A stretch of 64,000 bases of DNA, taken from the NCBI GenBank assembly GCA_963555705.1, contig OY743177.1:1054001-1118000 (forward strand). The letters run 5' to 3'. The stretch comes from Ligustrum vulgare (Eukaryota > Streptophyta > Magnoliopsida > Lamiales > Oleaceae). Made by a program: the position numbers and the translations under genes. Of the stretch, positions 1 to 64,000 are shown one piece after another (positions within the stretch are counted from its first letter, which is position 1; each line of letters starts with the position of its first letter). The notes under the pieces are model-generated. The model did not search any database and was not told the DNA's origin. It was given only the letters and a program-made list of their open reading frames with translations.

Positions 1-192
1 AGTTGGCTTTAGGGTACCAGGTTCAAAGAACCCCTAAGACGTACTTGTCCGAGTCATAAAGGCTTAAACAGAAAAGTTAAAGATGTTTTAATGTCTTATG
101 TGTAAGTTCACTCTCCGTACTTACTTTCTAATTGACCCATGTAGCGAGCTTTAGGTTGATGACTCCCAAGCCAGTTGGCTTTAGGGCACCAG

Positions 193-907
193 TGATGTGA
201 TCCAGAACCCCGATAATACGAATCATAGCAGGTTTGACGGGAAAGTTCAAATATTCAAGCAAAACAAAGAAAAAAAGGACCAGTTTCATCATTATAGCCG
301 TAATGCCCAGCTTGTCACGGGCGTAATCTAGTCTAGGGTTAAAATGCAGAATTTCAAGTTTTTACACTTACGACCGTAAATAAGGAAGTCACGGCCGTAA
401 CTCTTCATCAGCAAGCGGCTTACGGTCATAATTGGAGCTTTCACGGTCGTAACCGAGGAGCGGATTATATTTCGTAGGATCTTGTTTATTTTATTTCCAT
501 TTTCCAATTTTAGTTATTTTGACTAGGGTTTTTGTTAGGTCTTTTTTCATTATTTATACGCTATTTCATTCAATGTAACATTCAAATTTTATTTGATTAA
601 AAACAGTTCTATTGAGGATTCAATAAAAGTTATAGGTGGATTCCTATATTTCATAGAACTTATCAAGATTACCGTCTTGTGGCGTTCATCCCGAACTTAT
701 CAAATATTCGCGAGAATATTTGTGGCGTTCAAAACCAGAAACTTATCAAGGAAGTTGGACACATCCTTGTGGCATTTCACAAATCTTGGTTCTTTATTCC
801 ACATCGTCGAGTCATCGCGTCGTGAATATCGGGTCATGATTCATCCATCAAACCACAACCTGAGTTCAGAACTTTTCGGCGTTTCTTCCGCGCTTCGAAT
901 CTCATCA
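193..907 (+). repeat. LTR copy 1 of the tandem array
   Basis: Outermost LTR, with an intact TGATG start next to the TSD. It has lost about 40 bp around 513 relative to the other copies (the stretch before GACTAGGGTTTTTG). Its palindrome array (about 290-455) is the most decayed of the five. It ends CTCATCA and is followed by TTTGG. Confidence 0.88.
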
Positions 908-912
908 TTTGG

Positions 913-1666
913 ATGTGATCCAAAACCCCGATAATACGAATCATAGCAGGCTTGACGGGAAAGTTCAAATATTTAAGCAAAACAAAGAAAAAAGGACCAG
1001 TTACATCCTTACGGCCGTAATGCCCAGCTTGTCACAGCCGTAATCCAGTCTCGGGTTAAAATGCAGAATTTCAAGTTTATACACTTATGGCCATAAATAA
1101 TGAAGTCACGGCCGTAACTCTTCATTAGCAAGCGGCTTACGGACGTAATTGGAGCTTTCACGACCGTAACCGAGGAGCGGATTAGATTTCGTAGGATCTT
1201 GTTTATTTTATTTCCTTTTCCAATTTTAGTTATTTTAGCTATTTTAGTTTAATTAGGATTCTATTTTGAGTCAATTAGCGACTATGGTTTTTGTTAGGTC
1301 TTTTTTCATTATTTATACGCTCTTTCATTCAATGTAACATTCATATTTTATTTGATTAAAAACAGTTTTATTGCGGATTCAATAAAAGTTATAGGTGGAT
1401 TCTTATATTTCATAGAAATTATCAAGATTACCATCTTGTGGCGTTCATCCCGAACTTATCAAATATTCGCGAGAATATTTGTGGCGTTCAAAACCAGAAA
1501 CTTATCAAGGAAGCTGGACACATCCTTGTGGAGTTTCACAAATATTGGTTCTTTATTCCGCATCGTCGAGTCATCGCGTCATGAATATCGGGTCATGATT
1601 CATCCATCCAACCACAACCTGAGTTCGGAACTTTTCGGCGTTTCTTCCGCGCTTCGAATCTCATCA
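913..1666 (+). repeat. LTR copy 2 of the tandem array
   Basis: Joined to copy 1 through TTTGG (908-912) and starting at ATGTGATCC, so the initial TG is missing. It carries the palindrome array at about 1010-1172 and a TATA-like TATTTATACG about 130 bp further on. One palindrome has become TTATGGCCATAA, which is still symmetric. Confidence 0.88.
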
Positions 1667-1671
1667 TTTGG

Positions 1672-2426
1672 ATGTGATCCAAAACCCCGATAATACGAGT
1701 CATAGCAGGCTTGACGGGAAAGTTCAAATATTCAAGCCAAACAAAGAAAAAAGGATCAGTTTCATCCTTACGGCCGTAATGCCCAGCTTGTCACGGCTAT
1801 AATCCAGTCTCGGGTTAAAATGCAGAATTTCAAGTTTTTACACTTACGACCGTAAATAATGAAGTCACGGCTGTAACTCTTTATCAGCAAGCGGCTTACG
1901 GTAGTAATTGGAGCTTTCACAGCCGTAACCGAGGAGCGGATTATATTTCGTAGGATCTTGTTTATTTTATTTCCATTTTCCAATTTTAGTTATTTTAGCT
2001 ATTTTAGTTTAATTGTGATTCTATTTTGAGTCAATTAGCGACTAGGATTTTTGTTAGGTCTTTTTTCATTATTTATACGCTCTTTCATTCAATGTAACAT
2101 TCAGATTTTATTTGATTAAAAACAGTTTTATTGAGGATTCAATAAAAGTTATAGGTGGATTCCTATATTTCATAGAACTTATCAAGATTACCATCTTGTG
2201 GCGTTCATCCCGAACTTATCAAATATTCGCGAGAATATTTGTGGCGTTCAAAACCAGAAACTTATCAAGGAAGCTGGACAGATCCTTGTGGCGTTTCACA
2301 AATCTTAGTTCTTTATTCCACATCGTCGAGCCATCGCGTCGTAAATATCGGGTCATGATTCATCCGTTCAACCAAAACCTGAGTTCGGAACTTTCTGGCC
2401 TTTTTTCCGCGCTTCAAATCTCATCA
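1672..2426 (+). repeat. LTR copy 3 of the tandem array
   Basis: Same abnormal join to its left neighbour (TTTGG then ATGTGATCC). Full length, with the palindrome array at about 1769-1930. Confidence 0.88.
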
Positions 2427-2431
2427 TTTGG

Positions 2432-3178
2432 ATGTTATCCAAAACCCCTATAATACGAATCATAGCAGGCTTGACGGAAAAGTTCAAATATTCAAGCCAA
2501 ATAAAGAAAAAAAGGACCAGTTTCATCCTTATGGTCGTAATGCCCAGCTTGTCACGACCGTAATCCAGTCTCGGGTTAAAATGCAGAATTTCAAGTTTTT
2601 ACACTTACGACCGTAAATAATGAAGTCACGACCATAACTCTTCATCAGCAAGCAGCTTACGGCAGTAATTGGAGCTTTCACGGCCGTAACTGAGGAGCGG
2701 ATTAGATTTCGTAGGATCTTGTTTATTTTATTTCCTTTTTCCAATTTTAGTTATTTTAGTTTAATTAGGATTCTATTTTGAGTCAATTAGCTACTAGGGT
2801 TTTTGTTAGGTATTTTTTCATTATTTATACGCTCTTTCATTCAATGTAACAATCAGATTTTATTTGATTAAAAACAGTTTTATTGAGAATTCAATAAAAG
2901 TTATAGGTGAATTTCTATATTTCATAGAACTTATCAAGATTACCATCTTGCGGCGTTCATCCCGAACTTATCAAATATTCGCGAGAATATTTGTGGCGTT
3001 CAAAACCAGAAACTTATCAAGGAAGCTGGACAGATCCTTGTGGCGTTTCACAAATCTTGGTTCTTTATTCCGCATCATCGAGCCTTCGCATCGTGAATAT
3101 AGTGTCATGACTCATCCGTCCAACCACAACCTGAGTTCGGAACTTTTCGGCGTTTCTTCCGTGCTTCGAATCTCATCA
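2432..3178 (+). repeat. LTR copy 4, functional 5' LTR position
   Basis: Same join on its left. On the right CTCATCA is followed by TT and the primer-binding site, so this copy occupies the true 5' LTR position. Palindrome array at about 2527-2690; TATA-like box near 2820. Confidence 0.9.
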
Positions 3179-3180
3179 TT

Positions 3181-3192
3181 TGGTATCAGAGC
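3181..3192 (+). other. Primer-binding site, initiator-Met tRNA type
   Basis: TGGTATCAGAGC lies two bases after the LTR end. This is the usual plant LTR-retrotransposon PBS complementary to the 3' end of initiator Met-tRNA. It primes minus-strand synthesis. Confidence 0.92.
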
Positions 3193-3461
3193 TAGACTCT
3201 GAATTCAGGTTCTTGTGTTTTTTTCTATCCAGTTTGATTTTTATGTTTATCATTGATTCCCATAAAAATCATTCATATCTTGTTGAGTATTTTGTTTTCA
3301 GTTTTTTTTTTTTAGTTTTTCTTGTTCTTCATGTCAGTAAAATTTTTCAGTTTTTGATCCATATAAAAATCCAACAAAAATTAAAAAGTGTTTGTTTTAT
3401 TCAATTCTTATTCATATCCTGTTTCGTTTGTTTTGTTGTGTTCGTGTCGAATTTTCGGATT

Positions 3462-3466
<5 letters not shown>

Positions 3467-3532
<66 letters not shown>
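3467..3532. repeat. AT dinucleotide microsatellite
   Basis: About 33 uninterrupted AT/TA units between the PBS and the ORF. It translates to runs of Ile-Tyr in several frames, which creates spurious ORFs on both strands. Length is likely to vary between individuals. Confidence 0.97.
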
Positions 3533-3535
<3 letters not shown>

Positions 3536-3745
3536 ATTTTTTTATTTAATTCCGAAAATTCATTATTCAAAACAAGAAAAAAAAAGAAAAAAAAAAAAAG
3601 AGTTGTTCCAAATTCAAGAACCACTTTCTTGAGTTTCTTTAAAATTATTGGTATTCATTTCCTTCCAAGTCAATAAAAGTCGTTCTTGCTATTTGATGTC
3701 TAAATCCTCTTCATTCTTGAATTTTTTTTTAACGTTACATAAGGA

Positions 3746-4750
3746 ATGGATTATGATCCGGGCTTTTTATTCCAAACTAGATGTTATGTGGATCATAAGG
3801 GGTGCTGTTTGACGATTGATGGAAAGTGCTTTACTAATTTCGTTAGTAGCACCGTGGTTGAAAAATTAGGATTACCCCTAGAACCACACTATGAACCTTA
3901 TAGGATGACGTGGATGAGGGAGTTTGGGAATTCCAAAGTAACCAAACAAGTTCTACTGCCTATTGCCCAGGGAAGGTATAGTGAGGATATATGGTGTGAT
4001 ATAGTGCCATTAAAATCTTATCAAATTTTATTGGGAAAATCATGGAGACGTAGGAGGGAGACTGTTTATGATAAAAGTATGCACATATATAAATTCCTTA
4101 AGAAAGGGAAAGTATGCGTACTATATTGGTTGACGTTAGAGGATGCACTAGAAGATTCACGAATGGTAAGGAAGGAGAGTGAAATGTGGTGTAATAGGAG
4201 GCGTTGTAGGGGTAAGGACATTGAAAAGAAGGAGGGGGAGTTTAAATTAAAAATGGATAATCAAATTCCAAAATTTAATGAGGAAAATGTGGAGTTGGGT
4301 AGCGAGGAAATGATTAAGAATGAAATTGTTGATGATAAGAGGAATGAATTGGGGGTTGAGGTAGAAGTTCAACATTTGAACTTTGAATTGAAAAATCCAC
4401 ATTTGGGTAGTGATGAGGTAGTGTACGAGCATGGTGATAAAAATGTGGAGTTAGGAGATGTGGTTGAGTTTGAAGATGAAAATTTTGAACAAGAAGTTGC
4501 AAAAGAGAAAAGAGGCGAAGAGAAGAGCCTCGTGGTTCAAGAAGTGGAATTGGTGGTGGTTTATCATGAATACAAGGATCCATATCTTGTACCTCATGAA
4601 TCTAACATGTCCCTCCCCATTTTGTTTAAATCTTTTTTGCAGGTTAATTACGTTTGGGAGCTTCAACCACACTACATATGGCAAAGGAAGTTCAAGCTCC
4701 ATCTCTTCCATGTTTGCCAATCAAATGATCCCAATTTATTGAACTCATAG
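3746..4750 (+). CDS. Retropepsin-like ORF of the non-autonomous element
   Basis: An intact 334-codon frame, the only one in this element. Residues 12-110 resemble the retropepsin region of the Ty3/gypsy element at 60348: an Ile-Asp-Gly start of the active-site loop at residues 24-26, VEKLGLP at about 38-44, and the C-terminal hairpin ILLGKSW at about 94-100. The usual Gly-Ser/Ser-Gly after the catalytic Asp is replaced (D25-G-K-C), so activity is doubtful. The rest is acidic and hydrophilic, with many Glu, Asp, Lys and Val-Glu-Leu segments, and has no RT or integrase motif. Start chosen at the first ATG; no splice signal is needed. It could be a relic of a pol N-terminus kept by chance, or a protein retained by this family. 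The decision needs other copies. Confidence 0.7.
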   Translation: MDYDPGFLFQTRCYVDHKGCCLTIDGKCFTNFVSSTVVEKLGLPLEPHYEPYRMTWMREFGNSKVTKQVLLPIAQGRYSEDIWCDIVPLKSYQILLGKSWRRRRETVYDKSMHIYKFLKKGKVCVLYWLTLEDALEDSRMVRKESEMWCNRRRCRGKDIEKKEGEFKLKMDNQIPKFNEENVELGSEEMIKNEIVDDKRNELGVEVEVQHLNFELKNPHLGSDEVVYEHGDKNVELGDVVEFEDENFEQEVAKEKRGEEKSLVVQEVELVVVYHEYKDPYLVPHESNMSLPILFKSFLQVNYVWELQPHYIWQRKFKLHLFHVCQSNDPNLLNS

Positions 4751-4810
4751 CATGGAAGCAGAAATTTTCCGTTTGATCCAGGGGGAGCAGTTGCATTCAT
4801 GAACAAAGCT

Positions 4811-4846
4811 ATGATTCGGGATGAATCATCCTAAAGAAGGAGGGTA
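4811..4846 (+). promoter_or_regulatory. Pre-PPT stem-loop and polypurine tract
   Basis: A 7-bp inverted repeat (ATGATTC, loop GGGAT, GAATCAT at 4811-4829) lies three bases before the purine tract AAAGAAGGAGGG (4833-4844), which primes plus-strand DNA. The 3' LTR begins at 4847. Confidence 0.8.
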
Positions 4847-5557
4847 TGATGTGATCCAGAACCCCGATAATACGAATCATAGCAAGCTTGACGGGAAAGT
4901 TCAAATATTCAAGCCAAACAAAGAAAAAAGGACCAGTTTCATCCTTACGGCCGTAATGCCCAGCTTGTCACGGCCGTAATCCAGTCTCGGGTTAAAATGC
5001 AGAATTTCAAGTTTATACACTTATGGCCATAAATAATGAAGTCACGACCGTAACTCTTCATCAGCAAGCGGCTTACGGCCGTAATTGGAGCTTTCACGGC
5101 CGTAACCGAGGAGCGGATTAGATTTTGCAGGATCTTGTTTATTTTATTTCCTTTTTCCAATTTTAGTTATTTTAGCTATTTTAGTTTAATTAGGATTCTA
5201 TTTTGAGTCAATTAGCGACTAGGGTTTTTGTTAGGTCTTTTTTCATTATTTATACGCTCTTTCATTCAATGTAACATTCAGATTTTATTTGATTAAAAAC
5301 AGTTTTATTGCGGATTCAATAAAAGTTATAGGTGGATTCCTATATTTCATAGAAATTATCAAGATTACTATATTGTGGCGTTCATCCCGAACTTATCGAG
5401 GAAGCTGGACAGATCCTTGTGGCGTTTCACAAATCTTGGTTTTTTATTCCACATCGTCGAGCCATCGCGTCGTGAATATCAATTCATGATTCATCCGTCT
5501 AACCACAACCTGAGTTCGAAACTTTCCGGCGTTTCTTCCGCGCTTCGAATCTCATCA
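4847..5557 (+). repeat. 3' LTR of the tandem-LTR element
   Basis: Starts TGATGTGATCC right after the PPT and ends CTCATCA at the TSD. It lacks about 44 bp near 5397 that lie between two AACTTATCAA copies in the other LTRs, which suggests a deletion between short direct repeats. The palindrome array at 4945-5105 is the best preserved of the five. Confidence 0.92.
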
Positions 5558-5562
5558 ACCAG

Positions 5563-7685
5563 GTTTGAAAGACCCCTTGGACTTACTTACTCGAGTTAAA
5601 AAGGCATTTGAAGAGCAGAAAAAGATGTTCAGCATTTTTCAATTTTTATGCTGGAAATGGTTTATACCCGTTGACCAAACTGCAATGACTAAAGTACAAA
5701 ACCAAGAACCACAGACCTTCAACCCGTCAATGCACACAAATTCCAACCATTCTACCCCCAAACTTGCCTTTGAGCATGATTGGTTCTAATTTAGGGATGG
5801 GATGTCTAATGATCTATGTTCAGGGATTTTCAAGTCATTCCTAAGTTCAAATTGTATAAACTTTACCCCACATGTATTAAACAAAATCCCTCACACAAGC
5901 AATTATCCAACGCTGGCTATGTGCGTAATGAATATGAATCTAGAAAAACATAACTAGTTCAAAATAAGTTCATGCTTTCATGTTGTCCAATTTTCAAGTC
6001 TAAGCACAAATTGATTCATACTATATCCTAGGCAATAAACATGTTAACAAAGTTTTCAATTTTTTTTTTTAAATCCCAATAGAAATAGAATGAGAATATT
6101 CAATGAGTATGGAAGTAATTGATATGAATGAAATTCTCCACCCCCAAACTAGAAAGAAACATTGTCATCAATGTTTGTCAAAAAGATCTAAAAAATGTAA
6201 TATAAGACAAAGAAGAGAGAACGAGAACTTCCCAGGTGAAATGTAGATGTTTTGTTGCCTTGATGCTTCCATTTGAAATGATGTTGGATAAATTTGACCC
6301 TATTCTTGCTCTGCCAAAATTAATTGGAAGTGTCTTGATTGGTGTTTACCTTGCAAATAAGAGATAAGTAACTTTAGAAGTCATAAACACCAATAAGAAA
6401 TAATGAAAGTTCAGTACCACACCCCTAAACTAAAGTTAAAGCAAAATTTTGAATTTTCAAAATTGGTCGACCACACACATTCAAGCATTGACATCGCCTA
6501 GAAAAACATAAATTTTCTCGAGCCATCTTTTGGTATGTTAAAGTTCACAGCATGATCGACAATATATTAAAAATTCAGTTCATTTGACGATCAATAGGGT
6601 CATGAAACAATGTGGAGAAGTAGGTGACGTGAGACAGTTTCTGGGTGCAATGGCTTGCAGTGACCTTGGAATGGGGCTGCCATGATACAAACGTGGTTTT
6701 AATGGTTTTAATGCCAAGATGTGAACTAACTCATGCACCACACACACATAAACATTGATAAACATGTCATGAAGATAAATGCTCGAATGAATTTATAAAA
6801 TTAGCACAAAACTCTCTTTGTGGCATTTCATCAAACACATGATATGCATTGCAAGAATCAAAGGGTATGCATAGGTTTGGAGGCATGAATGAACCCGAAA
6901 TTTTTTTCTACTAAACCACAAATCACAAACTCCAACAACTAATCTAAGTCCATTCTTCACAATTCACAATTTCAATTATTCAAGAACTAAAAGAAGATTT
7001 CATAAATTTGAGTTAACTATGTTTCAAGTGAAGCAATCCATACCTTTGATTTATTTGGATGTGAAAATAGTAATGAATTTGGGGAAATGAAGTGTTGATG
7101 ACATGCATGATAGATGGAATATTAATTCTGGAGTGATTTTGGGGAGAGAAAGAATTTGTGTTGTTTAAAATTGAAAGAATTAAGTGAAGCATTTAAACAG
7201 ATGGTTCTGCTACCAGTGTAGCCACGCGATCGCGTGGCTAGAGAGCCAGCGATTGTGTGGTTTAAGGTTTTAAAACCTGTTGATTTTTTAATGCAAACTC
7301 ACGATTGCTAGAGTCTATAGGCCCGCGATCCTGTAGTTTCTGGTAGTAATGGAAATTTTTCTATTTTTGATTTTCAAAATCGTTTTTAGCCCCCTAATCG
7401 CTTCATGATTTATGCAATGACGTTCCAACATTAACTTCATGATCCATATTAGTGTGTGTGTGAGTTGGGATGACAATTAAGAACCTAGTCTAATGAAAAC
7501 ATGCAAAATTAAAAACATACCTAAATTTGCACCAATAGACTAACATGCAAAAGTGTCCTCAAATATCCAAAACAAATAAAGAAATTAATAATTAAAGTGT
7601 AGTAAATAAAAGGGAGGAAAGGTTGGGTTGCCTTCCAACAAGCGCTCCGTTTTAAGTCTAAAACTCGACATTTTGCACTTCTTTA
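5563..7685 (-). other. Non-coding 3' spacer of the Athila-like element
   Basis: No convincing coding region. It aligns by eye, on the opposite strand, with the spacer of the element at 16194 (20345 to about 22440), and continues at 1-192 beyond the 193-5557 insertion. Shared landmarks are the hairpin GTTGGG...TCCAAC at about 7627, a GCGATCGC-type cluster (7218-7335), an internal PPT-like tract CCCCCAAACT (plus strand) at 6141 and its 8-bp stem-loop at 6157-6176. Confidence 0.75.
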
Positions 7686-10123
7686 TCATGGAGGCTTGAA
7701 TGATCCTCTTGAGCCCCTGTACAACTTACAATTACCTGCCTTGCACTTCTCGATCGGTCTCCTCACTTTCTTGAAGTCTAAAACCTCATTTTCCACATTT
7801 TGTTGACTAAAATTTTGTTTTTCCTCCTTCAAGTTATTCCTATCCTTCTTAACCTCCATGAACTCATGATTTGTGTTTGGAGCCTACTCTATTTTAATCC
7901 CATGCTTCAATTTTCCTGCTGGTTTTTGGACCACTTCCTCCACTTTAAAACAACTTTCATTTTGAACTTGATGATCCTGTCTTGGCTTGATGCTGAAAGT
8001 TACTTGTTCCTTCTCCACCCTAAAGATGATTTCTCCCTTTTCAATGTCTATTAAGGCTCTTCCAGTAGCTCAGAATGGCCTTCCAAAGATGAGAGGCATT
8101 TGAGTGTCCTCTTCCATATCTAGAATAACAAAGTCGACTGCGAAGAAGAATTTTTCAACCTTAACTATCACATTCCCCACTATCCCATATGGGTATTGGA
8201 TTGATCTGTTCACCAGCTTTAAAGTGATATTCGTTGGCTTAGGCTCCTAAGTCACATAGAACATTATCAAAGCTTAAATTACCAATAGTGCAAGGGATAG
8301 AGAAAATCCCTGGATCGGTCAATTTTTGGGATAATTTCTTTTGAAGTATGGCGCTGCACTCCTCACTCAGTGCTACTGTCTCAACATCAACCAACTTTCT
8401 TTTGTTTGACAGCATCTCCTTCATAAACTTCAAGTAGAGGGGCATTTGGGCTAAAGCTTCGGCAAAAGGGATGTTTATATGTAATTTCTTGAAAATCTCT
8501 AAAAATTTCCCAAATTGCAGCTCCAAATTTTGCTTTCTCAGTCTTTGTGGATATGGAACTGGAGGTACATATGCCTTGACTAAAGGTCGAACTCGAACTT
8601 CTTCTTCCACTTTTTCTTAAGTTTCTGAAGTTGACCCTTGTTCCTTTTCACTATTCTGCTCTTCCACCACATTTTTCTTCTGGTCCTTCTATTTTTCATA
8701 TTCCTCTACAATCACTTCAGATAGCTGAACCCCGCTCCTTGTTGTTATTGCGTTAACATGCTCACGAGGGTTTGTTTCAGTGTTGCTTGGTAACTGTCTC
8801 GGCTGTCTTGTTGCACTGCTCGCTGCCAACTCTCCCATCTGTTTCTTCAAATTTTTTATTTCAGCAGCTTGATTCATTAATTCTCCATTCTGACTCTTGA
8901 CTAGCTGGATTAACACTTCTATATTCTCGGATATGTTTTTCTGAGATTGTTGCTATTGCTGAAATTCAGGTGGGCGCTGAACAGTCTGATTGTTAGACCA
9001 AGAAAAATTGGGGTGATTCTTCCATTCTGGATTGTATGTTTGTGAATATGGACCACCCTACTGTCTATTTCCCACGAAGTTGACCTGCTCTGGATTTGAT
9101 TGATTTTGTTGTAATGGGCAGAAATTTACAGCGTGATTCTCAAAGCAAAAATCACACAAAATCGTTTGTACTGAATTGATTGGTTGCACACCCATGCTGT
9201 CTATTTTCTTTGTCAAAGTATCCAGCTTAGCATTTAATACTGTAATCTCACTAACTGCAACAATTCCCCCAGACTTTGGTGTAGCTCTATCTGAGTACCA
9301 TGGTAACTCTTCCCAGCCATCTTCTCAAAAATCTCAGATGCTTCTTCATATGTTATATCCATTACAGACCCTCCAACTGCTGAGTCTGCATACTTTTTAT
9401 TCTCATTTGTCAACCCATTGTAGAATGTTTGAACTAGTATCCAATCAGCGATTCCATGTGTAGGACACTGTCTGATGAGCTCGTTGAACCTTTCCCAAGC
9501 CTCAAAATTGATTCCCCAGGCTGTTGACTGAATGATAAAATCTCACGCCTTAGCTTTGACATGTGGCCAGGTGGGAAAAATTTATCTACAAATTTCTGGC
9601 TCATAACTTCAAAAGTGGTGATTGTGTGTAGACGCAAAGAGTAAAACCAGGCTTTTGCTTTGTCTACCAAAGAGTATGGAAATAACTTTAATTTCATGGC
9701 GTCATCTGAAACTCCATTTATGCGTTGCATATCACATAGTTCCAAAAATGTCCGAAGATGCGCATGAGGATCTTCATATGGCAATCCATGAAAAACGCAT
9801 GAATTTTGGATCAAGGATATCAAGGAAGTCTTGATCTCAAAATTATTAGCTTAGATTGCAGGAGGTACAATGCAGGTTCCAATGTTCCCCACAGGAGGAA
9901 CCATGTAGTCTCGCAAAACACACCTTCCATGATTTTGTTGCTGTCCATTCACAGCTTCCGGCAGATCTTGTTGATTTTCCTGATTATCCTGAATTCTATC
10001 ATCGGCCATGGCTAAGTCTATTTGTTGATTCGCTTCCAACTGTTTTCTACGCCTCTGTCGAAAGGTGCATTCAATTTCTGTATTAAAAGGAATCAGATCA
10101 AATGACTTAGTCATTCTTAACAT
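7686..10123 (-). pseudogene. Athila-like gag-protease pseudogene
   Basis: Homologous along its whole length to the intact 836-residue ORF at 17834-20344. It starts at the same Met-Leu-Arg context and stops at the same place. The frame is broken by a stop near 9850, a frameshift near 9510, and further stops or shifts near 8920 and 8620. Recognisable pieces are the capsid-like segment with AKAWFYSL (about 9640) and KFFPPG (about 9570), the Cys-His finger region near 9120-9160, and the protease start CDLGA near 8240. It encoded the particle protein and protease; it cannot make the full polyprotein now. Confidence 0.88.
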
Positions 10124-10246
10124 AAATTCAATAAAACAAAAATTAAAAACAAAAACTGAAAATTAATATAAAAATAAAAATAAAAATAAGCAAAATAAAG
10201 TTCAAAGTAAAATAAGAACTAATGGGTATCGATATTAATTAACAGT

Positions 10247-10263
10247 TCCCGGCAACGGCGCCA
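10247..10263 (-). other. Primer-binding site, Asp-tRNA type
   Basis: Read on the minus strand the sequence is TGGCGCCGTTGCCGGGA, the PBS typical of Athila-type elements. It lies six bases inside the LTR end and before gag-pro. Confidence 0.85.
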
Positions 10264-10826
10264 AAAACTTGTTTACTGATATCTCGTGATGCAAGATATC
10301 CACGCAAGTGTACGGGCCGTGAGAAGTAGTAAAGCGGACCTTAGAGTCAGAATTATAGTCCCACAGAGACTGCTATTAAGTATCGAAATGTGTTAGTTCC
10401 TATCTTTATTTGAACGGACAAATATGTTTGAGAATTTAAACTAAAACTAGAGAATTATATTAAAGAATTAAAATTGCGAAATTGTTTTTTTTTTTTAAAA
10501 GACGATTGTAAAGTAGTTGGGATTCACGATTTCACCTAGCCAATTAAATCAATTTCAATTCCAGTTTTATTTCCTAAAAATGCATTCGGTCGAATTCACA
10601 AATGTATATTGAATTTCTCTCTCGAGTTTAAATCAATTCTACCTAAATAAGTCAACCTCGTATCTCTACAGAGGGTCCTAATATTCCTTATCTAGATGCA
10701 TAACATGCAAGAATTCACACATGACCGCAATGATAACAAGAGTATATCTCTATCTCTCGTTCAATTACCGGATTTATTACCACGTTCTAAGTTATTAACT
10801 CACCTCTCGCACTAGTACAATAAGAG

Positions 10827-11027
10827 TCAAAGGCGTCGGTTGTAAAGCGGAAAATGCGTCGGTTGTACAAGAGACACCTATAGTAGCGACGCCGAAACTG
10901 TATACTTAAGGCGTCGGTTGTAAACCGACGCCTTAAGTCAATAAAAGGCGTCGGTTGTTATAACCAACCGACGCCTTTTATATGACTAAAGGTGTCGGTT
11001 TTCGACAACAACCGACGCCTTTTAGTA
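10827..11027. repeat. Left subterminal repeat array of the CACTA element
   Basis: Five or more copies of GGCGTCGGTTGT in both orientations. Several form perfect hairpins, such as the TTAAGGCGTCGG arms around 10907-10938 and AAAAGGCGTCGG around 10944-10980. Subterminal repeats of CACTA elements bind the accessory transposase. Confidence 0.88.
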
Positions 11028-11241
11028 AGAATTTTTTTTTTAATTATTCGTTTATTTATATTTCCATTATAGATACACTATATAACAATCACATACACCA
11101 ACTAATTATCTTCAACAAATAAATAATCGAGGAATGCAAAACAAAACTTAATAACTCAATAAACGGAATTTCGAAATAATTAATTTTGTATTCACAATAT
11201 TGTTAAAAAATTTGTACATGTTAACAAAAAATGAGCCAAAT

Positions 11242-11527
11242 TTACATACACTCTTCGACGAAATATTTGGCCCATAAACTCCGAACCTCGTCAATTTCCT
11301 CTGTTGGATAAAATTCTTGAAATGCCTAAAAATAATTAATAAGAATTAATATTTATTATGACAATTACATAAATCATAATTACACAACTATCATCAATAA
11401 CTTATACCTCGTGTAGAGAAGTAAGTTGAAAATGGACTGTGACTATCTCGAACATGTTTCTCATAATATAATAGCCACACTCATCTCCTCCAGGTTGCCT
11501 CGTAATGACCAAAATGCTCGAAAGGCC
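11242..11527 (-). pseudogene. Captured Ulp1-like (C48) cysteine-protease fragment, two exons
   Basis: On the minus strand an exon at 11527-11408 encodes the catalytic-Cys region with QPGGDECGYYIMRNM, the Gln...Asp-Glu-Cys-Gly pattern of Ulp1/SENP peptidases, which remove SUMO. A GT donor (11407) and an AG acceptor (about 11326) bound an intron of about 82 bp. The last exon (11325-11242) encodes a short tail with EIDEVRSLW and a stop. The catalytic His and Asp are not found upstream, although minus-strand ORF pieces continue to about 12515. CACTA and MULE elements in plants often carry C48 genes. This one is probably a non-functional capture. Confidence 0.72.
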
Positions 11528-12527
11528 CTAAAGTTTCAATAAATATGAATAAGCTATAAAAATAATAATAAAACTCAAAATTGTTACATAAATTTTGCCA
11601 GAGTCTCCCCTATAAATTGAACGTAACCAATATGTATAGATACCTATATATTATTGAAAACTATCCTAACAATTATCATAATCCTATATATGTATAAAAT
11701 GCATCAAATCTCCCCCTACTCTTTGTTGATCTTTGAATCATTTGCATTTCATCTACAACTCCGTAGAGGAACTCTAATTCCATTTCATCATCCCCAGTTC
11801 CCACTAGAATCTGATAGAAGGAGGTAACTACTAGTGTTGGTCAATAAATATATGAAATTTATTAACACTGCATCTCAAAGTTTAAACTGTAGACTTTTTC
11901 AAAACAGGAAATATGTAATTGAACTTCCTTGAGAACTTGAGGATATTCAAGCCATATAACTCAAACTATACCACCCAATGTAGACCAAGTATACAAGTAC
12001 AAGGAAACTACTCAAACAAAATACGATCTGAAAATGTAAGGAAAAAGTAGCTTAGCAATGTCCAATCATGAAGCGGACGATGATCCCCTTCTCCTTTTCT
12101 AATCTGAGAAGCTGTTCCCCTGATCAAATCACACAAATAGATCATTATATTTCATGCATAAGAAGTATCTACTTCATTGGAGACCTATACTTAAACAAAG
12201 AACATGGTATCACCTTGAGGCATCCAAGTCCCTCTAACGGAATCCCATCTCTTCCTACTACTAAAAGCTGTATTAAGGTAGTTTTGAGGAAAGTGGTATT
12301 ATCAGCTTAATGAGTGTATCCAAATTCGACAAATCCTGCAACCTATAATTAGGCTCAAAATAATACAGCAAATGAGACCCATTATAAGTTGAGTAATGAA
12401 AGAAAAAACTCAGGAGGCTCAGGTTTTGCTCCAAGGTTGCTGAGTTTAGCATGGGCTTCGGGATCATCTTTAAAAAATGCATCTTGATCTTCAGCATGTC
12501 AGCGTACTCCTGCAATACATAAAGTCA

Positions 12528-13404
12528 TTAACATGGGAAATTCTTATACTTCCCTGGCTAAGCTTATAATTTAATGAGCCCTAAAATATTCATCTTACAA
12601 TTCAATGACCCCTAAAACATTTATCTAATAATTAATTAGCCTCAAAACATTGTTTATACAATTATAGATTATAAATATAGAAGAAGCATAAATATATTAA
12701 TCACAATATTAAACTCAAGTATCCAAAAAAGCAAGAAAGATAACAAGTTATATATTCAGATGCCATTGAAACAAGTAAACAAGAGTGACATCAAACTCAT
12801 TAGATAATCAGTTCACTATAATAAGCTATAAAAAGAAAAAGAAAAGTTCGACATCGAGGACATCAAATAAAGAATCTAACTTCAACGACTAAAAAAATTT
12901 CATTGTACCTATAGAGTGGTTGTGAGACTTTTGACTTTGAGAGTAATGAATTTGTCTATAAGGCGGTTACTGTAAACCCAGTAACCACCGGCCCTGTTCA
13001 AAGAAGTAAATGAAAGAGTAAATCTGAAGTTATTGGAAAGTTTACTTTGCCAAATTCGCAAAACATACAAATAATTTAAAATTTGAAGTGGTGGACCTTG
13101 TGGGGTGGGTGGTGGTGGCTAGCTGGGTACGGTGGGGATGGTGTTGGTGGCGCGCTGGTGCTTGTGGCACGCTGGGCTGGGGTGGCTCGCAGGAGGTGGT
13201 GGCGCGCCTGGCTGGTGGCGCGCAGGGGCTGTGGCGGTCGAGTTTGGAGTTGCTATGAAGGTGGTTGCCGGTCAGATTTGTGGTGTGTGTTGGGGAGTTC
13301 GCCGGATGGTGGAGCGCGGCGACGTGAGAATAGAGCTAGGGTGAGCAGCCGATTTGGGGAAAGAGAGTGTCTGAAAAATTGATTGAAGCGTGGAATATAA
13401 TGCG
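12528..13404. other. CACTA interior, no recognised gene; GC-rich block
   Basis: 12528-13080 is AT-rich with nothing recognised. About 13085-13350 switches sharply to G-rich plus-strand sequence (repeats of GGTGG and GCGCGC), giving Gly/Trp/Arg-rich frames that look compositional. It may be a captured 5' gene region of the minus-strand C48 fragment. Confidence 0.5.
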
Positions 13405-13650
13405 AAGTATGGGCGTCGGTTCTTACATAAGAACCGCGCCTTTTATCAAAAAGCGTCGGTTCCTTCAAAGAATCGGCGCCTATAACTGAAGTAAAGGCGT
13501 CGGTTCTTATGTAAGAACCGACACCCATACTTGGGCCATTCAATTGGCGTCGGTTGTCAGAAAACAACCGACGCCTTTGGTAAAAACTTATTTACAAATT
13601 TGCCACCACATTTTTTACAGGCGTCGTTTTCTTTGAAAAATGACGCTAAT
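13405..13650. repeat. Right subterminal repeat array of the CACTA element
   Basis: Inverted copies of GGCGTCGGTT with variants ending CTTACATAAG or GTCAGAAAAC, each forming a stem. They face those at the left end. Confidence 0.85.
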
Positions 13651-14653
13651 TTGTTATTTTTTTTGGATTTTTTGTACTAGTGTCGGATTATGGAAATAAC
13701 TCAATATACCGTGAATTGGTGATCAAGCATTAAGAACAATAATAAATCAATACATGCAATAAAACATTAAAACACAAAATTTGGAATTAAAATAATATGA
13801 CTAGACTACATCATTCATCCCAACAATTAATTTAGTTACACATCATTAATAAAAAACAAGAACAATAAAAATTAACGTTCATTAAAAATAATATAAAGAA
13901 TGAAAATCTTGCACCAAGTTTTGATTCTTCAATTATCTTCAATTCACGCCCCCTTTGCGATGCTTGATTCTCCAAGAATTTGATGTTGAATTCTCTGTTG
14001 TGGCTCATTCTATGGAGAGGCAAAGGTCCAGATTTCGTGTCTCATGTGTTGTATATATAGGTTTTGACGAAACCTAGGTCAAGAAAGAGAAAATTCTTTT
14101 GAAAATTGCGAGAAAAAGCCCACAGCCGGCCCAGTTGGATAAGCACGCGATTGCATAGGTAAAACCCTAGCGATCGCGTGGAATACATTAAAACTCTCGG
14201 GGTTAAGATTTCGCATCTTCTCGCGATCGCGTGGTATGCATCCAGCGATCGCGACTTCCATCCTTTTTTCAGCTGTGTAAGTTGGTCCCTGACTTTTAAT
14301 TGCACCTTCAATCCTCAACTTTCAATTGTTGCAATTTAGTCCCCAAACTTTATCTTCTTCTCGATTTGCCCATTTGAGCTCTCAAATCCTTCAATTCGTT
14401 CCTCCAACCTTTGATTTCTTATCTTTGGCACCATATAGGTTTCCCGGTTGATATTATCACTCCCCATCTGCTCAAGTAAGCTCCAATTAACATCCAATTG
14501 TGTCATTTTTCCATTAATTTCTTCATTCTTTGCCTTTTGGGATATTTTCTACAAAGTAAACAAATAAACATAAATTAAATAGCATATGTCCTAAAACGAC
14601 AATAATTTCTTCTAATTTAGACATACATATAAGCGTATAAAATACATTTATCA

Positions 14654-15650
14654 AATACCCCCAAACTAGAACTATTGTTCGTCCTCGAACAATGTAAACT
14701 AAACTAACAAATTAAAATAACCACATGCAATTGTTTTTGTTGTGTTAACATGTTTACCAAATGCCTCAATAGTCCAAATCAATTCAAGCTTTAAGCAAGA
14801 GTTATGAACAACAATGCAATATACTTTCTAGTTATATCATGCCAGATTTTCAAGTGTATGTGTGAATAGCCAACGTCAAACTCATACTTATGCAAAAGAT
14901 ATACTAAACACTGTGTGGCTCATTATGCATAATCAAGCCCGAATCCCCTGTGGTCAATTTATGTATTCTAATGAAATTCCTTTCAACGCTCATGGGTAAT
15001 CACCACTTTCTGCTTTTCTCTCACATCCAGGGTTTTTTATCTATGTGGGTTCTAAAACTATTCTTTGCTTTTTCCACACAAGGTAGTCAGAATCAGAAAT
15101 ATGCGTGCACAACAAATCAAAAGAAAGCAGTCCCCAATTCTACAACCTTAACCACCATAGCTTAGTCAACTAAGCTTATACCATGCATTTATATTGTTTT
15201 TTTTTCTTTCTTTTGATGGACGACTTTTTCTTTTAATTGTCCTTGCCTTTTACCATCTTTGTGTAGAACTTTTCATACTTGCTTTCTATATGACCACTGT
15301 TGCGGGCTTTCGGGTCGGCAACTCCCAAACCAGTTGGCTTTAGGGTACCAGGTTCAAAGAATCCCTAAGACGTACTTGCCCGAGTTATAAAGGCTTAAAT
15401 AGAAAAGTTAAAGATGTTTTAATATCTTATGTGTAAGTCCACTCTCCGTACTTGCTTTCTAATTGATCCCTGTAGCAAGCTTTAGGTCGATGACTCCCAA
15501 GCCAGTTGGATTTAGGGCACTAGGTTTGAAAGATTCCTCGGACTTACTTACTCGAGTAAAAAGGCATTTGAAGAGCAGAATAAGACCTTCAGCATTTTTC
15601 TGTTTTTATGCTGGAAATGGTTTATACCCATTGACCAAACTGCAATGACT
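14654..15650 (-). other. 3' internal remnant of the right Athila-like copy, with PPT and stem-loop
   Basis: On the minus strand the sequence ends TAGTTTGGGGGTATT against the LTR start at 14653. It is preceded by an 8-bp stem-loop, ATTGTTCG-AGGA-CGAACAAT (14674-14693). The rest matches the terminal spacer of the element at 16194 (about 22320-23320). It stops at about 15650, where integrase sequence begins. No coding capacity. Confidence 0.8.
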
Positions 15651-16193
15651 AAAGCTAACACTTCCAAATTCATTTGGAAAAACATAATCTGCAGATTTGG
15701 TATTCCTCACTCCCTTTTCACGGATAATGCAAAGCAATTCAAGAACAAGAAAATTGATGAGCTATGCGAAGAAATTGGCATTTGCAAGTTATTCTCCTCA
15801 CCACACCACCCCCAAGTGAATGGGCAGGTCGAAGCAGTGAACTACACTATAAAGAACACACCGAAGGGGAAGTTGGAGTAAAAAAAGGGCGCATGGGTAG
15901 ATGAACTTTCCCAAGTTTTATGGGCACTTCAGACAACACCTCATACGGCCACAGGAGAAACTCCCTTCTCTTTGTCTTATAGAGTTGAGGCAGTATGCCC
16001 AGTCAAAATCGAAGTCCCGTCAGCCCGGTTAATCCATTTTGTCGAGTAGGAAAATGATTGAGTGCAACGGACTGGGCTTGACTTCCTATGGGAAAAAAGG
16101 AACGACTCTCAGAGGGTGCGGACTCGCTATCAAGAAAAGATGACTCGATATTATAACAAGAAAGTGAAGAGGAGGTCATTCAAAGTGGGGGAC
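15651..16193 (+). pseudogene. Tat-type integrase, core fragment (5' part)
   Basis: Ty3/gypsy integrase core from a plus-strand Tat-type element. It shows SKFIWKNIICRFGIPH, the second catalytic Asp in FTDNAKQF, and the catalytic Glu in NGQVEAVN (about 15830), followed by the spacer and the start of the C-terminal GPY/F module. In-frame stops occur at about 15880 and 16048. The first catalytic Asp and everything upstream (gag, protease, RT, RNase H) are missing at the joint with the Athila-like remnant. It is interrupted at VGD by the element at 16194-24826 and resumes at 24827. Confidence 0.85.
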
Positions 16194-17693
16194 TGATAAG
16201 TGTATTTTATACACTTATTTGTATGTCTTAATTAGGATTAATTATTGTCGTTTGGGAATATTTGCTATTTAATTTATATTTATTTGTTTACCTTTCAGAA
16301 AATGTCCCAATTGAAGAAGAATGAAGCAATTAATGGAAAAATGACACGATTGGATGTTAATTGGAGCTAAATTGGATAAGTGAGGAGTTTGTGACAACAA
16401 CCGGGAAACATGCTTGGTGCCAAATTGACTAAATTAGAGGTTGGAGGACCTAATTGAAGGAATTAAGAGCTTAAATGGGCAAATCAAGAAGAAGATAAAG
16501 TTAAGGGACTAAATCGCAACAATTGAGAGTTGAGGACTGAAGGTGCAATTAAAAGTCAGGGACTAACTTGCACAGCCGGAAGAATGATGAAGTCGCGATC
16601 GCTGGTCATACACCAAGCGATCGCGAGAAGACGCAAAATTGTAACCCGAGAGTTTTAGGGTCAAGCACGCGATCGCTAGGGTTGAAGCCACGCGATCGCG
16701 TGGCTTTCTGGCTGGGCCGACTGTGGGCTTTTTCTCGCGATTTTTATCAGACTTTTCTTGTTTTGACCTAGGTTTTATCCAAAACCTATATATACAACAT
16801 AAGAGGCACGAGATCTAGACCTTTGCCTCTCCAAAGAACGAGCCACAACAGAGATTTTACATCATATTTTGGGGAATTGAGCATCGCAAAGGGGCGTGAA
16901 TTGAAGATAATTGAAGAATTGAGACTTGGTGCATGCTTTCCTTTCTTCCTATTGTTTTCAATGAACGTTTTAGTTTATTGTTTATGCTTTTTAATCATGA
17001 TGTGTAACTAAATATAACGTTGGGATGAACGATGTAGCCTAGTTAATTATTTTAATTCTAAATTCCTTTGTTTTAGTAATTCGTTGCATGTATTGATTTA
17101 TTATTGTTCTTAACGCTTGAATTGCTTGATCACCAGTTCATGATATATTGAGTTATTTTCATAATCCGAGAGGTGAGTTAATAATTTAGAACGTGGTAAT
17201 AAATCCGGTAATTGAACGAGAGATAGAGATATACTCGCGTTATTATTGCAGTCGTGTGTGAATTCTTGTGTGTTATGCATCTAGATAAGGAATATTCGGA
17301 CCCTCTGTAGAGATACATGGTTGACTTATGTAGGTAGAATTGATTTAAACTCGAGAGAGGAATTTCAATATACATTAGTGAATTCGACCGAAGGCATATT
17401 TAGAAAACAAAATCTGGAATTGAAATTGATTTAATTGGCTAGGTGAAATCGTGAATCCCAACCTCTTTACAATCGTTTTTAAAAGCAAAACAAATTTCAT
17501 AATTAAATTCTTGAATTCATCTTCTTAGTTTTAATTTAAAACATAAAGTTCATTTGTCTGTTCAAATAAAGTATAGAACTAAAATATTTCGGTAGTTAAT
17601 AGCAGTCCTCGTGGGAACGATAATCCGGACTCTAAGGTCCACTTTATTACTTGATTGCGATATCGTACACTTGCGATCTCAAATTGCACAACA
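16194..17693 (+). repeat. 5' LTR (1500 bp) of the gag-pro element
   Basis: TGATAAGTG...CACAACA. Four GCGATCGC palindromes at 16595, 16617, 16669 and 16692 lie about 90 bp upstream of a TATATATA box (16787-16794). Perfect 18-bp palindrome around 16687-16704. The U3 half is nearly identical to the 3' LTR; the R/U5 half is not. Confidence 0.93.
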
Positions 17694-17699
17694 AGTTTT

Positions 17700-17717
17700 T
17701 GGCGCCGTTGCCGGGGA
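17700..17717 (+). other. Primer-binding site, Asp-tRNA type
   Basis: TGGCGCCGTTGCCGGGGA, six bases after the LTR end. It is the PBS usual for Athila-lineage elements. Confidence 0.9.
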
Positions 17718-17833
17718 CTGTTAATTAATATCGATACCCATTAGTTCTTATTCTACTTTGAACTTTATTTTGCTTATTTTTATTTTTATCTTTATTTTCA
17801 GTTTTTGTTTTCAATTTTTGTTTTATTTAATTT

Positions 17834-20344
17834 ATGTTAAGAAGGACTAAGTCGTTTGATTTGCTTCCTTTTGATACAGAAATTGAACGCACCTTTCGAC
17901 AGAGGCGTAGACAACAGTTGGAAGCGAATCAACAAAAAGACTTAGCCATGGCAGATGACATAATTCAGAATAATCAGGGAAATCAACAAAATCTGCCAGC
18001 AGCTGTGAATGGACAGCAACAAAATCATGGAAGGCGCGTTTTGCGAGATTACATGGTTCCTCCTGTGGGGAACATTGGAACCTGCATTGTACCTCCTGAA
18101 ATCCGAGCCAATAATTTTGAGATCAAGACTTCTTTGATATCCTTGATCCAAAATTCGTGTGTTTTTCATGGACTGCCATCTGAGGATCCTCATGTGCACC
18201 TTAGGACATTTTTGGAACTATGTGACATGCAACGCATGAATGGAGTCTCAGAGGATGCCGTGAAATTAAAGCTATTCTCATTTTCTTTGGCGGACAAAGC
18301 AAAAGCCTGGTTTTATTCTTTGCCCCTACATACAATCACCACTTTCGAAATCATGAGTCAGAAATTTTTAGATAAGTTTTTCCCACCTGGCCGCATGTCA
18401 AAGCTAAGGCGTGAGATTTTATCATTCAGTCAACAGCCTGGGGAATCAATTTTTGAGGCTTGGGAAAGGTTCAACGAGCTCATCAGACAGTGTCCTACAC
18501 ATGGAATCGCTGATTGGATACTAGTTCAGACATTCTACAATGGGCTGACAAATGAAAACAAGAGGTACGCCGACTCAGCAGCTGGAGGATCAGTAATGGA
18601 TATGACATATGAAGAAGCATCTGAGATCTTTGAGAAGATGGCTACGAACAGTTATCAGTGGTATTCGGATAGAGCTACACCTAAGTCTGGGGGAGTAATT
18701 GCTGTTAATGAGATTACATCATTAAATGCTAAATTGGATGCATTGACGAAGAAAATTGACAGAATGGGTGTGCAGACAGTCAACTCAGTTCAAACAGCGC
18801 TATGTGATTTTTGTTTTGAAAATCACACTGTAAATTTCTGTCCCATGCAACAGAGTCAATCAAATCCAGAACAAGTCAACTTCATGGGCAACAGGCAACA
18901 GGGTGGTCCTTATTCACAACCCTACAACCCAGAATGGAAGAACCACCCCAACTTCTCCTGGTCTAAAAATCAAAATGTTCAGCATCCACCTGGATTTCAG
19001 CAACAGCAACAGCCACAGCAACAGCAACAATCTCAGAAAAACATATCCGAGAACATAGAAGAGTTAATTCAGCTGGTCAAGAGTCAGAATGGTGAGATTA
19101 TGAATCAAGCTGTTGAAATAAAGAATTTGAAGAGACAAATGGGAGAGCTGGCAGCAAGCAGTTCAACAAGACAGCCTGGACAGTTACCAAGCAAAACTGA
19201 AATGAACCCTCGTGAGCATGTTAATGCAATATCAACGAGGAGCGAGGTTCAGCTATCTGAAGTAACTGTAGGGGAATATGAAAAGCAAAAGGGCAAAAAT
19301 GAAGATGTGGTGGAAGAACAGGAAAGCGAGAAAGAACAGAGATCGACTCCTGAAGTTCATGAAAAAGTCGAAGAAGAAGTTCGAGTTCGACCACCAGTCA
19401 AAGCTTATGTGCCCCCAGTTCCTTATCCACAACGATTGATAAAGCATAAGTTGGAGCAGCAGTTTGGAAAATTTTTGGAAATATTCAAGAAACTGCACAT
19501 TAATATTCCTTTTGCTGAAGCATTGGCCCAAATGCCCCTCTACTTAAAGTTTATGAAGGAGATGCTGTCAAATAAAAGGAAGTTGGTTGATTTTGAGACA
19601 GTAGCACTGAGTGAGGAGTGCAGCGCCATACTTCAAAAGAAATTACCACAAAAATTGACCGATCCAGGGAGTTTCTCTATCCCTTGCACTATTGGTAATT
19701 TCACTTTTGATAATGTATTATGTGATCTAGGGGCCAGTGTTAACCTAATGCCTTTGTCTGTATACAGAAAACTTGGTTTGGGAGAGCCTAAACCAACAAA
19801 TATCACACTAAAGCTTGCTAACAGGTCTATACAGTATCCATATGGGATAGTGGAGAACGTGATTGTGAAAGTGGACAAGTTCTTCTTTCCAGTTGACTTT
19901 GTGATCCTTGATATGGAGGAGGACTCTCAGATGCCCCTGATATTTGGAAGACCATTTCTTGCTACAGGGCGAGCTCTCATAGACATCGAAAAAGGGGAAA
20001 TCATTTTTCGAGTCGAGCATGAACAAGTCAGTTTCAGCATCAAGCCAAGACAGGATCTCGAATATCTAAAGGAAAGTTGCTTCAAAGTGGAAGGAGTAAT
20101 TCAGAAACCAGAAGAAAATGAGAAGCAAGGGATTAAGTTCGAGGAGGATCTAAGCGCAAAACATGAGTTTATAAAGGCTAAAGATGGATGGAGGGACAAA
20201 AAGGAAGAAAAGCCTAACATCCCTCAACAATGGGCTAAAAGTGAGGCTTTGGGATTCAAGAGAGTGAGAAAACGAATAGAGATATGCATGGCAGGAAATT
20301 GCAAGCTGTGCAGGGGCTCAAGAGGATCATTCAAACCTCCATGA
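17834..20344 (+). CDS. Athila-like Gag-protease polyprotein
   Basis: An intact 836-residue frame. Residues about 95-270 form the retrotransposon Gag (capsid-like) domain, with FHGLPSEDPH, ADKAKAWFYSL and FFPPGRMSKLRREI. A Cys-His finger CX2CX3HX4C lies at 324-336. A Gln-rich linker (388-400) and a charged, possibly coiled region (405-520) follow. The retropepsin starts at about 610, with active-site CDLGASVNLMP at 630-640 (catalytic Asp631) and IFGRPFLATGRALID at 703-717. After that the protein is charged and ends without RT. Gag would build the cytoplasmic particle that packages element RNA, and protease would cut it. The start is the first ATG, 117 bp after the PBS, with no upstream in-frame ATG. 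All domain hallmarks are present, so it may still be functional. Confidence 0.92.
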   Translation: MLRRTKSFDLLPFDTEIERTFRQRRRQQLEANQQKDLAMADDIIQNNQGNQQNLPAAVNGQQQNHGRRVLRDYMVPPVGNIGTCIVPPEIRANNFEIKTSLISLIQNSCVFHGLPSEDPHVHLRTFLELCDMQRMNGVSEDAVKLKLFSFSLADKAKAWFYSLPLHTITTFEIMSQKFLDKFFPPGRMSKLRREILSFSQQPGESIFEAWERFNELIRQCPTHGIADWILVQTFYNGLTNENKRYADSAAGGSVMDMTYEEASEIFEKMATNSYQWYSDRATPKSGGVIAVNEITSLNAKLDALTKKIDRMGVQTVNSVQTALCDFCFENHTVNFCPMQQSQSNPEQVNFMGNRQQGGPYSQPYNPEWKNHPNFSWSKNQNVQHPPGFQQQQQPQQQQQSQKNISENIEELIQLVKSQNGEIMNQAVEIKNLKRQMGELAASSSTRQPGQLPSKTEMNPREHVNAISTRSEVQLSEVTVGEYEKQKGKNEDVVEEQESEKEQRSTPEVHEKVEEEVRVRPPVKAYVPPVPYPQRLIKHKLEQQFGKFLEIFKKLHINIPFAEALAQMPLYLKFMKEMLSNKRKLVDFETVALSEECSAILQKKLPQKLTDPGSFSIPCTIGNFTFDNVLCDLGASVNLMPLSVYRKLGLGEPKPTNITLKLANRSIQYPYGIVENVIVKVDKFFFPVDFVILDMEEDSQMPLIFGRPFLATGRALIDIEKGEIIFRVEHEQVSFSIKPRQDLEYLKESCFKVEGVIQKPEENEKQGIKFEEDLSAKHEFIKAKDGWRDKKEEKPNIPQQWAKSEALGFKRVRKRIEICMAGNCKLCRGSRGSFKPP

Positions 20345-20684
20345 TAAAGAAGTGCAAAAAGTCGAGCTTTAGACGTAAAACGGAGCGCTTGTTGGGAGGC
20401 AACCCAACCTTTCTTCCCTTTTATTTATCATGCTTTCAGAATTTATTTATTTATTTGCAGAATTTTAGATATATGCATATTTAGGTATGTTTTTGATGTT
20501 GCATGTTTACATTAGGCTAAGTTTTTATCGTCATTCAAAACTCACACACACTAATTTGAATCATGAAGTTAATGTTTGGAAAATCATTGCATCAATCATG
20601 AAGCGATTAGGGGAATAAAAACGACTTTGAAAATCAAAAAAAGAGGAAAAAATTTCATACTGCCGTGAACTGAGCGATCGCGGG

Positions 20685-20785
20685 CCAATAGACTCTAGCG
20701 ATCGCGACTTTGCATTACAAAATCAACAGATTTTTAAAGCTTGAACCAGGCGATCGCTGGCACTCCAGCCAGGCGATCGCGTGGC
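20685..20785 (+). promoter_or_regulatory. GCGATCGC palindrome cluster in the spacer
   Basis: Two pairs of GCGATCGC, with starts about 23-24 bp apart within a pair. This is the same arrangement as in the LTR, but inside the internal region. A TATA-like sequence follows about 60 bp downstream, so it could be a second promoter or a relic of an older LTR. Confidence 0.55.
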
Positions 20786-23280
20786 TGTACTCAGAGTAAA
20801 ATCGGCAGTTTAAGTGTTTTTCCTCATTCTTTCAACTTTAAACATTATAAACTCGTTTTCTCCCCCCCTAATCACCTCATATTTGATCTTACATTTTGTG
20901 TGCATGTCATCACCACCTAGTTGCATCAATATCATTGCTATTTCCCGCATCCAAATCAATCAAAGGTATGTAATTCTTCACTTGAAACTTACTTTACTCA
21001 AATGTATGAAATTTTCTTTGAGTTCTTCTACCTAGAAATTGTGAATTGTGAAGAATGGGCTTAGGTTAGTGGTTGGAGAGTGTGATTTGTGGTTTAGTAG
21101 ACAAAAATTTTGGGTTCAGTCATGCCTCCAACCCTATGCATATCCATTGATTTTTGCAATGCCTATTTAGTGTTTGATGAAATGCCTCAAAGATGTTCTT
21201 GTGCTAATTTTAGAAATTTATTCGAGCATTTATCTTCATGACATGTTTATCATTGATTGTGTGTATTTAGTTCAAGATTTAGTTCACTACATTGCATGAA
21301 AATCATGAAAACCAACATTGCACCATGGCAGCCCCATTGCAAGGCCACTGCAGGCCATTGCACCCTGAAAACTGCTTCACGTCACCTACTTCTCCACATA
21401 GTTTCATGACACTATTGACCTTCAAACGAGCTGAATTTTTAATATATTGTTGATCATGCTGTGAACTTTAAAGTATCAAAAGATGGCTCGGAAAAATTTA
21501 TGTTTTTCTAGGCGACGTCAAGGCTTGAATGTGTGTGGTCAACCAATTTTGAAAATTCAAAATTTTGCTTTAACTTTAGTTTGGGGGTGTGGTACTGAAC
21601 TTCCATTATTTCTTAGTGATGTTTATGACTTTTAATATTACTTATCTCTTATTTGCAAGGTAAACATTAGTCAAGCCACATCCGATCAAGTTGGGCAAGG
21701 CAAGAAATAGGGTCATATTCATCCAACATTTCAAATTGAAGCATCAAGACTACAATGAGACATCTCCTCTACACTTGGGAAGTTCTCGTTTCCTTTCTTT
21801 TGTCAAGTTTTGCATTATTCTTACTTATTTATGTGGCAAAACATTGAGGACAATGTTCATTTCTAGTTTGGGGGTGGATCTCATTATTTCCATATTATTA
21901 CTTTTCATTCTATTTTATTGGGATTAAAAAAAAAAAAAAAAAAAAATTGAAAACTTTGTTGACATGTTTATTGCCTAGGATATAGTATGAATTAATTTGT
22001 GTTTAAGCTTGAAAATTGGACAACATGAAAACATGAACTTAGTTTTGAACTAGTTATGTTTTGCTAGATTCATACTTATTGCGCACATAGCCAGTGTTAG
22101 ATAATTGTTTGTGTGAGGGATTTTGTTTAATACATGTGGGGCAGAGTTTATGCAATTTGAACTTAGGAATGACTCAAAAAGCCCTGAACTTAGATCGTTA
22201 CACATCCCACCCCTAAATTAGAACCAATCATGCTAAAAGGCAAGTTTGGGGGTAAAATGGTTGGAATTTGTGTGTATTGACGGGTTGGAGGTCTGTGGTT
22301 CTTGGTTTTTCACTTTAGTCATTACAGTTTGGTCAACTGGTATAAACCATTTCCAGCATAAAAACAGAAAAATGCTGAAGGTCTTATTCCGCTCTTCAAA
22401 TGCCTTTTTGACTCGAGTAAGTAAGTCCGAGGGGTCCTTCAAACCTGGTGCCCTAAAGCCAACTGGCTTGGGAGTCATCGACCTAAAGCTCGCTACATGG
22501 GTCAATTAGAAAGCAAGTACGGAGAGTGGATTACACATAAGACATTATAACATCTTTAACTTTTCTGTTTAAGCCTTTATGACTCGGGCAAGTACGTCTG
22601 AGGGGTTCTTTGAACCTGGTACCCTAAAGCCGTCTGGTTTGGGAGTTACCGATCTTAAAGCTCGCTACAGGGGTCATATAGAAAGCTCGTATGAAAAGTT
22701 CTGCACAAAGATGGTAAAAGACAGGGACAATTAAAAGCAAAAGTCGTCCATCATAAGAAAAAAAATATACATATATATATTATTGCATGGTATAAGCTAA
22801 GTTGACTGAGTCGTGGTGGTTAAGGTTGTAGAATTGGGGACTGTTTTCTTTTGATTTGTCATGCACGCATATTTCTGATTCTGATTACCTTGTGTGGAAA
22901 AAGTAAAGAATATTTTTAGAACCCACATAAATAAAAACCCGGGATGTGAGAGAAAAGCAGAAAGTGGTGATCAGTCATGAGCGTTGAAAGGAATTTCATT
23001 AGAAATCATAGATTGACCACATGGGATTCGGGCTGGATTATGCATAATGAGCCACACACTATTGAGTATATCTTTTGCATAAGTATGCGTTTGACATTGG
23101 CTATTCACACACACACTTGAGACTCTGGCAGGATATAACTAGAAATTATTTTGCATTGTTTTTCATGACACTTGCTTAAAGCTTAAATTGGTTTGGACTA
23201 TGGAGGCATATGGTAAACATGTTGACACAACAAAAATATTTGTTCTCTTATTTCTTTGAATTTTTTGTAGTTTAGTTTAA

Positions 23281-23320
23281 ATTGTTCGAGGACGAACAAT
23301 AATTCTAGTTTGGGGGTATT
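23281..23320 (+). promoter_or_regulatory. Pre-PPT stem-loop and terminal polypurine tract
   Basis: An 8-bp stem ATTGTTCG/CGAACAAT with loop AGGA (23281-23300) is followed by AGTTTGGGGGTATT against the 3' LTR. The tract is the plus-strand primer. Confidence 0.82.
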
Positions 23321-24826
23321 TGATAAGTGTATTTTATACACTTATTTGTATGTCTTAATTAGGATTAATTATTTTCGTTTGGGAATATTTGCTATTTAAT
23401 TTATATTTATTTGTTTACCTTTCAGAAAATGTCCCAATTGAAGAAGAATGAAGCAATTAATGGAAAAATGACACGATTGGATGTTAATTGGAGCTAAATT
23501 GGATAAGTGAGGAGTTTGTGACAACAACCGGGAAACATGCTTGGTGCCAAATTGACTAAATTAGAGGTTGGAGGACCTAATTGAAGGAATTAAGAGCTTA
23601 AATGGGCAAATCAAGAAGAAGATAAAGTTAAGGGACTAAATCGCAACAATTGAGAGTTGAGGACTGAAGGTGCAATTAAAAGTCAGGGACTAACTTGCAC
23701 AGCCGGAAGAATGATGAAGTCGCGATCGCTGGTCATACACCAAGCGATCGCGAGAAGACGCAAAATTGTAACCCGAGAGTTTTAGGGTCAAGCACGCGAT
23801 CGCTAGGGTTGAAGCCACGCGATCGCGTGGCTTTCCGGCTAGGCCGACTGTGGGCTTTTTCTCGCGATTTTTATCAGACTTTTCTTGTTTTGACCTAGGT
23901 TTTATCCAAAACCTATATATACAACATAAGAGGCACGAGATCTAGACCTTTGCCTCTCCAAAGAACGAGCCACAACAGAGATTTTACATCAAATTCTTGG
24001 GGAATTAAGCATCGCAAAGGGGCGTGAATTGAAGATAATTGAAGAATTGAGACTTGGTGCATGCTTTCCTTTCTTCTTATTGTTTTCAATGAACGTTTTA
24101 CTTTATTGTTTATGCTTTTTAATCATGATGTGTAACTAATTTTAACGTTGGGATGAACGATGTAGCCTAGTTAATTATTTTAATGCCATATTCCTTGTTT
24201 TAACGCTTTAATGCATGTGTTGATTTATTATTGTTCTTAATGCTTGAATTGCTTGATCACCAATTCATGATTTCATGTGTTATTTCCATAATCCGAGAGG
24301 TGAGTTAATAACATAGATCTAGGTAATAAATCCGGTAATTGAACGAGAGATAGAGATATACTCTTGTAATTATTGCGGTCGTGTGTGAATTCTTGTGTGT
24401 AATGCATCTAGTTAAGGAATATTCGGACCCGCTGTAGAGATACAAGGTTGACTTATTTAGGTAGGATTGATTTAAACTCGAGAGAGGAATCTCAATTTAA
24501 ATTAGTGAATTCGACCGAACACACAAATAGGAAATAAAACTGGAATTGGAGTTAATATAATTGGCTAGGTGAAATCGGGATTCCCAACTACTTTACAATC
24601 ATCTTTTAAAACAAAACAACTTAACAATTCTTTTTAATTCATTAGTTCCATTTCTTAATTCTAGACTTTTATTCTTAAAACGATTTTCCTTTGTTCAAAT
24701 AAAGTTAAGAACTGAAATATTTCGGTAATTAATAGCAGTCCTCGTGGGAACGATAATCCGGACTCTAAGGTCCACTTTATTACTTGATCACGATATCGTA
24801 CACTTGCGATCTCAAATTTCACAACA
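23321..24826 (+). repeat. 3' LTR (1506 bp) of the gag-pro element
   Basis: TGATAAGTG...CACAACA. The first about 650 bp differ from the 5' LTR at only three positions that I can see; the last about 650 bp differ at dozens of positions, including indels. Palindromes at 23722-23826; TATA at about 23914. Confidence 0.93.
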
Positions 24827-25010
24827 GGGACTTAGTCCTAAAGAAAGTACTCCTGTCAACTCAATAACTAGGAGTAGGGACTCTGGACCCTAATTGGAAG
24901 GTCCTTATAAGATCAAGTCCAAGGTAGTACCAGGGACTTACAGAATAGAAGATCTCTCTGAAATACCTTTTCCCAACCCCTGGAACACTGACCATTTTCG
25001 CTGATATTAT
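24827..25010 (+). pseudogene. Tat-type integrase, C-terminal module (3' part)
   Basis: Continues the fragment ending at 16193, after the duplicated GGGAC. It encodes the integrase C-terminal module, with WKGPYKI and a PNPWNTDHFR-like end typical of Tat elements, broken by a frameshift and stop near 24860. Confidence 0.8.
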
Positions 25011-26074
25011 CAGTAATATTAGTATGTATTTGATTAAGGTATGCACTTACTGTTTTGTGGAAGTAATGCAGTGAAAACCCCATTTACAAAAATTTATGTT
25101 AAATAAGCTTAGCGATATAGCCATACCACATATTGATGTGAAACTTTCACCAACAAGGGACTCCGGGAGCTCACGGTGTGATAAACGTAAGCACCTGGAA
25201 GATAACCAAGAAAATACATTGTATACAAAAGTCACACTTAATTAACTAAGTTTAATTACATGACCTTCTTGTCAAGACAAGCTGCCTCACCGTGACCACC
25301 ACATACGAATATTTGCGATACGAAGCTATTTACTTGAAACAAAACTGCAAAAAAATGCCTAAGTATGGAGATTTTCTAAAAAGTTTTTCTGATAAATAAG
25401 CAAATTTGTTCATAATATTTTGATTATGAAATTTTGAAAAGGTTCAAATACTTCAAATGAGCAGTTCGAGGATTCATGCCAGCCATTCATACAAAGTTAA
25501 TTTAAAAAGCGTAAGTACTCCCGCTTAGGTTCGGGGGATTATCGCATCACATAAAACATTTAAGTAATCCCCTTTAAATACGGGACTTCTCAGTGCCCTC
25601 CGAAATAGTGGGGACTTTGGTCAAGCAGGCCCTCTTAGTTTGAATAGTAGTTCCACCATAGGCATTTCAACAAATAAAAAATTGTTTGGCAGGCAGAGCG
25701 TCATCCTCATTCAACTAGATCTAACCAGTGAACATAAATATCTTGAAATTAGATATGAGAGACTATCACACCAAAACACCCTCACACTGACAACACCTTG
25801 GCATGGAAGAAGGATATAAAACGTTAATCAAATTATTTCTAGCTGATAAAAAATTAGGCTATTCCGACCTGGTCAGTCCAGTTAAGACAAAATGATCATT
25901 ACATGAATTGAAGAGTACGATTATAAATGGAACAATAGGATATAGACAGTCACTACACAAATTTAAGGAAAAATCATGGGAAAATTAGGAAGCAGGAGCA
26001 TCTTCGGCAGAGTCAAGAGCATCTTGGATAGAGGTGTCATCAGTTGGCTTTAGAGAATTGTCCTCAGCAGTATC
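25011..26074 (+). other. Tat-type 3' region between integrase and antisense gene
   Basis: About 1 kb with no recognised coding region, palindrome array or LTR boundary. In Tat-type elements this is the gap between pol and the convergent antisense gene. Confidence 0.5.
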
Positions 26075-27331
26075 TTAAGGCTCCGGATAAAAGGCCTCTA
26101 TGGGGGGGAGGTCCAAATCTGAAAAGCTCTCTCTCACGTCCTTTAGAACCATCCGAGCCCCAATGTTACCAAAGACCCTCTGCATGGCTTCATATTCAGG
26201 GGTAACTTCGAAAGAATCTTTGAAGCCCTGGATCACCTCGGACACTTTGCTCCCAACAATCTCCTGCACTCTGGCTTCGATATGCCGCTCCAGAACCTCC
26301 CTTATCCTAGTTTCCAGATGAGACTCCAAGGAAGTATAATCCTCCTCAGCCTTCTTGCGAGCCTCAACCTCTCTATCTAGCCTGTTGGTAACCTAACTAA
26401 GCTAGTCCGTCAATTTTCTCTTTGCAATCTTGGCCTCCTACAAATCCTGGACATGACGGCCTGAGCATTGTTGGCATCGTCCAACTTCTTGTGCAATGCA
26501 GCCACATCTGTCTTAGCAGTATGGAGGTCATACCTCAGCTTCTCATTGTCTTCCAGGAGGCACTTAGCGAGATTTTTTTCATCCAAAGCTGACTTGTGAA
26601 CTAAAGAGAGTTGATCCTTGAAATCATTAATCTCCCTCAACATCCTATCTAAATGGCAGAGGGTTGTCTCAGCATCTTTCTTATCTCGCTCCATCTCCAA
26701 AACTGCAGTCGCTACCTCATCAATCAGCGCCATGGCTCTCATGTTCATTGCTTTAGCAGTAAGCAGCTGACGAGCAGGGGAGATAGTCAAAGAGTAAGCC
26801 TGCCATCCTTCTGTCATTTGTTCCATGACCAAGGAGGCTCTGGCTGGCGGGGAAGATGGAGAGTCGAGGAGGATTAGATAAAAACAACTTCCCTGTGCAG
26901 AAGGAGAGATTTGATATGGCCAACCTTGGTAGCAACATCAGGGGTAACATCATAATTCGCCCTGGGAAGAGAAACAGAGGGCATGTCCTCCTCGCCCACC
27001 TGATCGAAAGATGGGGGCGGGATAAGTGAAGAAGAGCCCTTTCCAGGAGGTGGTGGTGGAGGAGCCAAAGGAGCATCTCTAGCCCTCTTTAGTCTTTTCA
27101 AGGGAGCAGGTTCGACATCTGACACCACCAGCACAATGTCCTCTTGGGGATCATCCTTAGGTGAGCTATGGGTTGAATTTTTTCCCTTCTTTCCATCACC
27201 CTGGTCTGAGCTCTTCCCCTTGCCTTTTTCCTGAATTTGCTTGGAGCCAATCTCCTTTTTTACCTCCGAAAGTTGAGGCCCAGTTAGTAGAAAGTCGGGT
27301 AGGGGTAAAAGCACCGAAAGAGGGCCCTCAA

Positions 27332-28257
27332 TGATGAGTTCCCGGTCGGGGAATCTCGTCGAACACGCGGAATAACGATAATTAAAACCTAGGAAAGATC
27401 TAAATCAGATCGACACAAGACAAACAACGAAAAATAAGGATAGAATGACGGTAAAGCCTTGACCCGACAATCACGACGCAATTTATGACGATGCGGATTG
27501 AAGAACCAAGATTGGTGAATGCCACAAGGACTTGTCAATATCCTTGATAAGTATCGAATTTGGAAACACCACAAATACTCTTGCGAATATTTGATAAGTT
27601 TGCTGGAAGAACGTCACAAAGATCGGATCTTTGATAAGTTCAAGAAAAAGGGAATAAACTCAACCTCTCAATTTTGGAGAATCCTCTCACAAATTTTATT
27701 AATCAACTCAAACTTGTCTGTCTTTACAATGAATGGAAAAAGCGTATAAATAAGAAAAATAACCTAGTATCTAATTTACTCAAAATAGAATTCTAAATAG
27801 ACTAAAATTCTAAAATAGGAAAATAACCTAAAATAATAAAAGGAAACAAAATAATTGGTAAAATTCCGGAAAATCTGGAATCCTGAATTACGGCCGTGAA
27901 TATATAGCTTACGGCCGTAATGAACATTCTGTCTCAATTTTCAATTAGGTGTTACGGCCGTGATCAACATGTTACGGCCGTAAAATATTTCAATTTCAGT
28001 TTTACGGCCGTGATAAACTTCTTACGGCCGTAATCAACGTTCTGCCTGTTTCTGCCTTAAGGATGTTACGGCCGTAAAAATGAAGGTTACGGCCGTGAAT
28101 CACGTGCTGCCTTATTGTTTGATTTCCTGCCTCGGCTCGATCCTTTCCTCTTCTCGGCTCGACCCCAACACGGAACTTGCTCCGTTTTACACGTAGATCA
28201 CTATCATATTGCTGATGGCTCGACTTCGTCCTTCGATGCCTGGTCCGGATCACATCA
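27332..28257 (-). mobile_element. Solo LTR with TTACGGCCGTAA array
   Basis: On the minus strand it starts TGATGTGATCCGGACC and ends AACTCATCA, 926 bp, with a perfect TSD CTCAA (27327-27331, 28258-28262). No internal region. It is related to the LTRs of 193-5557 and 46890, which share the TGATGTGATCC start and CATCA end. Eight palindromes in four pairs lie at 27893-28108. A TATA-like TTATTTATACG lies downstream on the minus strand at about 27744-27754. It formed by LTR-LTR recombination after insertion. Confidence 0.93.
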
Positions 28258-28790
28258 CTCAAGTTTAGCAATGGAAGCTTCAGAGACCTTTTTGGCAGCG
28301 TCCACTTGAAGGGTGGGAAGGAAAAAAATTTTATTCCTCTCTTCGTCATTGCCATAATGAAGGGGTTGGGGTACTTTCATGGCCATTAGGCCCTTCAAGG
28401 AGATCTTCGAAAAATCCTTTGAAACTAAACACAAGCGAACAACCATTGGGAAGGTCATTCTAAATCCAAGAAAGTGAGGCGAAGCAGGAAGGAAACTGTA
28501 GCGACCAATAATTTTTACGCGATTAATAATTATTTTAATAGAAAATCGTGTCGCTACTATTTCACCCATTTTTATTAAGTTAACGCCACGACGTATTCGT
28601 ATAGCCAAGTCAAGAAATAATCGAGATCGTTCGATTTTAAATTAAATTCCGAATTTCTAAAAATATCTCCATTCTCTTGATTTAAAGTATATTAAGTCTA
28701 AGTACTTAATTCAATGTTATCCCAATATTTATTTGTACAAAAATTACTTTTATTATTTAAATTAAGAAAATATATGCAAGCATGAGAGGT

Positions 28791-29003
28791 TCCATTATAT
28801 ATAATAATTATGAGAATCTTAATTTAATAAATATGGAAAAGTATATGAATGATTGATAAGACTCCATTATATGTAATCATGAAGAGCATAATATTTGTAT
28901 AAATATGGAAAAGTATATGAATGATTTATATACTCCATTATATATAATCATGAAGAGCATATTATTTGTATAAATATGGAAAAGTATATGAATGGTGCTT
29001 TAC
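28791..29003 (+). repeat. Tandem repeat, about 72-bp unit, three copies
   Basis: Each unit runs from TCCATTATAT through AATATGGAAAAGTATATGAA. The first copy is the most diverged. Confidence 0.85.
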
Positions 29004-29218
29004 TTTAAGAAAATGATGTGTTAAAATTAATAGAATTGAATGATTATGTTTACAATATGCCAACTTTATACATCTATTTAAACTCATCTCTTTTACACAC
29101 AACTCTACACATATACACTTATTTCCAATCTCTTGACAAAATCCACAAGTAAAAGAAATTCAAGGTGGTCAAGAAAGTTTTGGTCCATTTACTACTACAC
29201 TTCATTTTAATCTTTTAA

Positions 29219-29591
29219 AAGGTAAGTATATCTTATGTTTTTATGAAAAGTAAGTATGTTTTTATGAAAGGTAAATACACCTTATGTTTTTATGAAAAGT
29301 AAGTATGTTTTTATGACAAGTAAGTATATCTTATGTTTTTATGAAAAGTAAGTATGTTTTTATGAAAGGTAAATACACCTTATGTTTTTATGAAAAGTAA
29401 GTATGTTTTTATGACAAGTAAGTATATCTTATGTTTTTATGAAAAGTAAGTATGTTTTTATGAAAGGTAAATACACCTTATGTTTTTATGAAAAGTAAGT
29501 ATGTTTTTATGACAAGTAAGTATACCTTATGTTTTTATGAAAAGTAAGTATGTTTTTATGACAAGTAAGTATATCTTATGTTTTTATGAAA
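29219..29591 (+). repeat. Tandem repeat, 49-bp unit in a 98-bp higher-order pattern
   Basis: Alternating 28-bp and 21-bp blocks, each built on GTAAGTAT and TTTTTATGA, about 7.5 units of 49 bp. Neighbouring 49-bp units differ (AAAGGTAAATACACC versus ACAAGTAAGTATATC), giving a 98-bp higher-order repeat. GTAAGTAT is the ideal 5' splice-site sequence. Confidence 0.92.
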
Positions 29592-31219
29592 ATGTTTGGA
29601 TCATTGCTATGAAATCAATCTCACAAGATTGTTATGGGTTCCATATGATATGTTTATGATTATGCTAAGGGGACCGGAGTTTAGTAGCGCTACACATAAG
29701 AATTCTTGCCATTTAAGTTCGGTAAAATTCTTGTGTCTCCCTATGTTTATGAATATTTCAATCATATCCTATGTTATGATGAAAATGATCCATATGCATT
29801 CAAAAGAAAATTTATGCTTGGTATACTTACTGGGATTTTATAAATCTCACTCCACGATATTTACCATTTTCAGATAATTGAAGGTTCGAGGCGGTCAACA
29901 TGGAAGTGGCAAAAGTGGTTAAGATTGATGAGATAATTATGTTGAACTTTATGTAAGAAAATTATGTTCTATTTTTATTCACAAATAAAATTATGGGATT
30001 CTAATTATTCTTTTGAATAATTTTACATTACTATTTAAGTCTCGATAATATGATATGAGTCACTTTTTGTGGCACTCGAATGGTCGAGAATTCGGGTCGT
30101 CACAGAAACTTACCCATAGCTTAGGCAAGGCCGTGTTTGACAAAGACCATGTTTGATTAAATCATCCCCTGAAAGGTGCCCTTGAAAGAATCTTCCTTAT
30201 AATGGACAAATCCTCTTCCAGGAGTAAGTAGGCCAGAATCTGCCCTGCAAAGGAAAGGAGCAAGATAAGTTAACATGTGGAGTGGGAAGGATCGAAGAAA
30301 CCACACAATCACACATTATCAACAAGGAAAAAATAGGAACTCACGAGGCACAGAAAAGGTCTGGGGAACTGTGCTCTCAGGAGCAAGGTCAATAGGCGAA
30401 CTCTGCTAGTCTCCAGTGACCCAGAACCATTGGTTCCTCCAGTTCTTTATGGAAGAAGGGAGTCCAGTGATGAAGGGAGAAAAAGTTCCTTAGGGAGTCA
30501 AGTAGTACCAATCTTTTACGTCGGACCTCACATCTTTTCCCCTCCTCGTAGACTTCTTTATGATGTAGAGAATGTGGAAAACATGTAGAGAGAGGGGGCG
30601 ATCCGGGCTGACCTCCTGCCACATCAACCATGTACCCACCGCCTAGGTCCAAAAGTTAGGGGCCAATTGATAGGGATACAGATTATAGCTTCGGAGTAAG
30701 GCCCTAAAGAAGGGTTGGAGAGGATGTCTCATCCTACATATAAAGGCGTCATAAAATACTGCAACTTGACTTGGCGGTGGACTACAGGGTCGATAGGATG
30801 GGGTAGGATGTATCAAGTGAATCCCCTCCCACCAAGTCAACTCCCCTAATTTTGGACTCAACCTCACTGCTTTCCCACAACTCTGGATTGGGTTCAAGGT
30901 CGACGTGGTACCCTAATATCTTATTAACATAGTCAACCCAGCCTTCAACTTGGGCAACTTCCTCCTCAGGCAACCTCATCTACTCCCTATATGCCCTAAA
31001 GGGCGCCCTGGTGCCCAAATCAATTTCTGGTTCTTCGAAGAAGGATCCCACCATCTCTTTTTCCCTTAAGTCCATACGTCGTTTGCTTTGAAGTTCTTGT
31101 AGTGATGCTTCCTCCTCAGCTGATAGATGGGCCATGTAGGGCTGGTTCTTTTCTTCTTCGCTGTCAGAATCATCCAAACATGTTATACTACTAAACTTCC
31201 CATCCTCCTTCTCACTCAT

Positions 31220-32640
31220 TCCCTAAAAAAGTGGAACTAAAAACTGACTGAGACAAAGGGTAGAAACCTTCAATAGGAATTTCCATTACCACCAACTCCT
31301 GAGAACCCGTTCCCTCAATTTTTTCTAATTTCCCCAAATTCCAAAATTACTCGAAAGAAAATACAAAAAGAAAGGAAAATCCTCAAACAAGCACCCCATG
31401 AATTCAACACTAAGAATAACAAGAAAGCAAGGGAAGAAAAGATTACCTAAAGCAAGAAATGAAGGAAGTCAACAACCTTGAGTCTAAAAGAGAACAGCGC
31501 CCAATCTGAAAGTCTTGATTGAAAAAGATCTCGTTGATAAGGAAACACTCAAAGGATATCGTGAGACTCTCTGTAACAGAAATTAGGAAGCTGGCTCTCA
31601 CAAGGAGATTCTTGGGAGATTTTTTTTTGAAGAACGCAAGAAAGAGGAAGCTGAGGGATGAAAGAAACTATATAAATAGGCCCTGTCAATCTAAACCCTT
31701 CATCCTGAAGCTGAAGGGCTAATCCAGGCGGTACACCTGTCTTAAGTGAGGGTAAGTTGAAGTGCCAACAGTTTGAGATTTAATAAGGGAGTAACCATCC
31801 CACCGATGGAGTGTGTCTTATGCGTGATGGGGCACGTTCCCTTAAAGCATTTCTTGGGAATTAAAGCCAATTATTTATTTGCCATGAATGCGCCCCCATG
31901 AAGACATGCTAACACTTGTTACGGTTGAATTAAATAGGGAATAAGTCCAAAGGTCCAAATACTATACATAAAAAGCATAGTCAACGGATAAATGACCTCA
32001 GAACTTCATAACATCGCAACATTACCCACGCTTGTGTCGCCTCGAATTCATGGGAGGGAACGTTCTACACAATCCCGACTTTGTGTCGCTCCATGAAAAA
32101 CCATAATCCCGTCTTTATGGACCTCACGACCAATTCAGTTCGACTTGTCTATGTCAAGTTCGATCCGCTTATGAATGGACCCATCTAACTTGAGAGGGAC
32201 TAGTGTTATGACCACTTTAAGCTTGACACGTCACTCATGGGAGCCCATGTGGGACCCACTGGTTACCAGATGGGCCCAAAGACTTACGAGTTATTGCATT
32301 GCCGAGGCGATAAATAGGCGGAACCCCTTTTGATCGAACTACTAGTCCTAATGGATGTTATCTGAGGCACATCCCCCAGGCTAGTGACAAGACTGTCAAA
32401 TTGTTTCAGGGGGATTTGACCTTCCTATAAGTTGCAACTTGATGGGATAGCGCCTTATTTGAGCATCAAAAAAGAATGAGCTGAATTGGTTAAGATGTTA
32501 AAAGGATGCGACCTAAATCCTTGATAGATTTTCTATCAGCCGTCGGTCCTTCAACCGTTGGGTATAAAAATTTTCCAAAGCATACTAGAGATGCTATGTA
32601 ATATCTTGAGAAGTGATGGACACCTAAGAAGGAGAAATAT
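31220..32640. other. Tail-to-tail junction of two Tat-type elements; possible 3' LTR piece
   Basis: No coding region recognised. The LTR ends of both Tat-type elements should lie here. One candidate is a purine stretch GAGAGGGACTAG (32192-32203) followed by TGTTATGACC (32204), which could be the PPT and 3' LTR start of the plus-strand element, with a TATA-like GATAAATAGG at about 32309. TATA-like sequences also occur at 31666 and 32562. No second LTR copy is visible to confirm this. Confidence 0.35.
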
Positions 32641-32649
32641 GCTTAAGAT

Positions 32650-33153
32650 ATGCTTGTGCTCGATCTGATGACAACTAGCTATGCTTTAATTGGGGAGGCA
32701 CTAAATTACCAATCTAGCGCCTTTGCCAAAGTTCATAGGGCGATTGTGGAAGCCATAGCCCTGAGGAAGCAAGTCGAAAAAGAAAAAGGAAGAGCTGACA
32801 TGGAATTAGGAGCTAAACTAGTCTTGAGAAGGAAGCTGAAAAACTCAAAGAGGAACTGAAAATGTCGAAGCTTCGGTTCTGGATGAAGAGAGCAGAAATT
32901 TAACCGATGAGGTTTTTGATTTGAAAAGTTAGGGTATTCAGTTGGAGAATGAAAAAATCGCGATGGAAGAGAGAGCTACCATTTCTTACAAGGATGCTGT
33001 GGAATAGTTCAAGGGCTCCAAAGTGTATGATCGGAATGTTGAAGTGAATTATTATTTGACCTATAAGGAGATAGTAGAGCTGGAACAGAAAAGGCCCGAC
33101 ATGGATATAGCTTTTATTGAAACAAGAATTAGAGAATATTTGGAACAAATATA
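32650..33153 (+). pseudogene. Antisense coiled-coil gene fragment of the minus-strand Tat-type element
   Basis: Plus-strand coiled-coil sequence rich in Glu, Lys and Leu, broken by a frameshift near 32820 and stops near 32931 and 33006. It resembles the C-terminal part of the 26075-31219 gene, including a ...AFAKVHRAIVEA... helix and an FKGS-like motif before the tail. Its N-terminal half is missing. It lies downstream of the integrase at 40480-43478 and convergent to it, mirroring the other Tat-type element. A TATA-like GGTATAAAAA at about 32562 precedes it. Confidence 0.6.
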
Positions 33154-33432
33154 ATAGTATGTGTCCAGATGATGGCTCAACTATGTAAGATCAACCCGTT
33201 AATTATGCTCCCTCGATTGTTAACGAGCCGAATCCTTGAAAACTTTTCTTAAAACTTCATATTTTGTTCTTTTATTCAAGCAGCTCTACTTTGTAATAAT
33301 CCAAACTATTGTATTTATTTTCCACATCTACAATTTTGTTTAATGAGACTAAAAGCATTTCGATCGAAGAATTTTGAAGTTTCCTTTGGTTTATTAGACA
33401 AGTCATCATGTGTATTGAATTAATTATCTTTT

Positions 33433-33625
33433 CAGGATTATCGACTCGTGATAAATGACTTGGTGGCATGGTTTTTCCGTATCCCTTGAGTTTTTTCACC
33501 TCGTTTCTGAGGACCTCAAGGCCGTGGTTCTACCGTGTCCTTTGAGGTTTTTCAGTTCATGAGAAATGACCTTGGGGGCGTGATTCTGCGTGTCCCTTGA
33601 GGTTTTTTAACTCGTTAGAAATGAC
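33433..33625 (+). repeat. Minisatellite, about 60-bp unit, split by an insertion
   Basis: Imperfect units built on GAAATGAC...GTGGTTCTGCCGTGTCC...TTGAGGTTTTT; about three here, and two more at 40220-40345 beyond the 33626-40219 insertion. It lies in the 3' non-coding region of the Tat-type element. Confidence 0.75.
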
Positions 33626-34176
33626 TGTTCGCTATTGTAAGTGTATGAATCACACAAGTAATATAATGGACGTGAGTCCGAATATCGTTCACACAGAGAT
33701 TGTGCAAATTTTATTTTAGATTATAATTCCGTAACCGGAATTATGAAAACTCTGAATAGTGATCATGCGATCACATACCTTGAGTGCCATGCGATCGTTC
33801 AGCTTCCTGGCCAGGTGCAATTTTTATCTTTGAAGTGCTATAAGTTGGTCCTTGATATTTTATTGCACATCATGTCCTCTAACTTTCGATTGTTACAATT
33901 TGATCCCTAAACTTTCGATTTCTTCAAAATTTGATTTTTTTCTTCGAATTTTCTTCCAATTGGCATCTTGATCTACTTCATCAACTCTTGATTTGCATAC
34001 TTTGACACTTTTATCATCCAATTGATTGATTTTGGCTTTAATTTCATTATTTTCTCGACTTTGGGTTTATTCCTGACACATAACAAATAACAACGAAATA
34101 ATTAGCAAATATTCTTGAACAAACAACTAAAATCCTACTTTTAGGATAGAAATAAATATATAAAATACACTTATCA
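33626..34176 (-). repeat. 3' LTR of the decayed Athila-like element (551 bp)
   Basis: Starts TGATAAGTG on the minus strand at 34176. It is shorter than its partner because of a deletion near 33757. One GCGATC-type pair remains at 33762-33805. The PPT and a degraded stem-loop (one mismatch) adjoin at 34177-34215. Confidence 0.8.
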
Positions 34177-37100
34177 ATACCTCCAAACTAGAACTATTAT
34201 TCATCATTGAACAAAATAAAACTGAACTATAAAAATAAAAATGCAAATAACAAATATTTTTGTTTTTGTCAACTTATTTACCATATGTTTCAACAATTCA
34301 AATTGACGATTTATTTTAAAAAAGAAATATGAAAAACAAAAAATATTTTCATTCATCCGATGCTCAACTTTGTTGTGTGTGTGAATAGCCAAAAATCAAA
34401 TGCAAACTCATGTAAAAATATACTTGACACTATATGACTAGTCATGCAGAAATAAGCCTAAATCCCATGTGGTCAACAATGATTTTTTTTTTATTTTCCT
34501 TAGACTCTCATGGATGATCACAACCTTACTATTTTTCTCCCATATCCCGATGTCTTTTATATTTTTGGGGCTTTTAATCATTTATATTATGCATTTTGCC
34601 ACACAAAGCAGTTAGGTTTTGATAAGCATGCACAATAGACCAAAAGTAATCCATCCCAAATCTCACACTCCGGCTTTAGAAATTTCAATCAGCAAGGTTT
34701 ATACCATTCATTTTATTCCATTTTTCTTTTATTTGGACTTTTTTCTTTTAATTTCCTTATCTTTTACCATATTTGTGCAAAACTTTTCATACTTGCTTTC
34801 TATATGACCCCTATAGCGAGCTTTAGGTCGGTGACGACGAATTTAGGGCACCAAGTTCAAAGAATCCCTCAGACTTAATTACTCGAGTCATCAAGGCTTA
34901 AATAGAAAAGTTAAAGATGTTTTAGCGTCTTATGTGTAAGTCCATTCTCCGTACTTGCTTTCTAATTAACCCCTGTAGTGAGCTTTAGGTCAATAACTCC
35001 CAACTCAGTTGAGTTTAGGGTACCAGGCTCAAAGAACCCATTAGACTTAATTACTCGATTCAAAAAAGCATTTGAAGAGTAGAATAAGACCTTCAACATT
35101 TTTCTATTTTTATGCTGGTTATGATTTATACCCGTTGATCAAAACTTCCTCAACTAAAGATGTAAAACAAAGAACTTTAAACCTTCAATCCATCAATGCC
35201 TACTCATACTAACCTTTCCACCCCCAAACTGCTTCTCGATTCTAAATCTCAGTTCGAGATCTAAATTCTTAAGGTTTGAGATTTTTCAGTCAATTCTATG
35301 TTCAAATTGCACAAGTTTACCTCACAAGTATCACACATCTCCTACACAAGTTATTATTCGACAATGGCTATGTGCTCAAGTTTTTAGCAAAGTGTTACAT
35401 GGATGAATGTTAAGAGAAATTAAGTTCATGTCATTCAAATTTCTAACTAAAGCACAAGAGTCAATTCAAATCATGTCATGAGCAATAAATAAACAAAAAA
35501 ATTTTCAAAATTTTCAAATCTTTTTGATTTTTCAAATTTTTCTACCCCAAAATCGAATGAATGTTTATATGAAAGCACATGAATGAGATTTCCACCTCAA
35601 ACTAGAAATCTACATTGTCTTCAATGTATTTCAAGAAATAATAAACAATTAAGCAAAAAATAACAATAGGGTCAAGTACTTCTTGGGTTTGGGGAGGCGG
35701 TGTTCTCATTTTGAATCTTTGATCTTTATGTATCTTGGATGATTTGGTCCAATGTGTTTTCTCATTATGTTTCATGCAAAAGAAAGATAAACAGCATAAG
35801 AATGTATAAAAATTGCATGAAAACTGAAAAAAAAACCAACACAACAAACCCAAACTATGACTTAGAAAAAAATTTGAAATTCTTGAAAATTGGTCGACCA
35901 CTGACTTTTAGCCCTTGACATCACCTAGATAAAGTGAAGATTTCCCAAGATATATCCCGAGCATATGAAATTACATAACTTGGTCTACAAAATATAAAAA
36001 AATTAGCACATTTGAAGCTCATTTGGGTCATGAAAATGCAAGGTGAAACAGGTGCAGTGAAGCTGAAAATAAGGGCCGGGGTGCATTGGTGCCTACAATG
36101 GCCTTGTAATGAGGTGCTATGTAATGAAATGATGTTCAAGTTGAGTTTCATGCCTTAATTCAGTGTAAACAATGAATGAATGATACAAAAATGATGTATA
36201 AAACGTGATGAAGGTGATCATCAATCTAGAATTGCACAAACTCAACAAAACACTCATTGAAACATTTTATCGAACACCTTAGAAGCATTTGAAGAAATCA
36301 AGTGAAATCATAGATTTGGAGACTTGAATTGAGCCAAAAATTTTCACCTATAAACTCACAATTCAATACTCCAATTCTAGCCTAAACCCATCACCAATCA
36401 ATCCACAATTCACATTTCACAAAAAGAATGAAGGACAAAAAGATTATGCATGAGTTTGTGAAATTGTGTAGAAATCCATACCTTTTGAATGTTTTATGTG
36501 ATACAAGGCATGACTTTGAGTAAATATAATGTGCAAACATTGGGGAATGATTTTTGACTCAATGTGGCATGATTTGGGGGAGGAAAAATGGGTGCAAAGT
36601 GGTTAAAATGAAAGTTGTGTCAAAATGTACAGCAAATTGTCAGTTCTGTCCAGGAGTAACTGTGCGATCGCACAGTTATACTACCGTGCATCGCATGGTA
36701 GTGATTGACAGTGACCAGATTTTTTTCATTCTTTTGATTTTTGGACTTGTTTTCGACCCCTAAATGCTTTCAAATGCATGCAACGAAATTCTAAACTATG
36801 CTTACATGTCCTAAGCTAGGTGATCAAGTTGAAGATTGTGATGAAAAGCAACAAAACAAATAGAAAACAAACAAATCCTAAAAATGCTAAAACACATAAA
36901 AATAGGTGCAATGAAGTTTTCAATGCAACTAACATGTCAAAATGTGAATTCCAAGCATTCCGGTGATCCTAAATGCAATGAAAACTAAAAGTGCTAAAAC
37001 ATGCAAAATGGGATACTAGAATGACTTAAAGCTCATAACAAATCAATGCATGCATTCTAAGCTTCCTAGTGCTCCTAATTGCAATGTCAAGCAACTAAAT

Positions 37101-37207
37101 AACTAAAAAACAAATAAACAATTCAAAAGCAATAAATAAATCAACTAAAGGAAAATGTTTGAAAAGTTGGGTTGCCTTCCAACAAACGCTTCATTTAAAG
37201 TCTAGAG
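34177..37207 (-). other. Non-coding spacer of the decayed Athila-like element
   Basis: No coding region. It keeps the family landmarks in the same order: hairpin GTTGGG...TCCAAC at about 37167, one GCGATCGC-type pair at about 36663-36700, an internal PPT-like CCTCAAACTAGA (plus strand) with a 7-bp stem-loop TACATTG-TCTT-CAATGTA (35611-35628), duplicated stretches around 34800-35090, then the terminal PPT. Confidence 0.7.
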
Positions 37208-38750
37208 CTAGACTTTTTGGCAAACTTTCCAAGGTGGCATGAAATATGATGTTGAGGCCCTATCATTTGCCTTGATCCTATGCCCAAAAATTTCCTCATT
37301 CCCTTGGTGAAGTAGTGGTTCCACTTCTATTCTTGAGCAGTTTTTAAGAAGTGGATTCTTATTCTCTGTTTGCACCATGCTAAATGTGACATGCCCATCT
37401 TCTACTCTAAATGCCACATTCCCTTCTTCGACATCTATCAAGCATCTTCCAGTAGTCAGGAAAGGTCGACCCAGAATTAAAGGCATCCTACTGTCCTCTT
37501 CCATATCCAAAATTACCAAATCAGCTGGAAAAATGAACTTGTCCACTTTTACCAGCACATCTTCAACAATTCCATATGGATATTAAATAGAGCGATCAAT
37601 TAGCTGCAATATGAGTGATGTGGGTTTGGGGTCTCCTAATCCTAGTTTCTTGTAGACAGACAGGAGCATTAAGTTGACGCTTGCACCAAGATCACATAAA
37701 ATTTTGTTGAATTTTAAATCTCATATGATGCAAGATATTGAAAACTCCCTGGATCCTTTAGCTTTGGAGGCGATAGCTTTTGCAAAATTGCGCTACACTC
37801 CTCGATTAAGGATACTGTTTCGAACTCCTCAAGCTTCCTCTTTTTGGAAATCATGTCTTTTAAGAACTTAGAGTAGCTTGGAATTTGCCTAATTTCATCA
37901 ATGAAGGGAATATTGATATGCAGTTTTCTGACCATTTCCAGAAATTTGTTAAACTGGTGGTCCTCCTTAGTCTTTTTCAACCTTTGTAGAAATGGAATAA
38001 GGGACTCATGAGGCTTAATTGTCAATTTCACCCCATGTCCCTCTTTCTTCTCATCAGAGGGCTTCTCAGGTGCCTCAACACGTTCCTCCTTTTGAACTGA
38101 TTTTTTGACATGAACCTTAAGCAATTGCACCCCACTGCGTGTGGTAATTTCATTTACTCCTTGTTCCTCTATCCAACCCCTCAATCTTGGGGGAAATGGA
38201 GTAGTTGGTTCATACACTCTGTAAGATGGAGCAAAAGTGATCCTTCCTGCACAAAATCTACCTCTCTTACAATAGTTTTGATTGCCATCACTTGCTCCCT
38301 AAGATTAATCTCAGTGTTACTAGGCAGTGTACCTAGAGCTCTGTTTGCTAAAGCCTGAGCTATCAGACCAACTTGAGTTTCCAAGTTCTTGATTGAAGCC
38401 TGATGAGTTCGCAATGTAGTTTCAATCATCCTCATGAATTGGTCAATTTTGGTCATGAACTGATTAGTTTTAGCCATAAACTGATTTTTCTGGCTCATGT
38501 ACTGCTCAGTCCTCTCCATCAATTTCATGACCATCTCCTCAAGTTGAGGTTTCTTCTCCACTACCTACTATGGAGGGGTTTGCTGGCCTGTTCCATTTTG
38601 ATTTTCTCTCCATGAGAAGTTAGGGTGATTTCGCCAACCAGGATTGTAAGTGTTGGAATATGGATTATTTTGGCGGTATCCCTCTTGTACAAAATCTACT
38701 TGTTCAGGTTGACTAGAAGAATTGGAAAATCGGATTTTGAACTCTCTTCC
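37208..38750 (-). pseudogene. Athila-like gag-protease pseudogene, N-terminus missing
   Basis: Pieces in several frames. The end of Gag (PEQVDFV, NPGWRNHPNFSW, about 38700-38600) is followed by a coiled segment with repeated NQFM motifs (38520-38400). Then come the pre-protease region (38217-37714) and the protease tail with LILGRPFLTTGRCLID (37500-37440). The capsid-like domain is absent, replaced by LTR-like sequence upstream. Non-functional. Confidence 0.82.
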
Positions 38751-39283
38751 TTGGATGCACAACAATTCTTTTCTCCGACCAGTAGTTGGTAATTTAATCG
38801 AAACTTCTTCGTCCGACGTCCAATCAACGCAATTCAAAATTCTATGGAAAGCTGACTCAAAGGAATACAATTCATCTAGAAAAGACATTTTCAAAGTCGA
38901 ACGTTTATGGGGGTGAAACATGAGGCCTAATTATGAAGCTGAAAGTTTTGAGCATAACTTGTTCGGCTAGAATTCCTTCGTTTTCGTCCGTTTGCATTTA
39001 TCTTACCCAATTTAGCTTCCAACTCTTCCAGTTGAATCTTTAGCATCATGTGACAGAATACAATTGGTTTGAGTCATCTTTCTGAGATTTTGCATTTAAG
39101 TCCCCGAACTTTGAGTTATCTCATTTTAGCTCAATTTTGCTTCTAATTTCCTTTGATTCGTTCATTTCGCATTGGATTTCACCTAATACATAAAATATAA
39201 TTAAATTAAGCTATAATTCATTAAAATCTATAACAAATACTCTAGTTTAACTATTAAGATAAGTGTACAAAATACACTTATCA
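38751..39283 (-). repeat. Truncated foreign LTR inside the Athila-like element
   Basis: On the minus strand it begins TGATAAGTGTATTTTGTACAC at 39283, the start of a third Athila-type LTR. It runs into gag sequence at about 38750 without a TG/CA end or TSD. It sits where the 5' LTR end, PBS and Gag N-terminus should be. The left limit is approximate. Confidence 0.5.
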
Positions 39284-40219
39284 GATAACACAAAGTATAT
39301 GGGTATATTTCTATTTCTTATCAGACTTTGTGACAATTAAGCAAGGTCTAATAATTTCTTACTCTTTCGAACATAGCAAATTATCACAAACATCAACAAT
39401 TATGTGTCCACAATCACAGATGAAAATAAAAACATAATTAATTACATCAAACTCATGAAAAGCGTAAATTAAATAACAAGTCAAAACATAGAATCCGGAA
39501 CTAAAGTATCATCACAATTCCAACAATAAAATCTAGCCTAGATACACGATTAAAGATAATTCACAAGAAAAATGAATAGATGTCACCCCGTTCATCTCCT
39601 TGATCGTTGTTCTTCAATCTTGGATTTGGCCTTGAATGGATCCTCTAGCAGTTGGACAGTGTTTGGCATAAAACAAGACAATTGGGAATTACTTAGGGAG
39701 AAAGAATGCTGAAAATCGTGCAGAAGTTCAAAAATCGTGCCTAGTCTATTACCGCGCGATCCAATGGTTATATAGAATTGTAATTTGTCTTTGTGAACAT
39801 TGATCATACGATCGCATGCCTTGAGTGCCATGCGATCGCTTAGCTTCCTGGCCAAGTGCAATTTCCATCTTTGAAGTGCTATAAGTTGTTCCTTGATATT
39901 TTATGCACAACATGTCTTCCAAATTCTGATTGTTACAATTTGGCCCCTGAATTTCTGATTTCTTCGAAATTTGATTTTTTTTCTTCGATTTTTATTCCAA
40001 TTGGCACCTTGATCTACTTCATCAACTCTTGATTTGCATACTTTGACACTTTTATCATTCAATTGATTGATTTTGACTTCAATTTCATTATTTTCTCAAC
40101 TTTGGATTTATTCCTAAAACATAACAAATAACAACAAAATAAATATAGAAAATATTCTTGAACAAACAAATAAAATACTACTTTTATGATATAAATAAGT
40201 GTATAAAATACATTTATCA
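39284..40219 (-). repeat. 5' LTR of the decayed Athila-like element (partial)
   Basis: Minus-strand start TGATAAATG at 40219. One palindrome pair at 39805-39840 and TATATAA at about 39768-39774. Its U5 end is missing at 39284. Confidence 0.7.
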
Positions 40220-40479
40220 ATGACCTCGAGGACATGGTTCTGCCATGCCCCCCCTAAGGTTTTCATTTCATTTTTGAGGACCTCAAGGCGTGGTTATGCC
40301 GTGTCCTTCGAGGTTTTTTCTGTTTGTGAGAAATGACTTTTCAGTAGCAACAAAATCTTCTATTATGGAATTACATTGCATTTGACAAAGAATGAATTGA
40401 CATTGATGATATTTCATCTACAAAAATAAGTACTGTGATTCATTTGTCATTGATAATATTTCTTGAGATATTCTGTATT

Positions 40480-40974
40480 TCAGGGATGAGGGAGTGTCCT
40501 TCCATATGTTGTTTCTAGTTCATAAGCCCTATTATCGATTGATCTTATGATTTTAAAAGGACATTCCCAATTTTGAGTCAACAGACCTTCTTTCAGGAAA
40601 ACCTTTTTTAATACCATGTCCCCAGCTCGGAATTTCCTCACTTTCACTTTGGAGTTGTAATATTTGGCGTTCCTACGTTTATAAACAACATTTCTCAAGT
40701 CGGCCTATTCTTTTTTCTTCAACTAGGTCTGTTTCATTGCTTAAGATCTGGTTATTGTTCGGTTCATTGAAATGTGCAGTTCTATATGTTGGAATTCCAA
40801 TCTCCAATGGTATCATGGCCTCAATCCCAAACGTAAGAGTGAAATGAGTCTCCCTATTCGTGATTGTGCAAGTAATTTCATATGACTGGAGCACGCTAGG
40901 CAATTCTTCAGCCCAAGATTCTTTCAATCCTTCAATCGAGTTTTTAGAATGTGTTTGATTATCTTATTCACAGC
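40480..40974 (-). pseudogene. Tat-type integrase C-terminal region (distal part)
   Basis: Minus strand. It shows ESWAEELPSVL, FTLTFGIEAMIP, YNSKVKVRKFRAGDMVLKKV and a NWECPFKI-like GPY/F module, i.e. the region after the catalytic Glu. A frameshift near 40700 splits it into two frames. It continues the integrase core at 43219 across the solo LTR. Confidence 0.85.
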
Positions 40975-40979
40975 TTCAA

Positions 40980-43213
40980 TGTAATACCCTGATTCACGTA
41001 TTTTTAAAGGTTACTAAGTTTTAGAACTATTTTCTTGTGTCTTTGATTATATGTTGTTGAGTTTTTTTTATTGTAGTATATAAGAATGGAATTGGTGAAG
41101 GTAAGGACCAAAATTATGGAAGTTCCGGATTTGTCGTTTTTCCCGGTATTACATAGAATCGCGTAGAAGTTTCGGGGATTAGATTGGACGAGAACCTAAG
41201 GTTGAGGACCAACTTGTAGAGGGATACAAAAAAAAAAAAAGAAAGGACAGCAGCCTATGTCTATTTAGGAGAAAGAGAGAGAATAATGGATTGCAAGATA
41301 TTTTCATCCTTTAACTAACTCTTTTAGTCCTTTTTTTTTATCATAAAACCACTTAAATATAAGGAAAGAGAGAGCTTAGAAAAGAGAGAGAGAGAGAGAG
41401 AGAGAGAACCAAAATTTTTTGAGGAAAAAGAAGGGAAAATTTTGCAAAAAATTTAAGAAAAGAAAAGGAAGGGAAAGAGGAGAAATCACAACAAGGTAAC
41501 AAATCTTTTTCTTATTTGAATTCTTTGATTTTCTTACATGTTGAAGGGGATTTGAAAACCTAGGGTTTATGAAATTTTGGGATGGAATTGAAGAATGAAT
41601 CATAATCTTGTTCATATGTTTCCTTTGGTATAGAAATTTCCCTAGAAATTAGAATATAGAAAATATGATGAAATTATGTTAGTTTCCATATCAAGTGGGT
41701 TAAGAAGCATGAAGATGAATTATGAACTTATTTCTTATAATTTTGGATCTCACGAAATTGTTATATGAAAGGGGAAATGATATATGTGAAGGAAGAAATG
41801 GAATTCTTGATGAAATTGGCTTGAATTTTAAGATGTAGAAAAAGGGGTATGCTGGATTTTTTTAACAAAGAAAATGTTTTGGTCTAAAAATTATAGAACC
41901 TTCACCCATTTCATGAATCAGAGGATTTATGATGAATACCAATGTAAGGAAACCATAACTACTTGTAGAATTAGTAAATACATAATATATGTAAGGTATA
42001 GAAAAGGGTAGAGAATTCTTGGAAAGATTGGAATGTAAGTTGGTTTACATTGTGTATTACAGGTGAAATTGAGGAGATTGGAAAAGCATACCAACCAAGC
42101 TAGAATATTGGTCCAAAAAATTGTGAGTGGAAATCTTCCTTTCTTACTCTTTAGAAAAGAAATTATTTATGATGTTTTCTATGGTTTTCATGAAAGTTAT
42201 GGCTTATCTTTGAAAAGTTTTATATGTTATGAATAATATTTCATGATCTTGAGATAATGTGAAATTTATGAAAAATGATGTGAAGTGTGAATTGTTAATT
42301 ATGATTTTAATGCAAAATTTTGTCAAGTGATACTCGATGTTGATAAGTATATGCCTCCTACGGGAGAAGGGGCCTATGGCTCAAGTTGTTTAAATATGCC
42401 GCCTTGGCAAAGGGGCTTAGGGCTCAAGCTGTTTAATTATGCCGCCTTGGCGAAGGGGCCACAGGTTACCAGTGGCTCAAGTTGACACATTGCGCGCATG
42501 TGGTTGATATGATGAAATACAATCGATGAGATTATGATATGAGATCTTTGGTGAATTTTGTATTGTTATTATATGATGATGGCTTCCTTCTTTATTTGTA
42601 AAAGTAAATTTTGAAAATAATGATAAATGATTATTTCTTGATTTTGTTTTTTACGAATACAAATTTTGGGAAAAATGGTTTGTTATTGGATTTTTCACTC
42701 ACTAAGTTTATTAGCTCACCTATTTTTCCCATGTAAATTTCTTTCAGGTGACAACTGAAGTTGAGCAACTTCTGGTACGCCTAGCCCGTGACATCAAGTT
42801 TAGAAAAAGAAAAGGTGGACATGATCACATGATGTTAATTTTGAACACTTTTGTCTTTTGAAAACTTTTTAGATCTTATGGGTTGTAATTATTTCATATG
42901 TCATGTAAATATAGTTTTGAGTTTCGCCACGTGTTATTTTATACGAATATAGGGAATGTGTTTTTGTAAACTAACTTCATCGATATTGAACCGTGGGTGG
43001 AACTACTTATATGTTGAGAATTGTGATTTAAAATTATTTTTGAAAAACAGGATGATATATGTGTTAATTATTAAAGGCAAATTCTGTCAAATTATTTTCA
43101 GAAAATTTAAGATTTTATGAGCCTTGATGATAGGTTTTGATTTTTAGTTAAAATCTATCATCGGCGATGTCTCGCTTAAAGTCTAGTAAAGGTACTTGGG
43201 GTGGGGCATGTCA
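40980..43213 (+). mobile_element. Solo LTR (2234 bp), Tekay/Del-like
   Basis: TGTAATACCCTGATTCACG...GGGGTGGGGCATGTCA with a perfect TSD TTCAA (40975-40979, 43214-43218). No PBS, PPT or coding region. Inside are a GA microsatellite (about 41384-41406) and a two-copy repeat built on GCCGCCTTGG...AAGGGGC (42398-42460). Long LTRs with this kind of start are usual for Tekay/Del elements; the lineage is an inference. Confidence 0.88.
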
Positions 43214-43218
43214 TTCAA

Positions 43219-46121
43219 CTTGTCCATTAGATTGTGGGTGATGAGGTGTTGAGAACTACTTTCTAATGCGGAGGTTGTCGCAAAAAGTTTTGAATCTTTA
43301 ATTGTCAAATTGCCCTGCCATTATCTGTAACTATAGAATGAGGAATTCCGAAACGATGTATAATTGATTTCCAAATAAAATATGTGGTTTTATGTTCAGT
43401 AATTTTCACCAAGGGCTCAGCTTCAGCCCACTTAGTGAAATAATCTACAGCAACAATCGCTTATTTGCTACCCCCTTTTATGTTTGGTAGGGAACCAAAT
43501 CCACTCCCCACTTCGCGAAAGGCCAATCACTGACAACAGAGATCAATTCTATCATTGGGGCGAACCTTTGGAACTGATCACATTTTCGGACAAATTCAAT
43601 TGAATCTTTTTTTAGAGTGAGCCAAAAATACTCTTGCTTGATAATTTTGAAGGCAAGGGCCTGTCCCCAGGCATGATTTCCACATACCCTTGAATGAACT
43701 TCTTTCAACGAATAACTTGCCTCTTCTTCATTTAAGCATTTTAACAATGGCGATGAGAACCCTCTTTTGTAAAGTTCTTCACCGATGAGAGTGTATCAAG
43801 CTGATTTGATTCTCAACTTCCTGGCTTCATTACAATTCGAAGGACCTTTACCGCACTTTATAAACGAAATTATTTCATCCATCCATGAGGGCTTTAGATC
43901 CACCTGCACGATAATGTTCACCTCTAAATTCAGTGCAGAAGCAAAAATTGTTCCAACTGGTATACATTCGAGATCCTCTATCCATGGACTGGTGGTCAAT
44001 CGAGCCAAGGCATCTGCTTGGCTATTCCATGATCTGGGTATTTGTACTATTCTCATGAATTCGAACTATTTGAGTTCTCTCATGACAACCCGGTGATATG
44101 CTGCCATCTTTTCATCTTTTATGTAGTAATTTCCTTAGATTTGATTTACCACCAACTGAGAATCATTGTGTATTATGATCCGATTCACTTTCATAGCTTT
44201 TTTCATCTCCAATCCTATGATCAGGACTTCATACTCGACTTCATTGTTCGTTGCCCTGAAATCAAAGCGAAAAGATCAGCAATAATGATAGTTGTCCAGG
44301 CTGATCAACACATTCCTTGCTCCAGCTCTCTGATTGGTGGATGATCCATCGACAAAAAGTCTCCAAGTTGCTTCTTCTTTATTGCTTAAAAGAAAGGCCT
44401 ACATTTATTGGATGACCGTGAATAACCGGTTTAGTGCTGCTACTCTTCCTATTAGGCTCTAAACTTCCTTCACTTTTTCTGATACCTTCATGTCTATGAT
44501 TTATAGTATTTTTTCAGGATTTTCTTTGATTCCTCTTTGATTTACTATATATCCCAAGAATCTTCTAGATCCGACTCCAAAAGAGCACTTTTCGGGTTCA
44601 ATTTCATGCGTTATGACCTCAAGATGTCTAACATTTCATTTAGATGCTTGATGTGGTCCGTAGATTAGATGCTCTTTACCAACATATCATCTCCATAAAC
44701 TTCCATGGTTTCCCCGATTAGATCTTTGAACATTGAATTCACTAGTTGCTGGTAAGTGACTTCAACATTCTTTGACCCAAAAGGCATCATCTTGTAACAA
44801 TATAAGCCTCTGTCCATCATGAAGGAAGTGTGTTCCTCGTCCTCTTATTTCATTGAGATATGATTATATCTGGAATAAGCATCCATGAAACTTAGAAGTT
44901 GGTGCCCTACTATTGCACCAACAATTTGGACAATTCTGGGAAGTGAGAAACTGTCCTTTGGGCAAGCTCTATTCATGTCTGAATAATCGATGCTCAATCT
45001 CCATGTCCCATTACTTTTCTTTAGTAAGACAGGGTTTGCTATCTAGGTAGGATAATATGATTCTCATATGAACCCATTGCTGAGTAACTTTACCACCTCC
45101 TTTGCCAATGCCTCGTATCTTTCAGGATTGAGGGCTCTTCGTTTCTTCCTTATTGGCATGATATTTGGGTTAACATGAAGGCTATGACAAGAATTCTTAG
45201 GGTCTATTCCCTCAACATCGAAGTGAGTCCAAGCGAAAACGTCCATATTGTTTTTTAGGAAGTCAATCAGATCGGTCCTAACCGGTTCTTTCAGATCTTA
45301 TCCTATTCTAAACTCTACTTCGGGTATTTCTTTATCTACTTGGATAATGTCCAATTCTTCAACTGATCCTGAGCATCTTTTGGTCTCTGCGCCCCTAGGA
45401 TCTAACGTCTGAAGTTCTCCAATCCATTCTTTCTCCTTTCCTACTACTTGAATATTTCTAGTTGCAAAGTTCAAATTACATTCCCTTGAAGATCTCTAAT
45501 CTCCCCTTATAATTGCCACTCCATGTCGCGTAGGAAACTTCAACCAGTAAAGAAATTTCTCCTTTGGGCTGGATATAATCTCCGGTAAATCCTTGTAATT
45601 TCGCTTGTCTTGGCCTTATGTGTTTTGGATCCTCCCTCATTCTGCAAAAACTTTCCCATTATATAACATTTACAAAGCTTCCATCATCTACCAGAGCCCT
45701 ATGAATTTTTATACCACAAATCGACATGTTAAATGACTAGGGCATCCATATGAGGTTAAATTATTCCCCTGGGACCCTCTCGCCGAAACTAAATGATTCT
45801 GAATAGCCTGGTTCGATCACTTGTGTGCAGATCTGATAACTGCTTCTAGCTTCTCTAATAATTTCACGTCTGTTACGCTTCGAACCTATTTGATTTTGAT
45901 TTCCACTGAGTAGGATATGAATTTCTTTAGGTTAACCTTTGTTTGCCTCCCTTGCTGCCCATTGGGGTGAATCTCATCCAGACTTTGTAGATGTCTTCTC
46001 GGTTACAGTGTGTTGCGACACGTATTCCCGAAGACTTCCATTTTATCAATTTACCAATTTCAAACCTTAGGTCTCTGCAATCATCAATGTTATGTCCAGC
46101 TGAGCGAAGGTATTTACAATA
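43219..46121 (-). pseudogene. Tat-type pol pseudogene: protease to RT, RNase H and integrase core
   Basis: Minus strand, badly broken but readable in pieces. RT with ACPKDSFSLP, GLYCYKMMPFG, and YGDDM where YVDDM is expected (about 45200-44600). A second, archaeal-type RNase H with NEVEYE and HNDSQLVV (about 44260-44130), then PRSWNSQADALARL (44050-43990). Integrase His2Cys2 finger (HSRVCGNH...CDQF, about 43700-43570). Integrase core with Asp in VDYFTKWAEAEPL, Asp in VTDNG, and Glu in GQVE at the very edge of the solo LTR. The second RNase H and the motifs point to the Tat lineage. Confidence 0.85.
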
Positions 46122-46889
46122 CTAGCACTGGTCCAAATACGCTAATGGTTTAGCTGGAGGAATGAGATTCTTGTCTATTATATTCATGAAAATGGTCTCA
46201 ACGAAAATGTTGAGAGGAGTGGATTTGTGACTGTGGTCGTTAAATGGATGGAAATGATTAGACGACCTAAAGTCTCTTCTTTTTTCGAAATTCTTTTTTG
46301 TTTCTTCTTTCGGATCTTTATCTCTCTTTTTACTCCCTCGATTGGTTTGTTCTTTAGTTTGTTCCCCTGAACCAAAAGCCTCTTTTGCACTGATAGACTT
46401 TTCAACTCGGTGTAAGAATTCTTGATAAGTCTGCAAGCCATCCTCATGTAGTGACCACCAAAATCTTGTCTCCGGAATCAATCCTGATAATACTGCCATT
46501 AGCAACGCATCATCCGATATCTTTTCCATTCTCATAAATTGGTGATTGAATCGACTTAAGTAACTTTTCAAAGATTCCGTTTTGTCTTGTATAATAGTTA
46601 TCAAACTCTCATTTGGTGTGGTAGGAATTTTTGGATCCCATAAACTGTTTTAAGAACTGAGAACTCAATTGGGTCCAATTTGAGATAGAATGTTGAGTCA
46701 AATTCTGGAACGACCGTTGTGCGTGATCACCTAATGTAAGAGGGAACATCTACATACGATTGCATCATTTGCACCTTGCAATTCCATCCAAGACATACTA
46801 GTCCAAATGAGATATAGGATCAGTTTCTCTGTTATATCCCGTTAGGTGATGCATTTTCAACTTACTGGGTAGTGGTTGGTTAGGAATTG
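46122..46889 (-). pseudogene. Tat-type gag pseudogene
   Basis: Minus strand. A 160-codon open stretch (46604-46122) holds ESLKSYLSRFNHQF, typical of Tat Gag, then a basic tail. Downstream is a remnant zinc knuckle, YCKYLRSAGHNIDDC, whose first His is lost. Upstream frames to 46889 look like the Gag N-terminal half with stops. The gene is cut at 46889 by the element at 46890, so its start lies to the right of the window. Confidence 0.8.
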
Positions 46890-47770
46890 TGATGTGATCC
46901 AGACCACGAACACAAGCCCGCACAAAGATCCATTGAAGATCAAAGGAGGACCGATGGCTCGACTGCAAACAAAGAGGGCCAACGAAGCAATGGACAAGCT
47001 AGTGCAAGAAACAATGGCCAAAACAATGTTCGTGTCGTCAAAAGAAGCAAGTTCCATGTTGGGACCAAGCCAAAACGATGAGTGGACCAACCTCGTTCAA
47101 GCCGTCGAAGAAAATTGCAAAGTTTCAAAATTCACGGCCGTAACCCGTAATTCTTACGGCTGTGAAGAGCTCACTGCTGAAAATTGAGAATTTGAAGAAA
47201 TTGGACTTACGGCCGTAATGCATATTTGTCACGGCCGTAACGCAGCCTCGGATCAAAAACAAGATTTTCAGAAAATATAAATTACGACCGTAAATATTTA
47301 TCTCACGGCTGTAACTGTTAAACAGAAACAAGGTTACGGCCGTAAGGGAGTTAGTCACAGCCGTAAAAGCCTATACGCGTGAATTTTAGGGTTTTATTTA
47401 TTTCCTTATTTTTAGGTAGTTGTTTCCTTGTTTAATTAGAACTCTTAACCTAGATTTTGACCCTATTTATAGGGATGTAATTTTCATTATTCAATACACA
47501 ACTTTGATATTATAATTGAGATGCTATTTTGCTTTCATATTCTTATTCTTCATTGAATAAAATCCGAACTTGCGAGTTAATCTTGTTTGTTCAAATCTTG
47601 GGTGAGATTTACTTTTATTGTGATCAAGAGGTCAGCATATCTATTGATTGTGTTGGTTGCTTGGTTCAATTAATTTGAATCAATCTCTAAATCGTGGTTC
47701 TTTGGCGTTCTTGGGTCGATTCCAATAATTTGTGGGTTGCGTAGCTACAATTTCTACGTGGTTTGCATCA
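46890..47770 (+). repeat. 5' LTR (881 bp) of the gag-pol element
   Basis: TGATGTGATCC...GCATCA. Palindrome array of four pairs (47130-47368), then CTATTTATAG (47463-47472) as TATA-like box. A reading frame (to 47187) runs through the first 300 bp and corresponds to the end of pol, which reads into the LTR at the 3' end of the element. Confidence 0.92.
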
Positions 47771-47772
47771 TC

Positions 47773-47784
47773 TGGTATCAGAGT
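47773..47784 (+). other. Primer-binding site, initiator-Met tRNA type
   Basis: TGGTATCAGAGT, two bases after the LTR end. Only the last base differs from the usual TGGTATCAGAGC. Confidence 0.9.
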
Positions 47785-48351
47785 TTAGGCTCCAAAAATC
47801 AAGGTTATATCTTTGTTTTGTTTTCTTGAGTCTTCTTTAATCTTGTTCTTCGTGTTCTTCCAGTTTTTGAGTCTTTAATCAAAAAGTTTCACAAAAAAAA
47901 ATAAAAAATTCAATAGTCGTTATTTCCTTCGTTTGTTATCCAAATTAAATTTCGTTTGTTTCGTCTTCCTCGAAGTTGAATTTTCGAGAAATCTGAAAAA
48001 AAAAAAACGAAAATTCTCAGTCCAATAAAAATTGTTGATATTTGATTTCAAGAATTATTTTCTTGAAACAATCTTAGTTTCCATAAAAGTGTCAAGTTCT
48101 ATATCGAGTGAAATTCCATTATCTAAAGGTCTTCTTCAAGTTTTCCAAACAGTTCATAAAATTCTCACTCTTACTCGATTTGAGTCATTCGGGCTTAAAC
48201 TTGTTTGAGTTCGGGTTCGTTCTTTGAAGCAATTGGGGTGAAAGCCATTGAGTGGAAAAAGGCAGAGAGGTGAGATCAATAGAGGGTAAAAGCCAAATTT
48301 GAGTGATGCACGAGCGAAATACACGTGAGGCATAAAATATTTAGTTTTAGA

Positions 48352-49373
48352 ATGTTTGCACAATCTTCTACTACAAAAAACAACGATCGAGCTAACATGA
48401 CGGAAGAGATGGTACAACGGTTTGAGCGGTTGTTTGGGGATGTGTTAGGTAGATTATACAGGCTTGAGCAACCTCGGGAAGTGCCTAATGCCCGTAGGCA
48501 AGGTGGGCAAGGTCGTAGAGTAGAGGGGATCGATGAGAATGAAGAAGGTAGTGATTTTGATGATGGGGCAATTGTGGATATAGTAGTAAGGCATGGAAGA
48601 AGGGATAGAGACTTTGGTGGCGATAGGATGGATGGTAGTATGAGCAACATCAAAATGACAATTCCGTCATTCAAGGGTAGGAGTGATCCGGAAGCATACC
48701 TAGAATGGGAGAAGAAGATGGAATTAATTTTCAATTGCTACACTTATTCGGAAGAGAAAAAGGTTAAGGTAGCTGTACTTGAATTCTCAGATTACGCTAT
48801 TACTTGGTGGGATCAATTGGTGACTTCTAGGAGGAGGAATCGCGAGAGACCCATTAGTACTTGGGATGAATTAAAAGCTATCATGAGAAAGAGGTTCGTT
48901 CCTAGTCATTACCATCGGGAGCTTCATCAAAAATTACAAAGTCTATACCAAGGATCAAAGAGTGTGGAGGATTATCATAAGGAGATGGAGATGTTGATGA
49001 TTAGAGCTAATGTAGAAGAGGATAGGGAGGCTACGATGGCTCAATTTTTGAATGGGTTGAATAGGGATATAGCTAATGTGGTAGAACTACAACATTATTT
49101 GGAGATGGAAGATATGCTGCACATGGCTATAAAGGTGGAGAAGCAAATAAAGAAAAAGGGAACAACAAGGTATCAATCTGGTTCTAATTCTTCTTGGAAG
49201 TCGAAGTGGGATAGTAAAGGAGATGGGACTGTTTCTAAAGGGAAGTTTGAAGCACCAAAAGGGAAGTTTGAACAAGCTAATAAACTCGTACCTAAATGGG
49301 AGCCTCAACCATCTAGGAGTAGAGACATTCAATGCTTCAAATGTTTGAGGAGAGGACATGTGGCATCTCAATG
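48352..49373 (+). pseudogene. gag of the Ty3/gypsy element, split by an insertion
   Basis: An open frame from Met at 48352 (an in-frame Met at 48325 is also possible). It holds the retrotransposon Gag domain, with PSFKGRSDPEAYLEWEKKME at about residues 103-122, AITWWDQL, RFVPSHYHREL and QSLYQGSKSVEDYHKEME. A basic region follows, then a zinc knuckle CFKCLRRGHVASQC (CX2CX4HX4C). The 49374-60329 element inserted inside the last Cys codon of the knuckle; the frame resumes at 60335. No other stop is seen in this part, so Gag was intact when hit. Confidence 0.9.
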
Positions 49374-52232
49374 TGTAGCGACCGAAAAAAATTTCAAACT
49401 TAAAAGACTTGTTTTACCAAACTTGTCGCTACGACTCTCCAACTTTAACAATTGTTATCTAAAAATCAGCGCTCTCGTCCTGTCATATTAGTTATTTTAA
49501 GATTTTAAGAAAAGAAATTTAAATTCGTTTAAATCTTTAAGTCCAAATTTCGACTTTAAATTTGTCTCAATTTCATCCTTCATTTTTAAAGTTCAATGGG
49601 GAAGACCTGGTAGTGATGAAACTACCTGGTTCAAGAAAGAAGAAATTTTGATCAAGTATCCAATTATTTTAAATTAAGAAAATTTTAAATTTCGAGGACG
49701 AAATTATTTTAAGGTGGTAGGGTTGTAGCGATCAAGAATTTTCTGTGACTTATTTAAATATTATTTAAAACGTGTCTCTACGACTTTACCTACTTATTTT
49801 AAACACAATTTCGTTTAACCAATTTAAGTTAAAATTTAAATTATTTAAATTTATCGTAGTTCAATTTCAATTTTTGAAATTCAAATTATTTTAAATCCAA
49901 AATATTTTATCTCCAATTTAAATTCATTCTCAAATTTTTATTTATTTTTAAAATCCCCAATTCACATTCATTTTAATTCCAAAATTTCCTCCCCAACTTC
50001 CATTTTCATATTCAGCACATTTCTTTCCCATCATCATCACCCCAAATTCTCAGAAATTTCTCCCAATCAGATATCTGTCCTAATTTCCATTTTCAGCCCC
50101 AAAATCATTCCCCTGCTTGCCGAAACTGATCACTCATCAATCCCATAATTCTTTCCCAGTTCCCTCAATCTTTCCCCTCATTCTAGCCTACACTATATCA
50201 TTTTCAATTCCCAAATTTGCAGTCAATCAATTTCTGCTATCATCATCCCCATCAACCAATCTGCTATGCCACTACAATAAACCAGCCACTGCCCAAGTTT
50301 TCAAGCAACAGCCGTCTCTCCATCAAGCCAAACCAATCTGTTTCATCACCTTCACCAACAAACTGCCAAGCTGAATTTCTCTGCACATCACCACTGCCCA
50401 GCCAACCTAATCACCAACTCCAATCCAGCCACCGCAACCACCATCATTCAAATGGCAACCAACAATGAATCGATTTCAATTTCCATTTCCAGCAATTTCC
50501 ATTTCAAGATTTAAACCACCAGTTAACCAATTCATCAAGCAGCCATCATCTGAATCAAACTTCCATTGTCTGCAATTCAACGAATCACCACCAAATTTGC
50601 AGATCACCAATTCAATCATAGACCACCGAGTCATCAGCCCAACTCCCCTGCAACTTTAACTGCTCAACACCACCATCACCGCAGACACAGTAATCATCTG
50701 CACTACTCAACCGGCCAAGAACCACCACTGTTGCCAACCGTCTGCAACCACAATCCAAACATCACTGCAGAACCTCAATCTCAAAGCCATAACCAAAATC
50801 CCCAATTCAACACCACATCACCTAATCCAATTTCGAACCCTCCATAACCGGAAGCCCACCCCAATCAACCACAAATAAAACCCAAACCTCAGAAATAGAA
50901 GAAGTATAGAACTTTACCTTGACCTCATGACCATATTCACCGGTTTTTCACCGGAGAAATCACAATCCAAGCCGCGATTTTCCCTCTCTGTGTCGCATCA
51001 AACTCGCACTTGAAACCCTAATATTCAACCCCCATCCCTTGCCGCCGTCCGCCACTACCTGCCGGGGACGTTGCGCCGGCATACCGCCGGCTGTAGCACC
51101 GGATTTCGCCGTCGGTCGCACCTCCTCCCTTCCACCTCTCTGATCGTGAATGGAGAAAGAGAGAGTATGAAATTGTTTTTAACATTTTGATTTTCAGGCT
51201 TTGCACTTTGGTCCTTAAGTTTGCAAAATGATTTTAATCAGTCCCTACAGTTTTAAAACTTATCATTTCAGACCCCAGTTTTAAAATAATCTAAAACAGT
51301 CCATGCAGTTTAAATATTTTAAATCTTAAGTTTCAAAAGTTATTATTTTAGTCACAAGATTTATGAACCATTTATTTCAGTCTCTGTCGATTTAATTCAT
51401 TTAATTATAAATCCCAAGTTTCAAAAAGTATTCATTTTAGTCCATCAATTTTCAAAGTATTCATTTTAGTCCCTCAACTTTCAAAACATCAATTTTAGTC
51501 CTCAAATTGTAAATTATCATTTTTAAACTATAAATTTCTAAAGACTAATTTAACTTATTGGCTAGACGAGGCGTACGGAGATTTAAAGGATTTAAGTCGT
51601 TTCCCACTCAACTTTGCACTCGACAAATTTAAAGTAGACTCGCCACCACTAATTGATTTATATTATAATTGCATGTGTTATGTGGATTTGTGTGATTTTA
51701 TGCTTAATTGCATGAGAAAAGAATATCTCTTTTGAGATAAAGAATTATGTTATGCTGGGCATAACTTATCTGCTAGCCAAGAAAAGAAAAGAATGTGTTC
51801 ATTTGCGTTCACTATGTGATGCCTATGAATAAGAAAAGAATGTCACTACATTATTTGCATAATTTCTTGTTCAATTATCTTGTAGATTAATTATTGGCGA
51901 TGAGTCTGCTGAGTATTTCATTTTTGAAATGCTCAACCCGTTATTTTAACAACTTTTGCAGATTTCGGAGACGATGGCGAGTGATGGGCAATGACGGCAA
52001 ATTACAAATTTATATTTTTTTAAAAGTCGTGAACTTTGAAATGATTATTTCATTTTATCAAGAATTGTCATTTTTACAAATTTGTACGAAAATACTTATT
52101 CCATTTGAATTATCGCTAAACTTTTATTCGATAAATGCGATATTTAATATTTAATCATTTTTCCGAAACAAAGTTTATTCAAGAATTTAGAAAAGTAACG
52201 TTCCCGCGCTCCTCGGAACTCGGGGCGTTACA
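49374..52232 (+). repeat. 5' LTR (2859 bp) of the Tekay-like element
   Basis: TGTAGCGACC...GGGGCGTTACA. The first 350 bp are a second LTR head plus a copy of the element's own pol end, stem-loop and PPT (49591-49723); a further LTR-like start TGTAGCGATC follows at 49724. 50100-50850 is Pro/Ser/Gln/His-coding low complexity; 51040-51130 is GC-rich. A GTAGCGAC/GTCGCTAC inverted repeat occupies 49375-49432. Confidence 0.93.
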
Positions 52233-52235
52233 GCA

Positions 52236-52247
52236 TGGTATCAGAGG
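52236..52247 (+). other. Primer-binding site, initiator-Met tRNA type
   Basis: TGGTATCAGAGG, three bases after the LTR end. The last base departs from the usual GC end. Confidence 0.8.
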
Positions 52248-55200
52248 GGGTCTACGTTTCTGTAGACTTACAAAAATTTTTTTTACAAAATAAGAAAATA
52301 ATTTTTCTAAAAATAATAGAAATAATGTTTTGACGACTTTTTGCCATTGCCATCATTTTCCACCAACTCCGAGGTAAAGAAGTTTACAATGTTTAAAGTT
52401 ATTTCAATATTTCGGATACTTATTTTACTGATTTATGAGAAGGAATGAAGAGAAAGAGAAAGAGAATTGTATCCGAATAAGAAAGAAAGAAATGAGTTTT
52501 TGAGCATAACGGAAAATTTTTTGAAAGAAAAGAAAAGAAAGAAAACGAGTGTTGAGCATAATGGGAATAATATGATTTAAGAATGATTTCAAAAATAATT
52601 TTTGTCCTCGAACTTGGAAATGATGAACCCTAACTGGATTTTGCATAATTGATTTTAGACATGACATCATTTACGAGAAGCCAACAGAGAGGATTAGACA
52701 ATATTTTCAGAATATCTAATAGCTAGCCAGTTTTATGAAGTTGTGAAGAAATGTTGAGATTATAAGTGATATGATTTTATTGAGACTTTTATGAGAAGAA
52801 TTATGAAATTAGAGGTTTAAAGATTTGGTTCATAGTTATTGAGAATTAAGAAATGGATATTGTGTTGAGTAAGTGAATTATTCCTCTATTTTGAGAGAAA
52901 TTTATTATGTAGTTTGGTCTTGTGATTAAATTTTGGGAATATGATTTGTGGCATATATTTATAAGTATGAGTAGTCTTTTGAGCCAACTAATGTATTGAA
53001 GGAAGTGAGATTTTGATATTGGAACCTATGATTTGAAATTGTTATGTTGAGGAATGATGAATTGATTTTCTGGGATATTTTTGGTGATATTGAAGTTTGT
53101 TGAAAATGTTGTCAATATATAAATCGTTGTGGTCAAATGTAGAGTTATTTATTATTGTTGGTTATGAAGTATATCTACGGATTGGATAAGTCCAAATTAT
53201 CAGGGAGACTCTGCCTAGAATTTTATCATCGAAAATTAAGAACATAATATGGTATGCAACCACTAAGGAAATTGAGGTTAGAATTGCAAGTTCATTTACA
53301 CCATAAGCGAAATTTAGTAAATGATAAGTTATATTTTGAAAGACGAGTGAAGACAAGTATTATGGCGTTATTGGGAAGAATCTTAATTATTCTTGGGAAC
53401 GAATTTATCACTAGTAAGGAACGATCACTTATATTGGAGATATTATAAATTATGAGGATAGGAGATAATACTGTTGATTTATTTTAGAAATTTGATCGGG
53501 TAGATATGTTAAAGATAAGCTGATGATATTATGTTGATTTGTGAATAATATGTTATTGGGTATACTACATAGAGAGAATATTCAGGTAATTGTTTTAATT
53601 ATTTTGGTGATATTTGGTGATAAGAAGTTTTAGAGATGACAAATTATTATGGTTTGATATGTTAGTAAAGATTTATTGAAATTTGGAGAGAATTTTTCAT
53701 GGATTTTGTAACGGGCTTACAGAGATTAGTGAAGAGACGTGATGTTATTTGGGTTAGTGAATAATGACTTAAGTATTCAGTAAATATTTCTTTATACAGT
53801 TTAAAGGCTAAGTTGAGAGTTTGCATTTTAGACCTCGGTGATAGTTAGGAAAACTATTTACCGTTTGTTGAAATTACATGTAATATGATTATTTGGAATA
53901 GTCAGTTATCATGAAGGAGAGATATTGAAAGTATTTTATAGTGAGATGCCTTAATGGAGTAAACATTTATTTAAAGTGAGAAATTGGAGACATGTGATTG
54001 AATGTTTGGGATTATGTGAGATTGATGATTGTCATAAGGACATTTGTATATAAAAGATACAATAGAAGATTTTAAGGAATAATGTGATTTTCTTAGGTTG
54101 AGAATTTAAGGTGATGATGTGTTGAGATGATGAAATAAGTTGACTTTCCATGAATAAGTTATGCTGTAATTGGTTCTAAGTGGAATTCAAAGAATGATGA
54201 ATCTCAGTCATGGAAAATAAATCAGGTTTCCTAGTAATTTGAATGATTCACTGATGTACGTTAAGTTTTCATTTATGATACTAGAAGATCATGAGAGAGA
54301 GAAAAAAAATTGTTGGGTGAAATTGATGAAAGAAAGTTTATCAAGTTCTAAATGTTGTACAAGAATTGATGAAGAAATGCATTTGATCAGAGAAAGTCTT
54401 AGGATTGATCATAACTGGAAACTTTGGAGATTTATATTGATGGTATTTTGTTTAGAAAATAAGAAATGAAATTTTATGTAATTGTCCTTGTAGAAAGAAT
54501 TTGTGGAAAATAGTGATAAGACTTCACAGTGATGACTTATTTTGGAGTGGTGTGCAGAAGAGTGACAATGGTAGAATCCAAGATTTATTAGTCTGAGAAA
54601 TTGATATATAATCTTAGTGAGCAGATTGATGCATAAGGTTCACGTGATAGGTATGATGGTTATTATATTGAAATCTTAGAGAGATTGATATGAATATTTG
54701 AGGTCATATGATACGATGATAAGTGGCAAGTTACATGATTAATACAAAATATGGTGACTAGACGGTTAAGGGATGTTATGGTTATTCTGTGAAGAATCGT
54801 GTGAATATATTGAGTCAATTGATCTCATTTTGATGGTTTATTGCATTATGGTGAAAAATATTACCTACGATTGAGAATTTTCATTTTGAGTCATAATATA
54901 TGGATTTATTTAAAGTTTTGGTAATGCAGTTTCGATTAATTATTATCGGTTGTACATTTGGGGTGAGTAAAGTATTTTGCTACGAAAATAGGAAACCGGA
55001 GAAGATCATTTGTGTGACTTTTACTTATAATGAGATTTTATCTTTGGGTTAAGCAAACTTGATGAGGAATCCTATATGATTTACAGAAGTCTCATTCAAT
55101 GGTGATAGACTTAATTAGAGTATTGTTCATAGTGTGACATGAATCGAAGTTTTGGGAGAACAGGGAAAATTGAATCTTGAACTTCAGATTTGGAAACTAG

Positions 55201-55457
55201 TGAGATTTCTTAAGTTTGAGAATAACATATCTGATCTGTATGATGCTTTAAGTTAGTATCTTAGCCCTCAGTTAGAATGAGTATGTGATACCGAGTACTT
55301 GATGCATGATTTAAAAGTATGGATTAAAGGATTTAAGTTTGAATTCTCCGATTTTGAAAAGGAAGTTTCAGTCGAACTTATAAATGATTTCGTTGGTACA
55401 TCTTTTCAGAAAGATTCTACCAAGTTTGAGTTTTGTACTCAATATTTTGGAATTGAT
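52248..55457 (+). other. Degenerate interior of the Tekay-like element
   Basis: About 3.2 kb where gag and most of pol should be. Short frames only, stops everywhere, no zinc knuckle, no YxDD and no HHCC finger that I can read. It is probably ancient pol-derived sequence that lost coding constraint before the last transposition. Confidence 0.5.
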
Positions 55458-55462
55458 ATCGC

Positions 55463-56919
55463 TGATGCGTGTCGTAATGCACCAAAATAATAATTAAATT
55501 CCTTGTTCACTATTACTAAGAATATAGCAGTGGAAGCAAGGGTCGATCCCACGAGGAACGGGAACTAATTTAATGCCATGTCAATTAGAATTATAAGGGG
55601 GGTTTTGAGTTGAAAATTGCAATTAATCTAAATAATCAAATAAAGATGTAAAATAGCTGGAATAAAAATCAATTAATAAGAAATCCTAGTTCTCAGGTTC
55701 GGTTGTGCCCTATCATGATATTGTCATTCCCCAAGCAACGCATGTACTATTTCCTTTGTTTTATTTATCACCCGGAATAATCAAAAAGCTCTGATTAATC
55801 CAATTCTTCCTTAATAATAATCAATTGGAATTAGTTCTCCAATCAATTTAGAGTGAATGAACAACCTAGAATAAGCTCCCTAGATTTAATTCATTAACTA
55901 TGTGAAAACAAGAAGAATTAGGTGAACTAAATTATCAATTACATATGCTCGAATTGATTAATCTAGATTGAATTTTCATATGGAAATATAAAATTACCAA
56001 TTGCTACTATGATTTGAATAACAAGACAAATACGAATCCAATTACCCAAATTAGCAAACATCAACACAATAATTAAAAGACAAGGCCTTAATCAATTAAT
56101 AAATTGTCTTGACGAAATTGATGTTCATGAGAAATCCAATAAATAAAATATAAAAACAAGAACTACGTTACGAGTTTGAGGAATGAATAATAAAATAATA
56201 TGAACACAACGTCCCCCTTGAACTAGGTTGAGAAGATTAGCCATGCATTGCCATGAAGAATTCCCCAAAAGTATTGTCTTGATTCACCTTGATTTTGCCT
56301 AGGATTTCTTCTCTTCAAACTTTAATATTGGTGGCTCTCAAAATTAATTCTCCTCTCTCTTTGGTACTGAATTGCTCCTTTTATAGAGCTCAAATTCGTG
56401 CCCTAGCTTAGCCAAAAAGAAATACCAAAGATAGAGTTTAAGTTGAATTAGGAAACAATTTCCTTTTTTTTTTTTCGGGCTTAAGTTACGGCCGTAATAT
56501 AATGAGTTACGGCCGTAACTCACTTTCTGTTTAATTTCTACGCAATTGATTCACTTCTTACGGCCGTGACTTTGCATTCAATACGGCCGTAAGATCCTTG
56601 TTACGGCCGTGACTTGGTTTCTATACGGCCGTAAGATTCTTGTTACGGCCGTGACTTGGTTTCTGCAAATTTTCGTACTTTTGTTTAATCAGCTTCTTAC
56701 GGCCGTGACTTTCATGGTTGCGGCCGTAAATTATTTACATGCCAGGTCCTCGAACTTCCTTTTTACGTGCTTTTTAGTCCTTTTTCCTTCTTTTCTTGTC
56801 ATTTGCGATCCTACACAATATAAAACATAAAATGTATTAAGCAATACTTAATTAGGATCAAACTAAAAGTAATTCGAGGCAACAAGTAAAGAAATAAAGT
56901 GCTAGTAAAGCACTTATCA
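55463..56919 (-). mobile_element. Solo LTR with TTACGGCCGTAA array, Athila-type ends
   Basis: On the minus strand TGATAAGTGC...CGCATCA, 1457 bp, with a perfect TSD ATCGC (55458-55462, 56920-56924). The palindrome array lies at 56484-56732 and CTCTATAAAAGG at about 56376-56387 downstream on the minus strand. Near its end it has a GTTCCTCGTGGGATCGAC stretch seen in Athila-type U5 regions. It has the same palindrome word as the unrelated TGATGTGATCC LTRs. Confidence 0.9.
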
Positions 56920-57023
56920 ATCGCGCTTATATATTTTGGATCATAAGGATTTATTCTTGATCAATCTTCTTGATTTTTAGGATTTAGCATTTGGGTCAAT
57001 GAATATTTTGTGGTTTCGATATT

Positions 57024-57460
57024 AGTATAGATCCTATAAAAGGTACCTTTTCGTTTTGACAAAGAGGGAATTTATGATCTCATTTCATGGACCATTTAAA
57101 ATGCTAGAGAAGTAAGTAATGTGGCTTATTGTTTGACTTCGCCACCAGAACTTGCAGATGTTCACAATGTCTTTCATGTTTACCTACCGAGAGAGTGTGT
57201 TCATGATTCAAATCACATGGTGAATTATTAGTTTATTGCAGTCCGGAAAGATTTGACTTATGAAGAGGCACCTATGTGCATAGTAGAGAGAAAAGTCCAT
57301 GTCTTAAGAAACAAAGAGACTCCATTAGTCAAAGTCCAATGAGGTAGACAAGGTAGTGCTGAAACTACTTGAGAAAAGAAAGAAGAAAGAAGTCTGGCTT
57401 AATAACCAGATATATTTAGATCAAGAAAGGTTAAAATTTCGAGGACGAAATTATTTTAAG
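57024..57460 (+). pseudogene. Tekay-like integrase C-terminus and chromodomain-type tail
   Basis: Broken frames readable as the integrase GPY/F region (57060-57110), then ELADVHNVFHVYLPRECVHD, DLTYEEAPMCIVERKVHVLRNKETPLVKVQ and a WEREEE-like end with stops. This is the C-terminal region typical of Tekay/Del chromoviruses, and it supports the lineage call. A shortened, better-kept copy of its last part lies inside both LTRs. Confidence 0.8.
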
Positions 57461-57470
57461 TGGAGAAGGT
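57435..57470 (+). promoter_or_regulatory. Pre-PPT stem-loop and polypurine tract
   Basis: A 7-bp stem AATTTCG-AGGA-CGAAATT (57435-57452), then AAGTGGAGAAGG (57458-57469) before the 3' LTR. Confidence 0.8.
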
Positions 57471-60329
57471 TGTAGCGACCGAAAAAAATTTCAAACTTAA
57501 AAGACTTGTTTTACCAAACTTGTCGCTACGACTCTCCAACTTTAACAATTATTATCTAAAAATCAGCGCTCTCGTCTTGTCATATTAGTTATTTTAAGAT
57601 TTTAAGAAAAGAAATTTAAATTCGTTTAAATCTTTAAGTCCAAATTTCGACTTTAAATTTGTCTCAATTTCATCCTTCATTTTTAAAGTTCAATGGGGAA
57701 GACCTGGTAGTGATGAAACTACCTGGTTCAAGAAAGAAGAAATTTTGATCAAGTATCCAATTATTTTAAATTAAAAAAATTTTAAATTTCGAGGACGAAA
57801 TTATTTTAAGGTGGTAGGGTTGTAGCGATCAAGAATTTTCTGTGACGTATTTAAATATTATTTAAAACGTGTCTCTACGACTTTACCTACTTATTTTAAA
57901 CACAATTTCGTTTAACCAATTTAAGTTAAAATTTAAATTATTTAAATTTATCGTAGTTCAATTTCAATTTTTGAAATTCAAATTATTTTAAATCCAAAAT
58001 ATTTTATCTCCAATTTAAATTCATTCTCAAATTTTTATTTATTTTTAAAATCCCCAATTCACATTCATTTTAATTCCAAAATTTCCTCCCCAACTTCCAT
58101 TTTCATATTCAGCACATTTCTTTCCCATCATCATCACCCCAAATTCTCAGAAATTTCTCCCAATCAGATATCTGTCCTAATTTCCATTTTCAGCCCCAAA
58201 ATCATTCCCCTGCTTGCCGAAACTGATCACTCATCAATCCCATAATTCTTTCCCAGTTCCCTCAATCTTTCCCCTCACTCTAGCCTACACTATATCATTT
58301 TCAATTCCCAAATTTGCAGTCAATCAATTTCTGCTATCATCATCCCCATCAACCAATCTGCTATGCCACTACAATAAACCAGCCACTGCCCAAGTTTTCA
58401 AGCAACAGCCGTCTCTCCATCAAGCCAAACCAATCTGTTTCATCACCTTCACCAAAAGACTGCCAAGCTGAATTTCTCTGCACATCACCACTGCCCAGCC
58501 AACCTAATCACCAACTCCAATCCAGCCACCGCAACCACCATCATTCAAATGGCAACCACCAATGAATCGATTTCAATTTCCATTTCCATCAATTTCCATT
58601 TCAAGATTTAAACCACCAGTTAACCAATTCATCAAGCAGCCATCATCTGAATCAAACTTCCATTGTCTGCAATTCAACGAATCACCACCAAATTTGCAGA
58701 TCACCAATTCAATCATAGATCACCGAGTCATCAGCCCAACTCCCCTGCAACTTTAACTGCTCAACACCACCATCACCGCAGACACAGTAATCATCTGCAC
58801 TACTCAACCGGCCAAGAACCACCACTGTTGCCAACCGTCTGCAACCACAATCCAAACATCACTGCAAAACCTCAATCTCAAAGCCATAACCAAAATCCCC
58901 AATTCAACACCACATCACCTAATCCAATTTCGAACCCTCCATAACCGGAAGCCCACCCCAATCAACCACAAATAAAACCCAAACCCCAGAAATAGAAGAA
59001 GTATAGAACTTTACCTTGACCTCATGACCATATTCACCGGTTTTTCGCCGGAGAAATCACAATCCAAGTCGCGATTTTCCCTCTCTGTGTCGCATCAAAC
59101 TCGCACTTGAAACCCTAATATTCAACCCCCATCCCTTGCCGCCGTCCGCCACTACCTGCCGGGGACGTTGCGCCGGCATACCGCCGGCTGTAGCACCGGA
59201 TTTCGCCGTCGGTCGCACCTCCTCCCTTCCACCTCTCTGATCGTGAATGGTGAAAGAGAGAGTATGAAATTGTTTTTAACATTTTGATTTTCAGGCTTTG
59301 CACTTTGGTCCTTAAGTTTGCAAAATGATTTTAATCAGTCCCTACAGTTTTAAAACTTATCATTTCAGACCCCAGTTTTAAAATAATCTAAAACAGTCCC
59401 TGCAGTTTAAATATTTTAAATCTTAAGTTTCAAAAGTTATTATTTTAGTCACAAGATTTATGAACCATTTATTTCAGTCTCTGTCGATTTAATTCATTTA
59501 ATTATAAATCCCAAGTTTCAAAAAGTATTCATTTTAGTCCATCAATTTTCAAAGTATTCATTTTAGTCCCTCAACTTTCAAAACATCAATTTTAGTCCTC
59601 AAATTGTAAATTATCATTTTTAAACTATAAATTTCTAAAGACTAATTTAACTTATTGGCTAGACGAGGTGTACGGAGATTTAAAGGATTTAAGTCGTTTC
59701 CCACTCAACTTTGCACTCGACAAATTTAAAGTAGACTCGCCCCCACTAATTGATTTATATTATAATTGCATGTGTTATGTGGATTTGTGTGATTTTATGC
59801 TTAATTGCATCAGAAAAGAATATCTCTTTTGAGATAAAGAATTATGTTATGCTGGGCATAACTTATCTGCTAGCCAAGAAAAGAAAAGAATGTGTTCATT
59901 TGCGTTCACTATGTGATGCCTATGAATAAGAAAAGAATGTCACTACATTATTTGCATAATTTCTTGTTCAATTATCTTGTAGATTAATTATTGGCGATGA
60001 GTCTGCTGAGTATTTCATTTTTGAAATGCTCAACCCGTTATTTTAACAACTTTTGCAGATTTCGGAGACGATGGCGAGTGATGGGCAATGACGGCAAATT
60101 ACAAATTTATATTTTTTTAAAAGTCGTGAACTTTGAAATGATTATTTCATTTTATCAAGAATTGTCATTTTTACAAATTTGTACAAAAATACTTATTCCA
60201 TTTGAATTATCGCTAAAATTTTATTCGATAAATGCGATATTTAATATTTAATCATTTTTTCGCAACAAAGTTTATTCAAGAATTTAGGAAAGTGACGTTC
60301 CCGCGCTCCTCGGAACTCGGGGCGTTACA
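57471..60329 (+). repeat. 3' LTR (2859 bp) of the Tekay-like element
   Basis: Same length and features as the 5' LTR, including the 350-bp extra head (57471-57820). Visible differences are scattered single bases. Confidence 0.93.
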
Positions 60330-60334
60330 CAATG

Positions 60335-60794
60335 TCCTAATAGGCGAGTGATACTTGTGCGGAAGGATGGAGCCATGGAGAGTGATAGTGAGGAAGAGAA
60401 TTATAGTGATATGCCGGCGTTGGAGGAAGTATGTGATGATGAGGATGTGTTATTCGGGGAGCATGGCGAGTTATTAGTGGCAATGAGAGCTCTTAGTGCT
60501 CAAATCAACACGGATGATTTGAAACAACAACGGGAGAACATATTCCATACACGATGTCGCATTAATAATAAGGTACGTAGTATGATTATTGATGGTGGTA
60601 GTTGCACTAACGTCGCTAGTACTATACTTGTTGAAAAATTAGGATTACCTTTGTTAAAACATCCTAAACCTTATAGGCTTCAATGGTTAAATGATAGTGG
60701 AGAAATTAAGGTGAATAGGAGGGTGTTGGTGAGTTTTTTTACTGGTAGCTATGTGGATGATGTTATGTGTGATGTGGTTCCTATGCATGCCTGA
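60335..60794 (+). pseudogene. Ty3/gypsy retropepsin region, ends at a premature stop
   Basis: Continues gag after the insertion. An acidic linker is followed by a retropepsin with catalytic Asp in MIIDGGSCTN (about 60590), VEKLGLP and DVMCDVVPM. A TGA at 60792-60794 interrupts just before the [12 protein letters not shown] segment, which opens the next frame in the same phase. It looks like a TGC-to-TGA change. Confidence 0.9.
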
Positions 60795-60800
60795 CACATT

Positions 60801-62567
60801 TTGTTGGGTAGACCTTGGCAATATGATAGGAAGGTAACGCATGATGGGTATAAAAATAGGTATAGCTTTACCAAAGGGGGGAAAACCATTACACTTGCAC
60901 CATTGACACCATCACAAGTGTATGAAGATCAAGTAAAATTGAAAAATGATGAAGAAAAAAGAGTGAAGGAAAATGAGAGAAAGAGAGTTGAGGTCACGAC
61001 CTCAGAAAAAGGCGAGGAAAGGAGGGTTGGAGCCACGACTCCAGAAAAAGGAGACGCGAGAGAAAAAATGAGTGTTGGGGTACATACCTCAGAAAAAGGA
61101 GAGGGAGCGAAGAGTGCCAGAAAAGAAAAAAAAATGAGTTTCTACGCAAAAAAGAGTGAAATCAAGAAAGCATTCATGGAAGAACGGCCAATGGTCCTTC
61201 TGCTATACAAGGAATCATTCCTTGCATTTGATGAAACTAACAAATCCCTCCCTAGCTTGGCTATTTCTCTCTTGCAGGAATTTGACGATATATTTCCCGA
61301 TGACATACCTAGTGGGTTACCACCCATTCGAGGTATTGAACATCAAATTGATTTTGTACCTGGAGCAGTCATTCCGAACCGCCCCGCTTATCGAAGTAAC
61401 CCCGAGGAGACGAAGGAGCTCCAAAGGCAAGTGGAGGACTTGATGAGCAAAGGGTATATAAGGGAAAGTATGAGTCCATGTGCCGTCCCCGTGTTACTTG
61501 TACCCAAAAAGGACGGGACTTGGAGAATGTGTGTCGATTGTAGGGCCATCAACAACATAACGGTAAAGTATCGTCATCCTATTCCTAGGTTAGATGATAT
61601 GTTGGATGAATTGCATGGCTTTAGCATATTTAGTAAAATTGACCTTAAGAGTGGTTATCATCAAATTCGAATGAAAGAAGAAGATGAGTGGAAAACTGCT
61701 TTTAAAACTAAGTATGGCCTGTATGAATGGTTAGTAATGCCTTTTGGACTTACTAATGTACCTAGCACATTTATGCGTTTAATGAATCATGTTTTACTTG
61801 TATTTATAGGTAAATTCGTTGTAGTTTACTTCGATGATATCTTGATATATAGTAAAACTTTGAATGAGCATGTGGAGCATGTTAGGTGTGTGCTTGTGGT
61901 TTTAAGACAAGGGCAACTTTTTGCTAATTTTAAAAAGTGTGACTTTTGCATGGAAAAAGTTGTGTTTCTTGGCTATGTGGTTAGTGCTAAAGGAATAGAA
62001 GTAGATGAAGAAAAAATCAAAGCTATTAAAGAATGGCCAATACCTAAAAGTATAACTGAGATTAGGAGTTTTCATGGCTTGGCTAGTATTTATAGGCGCT
62101 TTGTTAAAAATTTTAGCACGATTGCCGCACCACTCACAGAAATTGTCAAAAAAAGTGTAGGTTTTAAATGGAAAATAGAACAGGAACATGCATTTGAAAC
62201 AATCAAAAATATGTTGTGTAAAGCACAAGTTTTATCACTTCCTAACTTTGACAAGGCTTTTGAGATTGAATGTGATGCCTCGGGGCTAGGCATTGGAGCT
62301 GTTTTAATGCAGGATCAAAGGCCAATCGCCTATTTTAGTGAAAAACTAAAAGGGGCTGCACTTAGTTACCCCACATATGACAAGGAGTTATACTCACTTG
62401 TGCGCGCTTTGGAGACATGGAAACATTACTTGTGGCCACGGGAGTTCGTGATACACACTGATCATGAATCCTTGAAGCATTTGAGGGGTCAAGCTAAGCT
62501 GAGTAAGAGACATGCAAGGTGGGCAGAATTCATCGAAACATTTCCCTATGTCATCCGATACAAATAG
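60801..62567 (+). pseudogene. Ty3/gypsy reverse transcriptase and RNase H
   Basis: An open 588-codon stretch of pol. It starts with LGRPWQYDR, then a repeated linker (three copies of a TSEKGE-type motif, about 61000-61110). RT follows from about residue 190 ([13 protein letters not shown]), with [27 protein letters not shown] and the catalytic YFDDIL at about 343. RNase H starts at about 487 ([15 protein letters not shown]), with [15 protein letters not shown] and TDHESLKHL near 552. A frameshift at about 62563 (at IRYK) ends it; the next frame begins with GKENVVADALSRR. Confidence 0.92.
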
Positions 62568-63895
62568 GTAAGGAAAATGTGGTGGCAGATGCATTGTCTC
62601 GAAGGTATGTTCTTTTAAATTCTTTAAATTCTAAATTACTTGGATTTGAATACATTAAGGACATGTATGCTAGTGATCTGGACTTTACTAATATTTATGA
62701 ATTATGTGGTAAAGGGGCTGTGGATAGGTTCTTTAAACATGATGATTATTTATTTCGAGAAAATAAATTGTGTGTCCCTAGGTGTTCAATGAGGGAGTTA
62801 CTTGTGAGAGAGGCCCATAGTGGAGGTTTAATGGGTCATTTTGGGGGTTAAAAAGACCATTGAAATCCTAAGTGAACATTTCTATTGGCCTAAGATGAAG
62901 ATTGATGTGGTTCGGGTTTGTAATAGATGCATTACTTGTAAGAAGGCTAAATCTAGGATTAAACCCATGAATTATATATGCCTTTACCTGTACCTAGTGA
63001 ACCTTGGGTCGATATTTCTATGAATTTTGTTTTGGGATTACCTAGGACTAAGAAGGGAAGAGATTCAATTTTTGTGGTAGTAGATCGCTTTAGTAAAATG
63101 GCACATTTCATACCATGCCACAAACTGATGATGCTACTAACATAGCTGAAATTTTCTTTCGGGAGGTCGTACGCTTACATGGGGTTCCTAAAAGTATTGT
63201 CTCGGATAGGGATGTTAAATTCCTTAGTCATTTTTGGAGGGTCTTGTGGAACAACTTAGGTACAAAACTACTCTTCTCTACAACTTGTCACCCACAGACC
63301 GATGGACAAACCGAGGTAGTAAATAGGACAATGATTCAATTGTTGCGCACGATAATCAATAAAAATCTGAAAAATTGGGAAGAGTGCTTACCATTTATTG
63401 AATTTGCATATAATAGGGCTATACATTCTACTACTTCTTGTTCACCATTTGAAATTATTTATGGTTTTAATCCGCTAACACCATTGGATTTAATTCCTTC
63501 GCCTGTGAATGAACGTAGTAGTTTAGATGGAAAGAAAAATGCTGAGATGGTTAAAGCACTCCACGACAAGGTGAGGTTGGCGATTGAAAAGAGAAATGAA
63601 CATTATGCTTCGCAGGCTAACAAAGATAGAAAGGGCGTCATATTTGAACCCGGTGATTGGGTTTGAGTACATTTGAGAAAGGAGCGGTTTCCAGAACAAC
63701 GCAAGTCAAAGTTACAACCGCGAGGAGATAGTCCATTCCAAGTGATTGAAAGGATCAACAACAATGCCTATAAATTAGATCTTCCTGGTGAGTATAATGT
63801 TTCGGCTTCATTTAATGTTTCTGATATATCTCCGTTTGATGCAGGTACAGATTCGAGGTCGAATCCTTTCGAAGAGGGAGGGGATGATGTGATCC
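62568..63895 (+). pseudogene. Ty3/gypsy integrase, multiply broken
   Basis: From GKENVVADALSRR, the integrase follows: an HHCC finger (HSGG...CNRCITCKKAK, 62815-62945), core Asp in FVVVDRFSK (63075), Asp in IVSDRDVKF (63200), Glu in [10 protein letters not shown] (63310), and a C-terminal GDWV module. Frameshifts lie near 62850, 62985 and 63112, and a Trp-to-stop at about 63664. The end of the frame, with NPFEEGGDDV, runs on into the 3' LTR. No chromodomain is seen. Confidence 0.9.
63850..63884 (+). promoter_or_regulatory. Pre-PPT stem-loop and polypurine tract
   Basis: A 6-bp stem GATTCG-AGGT-CGAATC (63850-63865), then GAAGAGGGAGGGGA (63871-63884) against the LTR. It lies inside the pol reading frame. 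Confidence 0.8.
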
Positions 63896-64000
63896 AGACC
63901 ACGAACACAAGCCCGCACAAAGATCCATTGAAGATCAAAGGAGGACCGATGACTCGACTGCAAACAAAGAGGGCCGACGAAGCAATGGACAAGCTAGTGC
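63885..64000 (+). repeat. 3' LTR, first 116 bp (cut by the window end)
   Basis: TGATGTGATCC start. It differs from the 5' LTR at two positions in 116. Confidence 0.93.

Follow-up and report, generated by a model that had tools for sequence, protein, structure and literature searches.

In Ligustrum vulgare, long terminal repeats (LTRs) of Ty3/gypsy-type retrotransposons carry arrays of a short, 12-bp palindrome, TTACGGCCGTAA, which is present in tens of thousands of copies, is arranged in pairs whose spacings follow the turn of the DNA helix, is preceded at a fixed distance by CAG, lies in most cases upstream of a TATA-like box, and is shared by LTR groups with no detectable similarity outside the motifs. 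We consider it probable (about 0.62) that the array is a directional composite cis-regulatory module of the U3 region, bound by a host protein and common to several retrotransposon lineages. Its binding, the cooperativity of binding, the activation of transcription and the transfer of the module between lineages are what we infer from these regularities of sequence.

Palindrome arrays and their host elements in the window

The stretch analysed, called the window below, is 64,000 nucleotides long. It contains 53 matches to TTACGGCCGTAA with at most two mismatches, compared with a mean of 1.10 and a maximum of 4 in 100 dinucleotide shuffles. All these sites are confined to the LTRs at 193-5557 (five copies), 27332-28256, 46890-47770 and 55463-56919, and the remainder of the window holds three lone matches with three mismatches and nothing else. 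Clearly, the palindrome arrays that an earlier note on this DNA had described in these four LTR groups are real, as is the distance of 20-23 bp between the centres of paired sites. Chance or base composition as their source is excluded by the shuffles and by the reversed-letter control used in the genome search below. The arrays and the elements that carry them are as follows.

193..5557, plus strand: non-autonomous Ty3/gypsy-type element with four tandem LTRs, a 1.7-kb interior and a 3' LTR
292..452, plus strand: array of six palindromes (three pairs) in LTR copy 1 of this element, spacings 23, 53, 21, 31 and 21 bp
550..558, plus strand: TATA-like box TTATTTATA in LTR copy 1, 98 bp after the array
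1009..1169, plus strand: array of six palindromes in LTR copy 2
1768..1928, plus strand: array of six palindromes in LTR copy 3, the site at 1791 with three mismatches
2529..2689, plus strand: array of six palindromes in LTR copy 4, the site at 2626 with three mismatches
4945..5105, plus strand: array of six palindromes in the 3' LTR (copy 5)
27332..28256, minus strand: solo LTR with the 5-bp repeat CTCAA on both sides
27888..28098, minus strand: array of eight palindromes (four pairs) in this solo LTR, spacings in sense order 21, 44, 20, 30, 20, 43 and 21 bp
46890..47770, plus strand: 5' LTR of a Ty3/gypsy gag-pol element of autonomous type
47132..47366, plus strand: array of eight palindromes (four pairs) in this 5' LTR, spacings 22, 53, 22, 53, 21, 31 and 21 bp
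55463..56919, minus strand: solo LTR with a TGATAAGTGC end and the 5-bp repeat ATCGC on both sides
56486..56729, minus strand: array of nine palindromes in this Athila/Tat-type solo LTR, spacings in sense order 21, 54, 20, 22, 20, 23, 51 and 21 bp

The order within pairs proposed earlier, a site with TTAC followed by one with TCAC, held for most pairs. It failed in the first pair of 27332-28256, which is reversed, at 47132, where the first pair is a TCAC site followed by TTACGGCTGTGA, and in 55463-56919, whose nine sites are in mixed order. Across 48 oriented arrays, position 2 was T in 96/111 distinct first-of-pair sites and C in 80/110 second-of-pair sites.

The 193-5557 insertion is flanked on both sides by the 5-bp target-site duplication ACCAG, and the only open reading frame (ORF) of at least 180 aa in its interior (3746-4750, 334 aa) had no Pfam match. 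Its four tandem LTR copies at the 5' side (193-3183) thus share a single pair of ACCAG duplications, and the sequence at the three LTR-LTR junctions is CATCA-TTTG-GAT, which looks like a fusion of the beginning of the primer-site side with the next LTR. A 5-bp target-site duplication and TG...CA ends were found for 193-5557, 27332-28256 and 55463-56919, and primer-site-like TGGTATCAGAG was found at 3181 in the 193-5557 element and at 47773 in the 46890 element. The latter has a gag ORF at 48325-49491 and reverse transcriptase and RNase H in 60801-62567 (Pfam matches PF03732, PF00078 and PF17917); its 3' LTR begins at 63885 and is cut by the end of the window. It has homologues in many plants, and the nearest named gag matches, at about 57-72% across a part of the query, are those of Melia, Carya, Citrus and Fagus. 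Presumably it is akin to the CRM clade of chromoviruses, which it would resemble by its integrase end; its gag and reverse transcriptase were confirmed here.

The 46890 element harbours a nested element, inside which the 55463-56919 LTR sits. As the nested element's own 2.9-kb LTRs (49374-52232 and 57471-60329), which are of another type, lack any palindrome site, the array is not a feature of every LTR. Other repeats were also seen in the window. A probable solo LTR of yet another type at 28497-30105 (TGTAGCGACC...GTCACA, with GAAAC on both flanks) contains direct repeats at 29213-29592 and no palindrome site. Large inverted copies of other elements, 83-86% identical (5558-10823 and 17153-22449; 13683-15654 and 22313-24296), carry no palindrome array, and a gag ORF of 836 aa lies at 17834-20344.

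Copy number, helical phasing and the CAG element

The assembly from which the window comes (1.385 Gb, 51 contigs) was searched with the palindrome and, as a control, with the same motif in reversed letter order. The exact palindrome occurs 74,995 times, compared with 14 for the control, and exact pairs 20-23 bp apart occur 43,146 times on the forward strand, compared with none. For a closer view we took every cluster behind the first 100 places among the matches listed (L014-L045) and 12 further loci (L046-L057), all of which lie in the first 3 Mb of a single contig and were picked for holding an exact site or pair. Together with the window, this gave 69 clusters, and 64 arrays with at least three sites (8 from the window and 56 fetched).

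Single-linkage grouping of the motif-masked flanks of these 64 arrays separated 42 arrays in chromovirus-type LTRs, 18 in Athila/Tat-type LTRs and 4 others, which lie outside LTRs; both type names are provisional and given after the LTR ends. One of the four, in L029, is an internal array (6264-6425) that follows a protease ORF (5312-6088) and precedes the 3' LTR; both LTRs of this element carry arrays as well. Internal arrays of the same kind are present in L035 and L040, judged by sequence, and in L054, judged by flank similarity. The three ORFs of L029 matched gag, nothing, and an aspartyl protease, respectively; none matched the Athila ORF-1 model PF03078, and no reverse transcriptase ORF of at least 100 aa was found in this element, which is why we use the label Athila/Tat-type. 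PF03078 was reported in 16% of Athila elements (PMC6317226). At four other loci (L019, L022, L028 and L043 on C1), two array-bearing LTRs lie only about 1.5-2.4 kb apart, forming non-autonomous elements. They share the LTR start and the array with the 46890 type, and most also have a primer-site-like sequence nearby; the 46890 type could act as their helper.

The DNA double helix in its B form repeats every 10.5-10.6 bp or so, and A-form RNA every 11 bp. The best-fitting periods of the four window arrays were 10.6, 10.45, 10.6 and 10.55 bp. In random trials in which the within-pair spacings were held and the longer gaps were drawn from 26-60 bp, the observed fit was reached in 2/5000 trials for three window arrays and in 0/5000 for four. 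The 64 arrays, with 42 distinct spacing vectors, gave a best period of 10.59 bp. Neighbouring sites in them are mostly about 21, 31, 43-44 or 52-53 bp apart; the ranges are 19-24, 28-32, 42-45, 51-54, 64-65 and 75-76 bp, with one exception of 37 bp. Of these spacings, 224/232, and 87/94 of the long ones, deviate by no more than 2.1 bp from a multiple of 10.5 (42% expected by chance), although the values are not independent because most arrays share ancestry. When they were collapsed to 12 family-by-spacing values (49 arrays), 103 of 200,000 random sets fitted as well. Some of the long gaps may mark a lost site (43 as 21 + 22, 53 as 21 + 31), in which case steps of 21 and 31 bp remain, which are still whole turns.

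The same oscillation was seen across the genome. Over the range covered, 20-40 bp, exact forward-strand pairs numbered 511 at 24-29 bp, 4,488 at 30-32 bp and 703 at 33-40 bp, with 0 in the control for each. Expressed per bp, the counts were about 10,787 at 20-23 bp, 85 at 24-29 bp, 1,496 at 30-32 bp and 88 at 33-40 bp, and among the matches listed many of the 33-40-bp pairs were sums of two shorter steps. Off-phase gaps also occur, in 27-bp subfamilies, in a 17-bp subfamily and in the single gap of 37 bp. Subfamilies with gaps of 26-27 or 17 bp were found at L060-L062, L064-L066, C1:8505490 and similar places; in L061 and L064, which have the 27-bp gap, the sites flanking the off-phase one are again 75-76 bp apart.

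A second element accompanies the pairs. The sequence CAGAA is present in 31/67 distinct long spacers, compared with 3.8 in shuffles, and in 62/111 distinct contexts CAG begins at position -11 relative to the pair's first palindrome. After the removal of similar contexts, CAG was found at -11 in 33/61, and no other position had it in more than 3 (mean 0.76 and maximum 5 in shuffles). It is frequent in the 193-5557 and 27332 type (16/28), in Athila/Tat-type LTRs (8/10) and in internal arrays (7/7), and rare in the 46890 type (2/16); four copies of CAGAA begin one turn farther out, at -21 or -22. This fixed position links unrelated contexts more tightly than the palindrome does by itself, and favours a common origin of the module over its independent invention.

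Placement, kinship and sequence change of the arrays

It had been claimed earlier that the arrays lie upstream of the TATA-like box at a similar distance, and in the window the array end indeed precedes the box by 97-141 bp in all four groups; the distance is 132-141 bp in LTR copies 2-5 of 193-5557. Among the wider set, the array ended 96-98 bp before the TATA box in 9/9 cases of the 46890 type, and 121-141 bp before it in 20/23 cases of the 193-5557/27332 type, with single cases at 98, 109 and 238 bp. In the 13 oriented arrays of Athila/Tat-type LTRs, the box followed the array at 84 bp in six and at 99 bp in the window copy. In the other 6/13 no TATA match was found by the patterns used, and TATTAAA was similarly placed in 5/6 of these. 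None of three internal arrays had a TATA match (3/3). The TATA-less arrays mean that a pure promoter role fails to cover every case.

These exceptions bear on the possibility that the array is bound as DNA in just the same manner, only by a silencer, a chromatin organiser or an anti-silencing factor instead of an activator. Host factors that recognise transposons are known, such as the fission-yeast CENP-B homologues on LTRs, and the phasing and copy number would suit any cooperative DNA-binding protein. Besides the arrays inside Athila/Tat-type elements, away from a TATA box, the CpG content fits such a role: each palindrome contains two CpG sites, and the observed/expected CpG ratio is highest in the sites (2.1-2.7), compared with 0.25-0.68 in the spacers and 0.67-1.39 in the remaining sequence of the eight window LTRs. 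However, successful elements should lose the target of a silencer, yet tens of thousands of copies retain it, and the position just upstream of the TATA box suits activation better. We therefore regard a silencing, organising or anti-silencing protein as unlikely, with silencing or marking as the main rival of activation, and an activating protein as the better candidate.

The earlier note had counted four different LTR families and argued that shared ancestry is insufficient to explain the arrays. The count did not stand: with more copies included, 193-5557, 27332-28256 and 46890 join one single-linkage family. After masking of the motifs, 193-5557 and 27332-28256 could be aligned over about 320 bp downstream of the array (0/200 shuffles as good), and 27332-28256 and 46890 had one weak stretch of 35 bp in common (3/200 shuffles). 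Homology between the 193-5557 and 46890 arrays extends to their spacers (0/2000 shuffles as good), and the alignment of their whole motif-masked LTRs was no better than chance (16/200 shuffles). The argument from ancestry survives for the Athila/Tat-type LTR at 55463-56919, which showed no similarity to the other three outside the motifs (29, 69 and 109 of 200 shuffles as good). These alignments indicate that the module was inherited within one large group and is present also in an unrelated one.

The sequence changes in the sites were also compared. The 30 sites of the 193-5557 copies have 29 changes in 180 G/C letters, 25 of which are C-to-T or G-to-A, and no change in 150 letters at positions 1, 3 and 10-12, a pattern that probably reflects deaminated methylcytosine. 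When the two LTRs of each of seven elements were compared, the sites differed at 23/576 positions and the remainder at 100/4502; in columns containing G or C, the numbers were 23/309 and 91/1619. Once inserted, the sites thus have no protection, and it is mostly their G/C content that accounts for their faster change. Between lineages they are the most alike part, which would point to selection acting while the elements are active.

A functionless remnant of tandem duplication in related elements, with the 10.5-bp regularity descending from one ancestral array, would agree with the single linkage family formed by three of the four window groups, with the homology of the 193-5557 and 46890 arrays down to their spacers, and with the recurrence of spacing vectors between copies. 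Common descent, instead of function, could also account for the shared orientation of the module. Against a remnant, the motifs stay alike between lineages and the spacers do not, the differing vectors (31, 43-44 and 52-53 bp) are nearly all in phase, and the decay of sites after insertion is no slower than that of the rest. Moreover, the Athila/Tat-type LTR and the internal array have only the motif, the phasing and CAG in common with the others. Hence, a mere remnant appears improbable to us, and a module maintained by its function is preferred.

RNA hairpins were the other reading offered in the earlier note besides a protein bound to one face of the DNA helix. The pairs could act as hairpins or in the dimerisation of genomic RNA for packaging, as do the palindromic dimer-initiation sites of retroviruses. 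Any two copies of the palindrome are complementary by sequence, transcripts have U3 at their 3' end, and the internal arrays would likewise be part of the RNA. In neighbouring pairs within one molecule, however, sense RNA did not show the pairing of the retroviral type: 91/130 distinct pairs have a sense-strand mismatch at the T-to-C position, which becomes a G.U pair in antisense RNA. Furthermore, hairpins have no need for in-phase distances of 31, 44 and 53 bp between pairs, and the period is 10.5-10.6 bp, not the 11 bp of A-form RNA (mean cosine of the spacings 0.80 at 10.5 bp vs 0.60 at 11 bp). A role in RNA is consequently very unlikely. Given this period and the mismatch in sense RNA, our reading is that the array works in double-stranded form, as DNA bound along one face; the protein reading gains strong, if indirect, support from the long gaps at multiples of about 10.5 bp and from the genome-wide oscillation of the counts, with binding itself suggested by this spacing. 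Cryptic splice sites, with the GTAA end of the palindrome as donor and the spacer CAG as acceptor, were rejected by inspection, as the base after the last GTAA of a pair is C in 58/110 and rarely G (13/110), and splicing predicts no phasing.

Proposed module, related systems and implications

The unit of the module would be CAG(AA), 6-8 bases, TTACGGCCGTAA, 8-11 bases and TCACGGCCGTAA, in about two to five repeats that place nearly all palindromes on one face of the DNA, and the module would end about 85-140 bp upstream of the TATA box. The array would act as an upstream promoter or enhancer, most likely bound cooperatively, as double-stranded DNA, by a dimeric host protein; each palindrome would accommodate one dimer and each pair two dimers two turns apart, and CAG would perhaps be the site for a partner protein. 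By its half-sites the palindrome may suggest the NAC, LBD and other transcription-factor families, to none of which we assign the protein. The module, common to unrelated Ty3/gypsy lineages, was probably passed on via recombination between elements, and would be kept since the copies holding it are expressed and spread.

A more far-reaching proposal is that one composite code, CAG plus helix-phased palindrome pairs, passed between chromovirus and Athila/Tat elements and acquired a second, internal site in the latter, that it is the genome's most abundant promoter-side protein-binding array, with more than 43,000 exact pairs, and that one host protein gates or marks most large retrotransposon families. 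We offer this proposal tentatively, since we find it rather more doubtful than probable.

Full-text literature searches for the motif and for the concept returned no description of such an array, and in the main text of a survey of plant CRM-clade chromoviruses (PMC3059260), the strings 'palindrom' and 'tata' do not occur. The palindrome had 0, 0 and 1 matches in viral contigs; its 4 matches in bacterial and archaeal contigs were judged to be due to chance. The translation of one array matched nothing among the predicted proteins of other plants at E up to 1, and two pieces of pol found no plant contigs among the viral contigs.

Tandem cis-elements in U3 are known from plant copia-type retrotransposons, namely the BII boxes of Tnt1 and the 13-bp element of Tto1. 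The BII boxes are described as binding defence-induced DNA-binding factors (PMC3316501). They are the closest known kind to the array described here, both being short elements in an LTR promoter; as in Tnt1, U3 holds repeated sites whose position upstream of the TATA box is fixed, with the exceptions given above. In contrast to Tnt1 and Tto1, the motif here is palindromic, forms pairs in phase with the helix, has a second element at a fixed distance, is common to unrelated Ty3/gypsy lineages in tens of thousands of copies, and has a second location outside LTRs. Heat-activated elements of the ONSEN type carry arrays of heat-shock elements in their LTRs, for which both factor and response are known. 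They are similar in having an array of sites for one host factor, putative in our case, and differ in the sequence and the spacing rule. The VANDAL DNA transposons contain arrays of motifs recognised by VANC, an anti-silencing protein that they encode themselves. What they have in common with the arrays here is the dense packing of short, sequence-specific motifs, present in many mobile-element copies; however, VANDALs are DNA transposons, not retrotransposons, and their motif is different.

Even taken purely as sequence, the array is a genome-wide regularity for which the full-text searches gave no precedent, and the target of the putative protein is now defined to the base and the helical turn. 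This makes testable both the common control of unlinked retrotransposon lineages and the movement of regulatory modules between them. If the proposed reading is true, a single DNA-binding protein could govern, within one genome, tens of thousands of promoters that belong to unrelated retrotransposons.
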